Shown here: piece by piece, positions 1-64,000 of the stretch
Layout: each line of letters begins with the position of its first letter
Position numbering within the stretch: the stretch's first letter is position 1
Position numbers and translations under genes: made by a program
Notes under the pieces: model-generated
What the model saw: the letters and a program-made list of their open reading frames with translations, nothing else
The model's database searches: none
Told to the model about the DNA's origin: nothing
Assembly (NCBI GenBank): GCA_964019135.1
Contig: OZ025258.1
Span: 28,824,186-28,888,185 of the forward strand
Source: Arenicola marina
Taxonomy: Eukaryota > Annelida > Polychaeta > Arenicolidae
DNA length: 64,000 nucleotides
Direction of reading: 5' to 3'

Positions 1-2624
1 GCAAAAAGTAAACTGATTAAGTAACTGACACGCTATACGTCTCCTATAATGCGTCATTTGCTAAAGCACTAATGTGAAACAGTACGACTAACACAATTTA
101 GTGAATCGAATGAGAAGTTACGTCTAGGAGTTTCCGTTTAGATAACGAGCAAATTCTCAGAGAAGGTAAGTGTGAATAATGAGCGATATTGTTAAGGTAA
201 CAAGCAATGTTCTTCTTTTTCGAACATGCAATGTAAGCAAGATCTGTTTTATCTATTCATGATGACTTTATTAAAAGAAATCTTTTAATAACCACTGAAC
301 TTGTGCTGGATGTATCTACGTCAGTAATCAACAAGGGAATGCGTGGTGCAGACCCGACTTTTATGACACCAATCCTTGTTATGAAGTGACGTTTTGGATC
401 TTTCGACGTAACGATCTATGGGGTAGGCATAATTTACGCCACGACCCAGTGAGTTTATGTGGAGTCGAGCAATAACCGAATTGTCTCATCATCAACTATC
501 TGTCTGGTGCGAGGTCCTTTGTCATCGAATTTGTCACGATGTATATATAAGATGCATATCCCGCAGCTTCCGCGGTATGGCAGTCTCTGTAGTTTGCCGT
601 TACACCACCAAACAGACATACGCGCGGTCTCTGAAAACCAACGAATCGTGTCATCATCTCATTAGTCTCAATGATGGCGGCCCCTCGTCAAAATCTGGCC
701 TGCTTTCTAACCGAGTACGTTTTCTTTCATTGCACCTTGTGACTGAAGTCTTTATAAACCCGCTGCGTACCAGAGAAATTACAAAGTTCATAACGTGAAA
801 ACATAAAATGTGAGTGTAAACATTGACCACAATTTTAAAATATGGCAACGAAACAAACGAGTGAGGGATAATATAACACTTGGCAATTATTTGTAACAAG
901 TTGACTCATATTGAATGAAGTGATGTGATTCCCTAACGAAAATATTTATGAAACACGTTTTAAGTGAAACATTATGTTAAATACTGAACATCGTTTGATA
1001 ATGTAAGACTTTCGGAATAGTACAATAATTTGTCTAAGTGTCGAAAAATTGGTTTGAACCATGCATACCATCATTACCTAAAATGGAGTCAGTCTGTAGA
1101 GGCCTACTGAAACAGCAGAAGCAGAAATACAACTCTACGAACAACTGTAACTATAAGCATTGTAAAAATAAGTTTGTGCAATCACTTATGTTTCATTTGT
1201 AAACCATTTATTATTGATGCTTNNNNNNNNNNNNNNNNNNNNNNNNNNNNNNNNNNNNNNNNNNNNNNNNNNNNNNNNNNNNNNNNNNNNNNNNNNNNNN
1301 NNNNNNNNNNNNNNNNNNNNNNNNNNNNNNNNNNNNNNNNNNNNNNNNNNNNNNNNNNNNNNNNNNNNNNNNNNNNNNNNNNNNNNNNNNNNNNNNNNNN
1401 NNNNNNNNNNNNNNNNNNNNNNGTGCAATCACTTATGTTTCATTTGTAAACCATTTATTATTGATGCTTATAGTTACAGTTGTTCGTAGAGTTGTATTTC
1501 TGCTTCTGCTGTTTCAGTAAGCCTCTACAGACTGACTCCATTTTAGGTAATGATGGTATGCATGGTTCAAACCAATTTTTCGACACTTAGACAAATTATT
1601 GTACTATTCCGAAAGTCTTACATTATCAAACGATGTTCAGTATTTAACATAATGTTTCACTTAAAACGTGTTTCATAAATATTTTCGTTAGGGAATCACA
1701 TCACTTCATTCAATATGAGTCAACTTGTTACAAATAATTGCCAAGTGTTATATTATCCCTCACTCGTTTGTTTCGTTGCCATATTTTAAAATTGTGGTCA
1801 ATGTTTACACTCACATTTTATGTTTTCACGTTATGAACTTTGTAATTTCTCTGGTACGCAGCGGGTTTATAAAGACTTCAGTCACAAGGTGCAATGAAAG
1901 AAAACGTACTCGGTTAGAAAGCAGGCCAGATTTTGACGAGGGGCCGCCATCATTGAGACCAATGAGATGATGACACGATTCGTTGGTTTTCAGAGACCGC
2001 GCGTATGTCTGTTTGGTGGTGTAACGGCAAACTACAGAGACTGCCATACCGCGGAAGCTGCGGGATATGCATCTTATATATACATCGTGACAAATTCGAT
2101 GACAAAGGACCTCGCACCAGACAGATAGTTGATGATGAGACAATTCGGTTATTGCTCGACTCCACATAAACTCACTGGGTCGTGGCGTAAATTATGCCTA
2201 CCCCATAGATCGTTACGTCGAAAGATCCAAAACGTCACTTCATAACAAGGATTGGTGTCATAAAAGTCGGGTCTGCACCACGCATTCCCTTGTTGATTAC
2301 TGACGTAGATACATCCAGCACAAGTTCAGTGGTTATTAAAAGATTTCTTTTAATAAAGTCATCATGAATAGATAAAACAGATCTTGCTTACATTGCATGT
2401 TCGAAAAAGAAGAACATTGCTTGCTACCTTAACAATATCGCTCATTATTCACACTTACCTTCTCTGAGCATTTGCTCGTTATCTAAACGGAAACTCCTAG
2501 ACGTAACTTCTCATTCGATTCACTAAATTGTGTTAGTCGTACTGTTTCACATTAGTGCTTTAGCAAATGACGCATTATAGGGAGACGTATAGCGTGTCAG
2601 TTACTTAATCAGTTTACTTTTTGC
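1..2624. repeat. Large inverted repeat with central gap
   Basis: Positions 1-1160 read as the reverse complement of about 1465-2624 with only a handful of differences. Examples are CCTATAATG against CCCTATAATG near 45-50, AAATTCTC against AAATGCTC near 150, and one base in the segment near 664. The left arm is cut by the window edge, so the repeat may be longer. Each arm contains the same 113-codon open frame (457-798 on +, 1826-2167 on -), which resembles nothing I recognise. The right arm runs into the diverged array after 2625 and shares its motifs. It could be a real foldback, or two haplotype contigs joined head to head. Confidence 0.9.
1223..1422. other. Assembly gap of 200 N flanked by a 47-bp direct overlap
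   Basis: Exactly 200 N. The 47 bases before the gap (1176-1222) are identical to and in the same orientation as the 47 bases after it (1423-1469). This is the signature of two contig ends that overlap but were not merged, so the gap probably has no real length. Collapsing it leaves a loop of roughly 60 bases between the two arms of the inverted repeat. Confidence 0.93.
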
Positions 2625-5600
2625 TAACTGGAGTGCAGAGCCGATTTACATCACCTGCTTTGCAAAAGGGCTATGGGCCCCCCGAACACTTCACACATAT
2701 ATCGTGCCAAGCGTAATGGTATGGTTCGCAATTTTTACTTCACTTAGAATCTATCACATATACGTTGTCTGCGTTCGTTTGTCATTTAATGTTGGTTAAA
2801 AGATACCATCAACCTAAGTGAAACATTTTCTGTAATAAATCGATCATCACTACATGAACCAGTTTTCTCTTAGCGTGGACACACCACATGTTATATTACA
2901 ACAATAGAACCGGTTATTTACATCTTACTGGTCTGATCATATGCTATCTGAACTAAAACTCCTCTACGTAATTTATAATTCGATTCATCAACTTGTGTTG
3001 CATTTGTTATTTCCCATTAGTTCGTTCACAAATAACTCATTTCATATGTTCACTTGTTCAATAGTTATATGCGTGTCGTTTCTTTTCACCCGTGACTAAA
3101 CACATAGATTATGTTAACGACACATATCGTGAGTTATTTAATTAAACACTTTACGATTGTGTAATTGTACTGCAAACCCAGTTTATAGTATTTGCTTTGT
3201 AAAAGATCTATGCCCGACGAAGCATTTTACACATCAATCACGACATACGTGCAAATGTATGGTTTACATTTAGTATTCACTTGAAATATATTATATATAT
3301 ATAAGTTATTACATTTTTCTGTCGTTCGCTGTAGTGGGGTATTAGAATTCCACCATGTTTGAAGCATTTATTGTACAACCTATCGAAGGCGAGGTTTATA
3401 CTTACCTTGCGCAATAGTTCATTCACTGAAACAAAGTCATAGTGCATGTTGTATTAAACAAATCACTCGTCATGCACACCTGCATATTGGTCTTCTATGT
3501 TAACCAACCTGAGACTCACTCGCATAATTTGGGGATATACGTGTAACGTGCACATTTAATGCGCACTTGAAATGCCTTACTTACAAGTTATTACTTTCTT
3601 TTGCAGTTCAACGTATATTGATATAGAACTCCACCGTGTTTGAAACAATTATTTTACTAAACCTATCATCACAACATAAAGCGGGGCTTATACTTACATT
3701 GCGCAACATTTGACTTACTGAAAGCAAAGTTACAGTACATGTTACATTTCACACATCACTTGTTATCGACACCTAACTCTTCTGGTCATATGACAATTAA
3801 GCAATGTTCCCATCACGTAATTTTTTATATTATTCCCTAACTTACGTCACGCATATTATTTCATATTAGTTCTTTAACAAATGACATTATATATGCACTT
3901 AGGTCCTCTAACGATACAAAATGTATACGTGTAATGCTTCTCTCAATACTTGTTTAAACACATCTCATAAAAGCGACAGCTATGACAAGTATTTACTCAA
4001 TCGTTTTTGTTTGGTTAACGATAGTGTAAATCCGCGTTGCATCCCTTGCTCCACAAGAGATATATGGGACCAAGCATTCCGCACATCAATCATCAAACAC
4101 GTACAAAATGATTCATATTTAATGTTCACTTCAAAAGTTTTACATAAAACTTATTACATTCTTCCGTCGTTCGCTGTATGTTGATGTATAGCTTCGAAAT
4201 AATTGAACAGTTATTTTACTAAACCTATCATCACCAAAGGAAGCAGAGCTTATTCTTACAAATATTTTGCTAACTGAAAACAAAATCATATAACAGAGTT
4301 CATTAAACATATCACTCGCTATTCATACCTAACTACTCTGACTATATCTTAATTTAACAGAAACTCCTTCATGTAACTTATTGTGTAGCTTCTCAACTTG
4401 CACTACGCAAGTTATGTCGCACTGCATCTTAAATAAATTACGCATTACATTTCCATCTAGTTTCTCGGGCAGTATACAATATTCATACACGAAAGTTTTC
4501 CATTTCTTCCGTTGTTCGTTGTAGGTTGATCAAAGACTTTAACTTAATGGAATTTTTATTTTACTAAGCCTATCATTGTTACATAAAGCACCGCTTACTT
4601 GCCATGTACGATCGAAAAAAACATAAGACTACATGTTACATTAAACATGTTACTCATTTTTCCGTCCTACGTACACTGATCATACCGTTTCTTTTCACAT
4701 TTGTCCCAACATATATTATAACCACGATACCTATACAGCGGGTTATTCTCTTACAATTGATAACTGCAGTGCAATCCAAATTTACACCACTTGCTTTGCA
4801 AAAGATCTGTGTTCCGCCAAACACGTCATACATCAATCGTGACACACGTGCAGAATGGTTCACATAAAATATCTACTTGAATGTCATACATAAAAGTTGT
4901 TACTTTATTCCATAGTTCATTGTACTCTGATACATAGCTTTAACATAATTGAAACAATCTTTTACATCATCACTACATAAACCCAAGCCCACTGGTATTG
5001 AGTCAATATACCCATGTATCCGTTTTATCATTGCTATTATCATTACCATTTCCACGAGTGTTACGTAAATACGCAAACATGACATATGAAACACTGAATA
5101 CATAAACTTATATTTTTCTTTCACGGTTGTCTTTCCCGAATGTGACGTAAACTTGATGACATATAAAAGATAAAACATGTAGAATGCTATTCATACGTTT
5201 CATGATTGTCAAATGAGCTGCACGTATGTAACACATAACCTATACTTGATGTCATGAAAAATAAAACTTGCAAAATACTTTCGTATTCGATTTGTAAATT
5301 ATATCTTATTGCCTAAGTATTTCCCATTTGATCTTTAAAAAATTACACATTACATTACTGCTAGAGACTCTACCGGTACACTAGCTATACATAACAGTTA
5401 TTGCTTTCGTTCACTGTATTCTGATAAATAACTTCAACATAATTAAAATATTTATTTTACTAAACATATCATTGTTACATAAATCATAACCCACTTGCGA
5501 TGCTCGATCGAAAAAACCTAACACTACATGTTTCATTAAACATATCACTCATCATTCAGACCTAACTACACTGATCATACTGTTTTTCATATTTGTCTCA

Positions 5601-7450
5601 TCCCACATGATAACAGTGACACCTATGGCCTGTTATTCTCTTGTTCGTTGGCAAACTGCTGCCCACTCCAAACTACATCACTTGCTTTGCGAAATGTCTA
5701 TGTTCCACCAAACATTTTAGTGTAACATGGTTTAAATTTAAAATTCACTCGCAATACATACACAATTATTACTTTATTTCATAGTTCACCGTAGGATGAT
5801 ACATAACTTCAATATCATGGAAACAATTTTTCATTATTATTACTACATAAAGCTGAGCTCCCTTGCATTGAATACCGATATTTATAGTATACAAATGTAT
5901 TCTTTCACGGTTGTCTATTAAGTACCCGAATGTGTCATAAAATATAAGCTTGATGATATATGAATAGCAAAAACGTAGAATGCTACCTATGTTTCACAAT
6001 TGTCTAATAAGCTACATAAATGTTACACATAACTTAGACTTTATGACATATGAAACATAAAACTTACAGAATACTGACATATTCGTTACACAATTGTCTA
6101 AGTATTGATCCGAATGATGCATAAAACATAAACTTGATTGCATATGAATCATCTAATACACAAACTTATATAATAATTACATATTTTTACCATTGTCTGA
6201 TCCTAGTTATGCGAATACTGCACAACATTTAATTCTTAATTCAATGAAACATAAACTTATTTATTCCTATTATCATTGCCGTATATTACACATAAATCTT
6301 TCAAATGAAATAAAACGTTACAAATATATCTTAACATCTTCAACCATAGCAGTACCACGTATATAGGTAACAACACCTCATTCCTTCCTAACTCCACTCC
6401 GAAAGATGAATCCCCTCACCCACACGCCTCATATCCTAACATTGACATTGCTAGAAATAGTGCACACACGCCCCTAATCCCTCTATCATAGTACCTATTC
6501 TCTAACCACCCAACTCTCTACTCCTCACCTCTCAACATAAGGTATTGTCCAAAAATAGAAAACGCATGTATGTCCGCTGCATCCTCTCTGAGATTGCAAC
6601 GTCACTGATTATTCAGACCTAATTCCTGTGATCATACCATTTCTTTTCACATTTGTCTCCACACAGTTATAACAAGGCCAGCTATAACCCGTTATTCTCT
6701 TAATCGTTGGTAAACTTCCAGCGTAATCTTAATTTACACTACTAACTTTGCAAAAAAAATAAATAAATAAACGTTAGCTTCCTTGCATTAAATACCGAAA
6801 TTTATAGTATACATAAGTACTCTTGACGGTTGTCTATTGAGTCTCCGAATGCGGTATAAAATAGAAACTTGATGCTACATGAAATGCTAAACATGTAAAA
6901 TGCTACCTATGTGTTTCACAATTTTCTAGTGAGCTACATACATGTTGCACATAACTTGTACTTTATACCATTTGAAACATAAACTTTACATAATAATTTC
7001 ATAGTCGTTTCACTATTGTCTAAGTATTGCCCCGAATGGTACATAGAACATAAACTTGATTGCTTATGAAGCAAAATACACAAACTTATATAATAATGCT
7101 ATATTTTTTTATCATTGTGTTATTCTAGTTATGCGAATGCTGCACACAATTTAATTCATAATGCAATGAAACATAAACTAATTTTGTCCTATTATCATTG
7201 CAGTATGTTACACATAACTGTTTCTAAACCTTAACCACCATAGCACTAGCACGCACAGAGGTAACAACACCTCATTCCTCCCTACCCTGATATCATTTAT
7301 AAAAATAGAGAATGCATCTAAACTCCGAAAGGAGAAGCCCCCTCCACACACCCGCCTCATTTCTTAATATTTATGTCGTTTCTAAAAATAGTGCATACGC
7401 GGCCCAACCCCCTCCATCAACCACCCTTTCCTCATCGCCTCAACACTAAA
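2625..7450. repeat. Diverged long-period (about 0.5-0.9 kb) tandem repeats, no gene
   Basis: AT-rich sequence without a convincing ORF. The same word order recurs at irregular spacing. A block containing TTGCTTTG(C/T)(A/G)AA is found near 2655, 3197, 4790 and 5682. A block with TTATTTTACTAA(A/G)C is near 3650, 4211, 4556 and 5452. A block with CGGTTGTCT is near 5124, 5914 and 6826. The last copies align over about 0.9 kb (roughly 5910-6480 with 6820-7400) and contain shorter internal sub-repeats of about 85 bp. The right arm of the inverted repeat carries related words, so it belongs to the same array. Confidence 0.7.
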
Positions 7451-8300
7451 AATAGAGCATGCGTGCATAACCACTCCACCCTCCCCCATGCGTCTCTCAC
7501 CATCTGTTCCCCTAGCCATTTACGACAACACGATATGGAAAGTTAGGCATGGAAAATTAATTCTCTCTAGCCAACTCAATGTAGGGAGCGGAACAAACCA
7601 GTGATGGGGATCTCACTCTTTTCGGCTGTCTTTGGTAGAAATGTTCCGTCAGTAAATGATACTGAGTGATACTGATCACACAGCACCCTCACTGTGTGCA
7701 AAAACTTCGGTTACCCCGTCATTCGCACTATGGTGGTCTAAGAACGGCCCGCGTGCATTGTAAAAGGGGATCGAGGATAAACTAACGGGTACATAAATCT
7801 TCGACAAAACCACCAATGTACCCTGATTAAACACTCAAAACTGTCGAAGCGCCACTACATCGTAATCTTTAGACTAACTATCGGAGTAATCTCAACAGGA
7901 CATCCAACGTACGTTATGTCTGACAAAACTATTAGTTATAAGTAAAACAAGCCTATCACTTCCTGTTGAATCCTTACATTTAAAAATAACAACTACACAG
8001 AGAAAAAACTATAAACGCCTATGTTCTCAATCAAAAACGGGGAACTGAATTCAATATTGTCTTTACATTACTGCTCACCCTCATCTCGAAATCCAATGAA
8101 CAGCCAGCTGGGGTGAACTGCGCACACCCCCATTACATCCACCCGCCTACCCTCACCTTCAAGCCAAGAGACAAGCCTCAACACGCTCAGTGGTGACTAG
8201 TACTGGCTTTTCCTGGCGACACGCTTCGGTGACTCCACCGGTCTGGGTAGCCTCTCAAATTAATGCATTGGTGTCCTTGGGGTGCGGGCGGGGGAGGGGA
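7451..8300. other. No gene seen
   Basis: Mixed sequence without splice-flanked ORFs or a recognisable domain. It ends in a G-rich tract near 8285-8315. Confidence 0.5.
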
Positions 8301-8417
8301 GGGGAGGGGGGTCGGGAGAACATTACTCACTCATATGTGGTAGTATCGGAGGGGCGACATGCTAAGTAGGGGCGCGACTCGATGAACTCGGTGAATGCGG
8401 CAACCATGTAGGAAAAA

Positions 8418-9065
8418 CGGTCGGACTGGGAGGGAGGGGGGAAAAGAGGCTGAGGGAGGGCGACTAATTTTACAAGATAACTGCTGTCTTTGTAGTTACC
8501 TGCCGATGACACAGCTTAACGTCACTACATGATTGTGAATACCAATCACCGTCATGGTTGGGTGAGGGTAGAAGGGGATCGGCTTTCGCGGAGGGAGGGG
8601 CGGGGGCAGTAATATCGGGAGTTGGTCGGTGGATGAGAAACAGGAGGGTTGGCGCCCTCTTATTGTGAGAGAAAAGAGTAATGACAGTTGTTTGATGAGT
8701 AAGTCTGTTATTTCAATACTAATAAGCCCCTGTATGCTCTCCGGCTCAGGTAGTTTTTCATCTGCAAGCAATTAATACGTCGACCAGAAAGGTCAATGGG
8801 TTGAGCTCTACAACATAAATAACCAGCTGTCAAGTATTAATTGTCTTCTCTAACCGCTCCTCCCGTGGCAGCTATAGGTGTAGGGATAACGGTCGGAGGG
8901 AGTGGGGGAAAGGGGTATCGAGGCTGAGGGGGCGCGACTGATTTGACAAGATAACTATGGAACTGCTGTCCTTGCAGTTAACCCGCGATGACTCATCCAT
9001 GACGTCACTCCGTGATTGTGAAATACCATTCACTGTCATGGTAGGGAGGGTGTAGTAAGGGGCCT
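8418..9065. repeat. Two-copy local duplication, G-rich
   Basis: A block of about 160 bp starting ACGGTCGGA at 8418 recurs, diverged, at 8890, ending at about 8580 and 9065. Shared words include TTACAAGATAACT or TGACAAGATAACT, then GATGAC, GTGATTGTGAA and GTCATGGT. Purine-rich tracts follow at 9070-9200 on the + strand. No coding signal. Confidence 0.65.
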
Positions 9066-9299
9066 AGCTAGTTGAGTCGGAGGGGGGGGGCAGTGGATGA
9101 GGTAGGGGGGGGCGTGAACAGGGGTGGGGAGGAAGGGGTGATGTGCATAGTGGGGGAGGGGAGGAAGGGTGATGTGCATAGGTGGGGGGGGGGGGGTGGA
9201 GGAGAGTTGCCATTCACGCACCAGGTGGCGATGGGAGACCGCCGCGCATTCGCGCCGGCAAAAGCGTTACCCCCAAGAACGTTAGCCCCATGAATTTCG

Positions 9300-10414
9300 C
9301 GAATTATCCTGACTCCTTCTTTACTACTAAAGGTGTATGGTTAAAAGGCATGTTGGGCATTCTCAGCAATTGGCAACACGCATGTCAACTCTGTTACCAG
9401 ACGTCAGCCTTGTTACCAGATGTCAGCTCTGTTACAACACGAATATAAATATTTCTTATTCGAAGTGATAGACTGTTCATGGCATTTTTACTCTTAATGA
9501 TATCCCTCATTTCGGTAGGCAAAGTTAAGGTTGTATTTGTAATAATACGACGATCTTTCTGCACATTAGCACTAACAAATCTGGCGCAGAACTGTGAGCA
9601 TAACAATTATTTGTTTCATATTAATATCGAACTTTATCGGTTTTCAACAGTTAATTTCATAATGAAGTGTTAGGCACATTGACCCCATACCATGTAAAGC
9701 GAATTATGAGTGAACTAGTATTTATTAAAAGGTTTTAAGCGCAGGGACTTTTTTCCGGTAACAGAGTTGACACAATGTGGGTGACATCATCCCTTTCCTA
9801 TTTAATTGGGAAGTTCCTATCAACGCATAAGCTCGGCTCTGTTTGTTTTCAAAACATGGATATCTGGAGGTTACACATCAAAAATATCGCGTGATTTGAA
9901 CAAACATTGATTTTCAAAATTTCACTTTTGAAATTATGCTGTTTATGTAGAATGACCCGTATATCTGTAATGAATTCCGTGATTATCTCATTTCGAAGTA
10001 TTCCATATGTATATTTCCTTTATATACTACCCAACCTCAATAGAGGGTGATCATGCTTCAATGCTGATTAACCTCCCCCTTTAATTTGACATGCCGACAT
10101 GCATGTCTCTAATGAATTTGTACATCGGAAAAATGATTGTAGGTATCAGGATTAGATGAGTAATTACCATAGTAATTATGCATAAATAAATACAAAACAA
10201 AATACAAAGTTTATTAGAAGAGTATTAAAGACACAAATGATATTAGATATTCTTAAACCGAGAAGACATTCAACGCTAGGAGTCTGTACCCAAAACGCGC
10301 AATTTACTAATTATTAATAAGCAAATGTTTGTACCAAGGGCCTACGGTACAACTATCCAAGATGGCTGCGTTAGGAATGCCTGATATGATATGAACCACT
10401 TCCCCGTGGAGCAA
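9300..10414. other. Non-coding stretch upstream of the sulfotransferase
   Basis: No recognisable gene. One feature is noted: an ATG at 9479 opens a 12-residue hydrophobic run followed by a possible GT donor (TTTCG/GTAGGC, exon end 9514) in phase 0. That is the phase needed by the sulfotransferase exon starting at 10772. It is a weak candidate for the missing membrane-anchor exon. Confidence 0.3.
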
Positions 10415-10419
10415 CATCA

Positions 10420-10712
10420 TTGCTTGTTTGTGATGTCAATGATTTGATGTGTAATATCACTGATGTAATGTGTGATGTCATTGATGTAATGTGTGATGTC
10501 ATTGATGTAATGTGTGATGTCATTGATGTAATGTGTGAAGTCATTGATGTAATGTGTGATGTCAACGATTTTATGTGTGATGTCAACGATTTTATGTGTG
10601 ATGTCAACGATTTTATGTGTGATGTCAACGATTTTATGTGTGATGTCAACGATTTTATGTGTGATGTCAATGATTATATGTGTGATGTGAATGACACATG
10701 TGAATTGTACAT
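10420..10712. repeat. 21-bp minisatellite, two sub-families
   Basis: Contiguous 21-bp units starting TGTGTGATGTCA. The first half of the array ends in TTGATGTAA and the second half in ACGATTTTA, so the two unit types are segregated rather than mixed. The period is a multiple of three, which keeps frames open on both strands. I treat those ORFs as artefacts. It lies just upstream of the first visible sulfotransferase exon. Confidence 0.9.
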
Positions 10713-10771
10713 GAGATGTATGCGCAAAAGTGAGTGATTCACAACAACAAAATCAATTATACGTTTCGCAG

Positions 10772-11052
10772 GCTGCAAACACGAGGCACCCAGAAGCTAC
10801 GATGACGTCAGCCAGCCCATCCCGCAATGGTGTGGCTGAACCCGACACCTCTCCCGGCCGTACGATGGTGCTCTTGGTCACCCATTACAGGGGCGGGTCC
10901 ACCTTTATCGGCCAGATCTTCGCCGTCAATCCCGAGTCTTTCTATTGGTTTGAGCCCCTCCACGCGGTGAAGCCTCGCGTCAAGCCGCTGTTGGAGGGGG
11001 GCAGCACTGTGGTCGATAACGCCTATATAAGGCAGGCGAACGGGTCACTCAC
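10772..11052 (+). CDS. Sulfotransferase exon A (PAPS-binding loop)
   Basis: Opens after TACGTTTCGCAG and ends at donor CTCAC/GTAAGG (GT at 11053). It leaves two bases (AC) that combine with the G at 11612 to make a Thr codon. It encodes the low-complexity stem-like segment and the 5'-PSB loop. Confidence 0.75.
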
Positions 11053-12359
11053 GTAAGGAGCGCGCACGTGGTCAATAGATATATATCAATTCCGCTATAA
11101 TGATTATATGTGAGACTATTTATTTCTTCACACGCCATGCTCGCAGTCTCTTGTACAGCCAATATATACAGGTATTACAAAACGTAAGCTCAACACAGGA
11201 AATTATATCACAAATAAGCATTTCGGAGATAGGATGCTGTGCGGAGATAAATCGACAGATTTCGTAATGCACGTTCTGTTTCGGTCAATTTAAATTCCCT
11301 CTAACGTATTCTGGTTTATTTACACCTCTGGATATATTATATGCGTAAATCTTAAGATATTAGTCAGTGACATTCAAAATGGGATCTCTATGCAGTTACT
11401 GCCATCATAGGGCTATAATATTAATGTAGATAGAATGGTTAGTTGGTTTGTATATTCAGGACGCTTTATCCCCGGGGACATGGCTCCACTCTGCCTTCCA
11501 CTCCTCCTATTGACGCGATATGACAAAAATTGGTTAAAGCGTCGTGACTATACAACCAACCAGTCTGACACATAGAGTAGCATACGCGTTTCTATTTTTA
11601 TCTTGACACAGGATACTTCCGGCGCATGTGACAGCGAAAAAAGTGGACGTCATACACCGTGCTCTCACGTGTCACCTTGATGGTATGGACGCCAAGGTCA
11701 TGATGGACAACTTCGCACTGGATTCAAAACGGTCACCCAAACTCAGGAACTACCGCAACTGTATATATAGAGATTACTCCAAGCCTGTACGGAGCAGATG
11801 GAAACACTGTTTACCTTTGTTCCAGGAACAATGTGACTCATCGCCTCTGTCCTTGGTGAAAACTATCCGCTTTCCGCTATACCTAGTCGAGGATTTGATT
11901 GAACGTCTGCCCACCCTCAAGGTCATTCACTACGTGCGGGATCCGCGCGGTATGATGGCCTCGCGTCATGAAATACAAAACATGGCTGATCGCTACTTTC
12001 TGGACGTTGGGGAAAACTTGTGCCAAACCATGGCGGCTGACCAGGTCATGTTCGAGCGGTTGAAGGCACGGTTTGCAAATAACATATTGAGGGTACGGTA
12101 CGAGGATCTGGCTGCGAAGCCCATGCACTGGTACAAGGCAATGTACGCCTTTACGGGGTTGGCCCCGCACAGGGCCGTCATCCGGTGGATAGTCAAGAAT
12201 ACCAAGACCGGGGATGACGGTTTTGATGATCGCTACTCCACCGCCAGGGTGTCCAGGCAGACTGCAGCTCGCTGGCGGCAAACCCTCAGTCTAGACCTCA
12301 TTGATGGCCTCACTAAGGTCTGCAGCAATGTGATCACTGCCCTGGGGTACCAACGGTAA
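10772..12359 (+). CDS. Carbohydrate sulfotransferase (CHST1/3-like), two visible exons
   Basis: Predicted Golgi-type enzyme that transfers sulfate from PAPS to a sugar hydroxyl on glycans. Seen: exons 10772-11052 and 11612-12359 join in phase to give 342 residues. The 5'-phosphosulfate-binding loop is HYRGGSTFIGQIF (R40-S43), followed by FYWFEPL. The 3'-phosphate-binding motif is VIHYVRDPRGMMASR (R203-S211). VRYEDL and the C-terminal C..V...LGY also fit the family. Known: family members are type II membrane proteins of about 380-480 residues with an N-terminal anchor. No anchor is visible here, so an upstream exon is missing or is the weak candidate at 9479-9514. An in-frame ATG at 10730 sits upstream of a plausible acceptor (TTTCGCAG before 10772), and Met at 10802 could be a start. 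Acceptor sugar cannot be inferred. Confidence 0.85.
11053..11611 (+). other. Sulfotransferase intron
   Basis: GT-AG intron of 559 bp (GTAAGG to GACACAG). It contains a SINE-related fragment at about 11452-11563. Confidence 0.75.
11452..11563 (+). mobile_element. SINE-family fragment with inverted end
   Basis: The body CCCCGGGGACATGGCTCC, then TTGACGCGATATGA and TTAAAGCGTCGTGAC, matches the copies at 44913-45000 and 47792-47905 (reverse). Here the beginning (GTTGGTTTGTATATTCAGG) is the reverse complement of the usual tail, so the fragment has about 26-bp inverted ends. This suggests a rearranged or foldback derivative. Confidence 0.65.
11612..12359 (+). CDS. Sulfotransferase exon B (terminal)
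   Basis: Acceptor TCTTGACACAG, AG at 11610-11611. It encodes the 3'-PB motif and the C terminus and ends with TAA at 12357-12359. The last 16 codons plus stop are the first unit of the following 69-bp array. Confidence 0.85.
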
Positions 12360-13156
12360 ACTGACATCATGGTTGGCCTCACCAAGGTCTGCAGCAATGT
12401 GATCACTGCCCTGGGGTACCAACGGTAAACTTACATCATGGTTGGCCTCACCAAGGTCTGCAGCAATGTGAGCACTGCCCTGGGATACCAACGGTGAACT
12501 GACATCATGGTTGGCCTCACCAAGGTCTACAGCAATGTGATCACTGCCTGGGATACCAAAGGTGAACTGACATCATGGTTGGCCTTACCAAGGTCTGCAG
12601 CAATGTGAGCACTGCCCTGGGATACCAACGGTGAACTGACATCATGGTTGGCCTCACCAAGGTCTGCAGCAATATGATCACTGCCTGGGATACCAACGGT
12701 GAACTGACATCATGGTTGGCCTCACCAAGGTCTGCAGCAATGTGAGCACTGCCCTGGGATACCAACGGTGAACTGACATCATGGTTGGCCTCACCAAGGT
12801 CTGCAGCAATGTGATCACTGCCCTGGGGTACTAACGGTGAACTGACTTCATGGTTGACCTCACTAAGGTCTGCAGCAATTTGATCACTGCCCTGGGGTAC
12901 CAACGGTAAACTGACATCATGGTTGACCTCACCAAGGTCTGCAGCAATGTGAGTACTGCCCTGGGGTGCCAAGGGTGAACTGACCTCATGGTTGGCCTCA
13001 CCAAGGTCTGCAGCAATGTGAGCACTGCCCTGGGGTACCAAAGGTGAACTGACATCATGGTTGGCCTCACCAAGGTCTGCAGCAATGTGAGCACTGCCCT
13101 GGGGTACCAAAGGTGAACTGACATCATGGTTGACCTCACCAAGGTCTGCAGCAATG
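12300..13156 (+). repeat. 69-bp minisatellite seeded by the sulfotransferase stop codon
   Basis: About 12 contiguous units. Each contains CTCACCAAGGTCTGCAGCAA, then ACTGCCCTGGG and TACCAACGGT(A/G)A. The first unit is the end of the coding sequence itself. The period (12308 to 12377 to 12446) is 69 bp, 23 codons, so every complete unit keeps the reading phase of the gene and ends in TAA or TGA. A few units are 68 bp through loss of a C. Each unit also has an ATG, making a tandem series of roughly 20-codon micro-ORFs in the presumed 3' UTR. Confidence 0.93.
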
Positions 13157-13224
13157 CTAATATTCAAGCAAGCGTATTACCGCTTGAGTACTTTCTCCCT
13201 TTCTTTTTCCAAATCATCAAGTCG

Positions 13225-13230
13225 AATAAA
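13225..13230 (+). promoter_or_regulatory. Possible poly(A) signal AATAAA
   Basis: First AATAAA downstream of the sulfotransferase stop, just after the 69-bp array. If used, the whole array would lie in the 3' UTR. A single hexamer is weak evidence. Confidence 0.3.
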
Positions 13231-13324
13231 CCCAACAAAGGTATTGCTACCTTTGATGCCAGAATTACTGGCTTGCCTTCACCGTTGTATAGACATATAC
13301 ATATAAAAATTATTCATATAGTCC

Positions 13325-13515
13325 ATATATGGTGTTGCTATATCAGACCAATTCCCTATATGGTGTTGCTATATCAGATCAATTCCCTATATGGTGTTGC
13401 TATATCAGACCAAGTCCATATATACTATTGCTATATCAGACCAAGTCCATATATGATGTTGCTATATCAGACCAAGTCCATATACACTGTTGCTGTATCA
13501 GATCAAGTCCATATA
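13325..13515. repeat. 31-bp minisatellite, left block
   Basis: Units begin TCCATATATGGTGTTGCTAT and continue ATCAGACCAAG, 31 bp each, about six copies. The same unit resumes at 14725 after the LINE fragment. Confidence 0.9.
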
Positions 13516-14724
13516 TTTTCCATACTCCCATTGCAAGATGCACTAATTACGCGGATGCAAAGGGAGATAGATAATTTTATGTGGGATGGGAAACGCTCTA
13601 AGATATCGAGGATGCAACTTGCACAGAAGTATTCGGATGGGGTATTCAATTAACATGTCTTGACCTTTTTATCAAAGCACTCCGTTTATCGTGGATAAAG
13701 CGACTGGAAACATCGGTCGGAAACTGGCAGAGTGTTGCAAAACATGTTTTAGGTGAAAAGAACAGCATTTTGTTATGGCAGTTAGATCCAAAGTCTTTAA
13801 TCGCATTGTCTAAAAAAATATCCAGCAGCTTTTGGAAAGAAATCATAAGTGACTGGGGAAAGTATAAACGACAAGACTACTTGCATGGTAACGAAATGAA
13901 GTATACCTTTTGGAATTCACAGTATCTTAGACATAGTAATATTATAGCTTTTAAGAATCATCTTGTTGCCAGTAACTGTACTCTAGTAATGGATTTGTTT
14001 GGTGATCAGGGGGAACCGCTGACACAAGAGAGTTTCAATATGAGGTATAATATTAATTTAAACTTTTTGGATTATCAGTGCCTCAAGCAACAGGTTATCA
14101 GTCATTGGTATAAACGTTCTTGTTACCCAACAGTGCCAACTGATAGAAACTTGGATATATGTGTGGCAGAACTGATGGATTCGCAACGTTGCTGTAATTA
14201 TGCATATTGGAAGTTAGCAACGAAAGTCGACTTAAATCAAGGGAGAAGAAATAAGTGGGAAGAAACCCTCCACGAGACAATAGATAACTTGTCTTGGAAA
14301 AATATCTACCTACTACCTTATAGAGTAACTAATGAAACAAGGGCTAGAAGTTTCCAGTATCGATTTTTGCAACGTATTTTACCTACAAATAAGTACCTGA
14401 AAATGTGTGGTTTAGCTGAAAGCGACTTGTGTTATTTTTGCAGTTCTCACATAGAAACCATCGAGCATTTTTTCTGGCGCTGTAAGCATGTAAACGAATT
14501 TTGGCAAAAGATCATCACAGTCCTGCAGCCTGGGTTCGACTTTGACTTAAAATTTTTAATTACAGAAAAACATGTCTTGTTGGGAGTCACTGAGAAAACA
14601 ACAGCAGTTATAAACCACGTGATACTGTTAATTAAACAATATATTTACGCCACCAAATGTAAAAACGGAACTCTCAGTGTAGCAGGTGCCTTAAGCAGAA
14701 TGAAACAAATATCCATATATCCAA
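13516..14724 (+). mobile_element. L1/Tx1-like non-LTR retrotransposon fragment (ORF2 C-terminal part), degenerate
   Basis: The conceptual product carries typical post-RT features. FMWDGKRSKISR resembles the F.W.GK..ki motif. Near its end is a zinc-knuckle-like stretch CYFCSSHIETIEHFFWRC (about 14425-14480) preceded by FQYRFLQRILPTNKYL. At least one frameshift near 13635-13650 separates the first part from the long frame at 13770-14801. The catalytic RT core is absent, so this is a 5'-truncated dead copy. It lies precisely between two blocks of the same 31-bp minisatellite. Confidence 0.85.
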
Positions 14725-15065
14725 AAAGTCCATATATGGTGTTGCTATATCATACCAAGTCCATATATACTGTTGCTCTATTAGACCAAGTCCATATATA
14801 GTATGGCTATATCAGACCAAGTCCATATATAGTATGGCTATATCAGACCAAGTCCATATATGGTGTTGCTATATCATACCAGGTCCATATATGGTGTTGC
14901 TATATCAGACCAAGTCCATATATGATGGCTATATCAGACCAAGTCCATATATGGTGTTGCTATATCAGACCAAGTCCATATATATTATGGCTATATCAGA
15001 CCATGCCCATTATATGAATATGGTGCTATATCAGACTATGCCCATTATCTGAATATGGTGCTAAT
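14725..15065. repeat. 31-bp minisatellite, right block
   Basis: Same TCCATATATGGTGTTGCTAT unit as 13325-13515, with shorter variants (TATAGTATGGCTATATCAG) and a diverged end near 15000-15060. Confidence 0.88.
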
Positions 15066-16446
15066 AGTCACGTCACGTCCATATATCGCGATAAAACCAT
15101 GATCATTCTCATATACAGTGCTTCAAAAATACATATAGTACAATATCCCAGCGTCTATCTATGGTAAAGATAATTACATGACGTCATTTTGATACTTATT
15201 GGACTTAAGGAGCGAAAAAAGCATTAGCAGTACTTTACAGCCGTGGCCTCTTTGCTCGTCATGAGACTCGTCACACCTAGATCTACACATCTCGTTACGA
15301 ACCTAGATCTACACATTAAAATAATATTTATGCGAGATATAGGGAGGAATTAGGGAGGGATTAGGGAGGGATAGGGAGGGTATGAAACAAATCTGGGGAT
15401 ATATTTATTATTTGATGGTTGTGGCGTGCTTGGACAAAAATCGGTGTCTAACTGTGCATTATATTATAGGTGTGCAAGTCCTGATCCTGGCCCGTTTTGG
15501 GCAGTCGGATGTGTTCGGCTCTCACACGCGTGTACAGGTGCAGAAATACAGCCATAGCACCACTGTCTTTAACTCTACATACATACCGGTGTATATATAT
15601 GCCAAATCATTAGGTCTATTTACACTCAACTTTATAAATAAATTCCATTTAAACTATATAGGACCCTTTACATGAACACTTTTTACGTCAAGTTACATCA
15701 GATCATTAATATCTTAAAGTTGCATGTGGAGTTGTTTCCCGCCAAAACTAAGCCCAGGCGAAATTTATATCAAAATTTGCAGAAAACTCGATTGTTTCAT
15801 TCGATCAATTTAGAAACCTGATAAACATCGCCGTTTCGGCTGTGGTGTGGCAAACGTGTCTATCCTGGGACACCACAGAACTCGGTCGCGGCACTGCTAC
15901 TTATACCAAAGCATCGCGAAGCACACAAACTGATCACGTTTACCACTAAAATGAAAACTTGTGGTAAATTGATATCACGGACAAGGCTAAGAGACACTAT
16001 TTGGCAGTCTGGTATGGGTGGAGTATAGAGAAAAGAAGTCTTGAATGATTCAAGGACTGATTTTTATATGTATTTCGACCTCATTAGTTTTGGCGGGAAA
16101 GAGCTCGACATGCAACTTTAAATATAAACAATTACTTTCCGCAAATTATTATTGTTGTACACAATGTATACAGACTTGTAAAACAAGTAGGGCCTCGTGG
16201 TTGCGCTGTAGCTTGCAAGACATTGACACGAGGTACATATTTATATAGCCGATAATACAACAGAACGTTTGCTACCTAGACTATGATTTCATGTAGGTCT
16301 ATGGGTAATATGACATGGATGTGAGCTGTTCATGAATTGTCCTCACCGTGGAAACATACGCAGATAATTAATTGCTGATAATGACAGTAGTTTTTTTGCT
16401 TTGTAATCTGTATCTAAGTTCCCGCCATGGCTCACATACATGGAAA
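15066..16446. other. No gene seen; contains G-quadruplex-prone tract
   Basis: Intergenic sequence downstream of the SRCR gene (its 3' side). 15342-15380 holds four GGGAGG or GGGAGGG blocks separated by ATTA or ATA, a strong G-quadruplex pattern on the + strand. The ORF at 15382-15675 has no recognisable domain or context and I do not call it. Confidence 0.6.
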
Positions 16447-16987
16447 TTATGTCCTTGGTTCAGATACCGTGGGGAGTAAGTACTCATCCTCAGGTGTTGT
16501 CGGCTTGACGACACGAGGAAATACTCCTCCGTCAATCGCGGCCTCGCGCTCATTGTTATTCTTGCTCAGCAACAAGGGGTCGGCGTCACGCGCGGACGCC
16601 GCTACGTCACCATTACGCTGCGGCGCCGCCCTGAACTCTGGAACCGGAACCGGAAGCGGGCGGTTTGCCACCGCTACACTGGCGCCCCCTGCCGCTCCGA
16701 CTGCGACTGGGTCGTCGGTGTATGGGTTGATGCTGGGTCGCGTGAAGCGCCGGGGGCCCTTCTTGTTACAAGCACCTTCGGTCTCGTCAATCTCGCTGAT
16801 CTCCTCGTAAATCTCGTCGTCGTCGCTCATCTCGGGGTACTGACCCCGGTCATGTGATTGTTTCTCCGGGAGTTGGACCGTCATGGGTCTGAGCTCCAGC
16901 TGGTAGCGGGGGTTGGCGCACCCTTCCCATGTGGTGCTGACGTAGGTGTTTTGCTGCGGACCTGTCACGATGGTCGGGCTGCTGCGG
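16447..16987 (-). CDS. SRCR receptor exon 9: cytoplasmic tail
   Basis: Acceptor GATTTCAG (AG 16989-16988). Encodes the tail with tyrosines in NTYVST, PRYQLEL, GQYPEM, DEIYEEISEI, NPYTDD and EDEYLLP, an acidic cluster (MSDDDEIYEEISEIDE) and a proline patch (RPLPVPVPEF, a possible SH3 ligand). Stop TAA at 16449-16447. Confidence 0.85.
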
Positions 16988-19900
16988 CTGAAATCATGAG
17001 ATTAATTTCATTTTATTTCCGACCTAACGCCGCAGTGCCTATTACCTGCTCGGCCCAGGCTGATTGAGCTCATAGTGAGCTCTCAGCGTTCGGCACACCC
17101 ATCGATCTCAAGTTGATAATATCATTATTATTAGTAAGTTTAATGTGCCCTATTATCATAAGTGATGTTTAACAATATTCACAATCATTATGAACAACGC
17201 AGCAGAAGAAATAACGCAATCATAACGCTCCCTTGCACCCATTGACTTGGCGATCATAACGCACGTTTGCCACTCTCGGGTCACAATTTGAATAACGGAT
17301 GAGTGAGGATGACAATCATGAGCAGTGATGATGATGTTGATATTCCACAAATCAACATATGATGTGAACTAAGATAATCGTGAATAATAATAATAATAAG
17401 AATCATGAATCATAATCATGATAATCGTGAAGTGATGATAAGGGAAATACTGTCACCATGTGAAGTTGATGTGACGTGATAATAACAGGGAAGTAATGTC
17501 ACGATGTGAAGTGATGATAAGCGAGAAGTAATGTCACGATGTGAAGTGATGATAAGCGAGAAGTAATGTCACGATGTGAAGTGATGATAAGCGAGAAGTA
17601 ATGTCACGATGTGAATTGATGATAAGCGAGAAGTAATGTCACGATGTGAAGTGATGATAAGCGAGAAGTAATGTCACGATGTGAAGTGATGATAAGCGAG
17701 AAGTAATGTCACGATGTGAAGTGATGATAAGCGAGAAGTAATGTCACGATGACAGGTAAAGTCATGATGGGAAGTGATGTCATGATGAGAGCAAGACATG
17801 ACGATGAGAGTATATCAGTATGTGATAACGACAGTATATAAGTGTGTGATGATGACAGTATATAAGATGTGATGATTACAGTATATAAGATGTGATGATG
17901 ACAGTATATAAGATGTGATGATGACAGTATATAAGATGTGACATAATCACGAGTCATTAAGAGAATTAATTAGGCAATCACGACAAATTATCGTGGTAAT
18001 ATTGGCCCTACCTCCTAGCTCTTGCGGCCTTGACCTTGATGACGGCCACGGTCACAGCCACCACCAGGGTGACGAGGACAATGAACCCGGCAACCAAGGC
18101 AACCAGATGGAACACGTTACCCTCTGAAACACACGACCATACATGAGTATTGTTTATTCCACAATGAGAAAATACATCATCGAAAACGATTAGTGGTTTT
18201 TGTATTTATGTTTACAACCAGGTACACACTAGGATCTCATACCCGGTTCCTAGCTGCATCGTAGGCCCTACCCCCGGGTGGGGCACTATTATACCAATCT
18301 GGTGGGGTGGGGGGGGGGGGGTTCGCGGGTGCCCCTTGATGCCTGAGAGAGCGGACATTTATGATGAAAAGGATACCCCTATAGTCCGACCGAGGGAGGG
18401 GGAGGGGGGGGGGGGCTCTGAAAATGTGCGTTCGGGTTTGCCGGATATGGTCGCAAGGTACTCAAGTTGCTTAATTAGCAGATGCATTTTCATACATTTC
18501 CGTAATCCTTAATTAGCAGATCAATTAAGTTATGCATTTCATACCTTTCAGCACCTTTCATCTAAGTCCCTTATATATTTCAGACTTATTATGTCCTTAT
18601 AATATAGCAAGGCCACATGATGGCCACACTAAAATTGAGTGTGGTCCAAACATAATACTTTCTTTCGTCATCAAAAAGGAGTTCTCCGTAAAAACAATTA
18701 CCCGAATCGGCGTCCCCGGCGTCTACGGATGTCGTCACTCGTAGCGTCACTGTAGACGAAGGCGTCATGGAAACTGTGGACGTCGTGGTTGTGTCTTAAA
18801 TCCAGATATTAAATAGGAGAGTTATTAACGGAGCTATAGAAAACTAGATTATGCCATCCGGAAACATTCACCGACTTGAATGTTAGATTTTTGCGTCAAC
18901 ATCATAATAATAACTAATAATGACTATAAATATATTTTACATCACTGCCTCTGGTGGCATTCACTGTGACATTCCGCGCATTATATGCAGTTTGCTATTA
19001 AAGGGTCTTTGACGCCGCAAATAAAAAGCAAGCTGGTGGATAATGGTGCATCGTGAGAAAGTTGCGGTTATAGTTCCTACACGAGCGATTATGTGTTGTG
19101 ATGAATAAGTATGTTATATTAAGAATTTATATATACCTTTTGGTTTTGTGGTGGGCTTCACAGGTTCCACCATCGTGCACTGAACAGCCACATCCTGATA
19201 ATGTCTGCAATCTGTTTCTCCCCACGCCCCCTGGTGAGCGCAGTTGTCAAGCCGAGCCTCGCTTCCGTTACATGCCACATCGGATAACCAGATGGCGCCA
19301 CTGCCGTCTCCGTACGGTGCCAAGTCGGTCACGCGACCGTCTTTAAATCCAAGCTGTCGGCAGGCAACCCTGCAAACGTCATAAAATCACGTGACTTGTG
19401 GCTATGCGGGCAGCGGGGAACCTATATCGTGTCGACTTGCGGCGTAATAATCAACTTTTAGACCAACTGTGCAATTGGGGGGCCAGTTTTCCACGCATTG
19501 TAAGCTCAGGTTAGTACGTTCTAAAGTTTCGATCAACTTCACGATTTGGAAAATGTCAACCAATCAGCGACGAGCATTTTAGCCAATCAGCGTTAAGATG
19601 ATCACGTTGATATTTGTTTGCATTATGACAGTAAGGAACTTATGTGTGGCTTGTATGCATGACGTTATGAATGATGCTCTAATGGTATGTTCCCTATGTG
19701 CTTACAATGCGTGGAAAACAGGCCCTCCAATTGCACAGTTGATCGAAAAGTTGATTTGTTGCAATCAACTCTACAACTACTACTGCATCGTATCAATAGG
19801 GCATAAGAGATGTGATTGAGGCGTGTTGCACATGAAAAAAAAACAAGCCTCTCTCCATTAAAACTAAAGGGACGTATACAGAATGCCAACGTTGTTGACC

Positions 19901-22900
19901 AACTAAAACAATTTAATGTATACTGTATGGTAAACACCACGTTCTGTTTAGTCTGTGCGTCTGATGTTGAGACCGCACACCCCCCCCCCTCCCCCCTCGC
20001 CACAGCCCCACCTCCCACACCGCGCCCGACAGGCACCCACCTGGCGTCTGCATCGTGCCACCCCTCCGAGCAGACTGTGCCCCAGACGCCATGTTGGCTG
20101 ACCTCCAAACGACCGCTGGAGTTCGTAGGGCCCCCTACCAGGCGAACTTCTCCTAAAAGGAAAGTGAATGAATTGTTAGAATTGTTTGTATTTATATACA
20201 TGTATTGGAAGGCATTTTATACACTTATATTATGTAGCCAATGACAATATCTGAAATGAATATCATCTAAAGTGAATTTAATGCTTCGTTAACTTAACAA
20301 CCGCATCATAACCACTGGTGCCACTGAAAAAGTCCATGACAATGACAGAACATGCATGTTCTGACTTCTGACAATTGACAAAGAATACATTTAAAGCATC
20401 ATGATTATTTTTAAAAAAGATATATTTATATATGAACTTTCCAGGGGGGGGGAGCTAATTACCCGTGGGGCATAGCGCGCAGACAACGCCGACGTCAAAA
20501 TCGTGGGGGCAGAAGTTGTCGCCCCAGTCTTGGTGGGGGCAGGCCGCCAGCTGGGGCTCGTGACCCTCACAGGCCACCCTGTCCAGCCACACCGGCCCAG
20601 ACGTGGGCGTGAAGTAACCAGGGTCACCCTTGATCGGACTGCCCTCGCAGTAACCCAGCTGCCGGCAGGCAACTCTGAAACAGGCAACGGGTACATTGGG
20701 GATTCGTTTACGCCACTGCTGATGGTTGAGGTCGATTGAGTAAGAAACGCGCAATGTGTGACAACGAATTGGCATAAGGACACAGCCACGGTGAGTAACT
20801 TTACATCCATTTATCAAAGCAGGTTAGTTGAATGGTTTAAGACGAACCCTTTAAGCTCTGTACGTAATAAATATCGCGACAATGGAAAGGGTCAAAGGAG
20901 AGAGGAACCCCGTCTCCGGCAGGCATGTCTCAGGGAATAACCCCCTATTCTTTGTGAAGAAAAAACATGGGGTCTATATCCTGCAAACAACACATTTGCA
21001 CAGAAGGGATTCGAACCACGCACCGGCCGCTGGGGCTGGTCTGGCAGAGCACACTCGGCAATCGTCGAACGCGTTACTTAGGTCACAGGGTAACCGTCGT
21101 TAGAACTGGACTACAAGTTATCATCGCATATTATATTGTAGCGAGATTTAATGTGTATAAACCAATGTAACTGGTTGTAGTAGTCGCGGTTATTGAGAAG
21201 GATTAAGCATGTTTTTTTCGGGGGCAAATATGAATCAGACAAGGGCATAGGGGGATGGGGGTGGGGGTGGTGGAGGGCGCGGGGCGCTATAAGCTCTAAA
21301 TTACCCGTTTTACTAACCTCGCGTCCTCGGCCCCCCACTGATTATGGCACACGGTGCCCCACACACCCAGGTACTGGATCTCTACTCTCCCTGTTGTGGG
21401 AGTGGAGCCTCCACTGCCAAGCCGAAGTGTAACTATACAAACAAAAAAATATTATATATGTTATATTTCTGTGTATATGTATGTTTTATTAATGTCCGCG
21501 TGAAGTCCTCCGGACTTTACTTCTGTGGCAAATACGACAACCTGTGTCGCAATATGTACATATCCATCATAAATTTTTCTGGCGATAATGTATTATTATT
21601 AGTAAGATTCATGTGTTTGTGTAAGATTCATGTGTTTATCATTATATAAGTGAAAAACACGCCGTATAATCAGAATATATCAAAATCAAATTGTAAAACA
21701 GATTAAGCACATTGGGTGGGTCGGTGAAAAGCGTACATCACAACATAATCCAAATTATCCAAAACTGTAAACAAATATTTCAAATCAAATTGAACAATAT
21801 ACCTTCTGCCGTTTCAGATCCATTGACAGCCGCGTCGTCCGTGACGCAGACGACTCCCGCGTCATCGCTGTGACTGGCCCAGCCGATGCCCCATGATCCA
21901 AAATGGCGGCAGTCCCTAATCCTGGCCTCAGCGCCATCACAGCTGACGTCAGTGAGCCAGATGTTATCCGAGCCCTGGCCGAAGGCGGCGTGATGAGCGG
22001 GTTTGCCGTCCGCGTACCCTAGTTGTCTGCAGACCACTCTATGGGAACACAATATATAGCGGTCTAAAGGTGTCCGCGTACCCCAGCTGTCTGCAGACCA
22101 CTCTATGGGAACACAATATATAGCGGCCTAAAGGTGTCCGCGTACCCCAGCTGTCTGCAGACCACTCCATAGGAACACAATATATAGCGGTCTAAAGGTG
22201 TCCGCGTACCCCAGCTGTCTGCATACCACTCTATGGGAACACAATATATAGCGGCCTAAAGGTGTCCGCGTACCCCAGCTGTCTGCATACCACTCTATGG
22301 GAACACAATATATAGCGGTCTAAAGGTGTCCGCGTACCCCTGCTGTCTGCAGACCACTCTATGGGAACACAATATATAGCGGCCTAAAGGTGTCCGCGTA
22401 CCCCAGCTGTCTGCATACCACTCTATGGGAACACAATATATAGCGGCCTAATCGTGTCCGCGTACCCCAGCTGTCTGCATACCACTCTATGGGAACACAA
22501 TATATAGCGGCCTAAAGGTGTCCGCGTACCCCAGCTGTCTGCAGACCACTCTATGGGAACACAATATATAGCGGCCTAAAGGTGTCCGCGTACCCCAGCT
22601 GTCTGCAGACCACTCTATGGGAACACAATATATAGCGGTCTAAAGGTGTCCGCTACCCCAGCTGTCTGCAGACCACTCTATGGGAAAACAATATATAGCG
22701 GTCTAAAGGTGTCCGCGTACCCCAGCTGTCTGCAGACCACTCTATGGGAACACAATATATAGCGGTCTAAAGGTGTCCGCGTACCCCAGCTCTCTGCAGA
22801 CCACTCTATGGAAACACAATATATAGCGGCCTAAAGGTGTCCGCGTACCCCAGCTGTCTGCAGACCACTCTATGGGAACACAATATATAGCGGTCTAAAG

Positions 22901-25900
22901 GTGTCCGCGTACCCCAGCTGTCTGCAGACCACTCTATGGGAACACAATATATAGCGGTCTAAAGGTGTCCGCTACCCCAGCTGTCTGCAGACCACTCTAT
23001 GGGAACACAATATATAGCGGTCTAAAGGTGTCCGCTACCCCAGCTGTCTGCAGACCACTCTATGGGAACACAATATATAGCGGTCTAAAGGTGTCCGCTA
23101 CCCCAGCTGTCTGCAGACCACTCTATGGGAACACAATATATAGCGGCCTAAAGGTGTCCGCGTACCCCAGCTGTCTGCAGACCACTCTATGGGAACACAA
23201 TATATAGCGGTCTAAAGGTGTCCGCGTACCCCAGCTGTCTGCAGACCACTCTATAGGAACACAATATATAGCGGTCTAAAGGTGTCCGCGTACCCTAGCT
23301 GTCTGCAGACCACTCTATGGGAACACAATATATAGCGGTCTAAAGGTGTCCGCGTACCCCAGCTGTCTGCTGACCACTCTATGGGAACACAATATATAGC
23401 GGTCTAAAGGTGTCCGCGTACCCCAGCTGTCTGCAGACCACTCTATAGGAACACAATATATAGCGGTCTAAAGGTGTCCGCGTACCCTAGCTGTCTGCAG
23501 ACCACTCTATAGGAACACAATATATAGCGGTCTAAAGGTGTCCGCTACCCCAGCTGTCTGCTGACCACTCTATGGGAACACAATATATAGCGGTCTAAAG
23601 GTGTCCGCTACCCCAGCTGTCTGCTGACCACTCTATGGGAACACAATATATAGCGGCCTAAAGGTGTCCGCGTACCCCAGCTGTCTGCAGACCACTCTAT
23701 AGGAACACAATATATAGCGGTCTGAAGGTGTCCGCGTACCCCAGCTGTCTGCAGACCACTCTATGGGAACACAATATATAGCGGTCTAAAGGTGTCCGCG
23801 TACCCCAGCTGTCTGCAGACCACTCTATAGGAACACAATATATAGCGGTCTAAAGGTGTCCGCGTACCCCAGCTGTCTGCAGACCACTCTATGGGAACAC
23901 AATATATAGCGGTCTAAGGACGTCCGCGTACCCCAGCTGTCTGCAGACCACTCTATAGGAACACAATATATAGCGGTTTAAAGGTGTCCGCGTACCCCAG
24001 CTGTCTGCAGACCACTCTATAGGAACACAGTATATAGCGGTCTAAAGGTGTCCGCGTACCCCAGCTGTCTGCAGACCACTCTATGGGAACACAATATATA
24101 GCGGTCTAAAGGTGTCCGCGTACCCCAGCTGTCTGCAGACCACTCTATGGGAACGCAATATATAGCGGTCTAAAGGTGTCCGCGTACCCCAGCTGTCTGC
24201 AGACCACGCTATGGAAACACAATATATAGCGGTCTAAAGGTGTCCGCGTACCCCCGCTGTCTGCAGACCACTCTATGGGAACATAATATATAGCGGTCTA
24301 AAGATGTCCGCGTACCCCAGGTGTCTGCAGACCCCTCTATGGGAACACAATATATAGCGGTCTAAAAGTGTCCGCGTACCCCAGCTGTCTGTAGACAACT
24401 CTATGGGAACACAATATATAGCGGTCTAAAGGTGTCCGCGTACCCCAGCTGTCTGCATACCACTCTATGGGAACACAATATATAGCGGTCTAAAGGTGTC
24501 CGAGTACCCTAGCTGTCTGCAGACCACTCTATGGGAACACAATATATAGCGGTCTAAAGGTGTCCGCGAACCCCAGCTCTCTGCAGACCACTCTATGGGA
24601 ACACAATATATAGCGGCCTAAAGGTGTCCGCGTACCCAAGCTGTCTGCAGACCACTCTATAGGAACACAATATATAGCGGTCTAAAGGTGTCCGCGTACC
24701 CCAGCTGTCTGCAGACCACTCTATGGGAACACAATATATAGCGGCCTAAAGGTGTCCGAGCTATACCGGAATTCTCCTTTACAAAATTGTGAAAATTATA
24801 TGGCCTAATGAGTATAAGAATAATCGATTAAGTTAACGTTACTAAATAATCATAGCGCGTGGGACACTCTCAGATGCACTGTCAAACTATTGGTACCAAG
24901 CCAGAACAAGTTTGTGATCAATTCGTCCCTGGTTCAAAACTCCGTCTAGGTGATCTAATCTGGGGCAGATTTCATCCCATTATTCATTGTTTCCGGAGGG
25001 TCCTTGGTCTAATTTAGCCCTCAATGGCCTTCAAACAACGATCGCTTCATAGCATTTCCAGAACAACTACGGTGATATTAATCTACTATGTTTCACCCGT
25101 CGGTATTTCAGACTCATGTGTTATGGCCCGCATAGTAGTTCTAAGAAGGCTTAGCGCACTTAATGGCTTCCACTTAACGTTACTTCATCTCACCCAGCCT
25201 TTAAAAAGGGAATGCAAACCCACGTGCTTTCATTTTTGCGCTGATGACTATACATAAACCAACGAAAAAAAATCGGTAGTGCTAACCTGGCTCTGAGCGC
25301 CCATGATTTTTGATGGGCCTCCCCACAGTCTCAACCTTAACAAATCTGGTACACACAGGCTCACATACCTGGCGTCCCGCCAGACCCAGCCTTCACACAT
25401 TGGTTACACATGGGCTCACATACCTGGCCTCCCGCCAGTCTCAGCCTTCACACATTGGTTACACATGGGCTCACATACCTGGCCTCCCGTCAGTCTCAGC
25501 CTTCACACATTGGTTACACATGGGCTCACTTACCTGGCCTCCCGTCAGTCTCAGCCTTCACACATTGGTTACACATGGGCTCACATACCTGGCCTCCCGC
25601 CAGTCCCAGCCTTCACACATTGGTTACACATGGGCTCACATACCTGGCCACCCGCCAGTCCCAGCCTTCACACATTGGTTACACATGGGCTCACATACCT
25701 GGCCTCCCGCCCGTCCCGGCCTTCACACATTGGTTACACATGGGCTCACATACCTGGCCTCCCGCCAGTCCCAGCCTTCACACATTGGTTACACATGGGC
25801 TCACATACCTGGCCTCCCGCCAGTCCCAGCCTTCACACATTGGTTACACATGGGCTCACATACCTGGCCTCCCGCCCGTCCCGGCCTTCACACATTGGTT

Positions 25901-28900
25901 ACACATGGGCTCACATACTTGGCTTCCCGTCAGTCCCAGCCTTCACATATTGGTTACACATGGGCTCACATACCCGGCGTCCCGCCAGTCCCAGCCTTGA
26001 CACATTGGTTACACATGGGCTCACATACCTGACGTCCCGTGAGTCTCAGCCTTCACACATTGGTTAAACATGGTCTCACATACCTGGCGTCCCGTGAGTC
26101 CCAGCCTTCACACATTGGTTACACATGGATTCACATACCTGGCGTCCCGTAAGTCCCAGCCTTCACACATTGGTTACACATGGGCTCACATACCTGGCGT
26201 CCCGTGAGTCTCAGCCTTCACACATTGGTTAAACATGGTCTCACATACCTGGCGCCCCGTCAGTCCCAGTCTTCACACATTGGTTACACATGGGCTCACA
26301 TACCTGGCCTCCCGCCAGTCTCAGCCTTCACACATTGGTTACACATGGGCTCACATACCTGGCGTCCCGTGAGTCCCAGCCTTCAGACGAGATGGTACCC
26401 CACGCTCCCACGTGTAGGATCTCTACTCGGCCGCTATATGAGGTGGGTCCGTTCACCAACCGCACGTCTGTCAAACAACCACATCACAAGCAATAACTAA
26501 CGAACGTATTTTGCGACACAAACATCCACAATAATGGGTCGGAATTCAAATATTTTTTTTATATTTGAAACGCCTGTTTGAAATAACTCTTTTGAGTTTT
26601 GTCAAAGTTAAGTCACATGACACTCTTGTAAATTGTTCTCAACTGAGCCTATAGTGTTTATTGAGAACGGTAGGCCTACTGTGATAAATAGTGCTATTAG
26701 AAAGCTGGCGCGTTTTTTATTGCAATTAGTTCACAATAAATCCATATATATGTATTGAAATAGGAAACATAAATATATGTGTGACAAACTGATGGCTCCA
26801 ATTGAATTTCGTTCTAAACGGAGGGTGCCACCAACAAACAGGTGATTATGCGACCCCCCCCCCCCCGCCCCCCGCCCCCACCCCGCTCCCCCGGAGGCCG
26901 TCCATGCGTCGCTGTGTCACCCGTGGCTGCGTCAAGGGGATCGGTCCCCTACCCCCCTCGTGGTCATGATTCATATACAGGAAAGGGGAGTGGGGCCTTG
27001 GGTTTCTTCTATCAGCGCCCTAGCTGACCCCACTATCCACCCCACAAAATACGCGGACTCAAATGCCCTCACGCGTCAAATTAACTGAATGGCGCTCACA
27101 GAAATGAACCAGTTTCCAACCGTGATTAATAATTAAATCCTGATGTCGCACTCGGATCCACTTCCGATCCGTCTGGGTTACACGACTACGTGGTCGGTCA
27201 GTCAGCAGTGTGGAATCCGGATCAGCGAGGCGGAGTTGCGATCCAGAGTCTGTCCATACAACGTGTCCGCGTGTGTGACTATATAGCCATATATGGTGTC
27301 TGCGTGCGAAACGCAACGCAAACAACTCGCTCTGACTCTGTATATACACCCCCTCTGGTAAATATACCATTGTACAATAAGACTACACACTATGTAAAAT
27401 ACTACAGCTAGATCCACGCAACTAGCCTGTAATACCTAAATATTAGTACAATCTCCACAAGCCGGATCCTTTATAAAACGACGTAATGACCTCATATAAC
27501 GGCTGTTTTAATGTGCGACTTTAAACCCCAGAATTATTGAGGTGACCCCAGAATTACTAATTACTGGGGAGTCACAACCACAAAATTACTATATATATAT
27601 ATGTTTTTTTAATAAACCGGCTACCCGTCAAAATCGGCCAATCGCATCACACATCGTCACCATGGCGAATAGAGGAAGGTGAAGAGGCACTGTAGTTTAT
27701 AGGCTTGAATTAATACAAACTCCACAAGTCGCATCCTTTATAAAACGCCTAAATAGCGGTTGTTCTAATGTACGACTAAATAGCGGTTGTTCTAATGTAC
27801 GACCCCGGAATTATTGCGGGGACCCCAGATTTAATAACTACTAGGGAATTATTGCCCTAGATGTACTGATTACTGGGGAATCACTACCACAGAATTACTA
27901 TATATATAAAAAAATGTAATAAAGCGGCTGCGTCAAAATCGGTCAATCGCATCACCCCTTGTCACCATGACGAACAGAGGAAGTTGAACGACTGACGTAA
28001 TTGTAATTGGACAGGAAGTAGCTGTAGGCACGAATTACCGTCGACAATTCATAATAGTTTGATGTGGTTAGAAGCCAATTAGAAGGAATTCGCCACAGCT
28101 GAACAGTATAGCCGTGATTCTACTCCAACGGCATATAGCAAAGGGCTAACCACAATAGCCTCTTATTATTTATCAACCGCGTCGGTTTATAAATAGCATA
28201 TATCGTTTTATGCACATAATGTCGTTGGCATTATCGGTAATAGCTGGCAATTTCGTTTAGGCGCTCTATCAGCTTTTACGAGTATTGTACTAACGTGTAA
28301 CAACTAGCTGGCATTTGTCAGACGATGCGTATCTGGGTCTACTTGCTGCCAATAATAAACGGCCCATACGAATAGTAGGCTAACATGTTGTTGTAGGTCA
28401 ATAGTATTAGGCTTCATGGTTAGCTTCCCTATATATTTAGGTTTAAACGTCGCTGTTGTAGATAAAGAGAGTTTATCCTGTATTCAGAGCTATTGCTGTT
28501 GTACAACAACATATATCAGCCTCACGTTCTTGTAATTTTAGCTTCACGTGCTACCTTGGGCTGTGAACCTTAGTTGTCGCACATCGATACTTTACGGCAG
28601 TGTTTCGAGGTTGTAAATGCTGGCATACATCAATAGACTTTACGGCAAGCTATCAAGGTTATGAACGTTGTCTGTCATCGATACTTTACGGAAGTGCAGA
28701 ACACTGTCGTACGGTATCAATGAAAGACTCCAGTGGCCAGTTTCCATTTATGATACTGGCGACATAGAAAGTGTTACTCTCAGGTTGGACACTAAAACAG
28801 CCTGAGTGAAATTAGCAAAACGTCGACCGAGCGGATTTTGGCGGGGAAAAAAGGCGGGGGGGGGGGGAGTCCGCGGGTAAGCCCCCCCCCCCCGCCCCCC

Positions 28901-30970
28901 CTTGGTCCCGGCTATAAATTAACTAATAAGGTTATAAACGTTGTCGTATATCGAGATACTTTACGGCAGTGTATCAAGGTTATAAACGTTGTCGTATATC
29001 GAGATACTTTACGGCGGTGTATCAAGGTCATAACTGCTGTTGTACATCGATACTTTACGGCAGTGTATCAAGGTTATAAACGTTGTCGTACATCGAGATA
29101 CTATACGGCAGTCTAACAAGGTTATAAACGTTGTCGTATATCGAGATACTTTACGGCAGTCTATCAAGGTTATAAACGTTGTCGTATATCGAGATACTTT
29201 ACGGCAGTCTATCAAGGTTATAAACATTGTCGTACATCGAGATACTTTACGGCAGTGTATCAAGGTTATAAACGTTGTCGTACATCGAGATACTTTACGG
29301 CAGTGTATCAAGGTCACTAACGTTGTCGTACATCTATACTTCACGTCAGTGTATCAAGGTTATACACGTTGTCGTACATCGAGATACTATACGGCAGTGT
29401 ATCAAGGTTATAAACGTTGTCGTATATCGAGATACTTTACGGCGGTGTATCAAGGTTATAAACGTTGTCGTACATCGAGATACTTTACGGCAGTGTATGA
29501 AGGTCATTAACGTTGTCGTACATCGAGATACTTTACGGCAGTGTATCAAGGTCATTAACGTTGTCGTACATCTATACTTCACGTCAGTGTATCAAGGTTA
29601 TAAACGTTGTCGTACATCGATATTTTACTGCAGTGTATCAAGGTCATTAACGTTGTCGTACATCGAGATACTTTACGTCAGTGTATCAAGGTCATTAACG
29701 TTGTCGTACATCGAGATACTTTACGGCAGTGTATCAAGGTCATTAACGTTGTCGTACATCTATACTTCACGTCAGTGTATCAAGGTTATAAACGTTGTCG
29801 TACATCGATATTTTACTGCAGTGTATCAAGGTCATTAACGTTGTCGTACATCGAGATACTTTACGGCAGTGTATCAAGGTCATTAACGTTGTCGTACATC
29901 GAGATACTTTACGGCAGTGTATCAAGGTCATTAACGTTGTCGTACATCTATACTTCACGTCAGTGTATCAAGGTTATAAACGTTGTCGTACATCGATATT
30001 TTACTGCAGTGTATCAAGGTCATTAACGTTGTCGTACATCTATACTTCACGTCAGTGTATCAAGGTTATAAACGTTGTCGTACATCGATATTTTACGGCA
30101 CTGTATCAAGGTTATAAACGTTGTCGTACATCGATATTTTACGGCAGTGTATCAAGGTTATGAACGTTGTCGTACATCGAGAGACTTTACCGCAGTGTGT
30201 CAAGGTTATAAACGCTGTCATACATCGAGATACTTTTCGGCAGTGTGTCAAGCGTTGTCCTACACCAAACGACTTCACTACATAGTGTATTCGACAGAGC
30301 ATTCAGGTTGTAAGCGTTGTCGTACATCAATGACTATAATTTAGTGTATTTATGTTGTAAACGCAGCTGTAATTCATGTCATCGTGCACTAATAGGCCTA
30401 TAATTCAGGCTTCAGTATATCAGCGTTGATTTATTCTCATATATCAGAGTTGATCTATTCTCCTATATCAGAGTTCATCTATTCTCATATATCAGAGTTG
30501 ATCTATCCTCATATACCATAGTTGATCTATTCTCATATATCAGAGTTGATCTATTCTCATATACCATAGTTGATCTATTCTCATATATCAGAGTTGATCT
30601 ATTCTCATATATCAGAGTTGATCTATTCTCCTATATCAGAGTTGATCTATTCTCATATACCATAGTTGATCTATTCTCATATATCAGAGTTGATCTATTC
30701 TCATATATCAGAGTTGATCTATTCACATATTATCATGTATCAGTACTGAAACACGTTTTATGCAACAACGAGGATACACATAATCTGAACAGTGTTAAAG
30801 TCACTTCAGAGCAAAGACAGCTCAAATCTCGACCTTCGCCAAGTTAAATAACACAGAACCCAAGACTCACCTTGTGCAATCGCAATGTTAAGAAATCCGA
30901 AGAATAGTATCAAAGTCACTGCCCGCCACAGAAGACACACGTCCAGCTTTGCATGCGTCATCGTAAACAT
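16447..30970 (-). CDS. Type I receptor with three group A SRCR domains, nine exons
   Basis: Scavenger-receptor cysteine-rich membrane protein, probably a surface pattern-recognition or adhesion receptor. Nine exons join with matching phases to 1770 nt (589 residues). Domains: signal peptide 1-33; SRCR1 about 35-134; SRCR2 150-252; SRCR3 260-359; Pro/Thr stalk; TM 379-401; cytosolic tail 402-589. Each SRCR is split over two exons at the AR/VxCRQLG boundary and SRCR3 has the six-cysteine pattern, both group A traits. SRCR1 lacks the first (GTIS instead of GTVC) and the second-to-last cysteine, which are disulfide partners in the family. Tail tyrosines are Y425, Y438, Y460, Y470 (YEEI, an SH2-binding type motif), Y499 and Y579. 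Start: Met at 30970, with a second in-frame Met at 30961; a stop lies upstream at about 30997. Ligand unknown. Confidence 0.9.
17430..17760. repeat. 35-bp minisatellite in SRCR intron 8
   Basis: About eight contiguous units of 35 bp (GATGATAAGCGAGAAGTAAT, then GTCACGATGTGAAGT). Not related to exon sequence. Confidence 0.9.
17800..17945. repeat. 23-bp minisatellite in SRCR intron 8
   Basis: Six or so units of TGTGATGATGACAGTATATA plus AGA. Confidence 0.85.
18012..18123 (-). CDS. SRCR receptor exon 8: transmembrane segment
   Basis: Acceptor GTGTTTCAG, donor AGGAG/GTAGGG. Encodes GNVFHLVALVAGFIVL and a further hydrophobic run ending VAVIK, followed by a basic stop-transfer stretch (KVKAARAR). 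Too short for the usual ORF filters but its phases fit both neighbours. Confidence 0.9.
18124..19136 (-). other. SRCR receptor intron 7
   Basis: Phase 1 intron of 1013 bp with two G-rich tracts on the + strand (18301-18325 and 18392-18415). No further exon seen. Confidence 0.7.
19137..19369 (-). CDS. SRCR receptor exon 7: second half of SRCR3 and stalk
   Basis: Acceptor GACGTTTGCAG, donor CAAAAG/GTATAT. Encodes VACRQLGFKDG, IWLSDVACNG, DNC, TDCRHYQDVAVQC, then a short Pro/Thr/Lys stalk (EPVKPTTKPK). The leftover G joins AG of exon 8 to make Glu. Confidence 0.92.
20041..20152 (-). CDS. SRCR receptor exon 6: first half of SRCR3
   Basis: Acceptor CTTTCCTTTTAG, donor CGCCAG/GTGGGT. Encodes EVRLVGGPTNSSGRLEVS, VWGTVCSEGWHDADA, split Arg. 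The intron after it has a C-rich run near 19979-19997. Confidence 0.9.
20463..20674 (-). CDS. SRCR receptor exon 5: second half of SRCR2
   Basis: Acceptor CTGTTTCAG, donor CCACGG/GTAATT. Encodes VACRQLGYCEG, VWLDRVACEG, AACPHQDWGDNFC, DVGVVCALCPT. It has all expected group A cysteines plus extra ones in LGYC and ALC. Confidence 0.88.
20998..21080 (-). mobile_element. tRNA-like SINE relic
   Basis: On the - strand a B-box-like GTGGTTCGAATCCC follows a GC-rich tRNA-like stretch within intron 4. It is too degenerate for a functional tRNA call. Confidence 0.4.
21318..21432 (-). CDS. SRCR receptor exon 4: first half of SRCR2
   Basis: Acceptor TTGTATAG, donor GCGAG/GTTAGT. Encodes VTLRLGSGGSTPTTGRVEIQ and VWGTVC, WGAEDA, split Arg. 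Phases match exons 3 and 5. Confidence 0.85.
21803..22038 (-). CDS. SRCR receptor exon 3: second half of SRCR1
   Basis: Starts VVCRQLGYADG, ends at donor CAGAAG/GTATAT (GT 21802-21801). It contains DVSCDG, RDC and AGVVC, but ASHSDDAGVVC lacks the cysteine normally found before HSEDAGVVC. Acceptor TTCCCATAG (AG 22040-22039). Confidence 0.88.
22008..24766 (-). repeat. 64-bp minisatellite made of 3' splice site plus exon start
   Basis: About 43 contiguous units. On the - strand each reads TATATATTGTGTTCCCATAG/AGTGGTCTGCAGACAGCTGG and onward GTACGCGGACAC. Each therefore carries an acceptor and the first 11 codons of SRCR exon 3. The real exon differs from the array consensus at two synonymous sites (CAACTA for CAGCTG). 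Use of any upstream acceptor would read to the TAG of the next unit, so only the last acceptor gives a full protein. Occasional CCGCTACC units lack two bases. Confidence 0.95.
24767..25339 (-). other. Unique spacer between the two splice-site arrays
   Basis: About 570 bp of ordinary intronic sequence separating the donor-derived and acceptor-derived arrays. No exon seen. Confidence 0.6.
25340..26388 (-). repeat. 55-bp minisatellite made of exon end plus 5' splice site
   Basis: About 19 contiguous units. Read on the - strand each contains GAAGGCTGGGACT, then CCAG/GTATGTGAG, then a short intronic piece, so each repeats the last ~30 bases of SRCR exon 2 and its donor. Units nearest the exon keep the exon wording (CACGGGACGCCAG), while distal ones share a different version (GGCGGGAGGCCAG). 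A downstream donor would add 55 nt and reach an in-frame TGA after YVSPCVTNV. Only the outermost donor is productive. Confidence 0.93.
26359..26467 (-). CDS. SRCR receptor exon 2: first half of SRCR1
   Basis: Encodes VRLVNGPTSYSGRVEI, then GAWGTISSEGWDSRDA, split Arg. Donor GCCAG/GTATGTGAG, GT at 26358-26357. The exon end and donor are the parent of the 55-bp array that follows in the intron. The usual Cys of GTVC is Ser here. Confidence 0.88.
27447..27985. repeat. Two-copy tandem duplication, about 269-bp offset
   Basis: CTCCACAAG(C/T)CG(G/C)ATCC, then TTTATAAAACG, CAGAATTA and GTCACCATG(G/A)CGAA, occurs at about 27451-27700 and again at 27720-27985. Inside SRCR intron 1. Confidence 0.75.
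28570..30290. repeat. 46-48-bp minisatellite with 188-bp higher-order pattern
   Basis: Units of 48 bp (GTTATAAACGTTGTCGTA, CATCGAGATACTTTACGGCA, GTGTATCAAG), with 46-bp variants. Diverged founder-like units lie at 28570-28730 and the homogeneous part starts at 28925. At 29590-30060 four consecutive unit types repeat as a block of 188 bp. A run of C and G near 28857-28900 interrupts it. Confidence 0.9.
30418..30735. repeat. 24-bp minisatellite
   Basis: About 13 units of ATATCAGAGTTGATCTATTC plus TCAT, with CCATAGTTGATC variants, between SRCR exon 1 and the 48-bp array. Confidence 0.9.
30871..30970 (-). CDS. SRCR receptor exon 1: signal peptide
   Basis: Encodes a Met start, basic/polar lead and hydrophobic core (AVTLILFFGFLNIAIAQ), then donor CACAAG/GTGAGT with GT at 30870-30869. 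One leftover base plus AC of exon 2 makes Asp, so the mature protein would begin DVRLVNG. Confidence 0.85.
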
Positions 30971-30997
30971 ATAGATCTCCCAGTGGATGTATTGTCA

Positions 30998-31640
30998 CAC
31001 GTACGTTCTACAAGATGCACAGCGGTAAGGCGCCGCAGAGGAGACGCGAGACAAAATGCCCGCAGACGAACCTACGTCTCCCAAGAGATAGTGGTGAAAA
31101 ACACTCGCGCAGTCACCGTGCGCTGGAACTACAACTGAAATATGAAAATCGTTTTCAGACTTTAGGCGAGCCTTGACATGTGTGCGAGGCGGTGTCCCTG
31201 GATGATGTGCCTGCCCGGTAGTCGGTCCATCAGTGATATTTGACTGGTCGTAGCAATGACATGTAGAGCGTGCAGCAGCAGTCAGTCAATTTGCAGCGTG
31301 TAATCCACCAACTGGAACGCCCGGGTTGGTAGTAGTAGCGCCGCTTGGGTCGTGCTTATGCGATTACGTCACAGGAGAAACCGGCCGGGGTCGCCTGGGG
31401 TTCGGTCCTCAAGGGGAGGGGGGGGGGGTATGTGTCACAGTGCACGGGCCACGTGGTCTCGTGAGGGTGTGTGTTGACAGAGTGGAATGTCAGGCTATAT
31501 ATATATGTGTGTATCTGTGTGAGCGGACGGTATCGTCGTAGTAGGAAACCTGGCCCAGTCACAGTTTTTGGAACAACTTCTGCCCACGCGCGCATCAACA
31601 TATCTAGGTCCCTAAACACAACAGCTGAGTTACACCGGAA
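30998..31640. other. Upstream region of the SRCR gene
   Basis: No exon recognised. The SRCR promoter should lie here, but I see no clear TATA element in the right orientation. Confidence 0.4.
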
Positions 31641-31872
31641 AACGTTTGCCACCACCCCCACCCGGGCCCCATCCGTCGCCACCTACAACCATTCTCCACC
31701 AATTTGATACTGTCAGTGTCAGCCTCCACCCACCTCTCCAACACCGCGCCCACCTCCACCCCACGTCCAATACCCCGCTGTCCTGCACCCACCGCTCCAA
31801 CATCCCGTCGGCCTCCACCCACCCTTCCAACACCCCGCCCACCTCCACCCACCCCTCCAACACCCCGCCATC
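31640..31872. repeat. C-rich degenerate repeat
   Basis: Imperfect units of CACCCACC(C/T)(C/T)TCCAACACC. Open frames here are compositional artefacts. Confidence 0.75.
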
Positions 31873-32337
31873 CTCATCGGTGACCCCCAAATGAATCCGG
31901 ACGTGTTGTGTTTACTTGGAACGCCCGTGCCAGAAAACAAGGGGGAGGGGGACGGGGGGGGCGTACGCCTAAAGCGAGAGTTGACCCTGAACTTATTTTT
32001 AGCTCCGTTTCAGCTTAAATCTACTGCCAAACTACTGGTTTGTTTAGTTTTCACTAATCTCTTGATATCATGATCCGGAATTTACTGACACATGTGGTTG
32101 TCACCAACGATGTGTTGGAGACAATGGGCTTATCGGTCTACCAGCCATGCAGCTGTCTGTATGTGACGGCTTAACGAGACAGAATCCAGGGTGCTGGGTG
32201 ATTCAGGAACGACTGCTACTGTTATCAGTTATCACCCATAGAGGTCTCGTGCGCTACGTGAAAGACTTAATAATAGGTCAGTCGATCTGGATCTAATCTT
32301 AAGCAATCTAGGGTTTCGGATGTTGGCGAAGGAATGC

Positions 32338-32732
32338 CGCTTTACAGAGTGTGGGGTGGGCCGCGGTGTGTGGACAAAGTACGTGTCAGAGTGTGGGGTG
32401 GGCCCTGGTGTGTGGACAAAGTACGTGGCAGTGTGGGGTGGGCCGCAGTGTGTGGACAAAGTACGTGTCAGAGTGTGTGGGGGGGGGGGCTGTGGTGTGT
32501 GGACAAAGTACGTGTCAGAGTGTGAGGTGGGCCGTGGTGTGTGGACAAAGTACGTGTCAGAGTATGAAGTGGGCCGTGGTGTGTGGACAAAGTACGTGTC
32601 AGAGTGTGAGGTGGGCCGTGGTGTATGGACAAAGTACGTGTCAGAGTGTGGGGTGGGCCGTGGTCTGTGGACAAAGTACGTATCAATGTGGGGTGAGATG
32701 TGGTGTGTGGACAAAATAAGTGTCAGAGTGTG
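32338..32732. repeat. 42-bp minisatellite
   Basis: About nine units of GTGTGGACAAAGTACGTGTC followed by AGAGTGTGGGGTGGGCCGTG. 42 bp is a multiple of three, which explains long frames on both strands. Confidence 0.9.
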
Positions 32733-32756
32733 GAGTGGGCCCACGCATTACCATCT

Positions 32757-32908
32757 TCACTTGATCCGACGGCGGTGACAGTGACGACGACGTAGAGACG
32801 AGAAGAGCGGCGTTGGCCGGGAGCTTGGCGGATGAGGAGGTGGCGACGGCGCTGACAGTGAGGGCGGTGTTGGTGGTGGTGGGGGCGGTGGTGTATGAGC
32901 CTGCCTAT
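32757..32908 (-). CDS. Possible mucin-like orphan exon
   Basis: On the - strand a Ser/Thr/Ala/Pro-rich open stretch (GSYTTAPTTTNTALTVSA, then ATSSSAKLPANA) lies between a possible acceptor (TTATATAG) and a weak donor (CAA/GTGAAG). It would suit an extracellular stalk, but no neighbouring exons of a host gene are visible and composition alone could produce it. Confidence 0.22.
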
Positions 32909-32909
32909 A

Positions 32910-34400
32910 TAAAGTGGGGTTTACATGCATATGTGCTCCCCGAATGAGTAATTCTCCGCAAATGAATTTCTCTGTTTCTCCAGAATAAACACCTGCATAT
33001 TCTCGATGTGGCCATTGAGACTGAAAAATGCTTTTTTTCTGAAAGAAAGAAAGAAAATGCTAAATATTTCCTTGTATATTCCTGTGAGTTTTTTAGACAT
33101 TGTTTAGCTTTGTAGACTTCCACCGTCTTTCATTATCGCCTCGACATATATATATATAGATTCGATATGCGGTTTGGCATTTGTGAGAATCTCAATCATG
33201 GAATGATTAAAGGAAACCGAAACTCACCTGTTGGGCGTTGTCACAGTAAAAGCTGATATAATGTGTATAGGCCTACATGTAGCCTATATAACGCATGTTT
33301 CAACAAAGCCTTGCTTTTTTTTGAGTGGTTTGTCAATCTGTATGTTTATTGTATCGTGACTCAATGTTTACTCATGGCGCCAGGGCGTGGGGGAGATAAC
33401 TGAAAAGTACTTTTCCGCTCTATATGGGTATCTTTTTCTTCACAAATGTCCGCTCCCTCAGGCATCGAGGGGCACCCGTGGAAGCCCACACCAGATTCGT
33501 ATAACAGTGCATCCCCCCCCCGCCCCGAGGGGGGATACCGGTAGTTAAATTTCGGGTTTCTCATGCTGGACCCCTTTGTGAATGATTTTGTAAAAATTGC
33601 TTGCAATACTTGGCGGTTTCGATTGCACGCAAAAGTACTCCATTAAGATAAGATAAGATAAGTTAAAGTTTTATTTAACGTCGGTATGTAAAAGTCAACA
33701 ATAAACATTAGCACACGTGCTATTGACCGACAATGATAAAATGACATGAGCGGATGAGATATATATACATATGACAATGAAAATATAACAACCTTAAGGT
33801 CCAGCCATGCACTCTTACCCACCACAAATGTACCTAGCTGCCCCGGGACACCTGTTTAACAAAAGCTTTGGTTGCGGAAAATAAATTGAACTTGGCATAT
33901 CCGCTTTCTTATTCTGAACTTAGGTATTTTTTATGATGCCAGCTCACTTGCGGTATGCGTGGGGTAGACCCTGCCGTGGGCATGCACGCCGGGGGACTGA
34001 TTTCCGGGGTGTGCTTCCAGTTGGACGACTTCCACTTGGACGACACCCCATTTTGGTACTTCCAGTTGGACGACTTCCAGTTAGACGACATTATCTATAA
34101 ATACGTTTGGTATCGTGAAATAAGCAATTCATATCGATGCATCATGGTTAGTATGACTATTTGAGAGGTTTGCAGATAAAATTGGGACAGTTTGAACAAT
34201 AGTACAACCATTTTTTCGGCGTGTCGTCTACGATTTAGCTTCACTGTGTTGTGGCCGACCGCCATTGCGTTGGCGTCGTGTTATTCTTAGAAAGAGGTGT
34301 GAACGACACCTGCTCCTTTGATGTTCAAGATGGAATATTGGCGGCCTTTCCGCTTTCACACCTCTTGAATTACTTGAGGCCCGACGACGTCCGACGAATT
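32910..34400. other. Intergenic, minor repeats only
   Basis: Contains a GATAA run at 33646-33664 and a small cluster of (C/A)TTCCAGTTGGACGACTT units at 34014-34085. A short inverted pair (AAGAGGTGTGAA near 34291 and TTCACACCTCTT near 34356) precedes the larger inverted-repeat element. No gene seen. Confidence 0.5.
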
Positions 34401-35001
34401 CTTCGACGTTAGTAGGGAATCGACTGTAGCTTTTATTATAATGCGGGCGCGTACAATAATAGTGCTTACGTATTCTATATACCTTGTTCTATCTTCTGAC
34501 ATCAAGAAAGTGTGTCAACACTAGATTGTTGCAGTCATATTTTCGCGAACAAATGTTGGAGCATGCGACTTTTCCCTACCAACCGCCATGCATATGCAGC
34601 GCCACCTGGCGAATCTCGCCACCATTTGAACCATCTGTAGCCTGGGTCCCAAACTTTGTAACAGTCAATGACCCGTGAAAGAGGGCGCTGCTGTTGTCCT
34701 TGAGTTCAAAGTGAGCGACTGACAAGGCCCTCTAGCGGAGAGTCATATGCTAATGGGGAGGAGGAACCAAGTCGCATTCACAGGTACCGGCATCCGCCAA
34801 AAACAAATATGGCGGACGGCTGGTCGGGAACAGTTGTGTGCTCCAACATTTGTTCGCGGAAATATAATCGAAACGACCTAGTGTCGACACACTTTTTTGA
34901 TGTCAGATGATAGAACAAGGTATATAGAATACGTAAACACTATGATTGTTCGAGCACACATTGTAATAAAAGCTACAGTCGATTCCCTACTAACGTCGAA
35001 G
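34401..35001. mobile_element. Inverted-repeat element with ~163-bp arms
   Basis: 34401-34563 and 34839-35001 are inverted copies at an estimated 85 percent identity. The outer ends are CTTCGACGTTAGTAGGGAAT and its complement, and the inner ends are CGCGAACAAATGTTGGAGCA. The ~275-bp centre has no ORF. This is the form of a MITE or foldback element. I could not define a target-site duplication. Confidence 0.75.
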
Positions 35002-35107
35002 GATTTTAACATTGTTACCGTTGTGCCCCTAGAGAAGCGGGCTTGCCTGGGGGCACTTGCGCCAAATCACGCCCATAAACGGAGCAAGGTGTACACTAAC
35101 GACCAAA

Positions 35108-35296
35108 GAAATGACTGTCCAGCCAAATTCATATAAGCTTCTAATGGAGCAACTTGACGGGTAGGCACTGCATATTTATTCTGTTAGGACCTTCAACAGA
35201 AATGACTGTCCGACGAAATTCATAAAAGCTTCAGGAATCTAATGGAGCAACTTGACGGGTAGGCACTGCATATTTATTCTGTTAGGACCTTCAACT
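35108..35296. repeat. Two-copy tandem duplication (~92 bp)
   Basis: AAATGACTGTCC, AATGGAGCAACTTGACGGGT and AGGCACTGCATATTTATTCT occur twice in a row with small differences. Confidence 0.9.
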
Positions 35297-35528
35297 TGAG
35301 CCACCGCTCCGCGATTTCTAATTTTAGGCCTGCATGGTGAGCGGCATGGCTCTCACCCTTGCTCCGTTTACCGGCGTGGTAAGAGAGGCATGTACCATGC
35401 AGGGCTAACCTTACCCCATCCCCTGGTTTGAAGTTGGATCAGATTAAACCCATGCATTCTGGCTTTAATAACTTCTGTTCAATTTTAAGCTTACGTTGCA
35501 AATTTACAAACAATATACTCTGTTTCAG

Positions 35529-35681
35529 AAAATCTTAGAACGTTGCAAGGTACTACTTGATCGCGAACCTGTTATATATTGTGACACCGGGAAAACATGG
35601 GATGGGGTGTTAAAGCGTTTGGAGAGTGTCACGTCGCTACCACCGAAGCGCCACCTTGAGGATGTCGGACAAACCATATCG
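35529..35681 (+). CDS. Orphan exon candidate, function unknown
   Basis: A 153-nt open stretch flanked by a good acceptor (ATACTCTGTTTCAG) and donor (ATATCG/GTAAAC), both phase 0. Its 51 codons look protein-like: KILERCKVLLDREPVIYC, then GKTWDGVLKRLESVT and LEDVGQTIS. I recognise no family and find no partner exon nearby. It may belong to a larger gene crossing this region or be a transposon piece. Confidence 0.35.
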
Positions 35682-35909
35682 GTAAACACGTAGCAGGAAT
35701 TTTCGCTTTGTGGCTGAACAGATTTTATAAAAACTATGAAGTAAATAGATTTATTGTTGAGGTAACTAAGGTACGTCATTGAAAAATGAAAGTAATTTCG
35801 CTTCTTTGCCAATCTGAATATGAAAATTAATGCACCAGAAACTGCGATATTGCCTGAAGCACAAATGCGAACGATAATATGTGAACTGTCCACAGGCACA
35901 GTAAATCGA

Positions 35910-35970
35910 CTGACACAGAGTGGGGGGGGGGGGGAGCTAGCCGTGCGGCCCCCCCCCCCCTCTGTGTCAG
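35910..35970. repeat. Hairpin of CTGACACAGAG with G and C runs
   Basis: CTGACACAGAG followed by a G run, a short loop (AGCTAGCCGTGCGG), a C run and CTCTGTGTCAG. The arms are perfect, so a single strand can fold completely. Confidence 0.9.
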
Positions 35971-35989
35971 TGTCAACTCGGTTTATAAT

Positions 35990-38860
35990 GTAGGCTAAAG
36001 TCTAAGGAGTGAATGAGTTTATGATTTATGCGATATTAGTCGCAGAGGGGTTGAAAGATAGACACTGGATATGTAGAATGGGACACTGTATTTGTGTGTG
36101 TGAACTCTTTAAGAAAAACACACAACATAGCCCTAACCTTATCCTTGTGCCAAGTTGTTATTCATGGAAACATTGTAACAATATATAGGTATATATAGGT
36201 ATATAGGTTAAATCCATGAAGGCTGCGTCATGTGAGGGCTGTACCCCTTAGATACCTACAAGAGGGTGCCTCACACACGAGATTGCGTCACCGATCTCAA
36301 CAAGTTTTTATAATGTTTGCGTTATTATGCGAAAAGTTTGAATGTATCAGTACCATTTATGTGAAGAACTACATTTATGTAATTTATTATGTTTTAAAGG
36401 TTGAATAATACATATGTCTCTATGTGTCAATCTGCCGGTGCCAACAGTATAACCTTTATATGTCAAAAGTATTGGTTGGATAAGTTTGATGTGTGTAGTA
36501 CGCCTGATTGATTGGATGATTTGACCGCCAGTGAGAGTGGGGGGTGAAGTTTGTGTTAGATGTGGGGGGTTTGATGGTCATGTTTAAGGGGGTAGAGTCA
36601 TACCCAGGTGAAGAGGGATTCATACAGGTAGTTGTTATCAATGATCAGCTAAAACATGGCTGCTGAGGTGAGCAATGGGAGAGGGCTTAACTTAATTGGT
36701 GGTGGCATCAGCCACATCAGCTCCAGTGGCAAGAATACAGGGTTGGGCATCCCAGGTTCCAACGAGCTGCCTGCCTGCCTGCAGTAGCGAAAAAGTGAAC
36801 TGTGAGCGAGGTATAAATTGTATCTGCAGTGGATTATGCCTGATAACCCCACATTGTTATTACACCCGGATTAGCTCTGCCATCAAAACCCCCACCAGCT
36901 GTTTTAATGTCAGATCAGAGCTATACCAAGATCTACTGGTTTTGAGACTATGCATGTATCTCAAAGTTATACCTATATATTTTTTTTATTTATCATAAGA
37001 CATCAATAGATACAAGGATTTACTTGCTTATGAAATGATGCATATTGGCCTACATCTTATAGTTACATCTACATAATTTTGTTCATGAGATTTTATTTGA
37101 TATTTTAAGTAAAAAATATCTCATGATCATGCTGATGACTTCCATTAATTTCAGAAATTCTGCAAAGACTTTATAGCCAAGGATTTAGCACAGTTTTAGG
37201 GACAACAGGTCCTAGGTCTAACAAGGAACTTTAATGCAAATGAAAATCTACAAATCTGCTTAGCCAACTGCTTAGCTTAGAAACTGACTTGACATAACTT
37301 ATATAAGTATAACTTTGGACAGCATATCCTACAAATGATAAGAAATATTTACTTTTGATCTAATTGTCAATGCTCTTGATTTAAGTTTGATATAAAGACA
37401 ATGGATGTAAAACATGTGATAAAAATAAAAGTTTTTTTCACCTAAATAGACTACTAAAACATAATGAAAGAAATTTAATTTGTCTGAATTTCTTTGGAAC
37501 TACATGTAAATAGTTGTGTAAAGAAAAATATGTCAATCTATCAATATATTTTATAAGTGTTTGTTGTATGCTATGAGACACTAAGGTAAACTGTTAACAG
37601 CTTAGAACTGCAAATTTTTCCATGAGATACCTGGTATAGCAAAATATAGCCTTCTATTGCCATACCATCAAAATTTAGAAAGCTTTTAGAATGATAATAG
37701 ATATGAGAATAATACATAAAGTATTATTTATAATTCAAATATTAACTTTCTTATTCTTTTTGTGAAGCTAATGTTACATGTATACAATATTTGTCTAAGG
37801 TGTATACTACCGGTACCATGTATTGCATCAAAAGTGCATTTACCAGTAATATACCTATATAATCATTCAGGGAAATTATGGATTTAGCTAACATTATGAA
37901 CAATCATAATGTTACGTCTTAAGTTATGGGATTCCATAATTTTGAAGATATGTACATTAACTATTTTCATAACATAAACAAACTTAAGAAAAAACTAAAA
38001 AAAACTTATAATTTCTTGCATTCAAATTATACAAACAAAGCACTAATATATAGGGGCACACAGTGTTCAACTTTGTACAGAAAAAAATACATGAATATTA
38101 CATATTACTTAGTCTCGGTTTTATGATTTATAACAAAAATTGCAACCATCACAAAAGAATTTTTGTATTAAATTTTATCCCACCAAGGAGACTGAATTTT
38201 TTCAAGTGCCTATGACGATTTTTGTAGCCCTAGGCGCATGATGCTGTTTCAATGGTGCTAATGTTCTTCCAAGATACAAATCATATGCTATATATTACCC
38301 ATAGAACTATATTTAATAACAGACAATATTATAAAACTGTCTAATAGTATTTCTTTCCATAAAGTTATGCCATATTATGCCTTCCTGTAATATTAGCTGA
38401 ATGGATAAGATATATTATTATTAATATGCATAATATTAGCTATATCCGTAATTCCCACGCCGAATCATGCCAAATTTGCAATATTTTATAGTTTGAGTAA
38501 TGTGCTCTTGTCACTAAACTTTATTGTCTATGTATCATCTCTAAAACTGTGCCATGAATTGTTTGACTGTAAAGTTATGAAGTGAACTGACAAAGTGTCT
38601 GTATATGTTCTGAAATGAAATTCTTTTGGCTCAAAGTACTTAAATGGCTTGTCATAGAATGACAATGCTATAGATATGTGTAACTAAGTTTGAAATGCAT
38701 GTACAACCTCCTAACCATGTAAATCCCTTCTATCAATTGCTATCTTAATGATAAATCAAATCCTGCACCACCCCTTTCAGCTAGTCTATAGACAGGTCAA
38801 CCAAGTCAGATGCCCGACCAAGCACCACCCCACTCTCCCCATTCCCCAGATATTAATTAC
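35990..38860. other. AT-rich intergenic sequence, no gene seen
   Basis: About 2.9 kb without a supported exon. It has a short TATATAGG repeat at 36181-36210 and a CTGC run at 36768-36782. The ORFs at 36696-36998 and 37926-38126 have no recognisable features. Confidence 0.5.
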
Positions 38861-38869
38861 ACTGTAATA

Positions 38870-38913
38870 AAACTATCATATATTTATATATATATATAGA
38901 GAGAGAGAGAGAG
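38870..38913. repeat. (TA)n and (GA)n microsatellite
   Basis: Alternating TA run followed directly by GAGAGAGA. Confidence 0.9.
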
Positions 38914-38997
38914 CCCTACTAGCCTACAAGGTTCCCTCTATAGCCTGCTGTCTGGGACTGGAACCTTTGTCTAGACATGATGTGAAGCTGCAAAGCC

Positions 38998-39465
38998 GTT
39001 ACAAGCGCCGCCCCGCCCCGCCCTCCTCCTCCGCTACGACCCGCCCTCCTCCTCCGCCCCGCCCCGCCCCGCCCTCCTCCTCTGCTACGACCCGCCGCCC
39101 TCCTCCGCCCCGCCCCGCCCCGCCCTCCTCCTCCGATACGACCCGCCCTCCTCCTCCGCTACGACCCGCCCTCCTCCTCCGCCCCGCCTCGCCCTCCTCC
39201 TCCGCCCCGCCCCTCCCTCCTCCTCCGCTACGACCCGCCCTCCTCCTCCGCCCCGCCCCGCCCTCCTCCTCCGCTACGACCCGCCCTCCTCCTCCACCCC
39301 GCCCCGCCCCACCCTCTTCCTCCGCTACGACCCCCCCTCCTCCTCCGCCACGACCCGCCCTCCTCCTCCGCCCCGCCCCGCCCTCCTCCTCCGCTACGAC
39401 CCGCCCTCCTCCTCCGCCCCGCCCCGCCCTCCTCCGCTACGAGCCGCCACCCACATCCCTCGTTC
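38998..39465. repeat. C-rich minisatellite
   Basis: Units of CCGCCCTCCTCCTCCGC followed by TACGAC or CCCGCC, imperfect and intermixed. It abuts the 22-bp array. Confidence 0.88.
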
Positions 39466-39474
39466 CCACCACCC

Positions 39475-40775
39475 CCAAACGTCCGCGCGGCCCTTACCGG
39501 TACATCGCGCGGCCCTAACCGGTACATCGCGCGGCCCTTACCGGTACACCGCACGGCCCTTACCGGTACATCGCGCGGCCCTTACCGGTACATCGCGCGG
39601 CCCTTACCGGTACACCGTGCGGCCCTTACCGGTACATCGCGCGGCACTTCCCGGTATTTCGCACGGCCCTTACCGGTACATCGCACGGCCCTTCCCGGTA
39701 TATCGCACGGCCCTTACCGGTACATCGCGCCGCCCTTACCGGTACATCGCGCGGCCCTTCCCGGTTTATCGCACGGCCCCTACCGGTACACCGCACGGCC
39801 CTTACCGGTACATCGCGCGGCCCTTACCGGTACATCGCACGGCCCTTACCGGTACATCGCGCGGCCCTTACCGGTACACCGTGCGGCCCTTACCGGTACA
39901 TCGCGCGGCACGTCCCGGTATTTCGCACGGCCCTTACCGGTACATCGCGCGGCCCTTACCGGTACATCGCGCGGCCCTTACCGGTACATCGCGCGGCACT
40001 TCCCGGTATTTCGCACGGCCCTTACCGGTACATCGCGCGGCCCTTCCCGGTATATCGCACGGCCCTTACCGGTACATCGCGCGGCCCTTACCGGTACATC
40101 GCACGGCCCTTACCGGTACATCGCGCGGCCCTTACCGGTACACCGTGCGGCCCTTACCGGTACATCGCGCGGCCCTTACCGGTACATCGCGCGGCCCTTA
40201 CCGGTACACCGTGCGGCCCTTACCGGTACATCGCGCGGCACTTTCCGGTATTTTGCACGGCCCTTAGCGGTACATCGCGCGGCCCTTATCGGTACATCGC
40301 GCGGTCCTTACCGGTACATCGCGCGGCCCTTACCGGTACATCGCGCGGTCCTTACCGGTACACCGTGCGGCCCTTACCGGTATATCGCGCGGCCCTTACC
40401 GGTACACCGCGCGGCCCTTACCGGTACACCGTGCGGCCCTTACCGGTATATCGCGCGGCCCTTACCGGTACACCGCGCGGCCCCTACCGGTACATCGCGC
40501 GGCCCTTACCCGTACATCGCGCGGCCCTTACCGGTACATCGCGCGGCCCTTATCGGTACATCGCGCGGCCCTTACCGGTACATCGTGCGGCCCTTACCGG
40601 TACATCGCGCGGCCCTTACCGGTACACCGTGCGGCCCTTACTGGTATATCGCGCGGCCCTTACCGGTACACCGCGCGGCCCTTACCGGTACATCGCGCGG
40701 CCCTTACCGGTATATCGCGCAGCCCTTACCGGTACATCGCGCGGCCCTATATCGGTACATCGCGCGGCCCGTATA
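39475..40775. repeat. 22-bp CpG-rich minisatellite, about 59 copies
   Basis: Units GCGGCCCTTACCGGTACATC plus GC, 22 bp, with CACCGTGC and TTTCGCAC variants. Each unit has several CpG and the palindromes ACCGGT and GCGC. Variant units recur in ordered groups, indicating block duplication. All three forward frames stay open for long stretches, which is an artefact. Confidence 0.93.
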
Positions 40776-40779
40776 TTAT

Positions 40780-41590
40780 GTCTGACATTCTAGTCGAGAA
40801 CCCAGTGGTCGTGGTGTTCCAGGTTCTGTGGTACCACCATTTCGCTAAGTTTTGTAGTTTTCTTTCCAAGACACAAAATTATATGAGGATAAGCTACATT
40901 TTGACGATTGCTTATTTAATTCAAGACAAGGGAAAACAAGTGAGAATTCAATCTTGGGGAAAAGCTTTAGTTCGAGACAGAACAGAAAGATTTACCGGAA
41001 AAGTGGGCTCTCTATCATATCGCCGACAGGGAAGTCTGCGGCTAGATTGATACCACTATCCTTAGTCTACCTGCCATAATATGCGGTAATGGTCAATCAT
41101 GTTTGATATATAGGATGCTTTAGCCAACTTTGGGAGAGTTGACATAGTCACAGAAAGGATCAATTTATTGCAAATAACAGTATAGAAATATATAACTTTA
41201 TATTCCGTATTGAAAAATATAGCCTATACTTTTCAATATTTCCGAATGTTCTGAACAGGTTAATAAAAGAGTATAGATGGAAAGAAGTATAGCAGTAGCT
41301 ACAGGTGCGCCAGTGGTACTGGATACCTCAGATATATATTATAGTACTTAGATCCAGGCTGTAAATTGGGATGGATAACGCTTTAGAATGTTATAATCAT
41401 GGGTATACATTTGTCTAGGGATGTACTACCAGTTCTGGATCCTACGCTGGCTCAAAACTTGATAAGAGCATTTATACTTTAACCACCTATGGTAAGGTTA
41501 ATATTAGGTTTTAGTTTGGTTTTTATGTAGCCTGTTTATGTTCATACAGTCTTCTGAGACCTGGCCTCTGCCCATGGTCGTTTATGGTAC
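40780..41590. other. No gene seen
   Basis: The ORF at 40778-41050 begins inside the end of the 22-bp array and shows no family features. Confidence 0.5.
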
Positions 41591-42400
41591 AGGTTACACC
41601 AAATTGGTATACATGGTAACGTTATGAAAGTACTCAAGTCTATGACGGTACGCGAATATCAAATCTTGTATCAATGTGCAAGAACAAATCTCAGACTTTT
41701 GTGTCATTCTACTGGGCAGAGGCAGGGTTGTATCCTTAGCCTCTTTTTGTTCGATATGTTTTTCAACGAATTGTGCGATATGAGTACGCAAGGTAATTGT
41801 AACGGTATCTATACCCGGGTATATCAGAAACTTTCCCGAAGGTCACAATATTATTTTATGCTGATGCTGCTCTGCAATGCGATGATACTGTCGGGCGTTT
41901 ACAAAGACAACTTGATGTTCTCTCATAATACTGTCAAAAATAGGAACTGCAGGTTAATACAGAAAAAACGGAAATAATTGTGTTCCGGAATGGGGGAGCC
42001 CTGCCATCAAATGAGAAATGGTTTCTTAACGGTCAGAGGTTGAAAGTAGTGATATATAGTAAATATTTAGGTTTAATGTTGTCATCGCGCGTAATATGGT
42101 CCGTCGCACGTAGAACGCTAGACGCTCAGGCGAGTCGACATGTGACTAGAACTAAGAACGCCGAAGCTCAATGTTCATGTAGTCTTCTGAGGCCTACCAA
42201 TATATATTGCAACTTTGCCCTTGGTGCAAGTGCCTGTTTGAAGTCCAGTTACTGGGTCCAAAGGGAACACATAATCCCAATATATTGTACCATCAGAATA
42301 GAATATCCATTCATTTTATTCAGGGGCACAATTAGAATATTTGCTGATATGTTAACATATACACAAATAGACAGAGACGTTTAGTGATGTAAATGTAGGT
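41590..42400 (+). mobile_element. Degenerate reverse-transcriptase relic (non-LTR)
   Basis: Two frames at 41624-41977 and 41980-42384 carry GQRQGCILSLFLFDMFFNEL (the GxxQGxxLSPxLF RT motif). In another frame FYADA sits where the catalytic YADD is expected (near 41855). These are followed by LNTEKTEIIVFRNGG-like sequence split by frameshifts. The catalytic second Asp is replaced and frames are broken, so it is dead. CR1, Jockey and RTE groups all use this arrangement; I cannot choose between them. Confidence 0.75.
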
Positions 42401-42677
42401 TTCAGAGCTGTTGATTTGTATTGATAGATGAACCCGTTTAGGTATCAAATTATCCAACCGATCAAAAATATTAGTTGTCTATCGAGACGTCTTAGGAAGG
42501 ACCAATATGCAACTGGTCGCCGTATTTGGTTATATACCCGGTATATAAATATATATAATCTACGGATATAAATCTTGGGTCAATCCCTTCTGCATACCGG
42601 TATTCAGTACTAGTACCCCTTAGCTCCTTTACCTTTACTGTCTATGAGAGTATCTCATTCTGGTGTCACCCTTTTAG

Positions 42678-42821
42678 GTGTGGAGGGGATGATGGCCTTG
42701 ATTGAGGGTGACAGTGACGTGGACACCATGTACGCCACCGCAGAGGACGAAGACGAAGATCATGTGACTGACAGTCTTCAGCCCTATAACATCCAGGAGA
42801 ACCAGCCTCTGCTCACTGAAG
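42678..42821 (+). CDS. Exon candidate: acidic segment with dileucine signal
   Basis: Flanked by acceptor CACCCTTTTAG and donor CTGAAG/GTATGT. It encodes an acidic stretch (TAEDEDEDHVTDS) ending ENQPLLTE, an ExxxLL-type sorting motif, as in cytosolic N termini of vesicle or lysosome transporters. It lies upstream of the SVOP-like gene on the same strand, but its phase 1 end does not join that gene's exon 2 (phase 0). It may be an alternative 5' exon using an unseen connecting exon, or belong to another gene. Confidence 0.45.
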
Positions 42822-43079
42822 GTATGTCTAATCATTCAGTTTGTAATTTAGTGAAAGAGAACATTGTCAGCTTTTCAGAAATTCTCAGCAGGTTGTTTAA
42901 CAACTTGAGAATTAATAAAATGTTCCCCATAATTATAAGTTGAAATTATCTAAATGTGTGAAACTTTTCCATTCTGTGAATTTGTTAAAGCTGATAAGAT
43001 ATGGTCTGAATCTTGGCAAAAAAACTGCTTATTCCAGCGCTGTCTATGTGGTTTTTCCATTTTCCATTTTATTTATGCC

Positions 43080-43790
43080 CCTGCATGAATATAAGATATA
43101 AACACATGGCTATAGTGGCGCGTTCAGGTACAGACAGAGAGATGGCGGGTTTTGACTTTCGCCTCAACACATAGCTATAGTAGCGCGTTCATGTACAGAC
43201 AGCGAGATGACGGGTTTAGACATTTACCCCGACACATGACTGTGGTGACGCGTTCAGGTACAGAGACAGAGAGATGGCGAGCTTAGACTTTCGCCTGGAC
43301 ACATGACTGTGGTGACGCGTTCAGGTACAGAGACAGAGAGATGGCGGGTTTAGACTTTTGCCTGGACACATGACTGTGGTGACGCGTTCAGGCCTGGACA
43401 CATGACTGTGGTGACGCGTTCAGGTACAGAGACAGAGAGATGGCGGGTTTAGACTTTCGCCTGGACACATGACTGTGGTGACGCGTTCAGGTACAGAGAC
43501 AGAGAGATGGCGGGTTTAGACTTTCGCCTGGACACATGACTGTGGTGACGCGTTCATGTACAGAGACAGAGAGATGGCGAGTTTAGACTTTCGCCTGGAC
43601 ACATGAGTGTGGTGACGCTTTCCGGCACAGAGACAGAGAGATGGCGGGTTTAGACACATGACTGTGGTGACGCGTTCAGGTATAGACAGAGAGATGGCGG
43701 TTTAGACTTTCGCCCCGACACATGACTATAGTGGCACGTTCAGGTACATTGAGACAGATGACAGGTTTAGACTTTCGTTTAGATATGAAA
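43080..43790. repeat. 67-bp minisatellite
   Basis: About 10 units containing GACACATGACTGTGGTGACG, CGTTCAGGTACAGAGACAGA and GAGATGGCGGGTTTAGACTT. Each has a donor-like TTCAG/GTACAG, but it is not derived from a visible exon. A single diverged unit reappears at 44030-44110. Confidence 0.88.
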
Positions 43791-43840
43791 ATCGATTGTT
43801 TTGCGTGCACTACTACTACCCTGGCGGCCGGGCGTAAAAG

Positions 43841-44645
43841 ATTAAACCACATCGCTCATCCATCTCAGATTATTGACTCGTCATAACCTTGGAGGCTAGA
43901 TGTGCCGTTAATCAGTCAGATAAAAACAACACAGCTATTTGACCTATCACGCCACTCAATCGATGCAACACGGGCCCTAAGCACTGACATTAGAGCCATT
44001 TCTCCGTGGTAGCGATTGCTCGCTATAGCCGGTTGAGACTTTCGCCCCGACCCATGGCTATAGTGACGCGTTCAGGTACAGAGACAGGAGGTTTTGGACT
44101 TTCGTTTTGGTACATTACAATGGTTCTTTTGAGCGCACTATCACTAATTTTGCCATCTGGGTCCCATTTCACAAAGATCTCGTAACTTTTGCTCGTAAAA
44201 TAAAAATAATTAATTGCCGGGCAATGAGAAATGAAAAATGTTAAATTTATCATAAATATGTGGCAAGCCTGCTTTTAAATAATATTGGTAGAAAATAAAT
44301 TGCACGAAGATGGCTGCATCCCAATAATCGCAGTATAACGCTCATTTTCGTTGCTCGTAAAATTACGATATGTCGTTAAATTAGCATGTAAAAGATATGA
44401 TTACGAGTTCGTTACTCTTAGTGAAACGATCTCCATGTCTAAAGGATTAAACCAAATCATTTACCCATCCCAGGTTATTGACTCATCCTGCCCTTAGAGG
44501 CTAGAAGTGCCGTTAATCACCCAGTCACATAAAAATATCATCGCTAGTTGACCTATCATGCCATCCAATCGATGCGACACCACGGGCCCTAAGCACTGAC
44601 ATTAGAGTCTGTGGTAGAGATTTCTGGCCATAGCCTCACACTATC
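43841..44645. repeat. Two-copy duplication, offset ~608 bp
   Basis: 43841-44030 and 44449-44640 share GATTAAACCA, TTATTGACTC, GTGCCGTTAATCA, TTGACCTATCA, CAATCGATGC and CGGGCCCTAAGCACTGACAT in order. Confidence 0.8.
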
Positions 44646-44807
44646 AGGTCAGGTCAGCCAGCGTTAAAGAATTCGGGGGTTTTCACCCCACCGTATGTGT
44701 GTCTTAGGCCGTCCAGGATAAAGAGTCCTTGTCCTTCTTCGAAATAACCTGTGGGGCTACCCCCGGGGACGTGGCTCTGCTCTAATCGTGATCTTTGTTA
44801 ACCTTCA

Positions 44808-45003
44808 TTGGCTAAACTGTCCTTCTGACGTCAACCAAACCACGGGGTTTGAACCCGTTTGATCCTTCCATCTTACTATGCCAGGGATTAGTAATGAGTA
44901 GGGGGTTACCCCGGGGACATGGCTCCGCTCTTCCCTTCCTTCTCCCATTGACGCGATATAACCAGAATGGGTTAAAGCGTCCTGAATGTACAACCAACCC
45001 ATG
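44808..45003 (+). mobile_element. tRNA-derived SINE copy
   Basis: Head: TTGGCTAAACTGTCC followed by CACGGGGTTTGAACCCG (B-box-like GGTTTGAACCC). Body: GGGTTACCCCGGGGACATGG, CCATTGACGCGATATAACC, GGGTTAAAGCGTCCTGAA, TGTACAACCAACC. The body matches the copies at 11452-11563, 47792-47905 (reverse) and, more loosely, 59637-59805. Confidence 0.65.
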
Positions 45004-45940
45004 GCTTCCTTGGGCCAAGTTAGCCCATTATTCACACAAATGTATCTTAAAACTTTATAGTCGACCCATCCATGCACGGACAGATAATCTCTAGGGATAA
45101 GAAAAAGTCATGACGTCGTTAACGAAGCGAACGACTTAATATCAGCTGCCGCCAGCTGTCACTCTCACGTAATGATATTCATTCACGTACTTTCAATGTA
45201 TGATAAAACAGTATTGATTCCATGCGTCATAGACATCGTTTTGCGGTTTGTTCAGCCAAAGTGAATGAATAGTCAAACCAGTATGACAGATCACAAATAT
45301 GATTAGCCTAAATCGTTTCATGTAAGTCTATATTGTTTTTGTGCATTGTGCGACATGGCCCTGAGCACCTCGGCCCAGTTATGGCCCAGTGGATGAGTGG
45401 TCCGACCGGGCTCTGTATTAACTTATAATTATTCATTATGCTTGATATTGATGTGAGCGTATTCATATTAGCTGACCTTGCAGTTCTGGGGCCATATATG
45501 GCGCGTGGTAGCGGGTCTGCACGTGAGGACATATTGTGCTGGCATTTTCGCAGCCAGCAGTGCTTTCGTTGACTGTTGCAAGATGTAAATCAACTGTGCA
45601 GCGTATATAACTTCCATGGACTGGTTATAGATTTTTTAGCCACATGTTGCCACACAGGCTTACGCGCACGCAAACATGTGGGACAGTGCATTACGGATGC
45701 AAATAGCTGAGGATAACTGAACGGTTACTCCTTACTCTGAAACCGTATGTGAGCAAGATTCTTATGAAGTAAAGAAACTGATTGAGGGTGTATTGTATCG
45801 ATGCATTGTGCAGTGTTGAAGTGTACAGTTACTACTCTTCGACCTGTCCACAGTGTGTCGCTAATGCTCACGTATTAAACTCCTGATATATAGTCGCGTG
45901 GAGCTGAAATATACGAGTTGAAATGTACGCGTAGTTCGCG

Positions 45941-46195
45941 ATGAGTGACGTGTCCGAGACGGCGTCCAACGCCCCTCAGCCGACTGAAGAAGACGTTGCC
46001 GAGGAAACGGACGAGCGCGCGCCGCTGTGTAATAAGCTGTCACGTGTTCTCAAATCGTACCTCACTCAAGATGATTCTGATGGCGGCTCGGGGGACCTCA
46101 ACAGCAAGACTTTCTTCACTGTCGAGCAGGCCGTGGAGAACATGGGTTTCGGACGATTCCAGTGGAAGCTCTTCTTCGTCTGTGGGCTGTTCTCG
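45941..46195 (+). CDS. SVOP-like exon 1 (start; cytosolic N terminus, TM1)
   Basis: Begins MSDVSETASNAPQPTEEDVA and ends WKLFFVCGLFS at donor TTCTCG/GTAAGT (GT 46196-46197). 85 codons, phase 0. The region before the ATG has no usable acceptor in frame, supporting this as the first coding exon. Confidence 0.88.
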
Positions 46196-49100
46196 GTAAG
46201 TAGTCCGTCATTATTTGACTGAACTGTAAGTGGAACTTAAGGGAATATTTAATAATATGATTGGGAAAACATGGAGAAAGTTTCTAAATTAATGCTTTCA
46301 TAGTTAAATTTATGGTCATCTACGGTCTATCCATGGAAAATAATTTGTCTGTGCAAAATATAATATTAGAAGCCACAGAAACGAGCAACTGACAGGTAAC
46401 CGTTGCAATACATATATTTATAGATCTCTGTAGTCGCAACATGCTGAAAAATTAAATGAAATTTTAGTATTTTATGCCGCTTTTGAGTACTTGAAGGCTA
46501 AGATGTGCGAGAAAGCGTCTATGAACCAATACATGGAGTTGCGCATAACATTCCCTAGATGCAGATGCCAGGGTTCGAACCCACAACCTGTTAATCTGCA
46601 ACTCAGACTGATTACCAACTGAGTTAATGAAGCTTACTCTGACATGACGATATTGTATAACTGCCTCAATGCTCACGTGCGATGCTGTAGCGATGTTGCA
46701 GAAAGCCTCGAATTAAGAAGCTGTTCAAATTTCACGAGTCTTCTAGAACATGAAAAGTACCTAAGTGTCGTAAATATTAGAAAATATAGAATAGCCATAA
46801 CAAAATTTAGATGTTCAAATCATGATTTATGCATTGTAACAGGGAGAAGAGATAACACGCCGGTATTGGACAGATTATGTATATTCTGCAAAGCACAGAA
46901 TCCAAATATTATAGAAGATGGATGTCATTTTTTATGTGTATGTCCTTTATATAATAGTCTTAGAACTCAGTATTTGCCACTCTGATCCAATAATGATGTA
47001 AACTGCTACTTTTTGCAGCTTATGTCAAACAAAACCCCTGATATTATATTAAAACTAATTTGCTTTGTGTATCAAGCTAGGGGATCCAGAAAAGTCTTTC
47101 TATTAAATTGTTAGTGTAAATGTATGGTAATAAGGTTTATGGTGATGTGTATTTGGCAATGTATTATGGGCCTGAGGCCATACGGTATAATAAACTGTTC
47201 TGTTCTGTTCACGCAAACATGCCCGAACAGACTTCCAGTGATAGCAATAGTCAGATAATGTCCCGCCTAACGGTGTTTTCCCTCTCTGCTCAAAGCCATG
47301 TGCGGCGGAGTCCTGTTTCACGACCACCGAACCATTAAAACCGCCTGTTCCACTCTTTAGGTTTTGCTTTAGCCTTTAAAGTAGTACGCCGGATCAGGGT
47401 GGTGCCACCTACCGAGTACTATGTATGTGCGACTGTTCTCCTCCTGAACATGCTTTCTTAGCAATATTTGACATGTTCATAAGAACATATAAGAACATAT
47501 CCCGACATTTTTCTGATAATCCATTTACAAATGGGGCCACGTTGTACTTGTCGTATCTTCTTAGACATTTACAGTATGTAGTTGATTGTAGCCTTCGATA
47601 AGCTGGATTAGGATGAGAAGCTCAGGTTACATTCACGACACACGAGGAAGTCGGGTGCGAGTAGAGCGGCCGAGGGGGGAGACAATATAGCCCAGCTGCC
47701 ACGCTACATCGCTGCAGTTTGCGGTATGACAGCTGGGTATTAATCGAGCTTGCTATGTTAATAACGCATTAGTTACCAAAGCATTAGGTCAGTTGGATGG
47801 TTGTATATTCAGGACGCTTTAACCACTTTAGGTCATATCGCGTCAGTGGGGGGGGGGGGAGTGGAGCCATGCCCCGGGGGTAACTCCGTACTCTTTGCGA
47901 ATAGGAACCCAAGGCATATGCACATTTATATTCAAGCCTCTCCTTCGTAAAACATAAAGTGTGAGGATGATTACAATGAATGTTTGATCCAATTGACTGA
48001 TTGAAAGAAAACGGTACAGTGTACATTCGACCTATGCTGTCCTGAATGCACAATTTTCGGCAATTCGACGACCTCGCTACTGCGACTCGACCCCCTATTA
48101 CTCAGTCTCGGGGGTTTCCCTGCTTGTATTGTGTATTGTATGGAGACGTTGTTCCGTTCTCGACCTGTTTTGCCAGTTCATTTTGCTTCCCCATTGGTTT
48201 ATTTATTGGCTCGGTATAACCCGTATGTCCACGAACTTCGTATGTCGTATACCAATCCCTATATCCTATGAACCAGAATCTAGCAACCATCTCAAATGTC
48301 AAATGTCTTGTCTGAGTCAGTGATGACTAGTGATGGCTTCACAACTTTTGGAATGAATTAGTGCTTTTTAATGGCATATGGACTAAACCAAATCAAGGAA
48401 CAACATGTATGCTTGCGCGAAATTATGAAATTAAACAATTAAATCCAAGCAAATCAAAGTATGGATGGATTAGATTGTTGAATTGACGCCTCACTGAAAA
48501 GGGGGGTTCGGTGGGGGGCCCTAACTGCATTTGAAAATCATAGACGTCTCTGGTGTTTCATTTCCAGATCTATGTTACCAATACATATTTATACAACTGC
48601 ATACTTGCTTTTGCAGGCCACAGACGCCCTGGAGATGTTGTTGCTGTCTGTCTTGTCGCCTGTCCTGCGCTGTGAATGGCTCCTCTCGGAGTGGCACGTG
48701 GCCTTTATCACCACGGTCAGTAACCATAGCAACCAGTCACTTCCGTTCGCGCGCTTTCTGCGAATGGTTTTCCCATTGGTCCTGGTGCATAAAATAAGAC
48801 CATCAAACTTTGGGATATAATAATGGGGCAGTGTATAATGCGCGGTGTCTGTTGAGTGGACAGTGGTCCTTGATAAATTGTTCTCTTGAGTTTTAATCAT
48901 TCGTGATGAGTTACAGTTTTCCCTTGAGAGACGTTTGGAATCAAATATAAATGATATGCGTCCGTTCCTATCGCATTTGATCACCGCTGCATAGGTAATA
49001 ACAATAACGAGTAAGTATATATAAACAAGAACTCAGTGGGACACTGATGATGACGATATTTGGGTCAAAGAGCGTGTCTTTTGCAACCAGTCCCGTCTCT

Positions 49101-52100
49101 CTAGCGTCGCTATTGAACCAACGGCGGCCATCGCAATCCGAATGGGGGGCAGGTCGATATCGCCGTTGACTTATAATGGGAGCCTCAGCAAGGTGGGGTG
49201 CACCTCTTGCGAGCGCTCTAACGGCCAAACTAAGCGTCCTAGAGCAATTCTGTTGAGATTTACCAATGGACAACCTTACAGTTGTCTCTCGCTTCATGCC
49301 AAATCTGGGTTGCCCAGCTCAAATATTAACCAAGTTATGGCCATTCAAAGTTAAAAACCCCACTAAACGCGAGGTGGACGTCAACTATTGCTGTCACATT
49401 AATGAAACAAATTTGCTTTCTAACTGTTCACGCTACCTACTTATGAACTTATAGTGATATTACCTAGTGGCTAAATACATGTAGGTAAGAATTAATTGCT
49501 TTCACAATTTCGTCGGGTAACGTAACTTCGACGTCATTTTTGACGCACACGTTTCGGTACCGCGAAAAAAGTTTCCCGCGGCAGCATTTGTCCCTGGATG
49601 TAAGGTACGACGTCAAATAAATTGGAAGTCGCCATGACGTATAATAACCGAGTAATGGCTTTTGTAAAACTATGACGTCATGGCGACGTCGTGACGTGAC
49701 GTATGACAACGTCCAAGTAGCAATGCGCCAAAGTTTACTGTCACAACTCATTAGCTTAAAGAGCCAGGCGATAGGAAGAATAGTCCTTCAGATATGGCTT
49801 GACGAAATGGCCAAAAGTTGCATTAGTTTATCATTGCGGAGACACCGACGTCTCATAGAGAAATGCCGTCGGCCTTGGAACCGGAAGTAAGATCAGAACG
49901 TATCATTTTTAGTGCGCAGCTATACCAGGAACTACTTTCCCTACAATATGACGCTACTCGCGCATTTTTATATTTATTTGACGATTTTTGACGATTTTTT
50001 GTAAGTATCAAAAGTGACGTCATCATGACGTCACGTGACGCTTCAGCAAACTCTACGATTTAACACAAGTCCTCTTAATTCATATTTCTATGACATATTG
50101 GAACATCATTGCGATAGCTTGATGGTAAATGTGTCAAAAAGCGAAAAAAAAACGACAGAGGTCATTTAATGCGTTTTCCGCAAAACCTATGATCTCATTT
50201 TGCTCGAAAATGGGTATTACAATACACGAAAACTGCGCCTTAACGGGTAGCACATTTTGAGACTGACCCGAGATCTTTAGCTTCAACATTAACCAAGATG
50301 TAAGCGTTTTTAGTTATTTTTCAAAAAAAAATCGCTGTGACCTTGACCTTTGACCTTTTGACCTGCGTGACCAATATGTTGTAGCCCTATTGCGTTGCTA
50401 TTAGGCAATAATGATTGCAAACCGATGTATGCATCCATTAGGGCGCAATGAGACTTGTAATTTTTGAGTGAAGCAGACATCGTTACATACTTACAAACTA
50501 GCAAACACGACCGGCCGACATATGCCGAAAATTGAAAATGTCAATTTTCGTCATAATAAATATATAGCTATGTGATTTATGAATAAAAGACTTACTGGTT
50601 ATATCCGGTGAATGTATATATTGCCGGCAAAACATCGTTGAGGGCCTATATTACAACACATTACCTGGCTGGTACGTGTACTTACATACATCAAGATAAT
50701 AATTGCATCTAAGTACAATAAATTTGCACGCCATCTGTCCCTCCATCAATGTAATGGTGAGGTAATATAGATCCCTGGTACATACACTCTACTCCTTGTG
50801 AACACGTGTAAGCTATCTGGCCTTAGCAACACGGGTCATCTGACCTTGGCAACCCGGGCCATCTGGCCTTAGCCACCCGGGCCATCTGGCCTTAGCAACC
50901 TGGGCCATCTGACCTTAGCAACCCTAGCCATCTGGCCTTAGCAACCCGGGCTATCTGGCCTTAGCAACCCGGGCCATCTGACCTTGGCAATCTTGACCTT
51001 GGCAACCCTGGCCATCTGGCCTTAGCAACCCGGGCCATTTGACCTTGGCAACCCTGGCCATCTGGCCTTAGCAACCCGGACCATCTGGCCTTAGCAACCC
51101 GGGCCATCTGACCTTGGCAACCCTGACCTTGGCAACCCTGGTCATCTGGCCTTAGCAACCCGGACCATCTGACCTTAGCAACCCGGGCCATTTGACCTTG
51201 GCAACCCTGGCCATCTGGCCTTACCAACCCTAGCCATCTGACCATGGCAACCCTGGCCATTTGGCCTTTGCAACCCGGGCCATCTGGCCTTAGCAACCCG
51301 GGCCATCTGGCCTTAGCAACGAGGACCATCTGGCCTTAGCAACCAGGGCATTCTGAATCGTAAAAGTGAGAGTTTAATCCAAGGTCCGTGACACGTAAGG
51401 TCACGCCCTGACCCGTCGTGTGACCTGTGCTGTAGTTGGTGACAGTGATCCGGGTCGGACCCGGAAACAATTTAATATATATTGGAACTTTGTAATGTTT
51501 GTTTGCAGGTTGTCTTCGTCGGGATGTTCGTTGGATCCAACATGTGGGGAAGCTGGGCCGACAAATATGGCCGCCTTACGGTAAATTATGACAGTGTTTG
51601 ATCCGATACATTTAGAGCTTCGTAGCAGCCTAAAGTATGCACAAGCACTATACTGAAATTCGCTTAATTTGTGGATAAAACAGTAACATTGAAGCGTATC
51701 TTTGGGTACTCAACTAGTTACAAGAGGATTTATCTGTGTGAAGTGAACCAGTTTGACAGGTTAGTAAAGCCAAGTGAAAGTAACAATTCCCGTTTTTCCG
51801 GGTATTTTTTATTATAATATGCAGATCCTGATGATAGCTGCCATCTGGATCTGCTACTTCGGGCTCCTGACGGCCTTCAGTCCTAACTACACGTGGGTCC
51901 TGATTCTTCGCTGTCTGGTTGGAGCTGGATTTGGAGGGGCGGTCCAGTCGTAAGTGTCACCGCACACAACAAGCCACACTGGGCGACACGTGGCGACAAT
52001 AATAAAGTAGTGACACGTGGATCTAATAATAGAACTAATGCTGCGTGGATCTAATCATAGACCCAGTGCCACTTAGATCTGATAGAACTAGAGCCGTGTT

Positions 52101-55100
52101 AATCTAATAAAACTAGTACGGCGTGGATCCAGTAATAGAACTACTGCGGCGTGGATTACTTAATAGACCTAGTGCCGCGTGAATCTTATAATAAAACTAG
52201 TATCTCGTATATTACATAATAAAATTAGTGGCACGTAGGTCTAATCATAGACCTCGTGCCACGTAGATCTATTAGAATTATAGCCCCCTGGATCTAATAA
52301 AATAACTAGTGCTACTGCGGCGTGGATTACTTAATAGACCTAGTGCCGCGTGGATTACTTAATAGACCTAGTGCCGCGTGGATCTAATAATAGACCTAGT
52401 GCCTCGTATATTTAATAATAAACTTAGTGTCACGTGGATCTAATCCTAGACCTAGTGCCACGTAGATCTAATAGAACTATAGCCGCCTGGATCTAAAAAA
52501 TTAACTAGTGCTACTGCGGCATGGATTACTCATAGACCTAGTGCGGCGTGGATCTAATAATAGACCTAGTGCGGCGTGGATCTAATAATAGAAATAGTGC
52601 CGCATGGATCTAGTACGGCGTGAATGTGCTATTTGATTATATAATATTAATCATATTATGAACCATTAATCAATGTGATATGTCCCTTCTATAATTAGAG
52701 ATACTGTAATGATAATGCTTAAATTATTATTGGTTGTAACCTTGAATCCAACCATAGCCTTCAATACCGATAATTAATATAAATTGAAAGCATCAATATG
52801 GGCGTGTCAGTGTGGTATATGTATTTGTTTTTTGGTGCATTGAATGATACTGCCCTGTGTGGGTATAGCACAGTTTGTATAACACATCCGCATGTCGCAG
52901 ATACAGGTACAGTTTTCTCATGTAATCAAAGATATGGTGATGTCCGGTTTGGTAGATGTGTTGTTTTACTAAGGACGAAATGTCCTTGCGTGTTTTATAA
53001 TATTTATATTTATATTTGTCTGAGTGGCTATTGACGTTATTTTAATTTGATTGGTAAATGTGTGTAACCAGTTGCATTTGTGGTTATTTATCTTCTTTAC
53101 AGAATTGACGAATGTTGGTGTTTACTTGCTTTCCCTCTGTAACTGTGGTGTGCTTTTGCTTGCCGTTTCAGATTTACACTTCTGTCTGAGTATCTGCCTT
53201 CCAAGTACAGAGCTAAAATCCTAATAATCTATAATGTAAGCAGACCATTTTTTATCCACGTGTTTACATGTTTGTGAAATATCGTGCAAGTATGACGTCA
53301 CATATCTTATCTGTAATAGGGTCTGTAAGTGACATCACAGACAGCGCGCGCTCACCTCCAGCGAATCCGGTTTTGGGTACATGACGCTTCACCGCCCCAT
53401 ATACAAAGCATAGGGATCTCTTTGTAATGGCGTGAAACGCACAGAAAACCAGCGTCTTGCGATTTAAAACTAGTACAAGTATGAAGGTACACCCCCAAAC
53501 ATTTATTCCATATGTTTTTCAAATCTAACATTGCATTCTTATCTCAAACATCACTGAGTCTAGTTTGAGGGCCATAGTAAAGTATAGGGACCCGCTGACG
53601 CGTTGTACCCAGAATAGTTGTTTCTAGAGGTGAGCGCGCGCTGTCGGTGACGTCACTTACATACCCTATCGGTGTCGTGCTGTGCTATTTCACATTGTCT
53701 CTGGTGTTAGTGACTTTGGTTGTTTTTGGTGGTTTTGTATCTTTCGTTCATTTCGTTTTCCGGGATTATTTTCTTCCTTTTCCGAGACGTTTTTTTTCTG
53801 AAGGAAAGGTTTCTTTTTTGGTCATTATCTTAACATCATAATGGTGGGGGTCAATCTCCCACTAAGCGTCGCTGTGCATACGTCATAATGACTACAATTG
53901 CTCACCTGCGCTTGTAGGTGGACGTACATGGTAGAGTGGATGCCCTTGCGACACCGAGCGCTCGCGTGCTACTGGGGCAGCGTAAGTTGTCTCCGTTGCT
54001 TGCACTGTCCACTGCCAAATTGTTCGACTGTCTCGCTAATGCCCTGCTCACATAGACTAAGACTGGTCGGCCGACGTCAGAGCTCGCCCACGCCACCGAG
54101 TTCTTCAACTTTCCCACCGAGCTTTCATAGTTTTAAAAATCGGCCGAGCTAGGCCGAGAGGTCGGCCGAGAGGTCGGCCGAGAGGTCGGCCGACCTCCGC
54201 TGACCTAAGGAAATTGGCCGAGCTCGGCCTGGTTTTAATGTTTGCATTAAAACTGGAAAGGCCTCGGCCGAGCACCTGAAATGAGCCACCGAGCAGCAAT
54301 GCTCGGCCGAGGTCGGCCGATTTGGGGCCGATTGGGGCCAATTTCCCCCTTTTTAGCTCGGCCGAGGCGTCGGTGGGTCTATGTGAGCAGGGCATAACCT
54401 GCGGTGTGGTGGTGTCTCCAGGCTTGTACTGTGGTGCGGTACCTATATGTTAAAGAATGTTAAAGAGTTCTGATCCAATCCCTTATGACCAAGCTTGTAG
54501 TGTGACCAGCTTTCGGTGCGTGTGTTTATTCGCCAATTCATTAGCCCGAGTTGGTCTTATCGCTTCTCGGTGTTAGTTTACTGATTTCCCTTTTTCTGTG
54601 ACACGACTTCTTCCTTCCCACAACTTATGCTATTATCGCTTCATGACCTCGTAGGTCAAAGGTCACCTATATGGGCTTCCTCTGCCTGAACAGCCAGTCG
54701 TAACCACGTGGTGCTGTCACTCACAGCTAATGCGCGTGGTGCTTTATATCTCTTCCTGCAATTTGTGTAAATACACGCAATTTTTAAGCATGCTAATTTC
54801 TTCCGATACTCCAAAAGTGTCAAGTGTGGCAGACTTTCAGGCAGGTGGGCACTCAGCTGCGGTTTACCCGCCTAAAACAAGGGCGTTTTTGCATTGTCAC
54901 GATGTCTCACAATGATAGTTATATGACGATGAGAACTGCTGTTGATTTTTGATTTATAAATTGCGAGAACCTGTTCGGCTGGCGCCCATGTTGTTCGTAT
55001 ACACCGAACATGTTGTTTTTACCAGCCAAAATTTGTGAAAATTTGGCTGGTAAAAAAAAAAATTTGGCTGATACCCTGCCGCCGATAAGTGCCACATATG

Positions 55101-58100
55101 TCGATACCTTGGGGGTTAATCGATTTGGATTCGTGACGGGTCAAATGTGAGATATGGAGAGACTGAAATTATCCGAGTATAAACTGATGCGGAAATCCAA
55201 GGCCGTGAAAATACTCAGGCTGTGACTATTGTAGCTGCCTTCACCCCTGTCGAGTGTAAAGTGTTCTCCAGTGTAAAATTTTAATTATGCCAGGCCCGAC
55301 GTCTTCCATAGATCAGTTATTCAGCCGGCTGAGCTACAGATCAACAGGTCACGGGTTTCCGCCCTCCAACCCGCATTGTAACTTTGTAAGCAAGTTTCAT
55401 GCGACCCCGTGTTATTGCCGCGGCGATTGACCAAGACTAGCCTTTATGGGCAAAAAATAGGCACAATAGCGATTACTTTCCATTTATGCACGTTTAGACT
55501 TTGGTCTGGTTTCCTGCAGATCCACACTTGAATTGGTTGTGTTGGCTGATTTTTCCCCATCACCACCATCGTTGAAAGTGTCTTTCATCTTAGCTGTGTT
55601 GGCTGTATTAAAGACCTCCATCACTATAAGTTAAAGTGGGTGTCCAACCTAAATTAATCGCGATCTGCACCAAAAGTTTACATCTCAAAATTAATTTGGC
55701 GTGTGTTAATGCTTCGTTTCGGCCGCCTGGTAAGGATAAAAAAATTAAGGCAACCCGCCCTCATCAATGTGGAGCAGCGCACCATTTTGTCGGAGCAAGT
55801 GACGTATATTGTGACCCTTCATGTGGCGCCGCCTTACGTTATAACTGAACGTTATCTCGCGGAGGGAACTCTTCACAGTGAGGTACCCTTCAGGGGAAAC
55901 GCGTGAAACGAGCGATCAGGGTCGCGATTTACGGATGAATTGCAGCAGTTCCAAGCCGCGCAGTACACCATGATCTTATTGTTTCATGGAAAATTAGCCG
56001 CCAAACATATTGATATATATCTTGCAACGATTGTCTCAGTAAAAAAAACATGATTGGATAGAATCGCAGCTATTTATATTAGCAATGATCACGCGCTCTT
56101 GTTTTGCTCACACAGTAGGCGTCATTTCCGGTTTGAATATAATTAGAGTATCGCCTCCTGATTCAATCGCGGACACAGCTCCAAAAATGGCTACCGCCTG
56201 GTTAATCGGCGAAATCGTGGCTGGTGGTCACTTCTAAAACAAAATTGTGAGCTACAGACAGGAGGAAAAAATTATGTAATTTAGAGGATACAAATTTGGG
56301 TATTATATGAATCGGTAAAGCAGCGTTAGAGTCCAGGCTGGCGGCTTCCTTTAAATAAGTAGTCTGCTATTGGCTGTTTTATGTTTGGTTGCTTACTTCG
56401 CCATCAATATACATATATACGTATATAGTGTCGTTTGTGCACCTAGTAAAGTAAACATATTACTACTATCGTCGTCCCTGAACAATCAAAGCGATATTTT
56501 ATAACTAAGCAATCATAATGTGAGTAATGTCTTCATGGCCTACCTGATCATTGTTTCAGTGTATGTGGGCTATCGGCAGTACATTTGAGGTCTTCATGGC
56601 CTACCTCATCATTCCCCGAGGCGGGTGGAGAGTCCTGGTCGGTGTGTCCGCTCTACCAACCTTCGTCACCATCTTCTGTATATGGGTGCGTACACTCCAC
56701 AATGTGGCTAGGTTAAGGCATTTTAACGGAAAAGAACAAAATATTCAATCTTCTAATAAGATTTTTCATGTTATCGCCCCTATCATAATAGCTATTCCAT
56801 TCCATGCAATACTGTTATTATTGGCTCGTATTATTGTAAATTTTTCCCGAAATATAAACTTTTTCCCTGTTGACTTTTTTAAAACTCAAAAAAAAAGTTG
56901 ATGTTAAACCAGCGTTCATAGTATGTCGCCTGTCTGATCTATCATATGGGATTGACCAAGGCACGCGCATGTGTTCTTTGCAGACGCTGCCAGAGTCAGC
57001 GCGCTACCTGGTGGCCGCTGGGAGAAACGATGATGCGTTGAAAGTATTGGCGAAGGCGTCTAAAGCGAATGGGAAAACTCTACCCCCTGGCCAGCTTGTA
57101 GCATCCAAAAAGGTTTGCGTTCTCTGAACGTTGCCTCTACAATGATAGATAAGTAGATTTATTGCGAATGCCGCCAGCCATAGTGCATTTACAATGTAAC
57201 GTGATGCAACAATGTACTTTATATACCAATAATCTAAGCATTGCCAAACTGTCTTCTCTACTTAAACATATTGTACAAAAAAACACCGCGCCGCATGATC
57301 TGCTCTTCTTTCGGGTGATCATAATTCTTTTAAAGATATATAGGGGGTCCTTATTAGTATTTCATTTTCTATTGCATTTATATAAAAAAAAACTTACATA
57401 ACATATTCTCTCATCCAGTGGTACATTGTTATACCTGTCGGTTATTAGTTTTAAATAGCGACTTGAGCATCGAAATCTTGCTGGCGCGGCTAACTGTTTC
57501 CTGATGTGCACGCTGTTTAAAATGTAACTCGGGTTCCAGTTGACGTTTAAAACTACAATTTGTTTTTATGTTCCTGTCTTATGTCTGTACTATGTATAAT
57601 ACGAACCAATGATCCTGGTTTCTCTGTCTGCATGCTCTTGCATCTGTCAAATTGCGCGTGTAATATTTGTATCATTTTGTTGAAGCGCAAGACCATCTTT
57701 GTGTCATTGTTTTTATATTTTGTATGTAAGGGCGAACCATTGCTTCAGCGTAGCTGGCATATTATGCACGCCTTACATTTACTACAATAAACCAGTTCGT
57801 GGGCTCTAATATGGAAGGTGACCCAATGTATTCGCATTATACAGTTGTTGAAATCGCCTCAATGCGTTACACATTGTTTTACATGCTGTACATTTGATGG
57901 CCGCAGGTGCCCCAGGGCCGGTACCGAGACCTGTTCGATCCCAAATACCGGCGAACAACACTGCAGCTCTGGCTGCTGTGGTTCGGCGCCGCCTCCAGTT
58001 ATTACGGTATCATCCTGGCCCAGTCAGAGACTGGAACGAAACAGCGTCTGTGAAGGTCAGTGCCCCTCCCCTCCCCCCCCCCCCTCCCGTCATCCCCTCC

Positions 58101-61100
58101 CGTCACCCCCTCCCCTCATCCCATCCTCTTCCCTCATCCCCTCCTCTCATCCCCTCCTCTCATCCCCACCCCCTCCCGTCATCCCCTCCCGTCACCCCCT
58201 CCCCTCATCCCATCCTCTTCCCTCATCCCCTCCTCTCATCCCCTCCTCTCATCCCCACCCCCTCCCGTCATCCCCTCCCCTCACCCCCTCCCCTCATCCC
58301 ATCCCCTCCCCTCACCCCCTCCCCTCATCCCATCCTCTTCCCTCATCCCCTCCTCTCATCCCCTCCTCTCATCCCCACCCCCTCCCGTCATCCCCTCCCC
58401 TCATCCCCTCCCGTCATCCCCTCCCCTCATCCCCTCCCCTCATCCCATCCTCTTCCCTCATCCCCTCCTCTCATCCCCTCCTCTCATCCCCACCCCCTCC
58501 CGTCATCCCCTCCCCTCACCCCCTCCCCTCATCCCATCCCCTCCCCTCACCCCCTCCCCTCATCCCATCCTCTTCCCTCATCCCCTCCTCTCATCCCCTC
58601 CTCTCATCCCCACCCCCTCCCGTCATCCCCTCCCCTCATCCCCTCCCGTCATCCCCTCCCCTCATCCCCTCCCCTCATCCCATCCTCTTCCCTCATCCCC
58701 TCCTCTCATCCCCTCCTCTCATCCCCACCCCCTCCCGTCATCCCCTCCCCTCACCCCCTCCCCTCATCCCATCCCCTCCCCTCACCCCCTCCCCTCATCC
58801 CATCCTCTTCCCTCATCCCCTCCTCTCATCCCCTCCTCTCATCCCCACCCCCTCCCGTCATCCCCTCCTCTCATCCCCTCCTCTCATCCCCACCCCCTCC
58901 TCTCATCCCCTCCCATCATCCGATCCCCTCATCTCATCCCCTCACCCCCTCCCCTCATCCCATCCCTTCCCTCATCCCCTTCCCTGTCATCCCCTCCCCT
59001 CATTCCCACCCCCTCATCCCATCCCTTCCCCTCCCCTCCCCTCATCCCATCCCCTTCCCTCATCCCCTCCTCACCCCCTCCCCTCATCCCATCCCTTCCC
59101 TCATCCCCTTCCCTGTCATCCCCTCTCCTTATCCCCACCCCCACCCCGCATCCCCTCCCCTCATCCCTTCCCCTCCCCCCACTCCCTCCCATCATCCCAT
59201 CCCCTCCCCCCATCCCCTCCCCCTCCCCCTACCCTCATCCCGCCCCTTCCCCTTATCTCCCCCTCTCCTCATCCCCTTCCCCTCCCCTTCCCCTCATCCC
59301 CTCCCCTCATCCCCTCCCCTCTCCCCTCCCCCTCCCCTCATCCCCTCCCTCTCCCCTCAACCCCTCCCCCGCATCTCTTTATTTGCTCTCGCTCACTGAC
59401 CCTGGTCCAGTTCGTGAAGCTAGAGCGGAACACACAATTGTTTTATTTGAAACAATGACCTGGGATCTATGTTGTGTTACAGGCGTTCGGCAGGAGCAGC
59501 AGGAATGTCACTGTAACATGCTGCAGTGGGATGACTACCTCAGCATGATTTTTGCCACTCTCGGCGAGTTCGTAGGTAGGTGTCTAATGACGCCATTATT
59601 GACCTGTACCGCCTTTCTTTTGTATTACCCGGTTCACCCCAAGGTCTAGTAGGTAGAGACTCTGCTAGGCGTACGTGGTTCGATCCCCACTTGCGTAACT
59701 GTCTATGTTTGTAATGGAATAGAGGGTTACTCCCGCAGATATGGCTCTTTACCTTGATCATTCCCATTGTCGCGATATGATATGTACAGGGTAATGTGAT
59801 ATTTGCCATACCTTGTACATTTTATTTTATATTTATATGTGTTGCAGCTCATCGATTATGAGTTTGTCTCTAGCAGTTATTAATAAAACATTGTTCTTCA
59901 TGTTCTTTAAATATTGGTGTATTTTCTCTAGCAGTTTCTAAGGGGACCTTGGGCCTTTCGGTGAATATTCATGTGCCTCTTTTACATTTATAAAGACCTT
60001 GGGCAGTTCATTGATTTAATGTCTCCACGGTATCTATTATGAAGACATTGTCTTCATATTAGTACAAAACTGTACAAAACTGTATGAATACATGTACATG
60101 TTATTGAATATTCCGTGTTTTAGTGATTCCCCTCAATCTGCTGACCATTGATACGCTCGGCCGGAAGTGGACGCTGGCCATCAACTTCATCTGCGCAGGA
60201 ATCTTCTTCCTGTTGGTCCAAATCTGCACCACCAAAATAGTCCTCACGCTTTTTATCTTCGGCGTCCGTACGTTCGCCTCCGGGATATTCAATGCCGTGT
60301 ATATCTACACATCAGAGGTTAGTCTTGGCAGTAATATTATGTCCTGAAATGAAAGATTAACCTATTATGTGTAACTGTGACATGTGTATCGAATGTAGTG
60401 ATAAATATGTCCGAAACAAGTGTTTTGGGTTGACAGCCCATGGAAAGTTAGAATATGTGTGTATTACGTCACAAATGTGTGTAGTCCGATGAGTTATTGT
60501 TTGGATGTTGGGATGATAAGCAATCCTCATGCAATGACAAAAATAGACTGGGGGAGTGTGAGTGATTAATTGTAATTATCACGCGTTTCTTTTGTCATTT
60601 GCTTTAAATAATAATCATAAGCTTTTTTTTACTTAAAACTTAAACCTTTTACTTATCACTTAAAACTTAATACTTAATATTAGTAATAAGCTTTTTTTTA
60701 CACAAAACTTAAAACTTTTAGCAAAAAGTGACCTATTATTTTCTGATTGACTGTCTCACTCGTGTTGTGTGTTCAGTGCGTGTATGTGATGTTGATGTTG
60801 TCCTGCAGGTGTTTCCCACCACTGTACGCTCTATAGGCCTGGGCAGCTGTAGTGCCATGGCTAGGGTGGGCGCCATGCTCACACCCTTCTTCGCACAGGT
60901 ACGCCAACAATTACAATATCTGTCTTTGAACAACAGCGTTGTTTGATTTATAACATGTATTTTGCAATAGGAATTGTTCTATATTCTATGAAAGAAAATT
61001 TTGAAACTAAAATATTTTGCGATACATTGAAAAATGCTAAGCGGAATCAAATACTGTAACATTGCAAAAGACATTTTTTATTGGGTTTTTATAGCTCTAT

Positions 61101-61699
61101 ATATGTTTAAAGCATTGGGTGGAATAACAAGGAAATAAAAAAGAAAGAGAAATGTTAACTGTTCATTTTGTTGCCATCTTTGTTATCTAAAGAGCCACTT
61201 TAGCCAGCATGTTACAATGTTTAAGAGTGTATAGCGTAAAGTCGTCCCAACAACCGTCACGTGTTTTGTGTTGTCAAGGTGATGATGGAGTGGAACGTGC
61301 GCGCCTCCCTCTGGACGTACGGTGTCATGTGTCTGGCCTGCGGGGTGTCAGCCATATTGTTACCCATAGAAACCAAGGGACGAGAAATGCAGGTATGTTT
61401 GCCTGATATTTTATGTGATTTTCTCTCAACTTCGAAAGTGTATATTGGGTACATAATTATTTTCGGAAAAGCAAGCTGACAGATCCAGCGATTTAGGATT
61501 GAAAGTGATGAAGCCGTGTGGTATGATACGTTTAAGTATCGCGTTGCTATAGGCATTGATCTTTATAATCAAAGTGCCTTGTATGCTTCATCACTATAAG
61601 ATCTTTACTAAAGATCGCCATATATCATACAAGGTTAATAGAAATAAAGTAATGGTAAATGTTTTGGTTTTCCAGCAAAGTCACGGTGGTTCAAACTAG
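45941..61699 (+). CDS. SV2/SVOP-like major facilitator transporter, 14 coding exons
   Basis: A 12-TM MFS protein of the SVOP/SV2/organic-ion transporter group, likely in vesicle or plasma membrane; substrate unknown. With one of the two alternative exons the coding length is 1534 nt. Subtracting the apparent extra base in exon 9 gives 510 codons plus stop, close to vertebrate SVOP (about 548). Seen: acidic N terminus, VEQAVENMGFGRFQWKL, ATDALEMLLLSVLSPVLRCE, WADKYGRLT (loop 2-3 motif), E(Y/W)(L/M)Pxx(Y/H)RA after TM4, LPESARYL after TM6, DTLGRKW (loop 8-9), RSIGLGSCSAMARVGA, LPIETKGREMQ. Start ATG 45941 has an upstream TATA-like TGATATATAG near 45885. Introns are loaded with repeats and TE remnants. 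Confidence 0.92.
46553..46632 (-). mobile_element. tRNA-like sequence (SINE head or tRNA relic)
   Basis: On the - strand: TTAACTCAGTTGGTAATCAG (A-box-like) and GGTTGTGGGTTCGAACCCTG (B box). The anticodon arm does not pair properly, so I do not call a functional tRNA. Confidence 0.5.
46635..47212 (+). mobile_element. 5'-truncated non-LTR retrotransposon 3' end
   Basis: Encodes the C-terminal part typical of Jockey/CR1-type ORF2: YRIAITKFRCSNHDL, VLDRLCIFC, EDGCHFLCVCPLYNSLR. This is followed by an untranslated region ending AATAAACTGTTCTGTTCTGT, i.e. a short simple-repeat tail characteristic of such elements. Inserted in sense orientation in SVOP-like intron 1. Confidence 0.8.
47792..47905 (-). 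mobile_element. SINE-family copy, reverse orientation
   Basis: On the - strand: ACCCCCGGGGCATGGCTCCA, a C run, TGACGCGATATGACC, GGTTAAAGCGTCCTGAATAT, ACAACCATCCAAC. Same body and tail as 44808-45003. Confidence 0.65.
48617..48715 (+). CDS. SVOP-like exon 2 (TM1 end to TM2 start)
   Basis: Acceptor TTGCTTTTGCAG, donor CCACG/GTCAGT. Encodes ATDALEMLLLSVLSPVLRCE and WHVAFITT; 33 codons, phase 0 on both sides. Confidence 0.93.
48840..50330 (+). other. SVOP-like intron 3 region without further exon
   Basis: No coding signal. Contains palindromic TGACGTCA-rich sequence near 49670-49700 and 50015-50040. Confidence 0.5.
50336..50374 (+). promoter_or_regulatory. Cluster of TGACC(T/C) nuclear-receptor-type half sites
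   Basis: TGACCTTGACCTTTGACCTT followed by TTGACCTGCGTGACC: five head-to-tail half sites, including a DR1-spaced pair (TGACCTTTGACCT). It may equally be a remnant of a simple repeat. Confidence 0.4.
50818..51350. repeat. 23-bp minisatellite
   Basis: About 22 units of GGGCCATCTGGCCTTAGCAA plus CCC, with ACCTTGGCAACCCT variants. Ends about 160 bp before SVOP-like exon 3. Confidence 0.9.
51509..51580 (+). CDS. SVOP-like exon 3 (TM2, loop 2-3)
   Basis: Acceptor TTTGTTTGCAG, donor CTTACG/GTAAAT. 24 codons: VVFVGMFVGSNMWGSW and ADKYGRLT, the MFS loop 2-3 signature. Confidence 0.93.
51825..51949 (+). CDS. SVOP-like exon 4 (TM3-TM4)
   Basis: Acceptor ATAATATGCAG, donor CCAGTC/GTAAGT. Encodes ILMIAAIWICYFGLLTAFSP, ILRCLVGAGFGGAVQ and TC of a split Ser codon (phase 2). 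Confidence 0.93.
51960..52630. repeat. 28-bp minisatellite
   Basis: About 23 imperfect units containing CGTGGATCTAATAATAGACC and TAGTGCCG, directly downstream of exon 4. Confidence 0.85.
53172..53235 (+). CDS. SVOP-like exon 5a (alternative, loop TM4-TM5)
   Basis: 64 nt. Acceptor TTGCCGTTTCAG, donor TATAAT/GTAAGC. Completes Ser then encodes FTLLSEYLPSKYRAKILIIYN-type sequence with the family E..P...RA pattern (EYLPSKYRA). Phase 2 in, phase 0 out. Confidence 0.92.
53918..53981 (+). CDS. SVOP-like exon 5b (alternative copy of 5a)
   Basis: 64 nt, same phases as 5a. Acceptor CTGCGCTTGTAG, donor GGCAGC/GTAAGT. Encodes WTYMVEWMPLRHRALACYWG then S, which aligns residue for residue with 5a (EWMPLRHRA against EYLPSKYRA). 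Including both exons, or neither, shifts the frame; with both, exon 6 soon reads into TGA. The pair therefore behaves as mutually exclusive exons. Confidence 0.85.
54037..54397. mobile_element. MITE, PIF/Harbinger type
   Basis: Element 54040-54394 (355 bp) with perfect terminal inverted repeats TGCCCTGCTCACATAGAC. It is flanked by a direct TAA on each side (54037-54039 and 54395-54397), the 3-bp target duplication expected of PIF/Harbinger. The inside is rich in GGTCGGCCGA(G) words, with three tandem 12-bp copies near 54160-54195. No transposase. In the intron after exon 5b. Confidence 0.88.
54400..56520 (+). other. SVOP-like intron, no further exon seen
   Basis: I searched for a third copy of exon 5 and found none. 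ORFs at 54730-54915 and 55636-55906 lack family features. Degenerate tRNA-like words near 55315-55365 are too weak to call. Confidence 0.5.
56530..56553 (+). repeat. Exon-derived 24-bp duplicate beside the exon 6 acceptor
   Basis: TCTTCATGGCCTACCTGATC plus ATT repeats coding sequence 61 bp further on (TCTTCATGGCCTACCTCATC at 56591). It differs by one base, and that base creates CTGAT, a plausible branch-point word just upstream of TTGTTTCAG. Confidence 0.85.
56560..56685 (+). CDS. SVOP-like exon 6 (TM5-TM6)
   Basis: Acceptor CATTGTTTCAG, donor ATATGG/GTGCGT. Encodes CMWAIGSTFEVFMAYLIIP, GWRVLVGVSALPTFVTIFCI, W. 42 codons, phase 0. Confidence 0.93.
56984..57112 (+). CDS. SVOP-like exon 7 (central loop, LPESARYL)
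   Basis: Acceptor GTTCTTTGCAG, donor AAAAAG/GTTTGC (weak after GT). Encodes TLPESARYLVAAGRNDDALK, the sugar/organic-ion transporter signature after TM6, and a basic linker. 43 codons. Confidence 0.93.
57120..57890 (+). other. SVOP-like intron 7
   Basis: AT-rich, no exon or repeat array seen. Confidence 0.5.
57907..58055 (+). CDS. SVOP-like exon 8 (TM7), with an apparent +1 frameshift
   Basis: Acceptor GATGGCCGCAG. Encodes VPQGRYRDLFDPKYRRTT and LQLWLLWFGAASSYYGIIL, as expected for TM7. In this frame a TGA (58051-58053) precedes the strong donor GAAG/GTCAGT (GT 58056-58057). One base fewer near 58027-58030 would give SEL followed by ERNSVCE and the phase 1 end that the next exon needs. The alternative is a weak donor CAGC/GTCTGT at 58045/58046, which also gives phase 1 without any correction. 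The cause could be an error, an allele or a disabling mutation. Confidence 0.8.
58062..59372 (+). repeat. Pyrimidine-only minisatellite with higher-order blocks
   Basis: Almost purely C and T on the + strand apart from CAT and GTCA words (CCCCTCCCCTCATCCCCTCC). The word CCCCACCCCCTCCCGTCAT recurs at 58164, 58255, 58375, 58491, 58611, 58727 and 58847, i.e. alternating 116 and 120 bp, a higher-order block of about 236 bp. Open frames up to 546 codons are artefacts. It begins six bases into the intron after exon 8. Confidence 0.93.
59483..59575 (+). CDS. SVOP-like exon 9 (luminal loop, TM8 start)
   Basis: Acceptor TGTGTTACAG, donor TCGTAG/GTAGGT. In the frame requiring one incoming base it reads VRQEQQECHCNMLQWDDYLS then MIFATLGEFV, matching SVOP-type C...C and DYxxxxxxTLxEF. 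The other frames have stops. Confidence 0.88.
59637..59805 (+). mobile_element. tRNA-derived SINE copy
   Basis: Head: GGTCTAGTAGGTAGAGACTC and CGTGGTTCGATCCCCACTTG (clear B box). Body: GAGGGTTACTCCCGCAGATA, TGGCTCTTTACC and CATTCCCATTGTCGCGATAT, a diverged match to the 44808-45003 body. Located just after exon 9. Confidence 0.65.
60124..60317 (+). CDS. SVOP-like exon 10 (TM8-TM10)
   Basis: Acceptor CGTGTTTTAG, donor TCAGAG/GTTAGT. Encodes IPLNLLTIDTLGRKWTLAIN, FICAGIFFLLVQICTT, LTLFIFGVRTFASGIFNAVY, IYTSE. The DTLGRK motif marks loop 8-9. Confidence 0.93.
60809..60898 (+). CDS. SVOP-like exon 11 (loop 10-11, TM11 start)
   Basis: Acceptor TTGTCCTGCAG, donor GCACAG/GTACGC. VFPTTVRSIGLGSCSAMARV then GAMLTPFFAQ. 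30 codons, phase 0. Confidence 0.94.
61279..61392 (+). CDS. SVOP-like exon 12 (TM11-TM12)
   Basis: Acceptor GTTGTCAAG, donor ATGCAG/GTATGT. VMMEWNVRASLWTYGVMCLA then CGVSAILLPIETKGREMQ, the conserved end of TM12. 38 codons. Confidence 0.93.
61676..61699 (+). CDS. SVOP-like exon 13 (last codons and stop)
   Basis: Acceptor TTGGTTTTCCAG at 61664-61675. Encodes QSHGGSN and TAG, only 24 coding nt. Phase 0 matches exon 12 and the short polar C terminus fits the family. Confidence 0.8.
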   Translation, partial: QSHGGSN

Positions 61700-62140
61700 A
61701 AAGTTCTGGCATTGGGCAAACAACTCAATGATGAACCCACTGTGAGAGTTATTGGACCAAGTGTGGAGCAGTGATGGACCAAATGTGAACCAGTTATGGA
61801 CCGATTGTGGAGCAGTGATCGAGACGTCAGCATAACATTCCCACTCACCTTGAGCCCGTTGATCAATTCCATGATGAACAAATATCAAGCGGATTTTAAA
61901 ATAATATATGCGCTTCGCTTTCTACGCAGCATTTTAGTTATTTTAAGTAAAATGATATGGATGTGAAGGAAAAGAAATTCTGAGAGATGTATGTATGTTG
62001 GAAATGAGGTTTAACCTTCTCAGAAGTGCGCGCAGAGAATGTCTGTGTTGGTGCGGCGTATCAAACCCAGAGGCGTCGTTATGCCGTCTTCATTATATCA
62101 TCGTGACGTCATAGCTGTGTAAAGAGATCCAGGGTGTCCG
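61700..62140 (+). other. 3' flank of the SVOP-like gene
   Basis: Probable 3' UTR start. Contains about three diverged ~29-bp repeats around GGACCAA(G/A)TGTG and GTGGAGCAGTGAT (61745-61820). No clear AATAAA was found within a few hundred bases. Confidence 0.45.
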
Positions 62141-62149
62141 TTTTACTCA

Positions 62150-62475
62150 TCGTTGTGACGTCATGGCTGTCTACGGATATCCCACATGCGCGTTATATTC
62201 ATCGCTGTGAAGCTGTGTTCGAAGATCCAAGGTAGTCGTACTACTCATCGCTGTGACGTCATAGCTGTGTTCGAAGATCCAAGATAGTCGTTCTACTCAT
62301 CGCTGTGACGTCATAGCTGTGTTCAAAGATCCAAGATAGTCGTTCTACTCATCGCTGTGACGTCATAGCTGTGTTCAAAAATCCAAGGTATTTGTTCCAC
62401 TCATCGCTGTGACGTCATAGCTATGTCCGGATATCCGGTACATTGGTTTGGAGATCCAGGGCATTGGTTTACTCG
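62150..62475. repeat. 52-bp minisatellite carrying TGACGTCA
   Basis: About six units with TACTCATCGCTGTGACGTCA and TAGCTGTGTTC(G/A)AAGATCCA. Each unit has the palindromic cAMP-response-element core TGACGTCA. Confidence 0.88.
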
Positions 62476-62479
62476 TGGC

Positions 62480-63040
62480 TGTGACTTCTTAGTTGTGTAC
62501 TGAGATTCAAGTTCCCATTGAGGGACATTATGGCTACATATGTTTCTATTTTATACACCGAGTGTGTAAAATGTGTCTTTCGCATGTATTTTCGCCGCTG
62601 TTTAACGCACAGAAATAGCGTACGTCGTAACCATAGATCTCTCCTCTCCATAGATACCTGTGTGACGGGAGTAGCGATATGTGTAGCCTGTGTTCAATGT
62701 AGAACTCTGACGCGTTTTTAAGCAAAAAACTACTTTTAATGGATATATATGTTGAGATTATGAAAAAACAATGAAAACGACCTTCTCCTATGGAATCAAT
62801 GTCTTAACTTCAGCCAGCGACCATGCTACGTGTTTTATTGCTGTGAGGGATGAACACTTCATACTTGCATGTGTGGTACAGGGTCCGCGAGGGACGCCCA
62901 CTGTCCTGCTTACTCTGTTGTATGGAAAACAACTGAGGAGAACACTAATTTCGTACTTTACCTAATTTGTTCCTACGACGTGTACATCGTGTTTTATTTC
63001 TTACTCTGTAATGCATGACATACTGGGGAGTATTTCCCAC
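62480..63040. other. No gene seen
   Basis: Unique sequence between two arrays; short ORFs have no recognisable features. Confidence 0.5.
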
Positions 63041-63044
63041 TTTG

Positions 63045-63365
63045 TACATTTCGCAATGTGTACATTTCGTATTGTGTGAATTTCGTACTGTGTGCGAACC
63101 TTTCGTAATCGCTTCGTACTGTGTGCGTACATTTCGTACTCTCTTCCTACTGTGTGCGTACATTTCGTACTCTCTTCCTACTGTGTGTGTACCTTTCGTA
63201 ATCGCTTCGTACTGTGTGCGTGCCTTTCGTACTCGCTTCGTACTGTGTGCGTGCCTTTCGTACTCGCTTCGTACTGTGTACAGCTCGTACTGTTTACATC
63301 TCGTATGTTGTGCATCTGGTATTATGTGCAGCTCGTACTGGGTATATCTCGTAATGTGTACGTTC
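63045..63365. repeat. Degenerate repeat of TTTCGTACTGTGTGCGT
   Basis: Imperfect units of roughly 15-32 bp built from TTCGTACTGTGTGCGTAC and variants, leading into the 16-bp array. Confidence 0.8.
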
Positions 63366-63369
63366 CATA

Positions 63370-64000
63370 CTGTGTGTGGACATCTGGTACCGTGGACATC
63401 TGGTACAGTGGACATCTGGTACCGTGGACATCTGGGTACCGTGGACATCTGGTACCGTGAACATCTGGGTACCGAGGACATCTGGTACCGTGGACATCTG
63501 GTACCGTGGACATCTGGGTACCGTGGACATCTGGTACCGTGGACAGCTGGGTACCGTGGACACCTGGTACCGTGGACATCTGGGTACCGTGGACACCTGG
63601 TACCGTGGACATCACCGTGGACATCTGGTACCGTGAAAATCTGGTATCGTGGACATCTGGTACCGTGGACATCTGGTACCGTGGACATCTGGGTACCGTG
63701 GACATCTGGTACCGTGAACATCTGGTACCGTGAACATCTGGTACCGTGAACATCTGGTACCGTGAACATCTGGTACCGTGGACATCTGGTACCGTGAACA
63801 TCTGGTACCGTGAACATCTGGTACCGTGAACATCTGGTACCGTGGACATCTGGGTACCGTGGACATCTGGTACCGTGAAAATCTGGTACCGTGAACATCT
63901 GGTACCGTGAACATCTGGTACCGTGGACACCTGGTACCGTGGACATCTGGTACCGTGAACATCTGGTACCGTGAACATCTGGTACCGTGGACATCTGGGT
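63370..64000. repeat. 16-bp minisatellite with GGTACC palindrome
   Basis: About 39 units of GGTACCGTGGACATCT (or GTGAACATCT), some 17 bp with an extra G. It runs off the window end. The 349-codon frame on the - strand is an artefact. Confidence 0.93.

Follow-up and report, generated by a model that had tools for sequence, protein, structure and literature searches.

Background

Minisatellite-like repeats in which the unit straddles the edge between an exon and an intron have been described in lancelets under the name of mirages, and the available parts of these accounts report that splice signals are kept in many of the copies and that the inner units are homogenised (PMC3087553, PMC3902484). 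They are described at both 5' and 3' edges, in the lancelet Adh3, globin (BflGb6 and BflGb9), TnC and PGBD5 genes (PMC3087553, PMC3902484), and in the described cases the unit ranges from 10 to 160 bp (PMC3087553). Normal splicing has been reported for Adh, TnC and globin, and somatic instability for Adh3 (PMC3087553, PMC3902484). As far as the available text goes, these are the amphioxus minisatellites over exon/intron boundaries to which the first-pass annotation of the present DNA had referred, and they do exist in print (PMC3087553, PMC3902484).

The window studied here is a whole stretch of DNA of 64 kb. It holds a gene with SRCR domains in which a single intron has an array of its donor edge at its start and one of its acceptor edge at its end. 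This arrangement had been proposed on first inspection and is borne out by the 19 and 43 own-edge copies that were counted; the unique sequence between the arrays, previously put at about 570 bp, measured 562 bp.

The SRCR gene and its introns

Three SRCR domains are encoded by one minus-strand gene, each of them split at the same site by an intron. The gene model consists of six exons, the first exons and the membrane and tail exons lying outside it, and the joined exons matched the Pfam SRCR family in three stretches (E 3.2e-81). Exon SRCR1a (26359-26467, minus strand, 109 nt) encodes the first half of domain 1 and has its last 27 nt inside the donor unit, while exon SRCR1b (21803-22038, minus strand, 236 nt) encodes the second half and has its first 31 nt inside the acceptor unit. 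These two exons join in frame over a GT..AG intron of phase 2. The further modelled SRCR exons (21318-21432, 20463-20674, 20041-20152 and 19137-19369, minus strand) are also joined in frame, and the last exon of the gene is assumed, from an open frame alone, to lie at 16447-16989 on the same strand.

All three domain-splitting introns are of phase 2 and follow '...DAR', and the introns between SRCR domains are of phase 1. The first splitting intron, in domain 1 (22039-26358, minus strand, 4320 bp), carries an array at both ends. Its sister introns in domain 2 (20675-21317, minus strand, 643 bp) and domain 3 (19370-20040, minus strand, 671 bp) have the same position and phase and are without an array. 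The unique core of the first intron (24754-25315, minus strand, 562 bp) lies between the acceptor and donor arrays and showed no residual similarity to the two sister introns. Collapsing the arrays to a single copy per end leaves 562 + 28 + 33 = 623 bp and, because this length matches the size of the sister introns, the arrays inflated an intron that already existed. It is an ordinary old intron, inflated by the arrays and not created by them, and the position and phase common to all three SRCR domains support its age as well.

Intron gain by tandem duplication has reportedly occurred in a potato gene. An origin of this kind, in which the intron was itself born by tandem duplication of an exon piece bearing AGGT, could be read from the presence of AGGT in 17 of the 19 donor copies, and such gains have been proposed for lancelet globins in the available text of PMC3087553. 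We give it a negligible probability: it is already contradicted, the intron sharing its position and phase with two sister domains, possessing a unique core of 562 bp and having ends that belong to two unrelated repeats.

The donor and acceptor arrays

The donor array (25316-26385, minus strand) was resolved by Tandem Repeats Finder and a unit table into 19 full units of 55 bp and a degenerate partial unit, the program giving 55 bp x 19.5 with 92% matches over the same interval. The unit is composed of 27 nt from the end of exon SRCR1a and 28 nt from the start of the intron, and the working donor edge is in the outermost, coding copy (26331-26385). GT is intact in all 19 copies, and both AGGT and GTATGTGAG are present in 17 of them. 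The acceptor array (22008-24753, minus strand) is made up of 43 units with a length of 64 bp, or of 63 bp in six cases; Tandem Repeats Finder extends it to 24758 (22008-24758, 64 bp x 43.1, 95% matches). Here the unit is composed of 33 nt from the intron end and 31 nt from the start of exon SRCR1b, and the working acceptor edge is again in the outermost, coding copy (22008-22071), which carries two synonymous changes relative to the consensus of the array. Of the 43 copies, 42 keep an intact AG, and six have lost one base of the exon piece. With blastn-short, neither unit matched the other unit or the rest of the 64-kb window, where a dispersed mobile repeat or introner might have left further copies. 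Chance is ruled out as the source of the two arrays.

Tandem arrays are hard to assemble, and the window does contain a gap of 200 N bases elsewhere (1223-1422). Nevertheless, it appears extremely unlikely that faulty assembly of the reads produced the arrays or set their copy numbers: many private and shared variants distinguish the copies, the gene gives a correct reading throughout, and no gap lies near the SRCR intron arrays.

In the 18 non-functional donor copies the 27 exon-derived columns hold 16 distinct variants (38 non-consensus cells) and the 28 intron-derived columns hold 12 (14 cells). The exon part is more variable than the intron part, which is not plain equality and counts against the explanation that we favour below. 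The distinct exon variants are distributed 4/8/4 over codon positions 1/2/3, and a stop is found in the exon piece of eight of the 18 inner copies. For the 42 non-functional acceptor copies the corresponding values are 15 distinct variants (29 cells) in the 31 exon-derived columns and 16 (36 cells) in the 33 intron-derived columns; the exon variants are distributed 3/5/7 over the codon positions, with 18 of the 29 cells at the third position, a surplus partly due to one shared deletion. We read the exon pieces of the inner copies as being under no coding constraint, the third-position lean of the acceptor array being a mild point against this.

Private variants of the acceptor array are concentrated at its inner end, with 17 in the inner 21 copies and five in the next 21 (P 0.006). 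With a split picked after seeing the table the numbers are 16 in the 14 innermost copies and six in the other 28 (P 7e-5). Such a pattern would be expected if a minisatellite has an old edge. No simple age gradient is seen in the donor array: its innermost full copy carries seven private variants, the middle is uniform and the outer copies are mixed. The motif CGGAC ends both the inner flank of the acceptor array and the acceptor unit, and could be the trace of a founding duplication at short homology or merely a partial copy. No founding short homology was evident at the donor array.

Splice site choice

All 19 x 43 = 817 joins of a donor to an acceptor were translated from SRCR1a through the end of SRCR1b. 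Only one was free of stops, that of the outermost donor with the outermost acceptor. The other 816 contained a stop, including all 271 other joins that keep the frame (252 + 13 + 6). It had been claimed that the outermost copy of such an array is the functional site, and this agrees with geometry and reading frame, by which the outermost copies are usable.

A site-strength matrix was built from the 15 other introns of the window. Including the working donor itself, 17 of the 19 copies reach or exceed its score, a level that no further GT of the intron attains. The working acceptor is equalled or exceeded by 39 of the 43 acceptors, as well as by 146 other AGs. The first matrix made this acceptor look unusually weak (-0.1 versus 6.0-15.9), an impression that we rejected after leave-one-out scoring, which places it second lowest of 16 and within the range. 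Judged by these scores site strength cannot separate the copies and, the competing sites being nearly identical, the choice is predicted to be one that position must decide.

Exon definition is expected where exons are short and introns long. The modelled exons measure 64-255 nt and the 16 modelled introns 244-4320 bp. Exon definition would be the simplest rule of position, the shortest exons (109 and 236 nt) being those that the outermost sites delimit. Assuming that splicing itself is correct, the right message would arise only from splicing of the outermost donor to the outermost acceptor, and wrong products would probably be removed, for example by NMD. The SRCR intron would offer a natural test of exon versus intron definition, and of the way in which a cell selects among splice sites. 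If sites are paired across the intron, the innermost of the nearly identical copies should be preferred; if they are paired across the exon, the outermost ones should be. Any use of inner sites would show as stop-bearing messages lengthened by some multiple of 55 or 64 nt.

The inner sites might also have a function, being used at times to give truncated or degraded messages and so adjusting how much of the receptor is made, or in which form. They are indeed intact, with donor scores mostly no lower than that of the working site, and any use of them brings a stop. However, homogenisation alone keeps sites intact without selection, the exon pieces of the inner copies decay and the sister introns are without arrays, and we regard such a function as very unlikely.

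Origin of the arrays

In our opinion the arrays are most probably neutral minisatellites that arose by tandem duplications across both edges of an old annelid SRCR intron. The founding step would have been a tandem duplication laid across the donor or the acceptor edge. After it the outermost copy would stay beside the real exon and the remaining copies would become intron. Since the outermost copy keeps the real exon edge, the array could grow without breaking the gene. The arrays would then expand and homogenise as minisatellites do, their inner copies being free of coding constraint.

Other edge repeats and the seeding of arrays

Two further edge repeats of the window had been pointed out before. 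The first, a stop-codon version, is indeed present as an array of 69 bp x 12.5 (12294-13156, plus strand; Tandem Repeats Finder), the first copy of which contains the end and stop (12357-12359) of a sulfotransferase reading frame. The second, a two-copy stage, may correspond to a partial two-copy duplication that the local-duplication scan detected over the acceptor of exon 6 of a transporter gene (56529-56613, plus strand). Of this exon, 24 bp (56590-56613) have a second copy in the intron, 61 bp further upstream (56529-56552, 23 of 24 identical). The upstream copy has no acceptor of its own, and the structure is the sole one of its type among the modelled edges.

The modelled edges numbered 41 (38 splice edges, two stops and one start), and 67 rows of Tandem Repeats Finder were merged into 33 arrays that make up 23% of the window. 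Three of the 41 edges lie inside arrays, namely the donor and acceptor edges of the first splitting intron and the stop of the sulfotransferase. When the edges were rotated against the arrays, the means were 9.1 edges and 4.8 arrays and the probability of at least three was 0.97, so that there is no excess; a binomial view of the edges in arrays gives a deficit (P 0.008). The local-duplication scan returned the same three edges, versus 22-26% of 1500 random positions. Under a founder-unit null, with one founder per array, 0.61 were expected and at least three were obtained in 2.0% of trials (0.56 expected and P 0.014 for the 22 stronger arrays), expectations that are too low, given an incomplete list of exons and a window selected for the presence of these arrays. 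The first-pass annotation had suggested that exon edges tend in general to seed repeats; on this point rotation, founder-unit null and local scan disagree, and the suggestion finds no firm support.

It seems unlikely to us that exon edges are preferred seeds, in the sense that splice junctions start duplications more often than other sites. Beside the founder-unit result (three seen, P 0.020) one may cite in its favour that two of the three edges belong to one intron, the partner edge being next by chance in 1/37 of cases with 38 splice edges, although this is arithmetic after the fact. The idea is opposed by the rotation mean and by the share of random positions, both above the three edges seen, and by the choice of a window on account of these very arrays. 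Moreover, selection purges arrays within exons and passes those across edges, so that the latter would stand out without any seeding bias.

Neighbouring genes

The transporter gene (45941-61392) encodes a protein 70% identical to one of Capitella teleta over 92% of the query. Identity is 61% with Lamellibrachia, 59% with Helobdella and 56% with Owenia, and 45 and 44% with two Branchiostoma lanceolatum proteins, only the 7999 candidates with most shared words having been scored. A 24-row tree places the window next to Capitella with a support of 91/92, below the bar of 95/80, within a five-row group (98/93) whose members are the window, three annelids and an orthonectid. The upstream sulfotransferase had seven matches, and the top two were from the annelids Paralvinella and Capitella (32-33% identity). 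Among the best 120 of 2834 matches of the SRCR search the top listed identity (47%) belonged to a lancelet protein, and no annelid name was among those listed. An amphioxus origin of the window was considered and is excluded by the transporter and sulfotransferase searches and by the transporter tree. The repeats to which the first-pass annotation referred belong to an amphioxus setting; the neighbouring genes are annelid-like instead and, from these protein comparisons, the window is taken to be that of an annelid, perhaps one related to capitellids.

Comparison with known systems

Finding a lancelet-type structure in an apparent annelid directs the search for its cause to tandem duplication and splicing in general, rather than to a quirk of lancelets. 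It is conceivable, if doubtful, that exon-edge minisatellites are a recurrent mutational mode of animal genomes that extends far beyond lancelets and can multiply both splice sites of one intron into tens of copies while leaving the gene intact; the SRCR locus would then be a splice-site ladder in which one stop-free pairing of 817 is picked by position alone, and edges would maybe even be preferred seeds.

As in the amphioxus mirages, the units of the SRCR intron span the edge (27 exon and 28 intron nt at the donor, 33 intron and 31 exon nt at the acceptor), and their lengths of 55 and 64 bp fall within the range of 10-160 bp given for the described cases. Unlike those mirages, the SRCR arrays are double-ended and occur in another phylum, and their 19 and 43 copies compare with 2-7 in the lancelet globin and PGBD5 cases described. 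The available parts of the lancelet mirage accounts contain no single intron with arrays at both ends (PMC3087553, PMC3902484), and the available text of one further lancelet paper contains no exon-edge arrays (PMC2632668). A literature search among open-licence papers found no earlier double-ended or annelid exon-edge minisatellite. The SRCR intron has the structural features of a mirage and, as far as its DNA sequence tells, would be a double-ended variant in what is apparently a new phylum.

Other systems resemble the SRCR intron in part. In human segmental duplications, internal tandem repeats are found at exon-intron boundaries, with units of 30 bp on average x 4, and the available text often associates them with alternative transcripts or proposed new introns (PMC2812944). 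These too are minisatellites at an exon-intron boundary that alter gene structure, but the SRCR intron is old and its arrays are much longer than those described in human. The polyubiquitin gene UBC is described, in the part of the source available, as having a dual-specific AGGT site that acts as both 5' and 3' site and an intron that is a multiple of the unit (PMC10809524). The donor units of the SRCR intron likewise carry the AGGT splice motif; unlike what is described for UBC, its donor and acceptor come from unrelated units, and its length is a multiple of neither (4320/55 = 78.5, 4320/64 = 67.5). Finally, the earthworm metallothionein gene has large minisatellites within its first intron (PMC12783039), which, like the SRCR arrays, are large minisatellites in an annelid intron; in contrast to the SRCR arrays, the available account does not describe them as spanning a splice site.

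Other features of the sequence

Tandem repeats make up approximately 23% of the window (1-64000), in 33 merged arrays obtained with Tandem Repeats Finder, and this is a heavy minisatellite load given that at least three genes lie within it. One of these arrays, at 43102-43777 (+), has a 67-bp unit that contains the donor-like motif TTCAG|GTACAG. Open frames at 41558-42381 are candidate remnants of a reverse transcriptase, judging from a resemblance seen by eye.

The array-free intron that splits the third SRCR domain of the minus-strand SRCR gene contains an inverted repeat with arms of 60 nt (19449-19508 and 19697-19756) that are 92% complementary. Near one end of the window, two near-identical open frames of 121 aa each (433-795 and 1829-2191) were found in opposite orientations, with the 200-base N gap placed between them; the pair amounts to an inverted repeat, or else to a palindromic element.

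In the transporter gene, within the region 57907-59575, exon 8 as modelled has a stop codon immediately 5' of its donor, and the reading frame is not kept across the join of modelled exons 8 and 9. A missed exon edge, an error and a damaged gene are all possible explanations for the stop codon and the frame break. A C/T-rich array of 1.3 kb, detected by Tandem Repeats Finder, starts about 8 bases inside the intron 3' of this exon.
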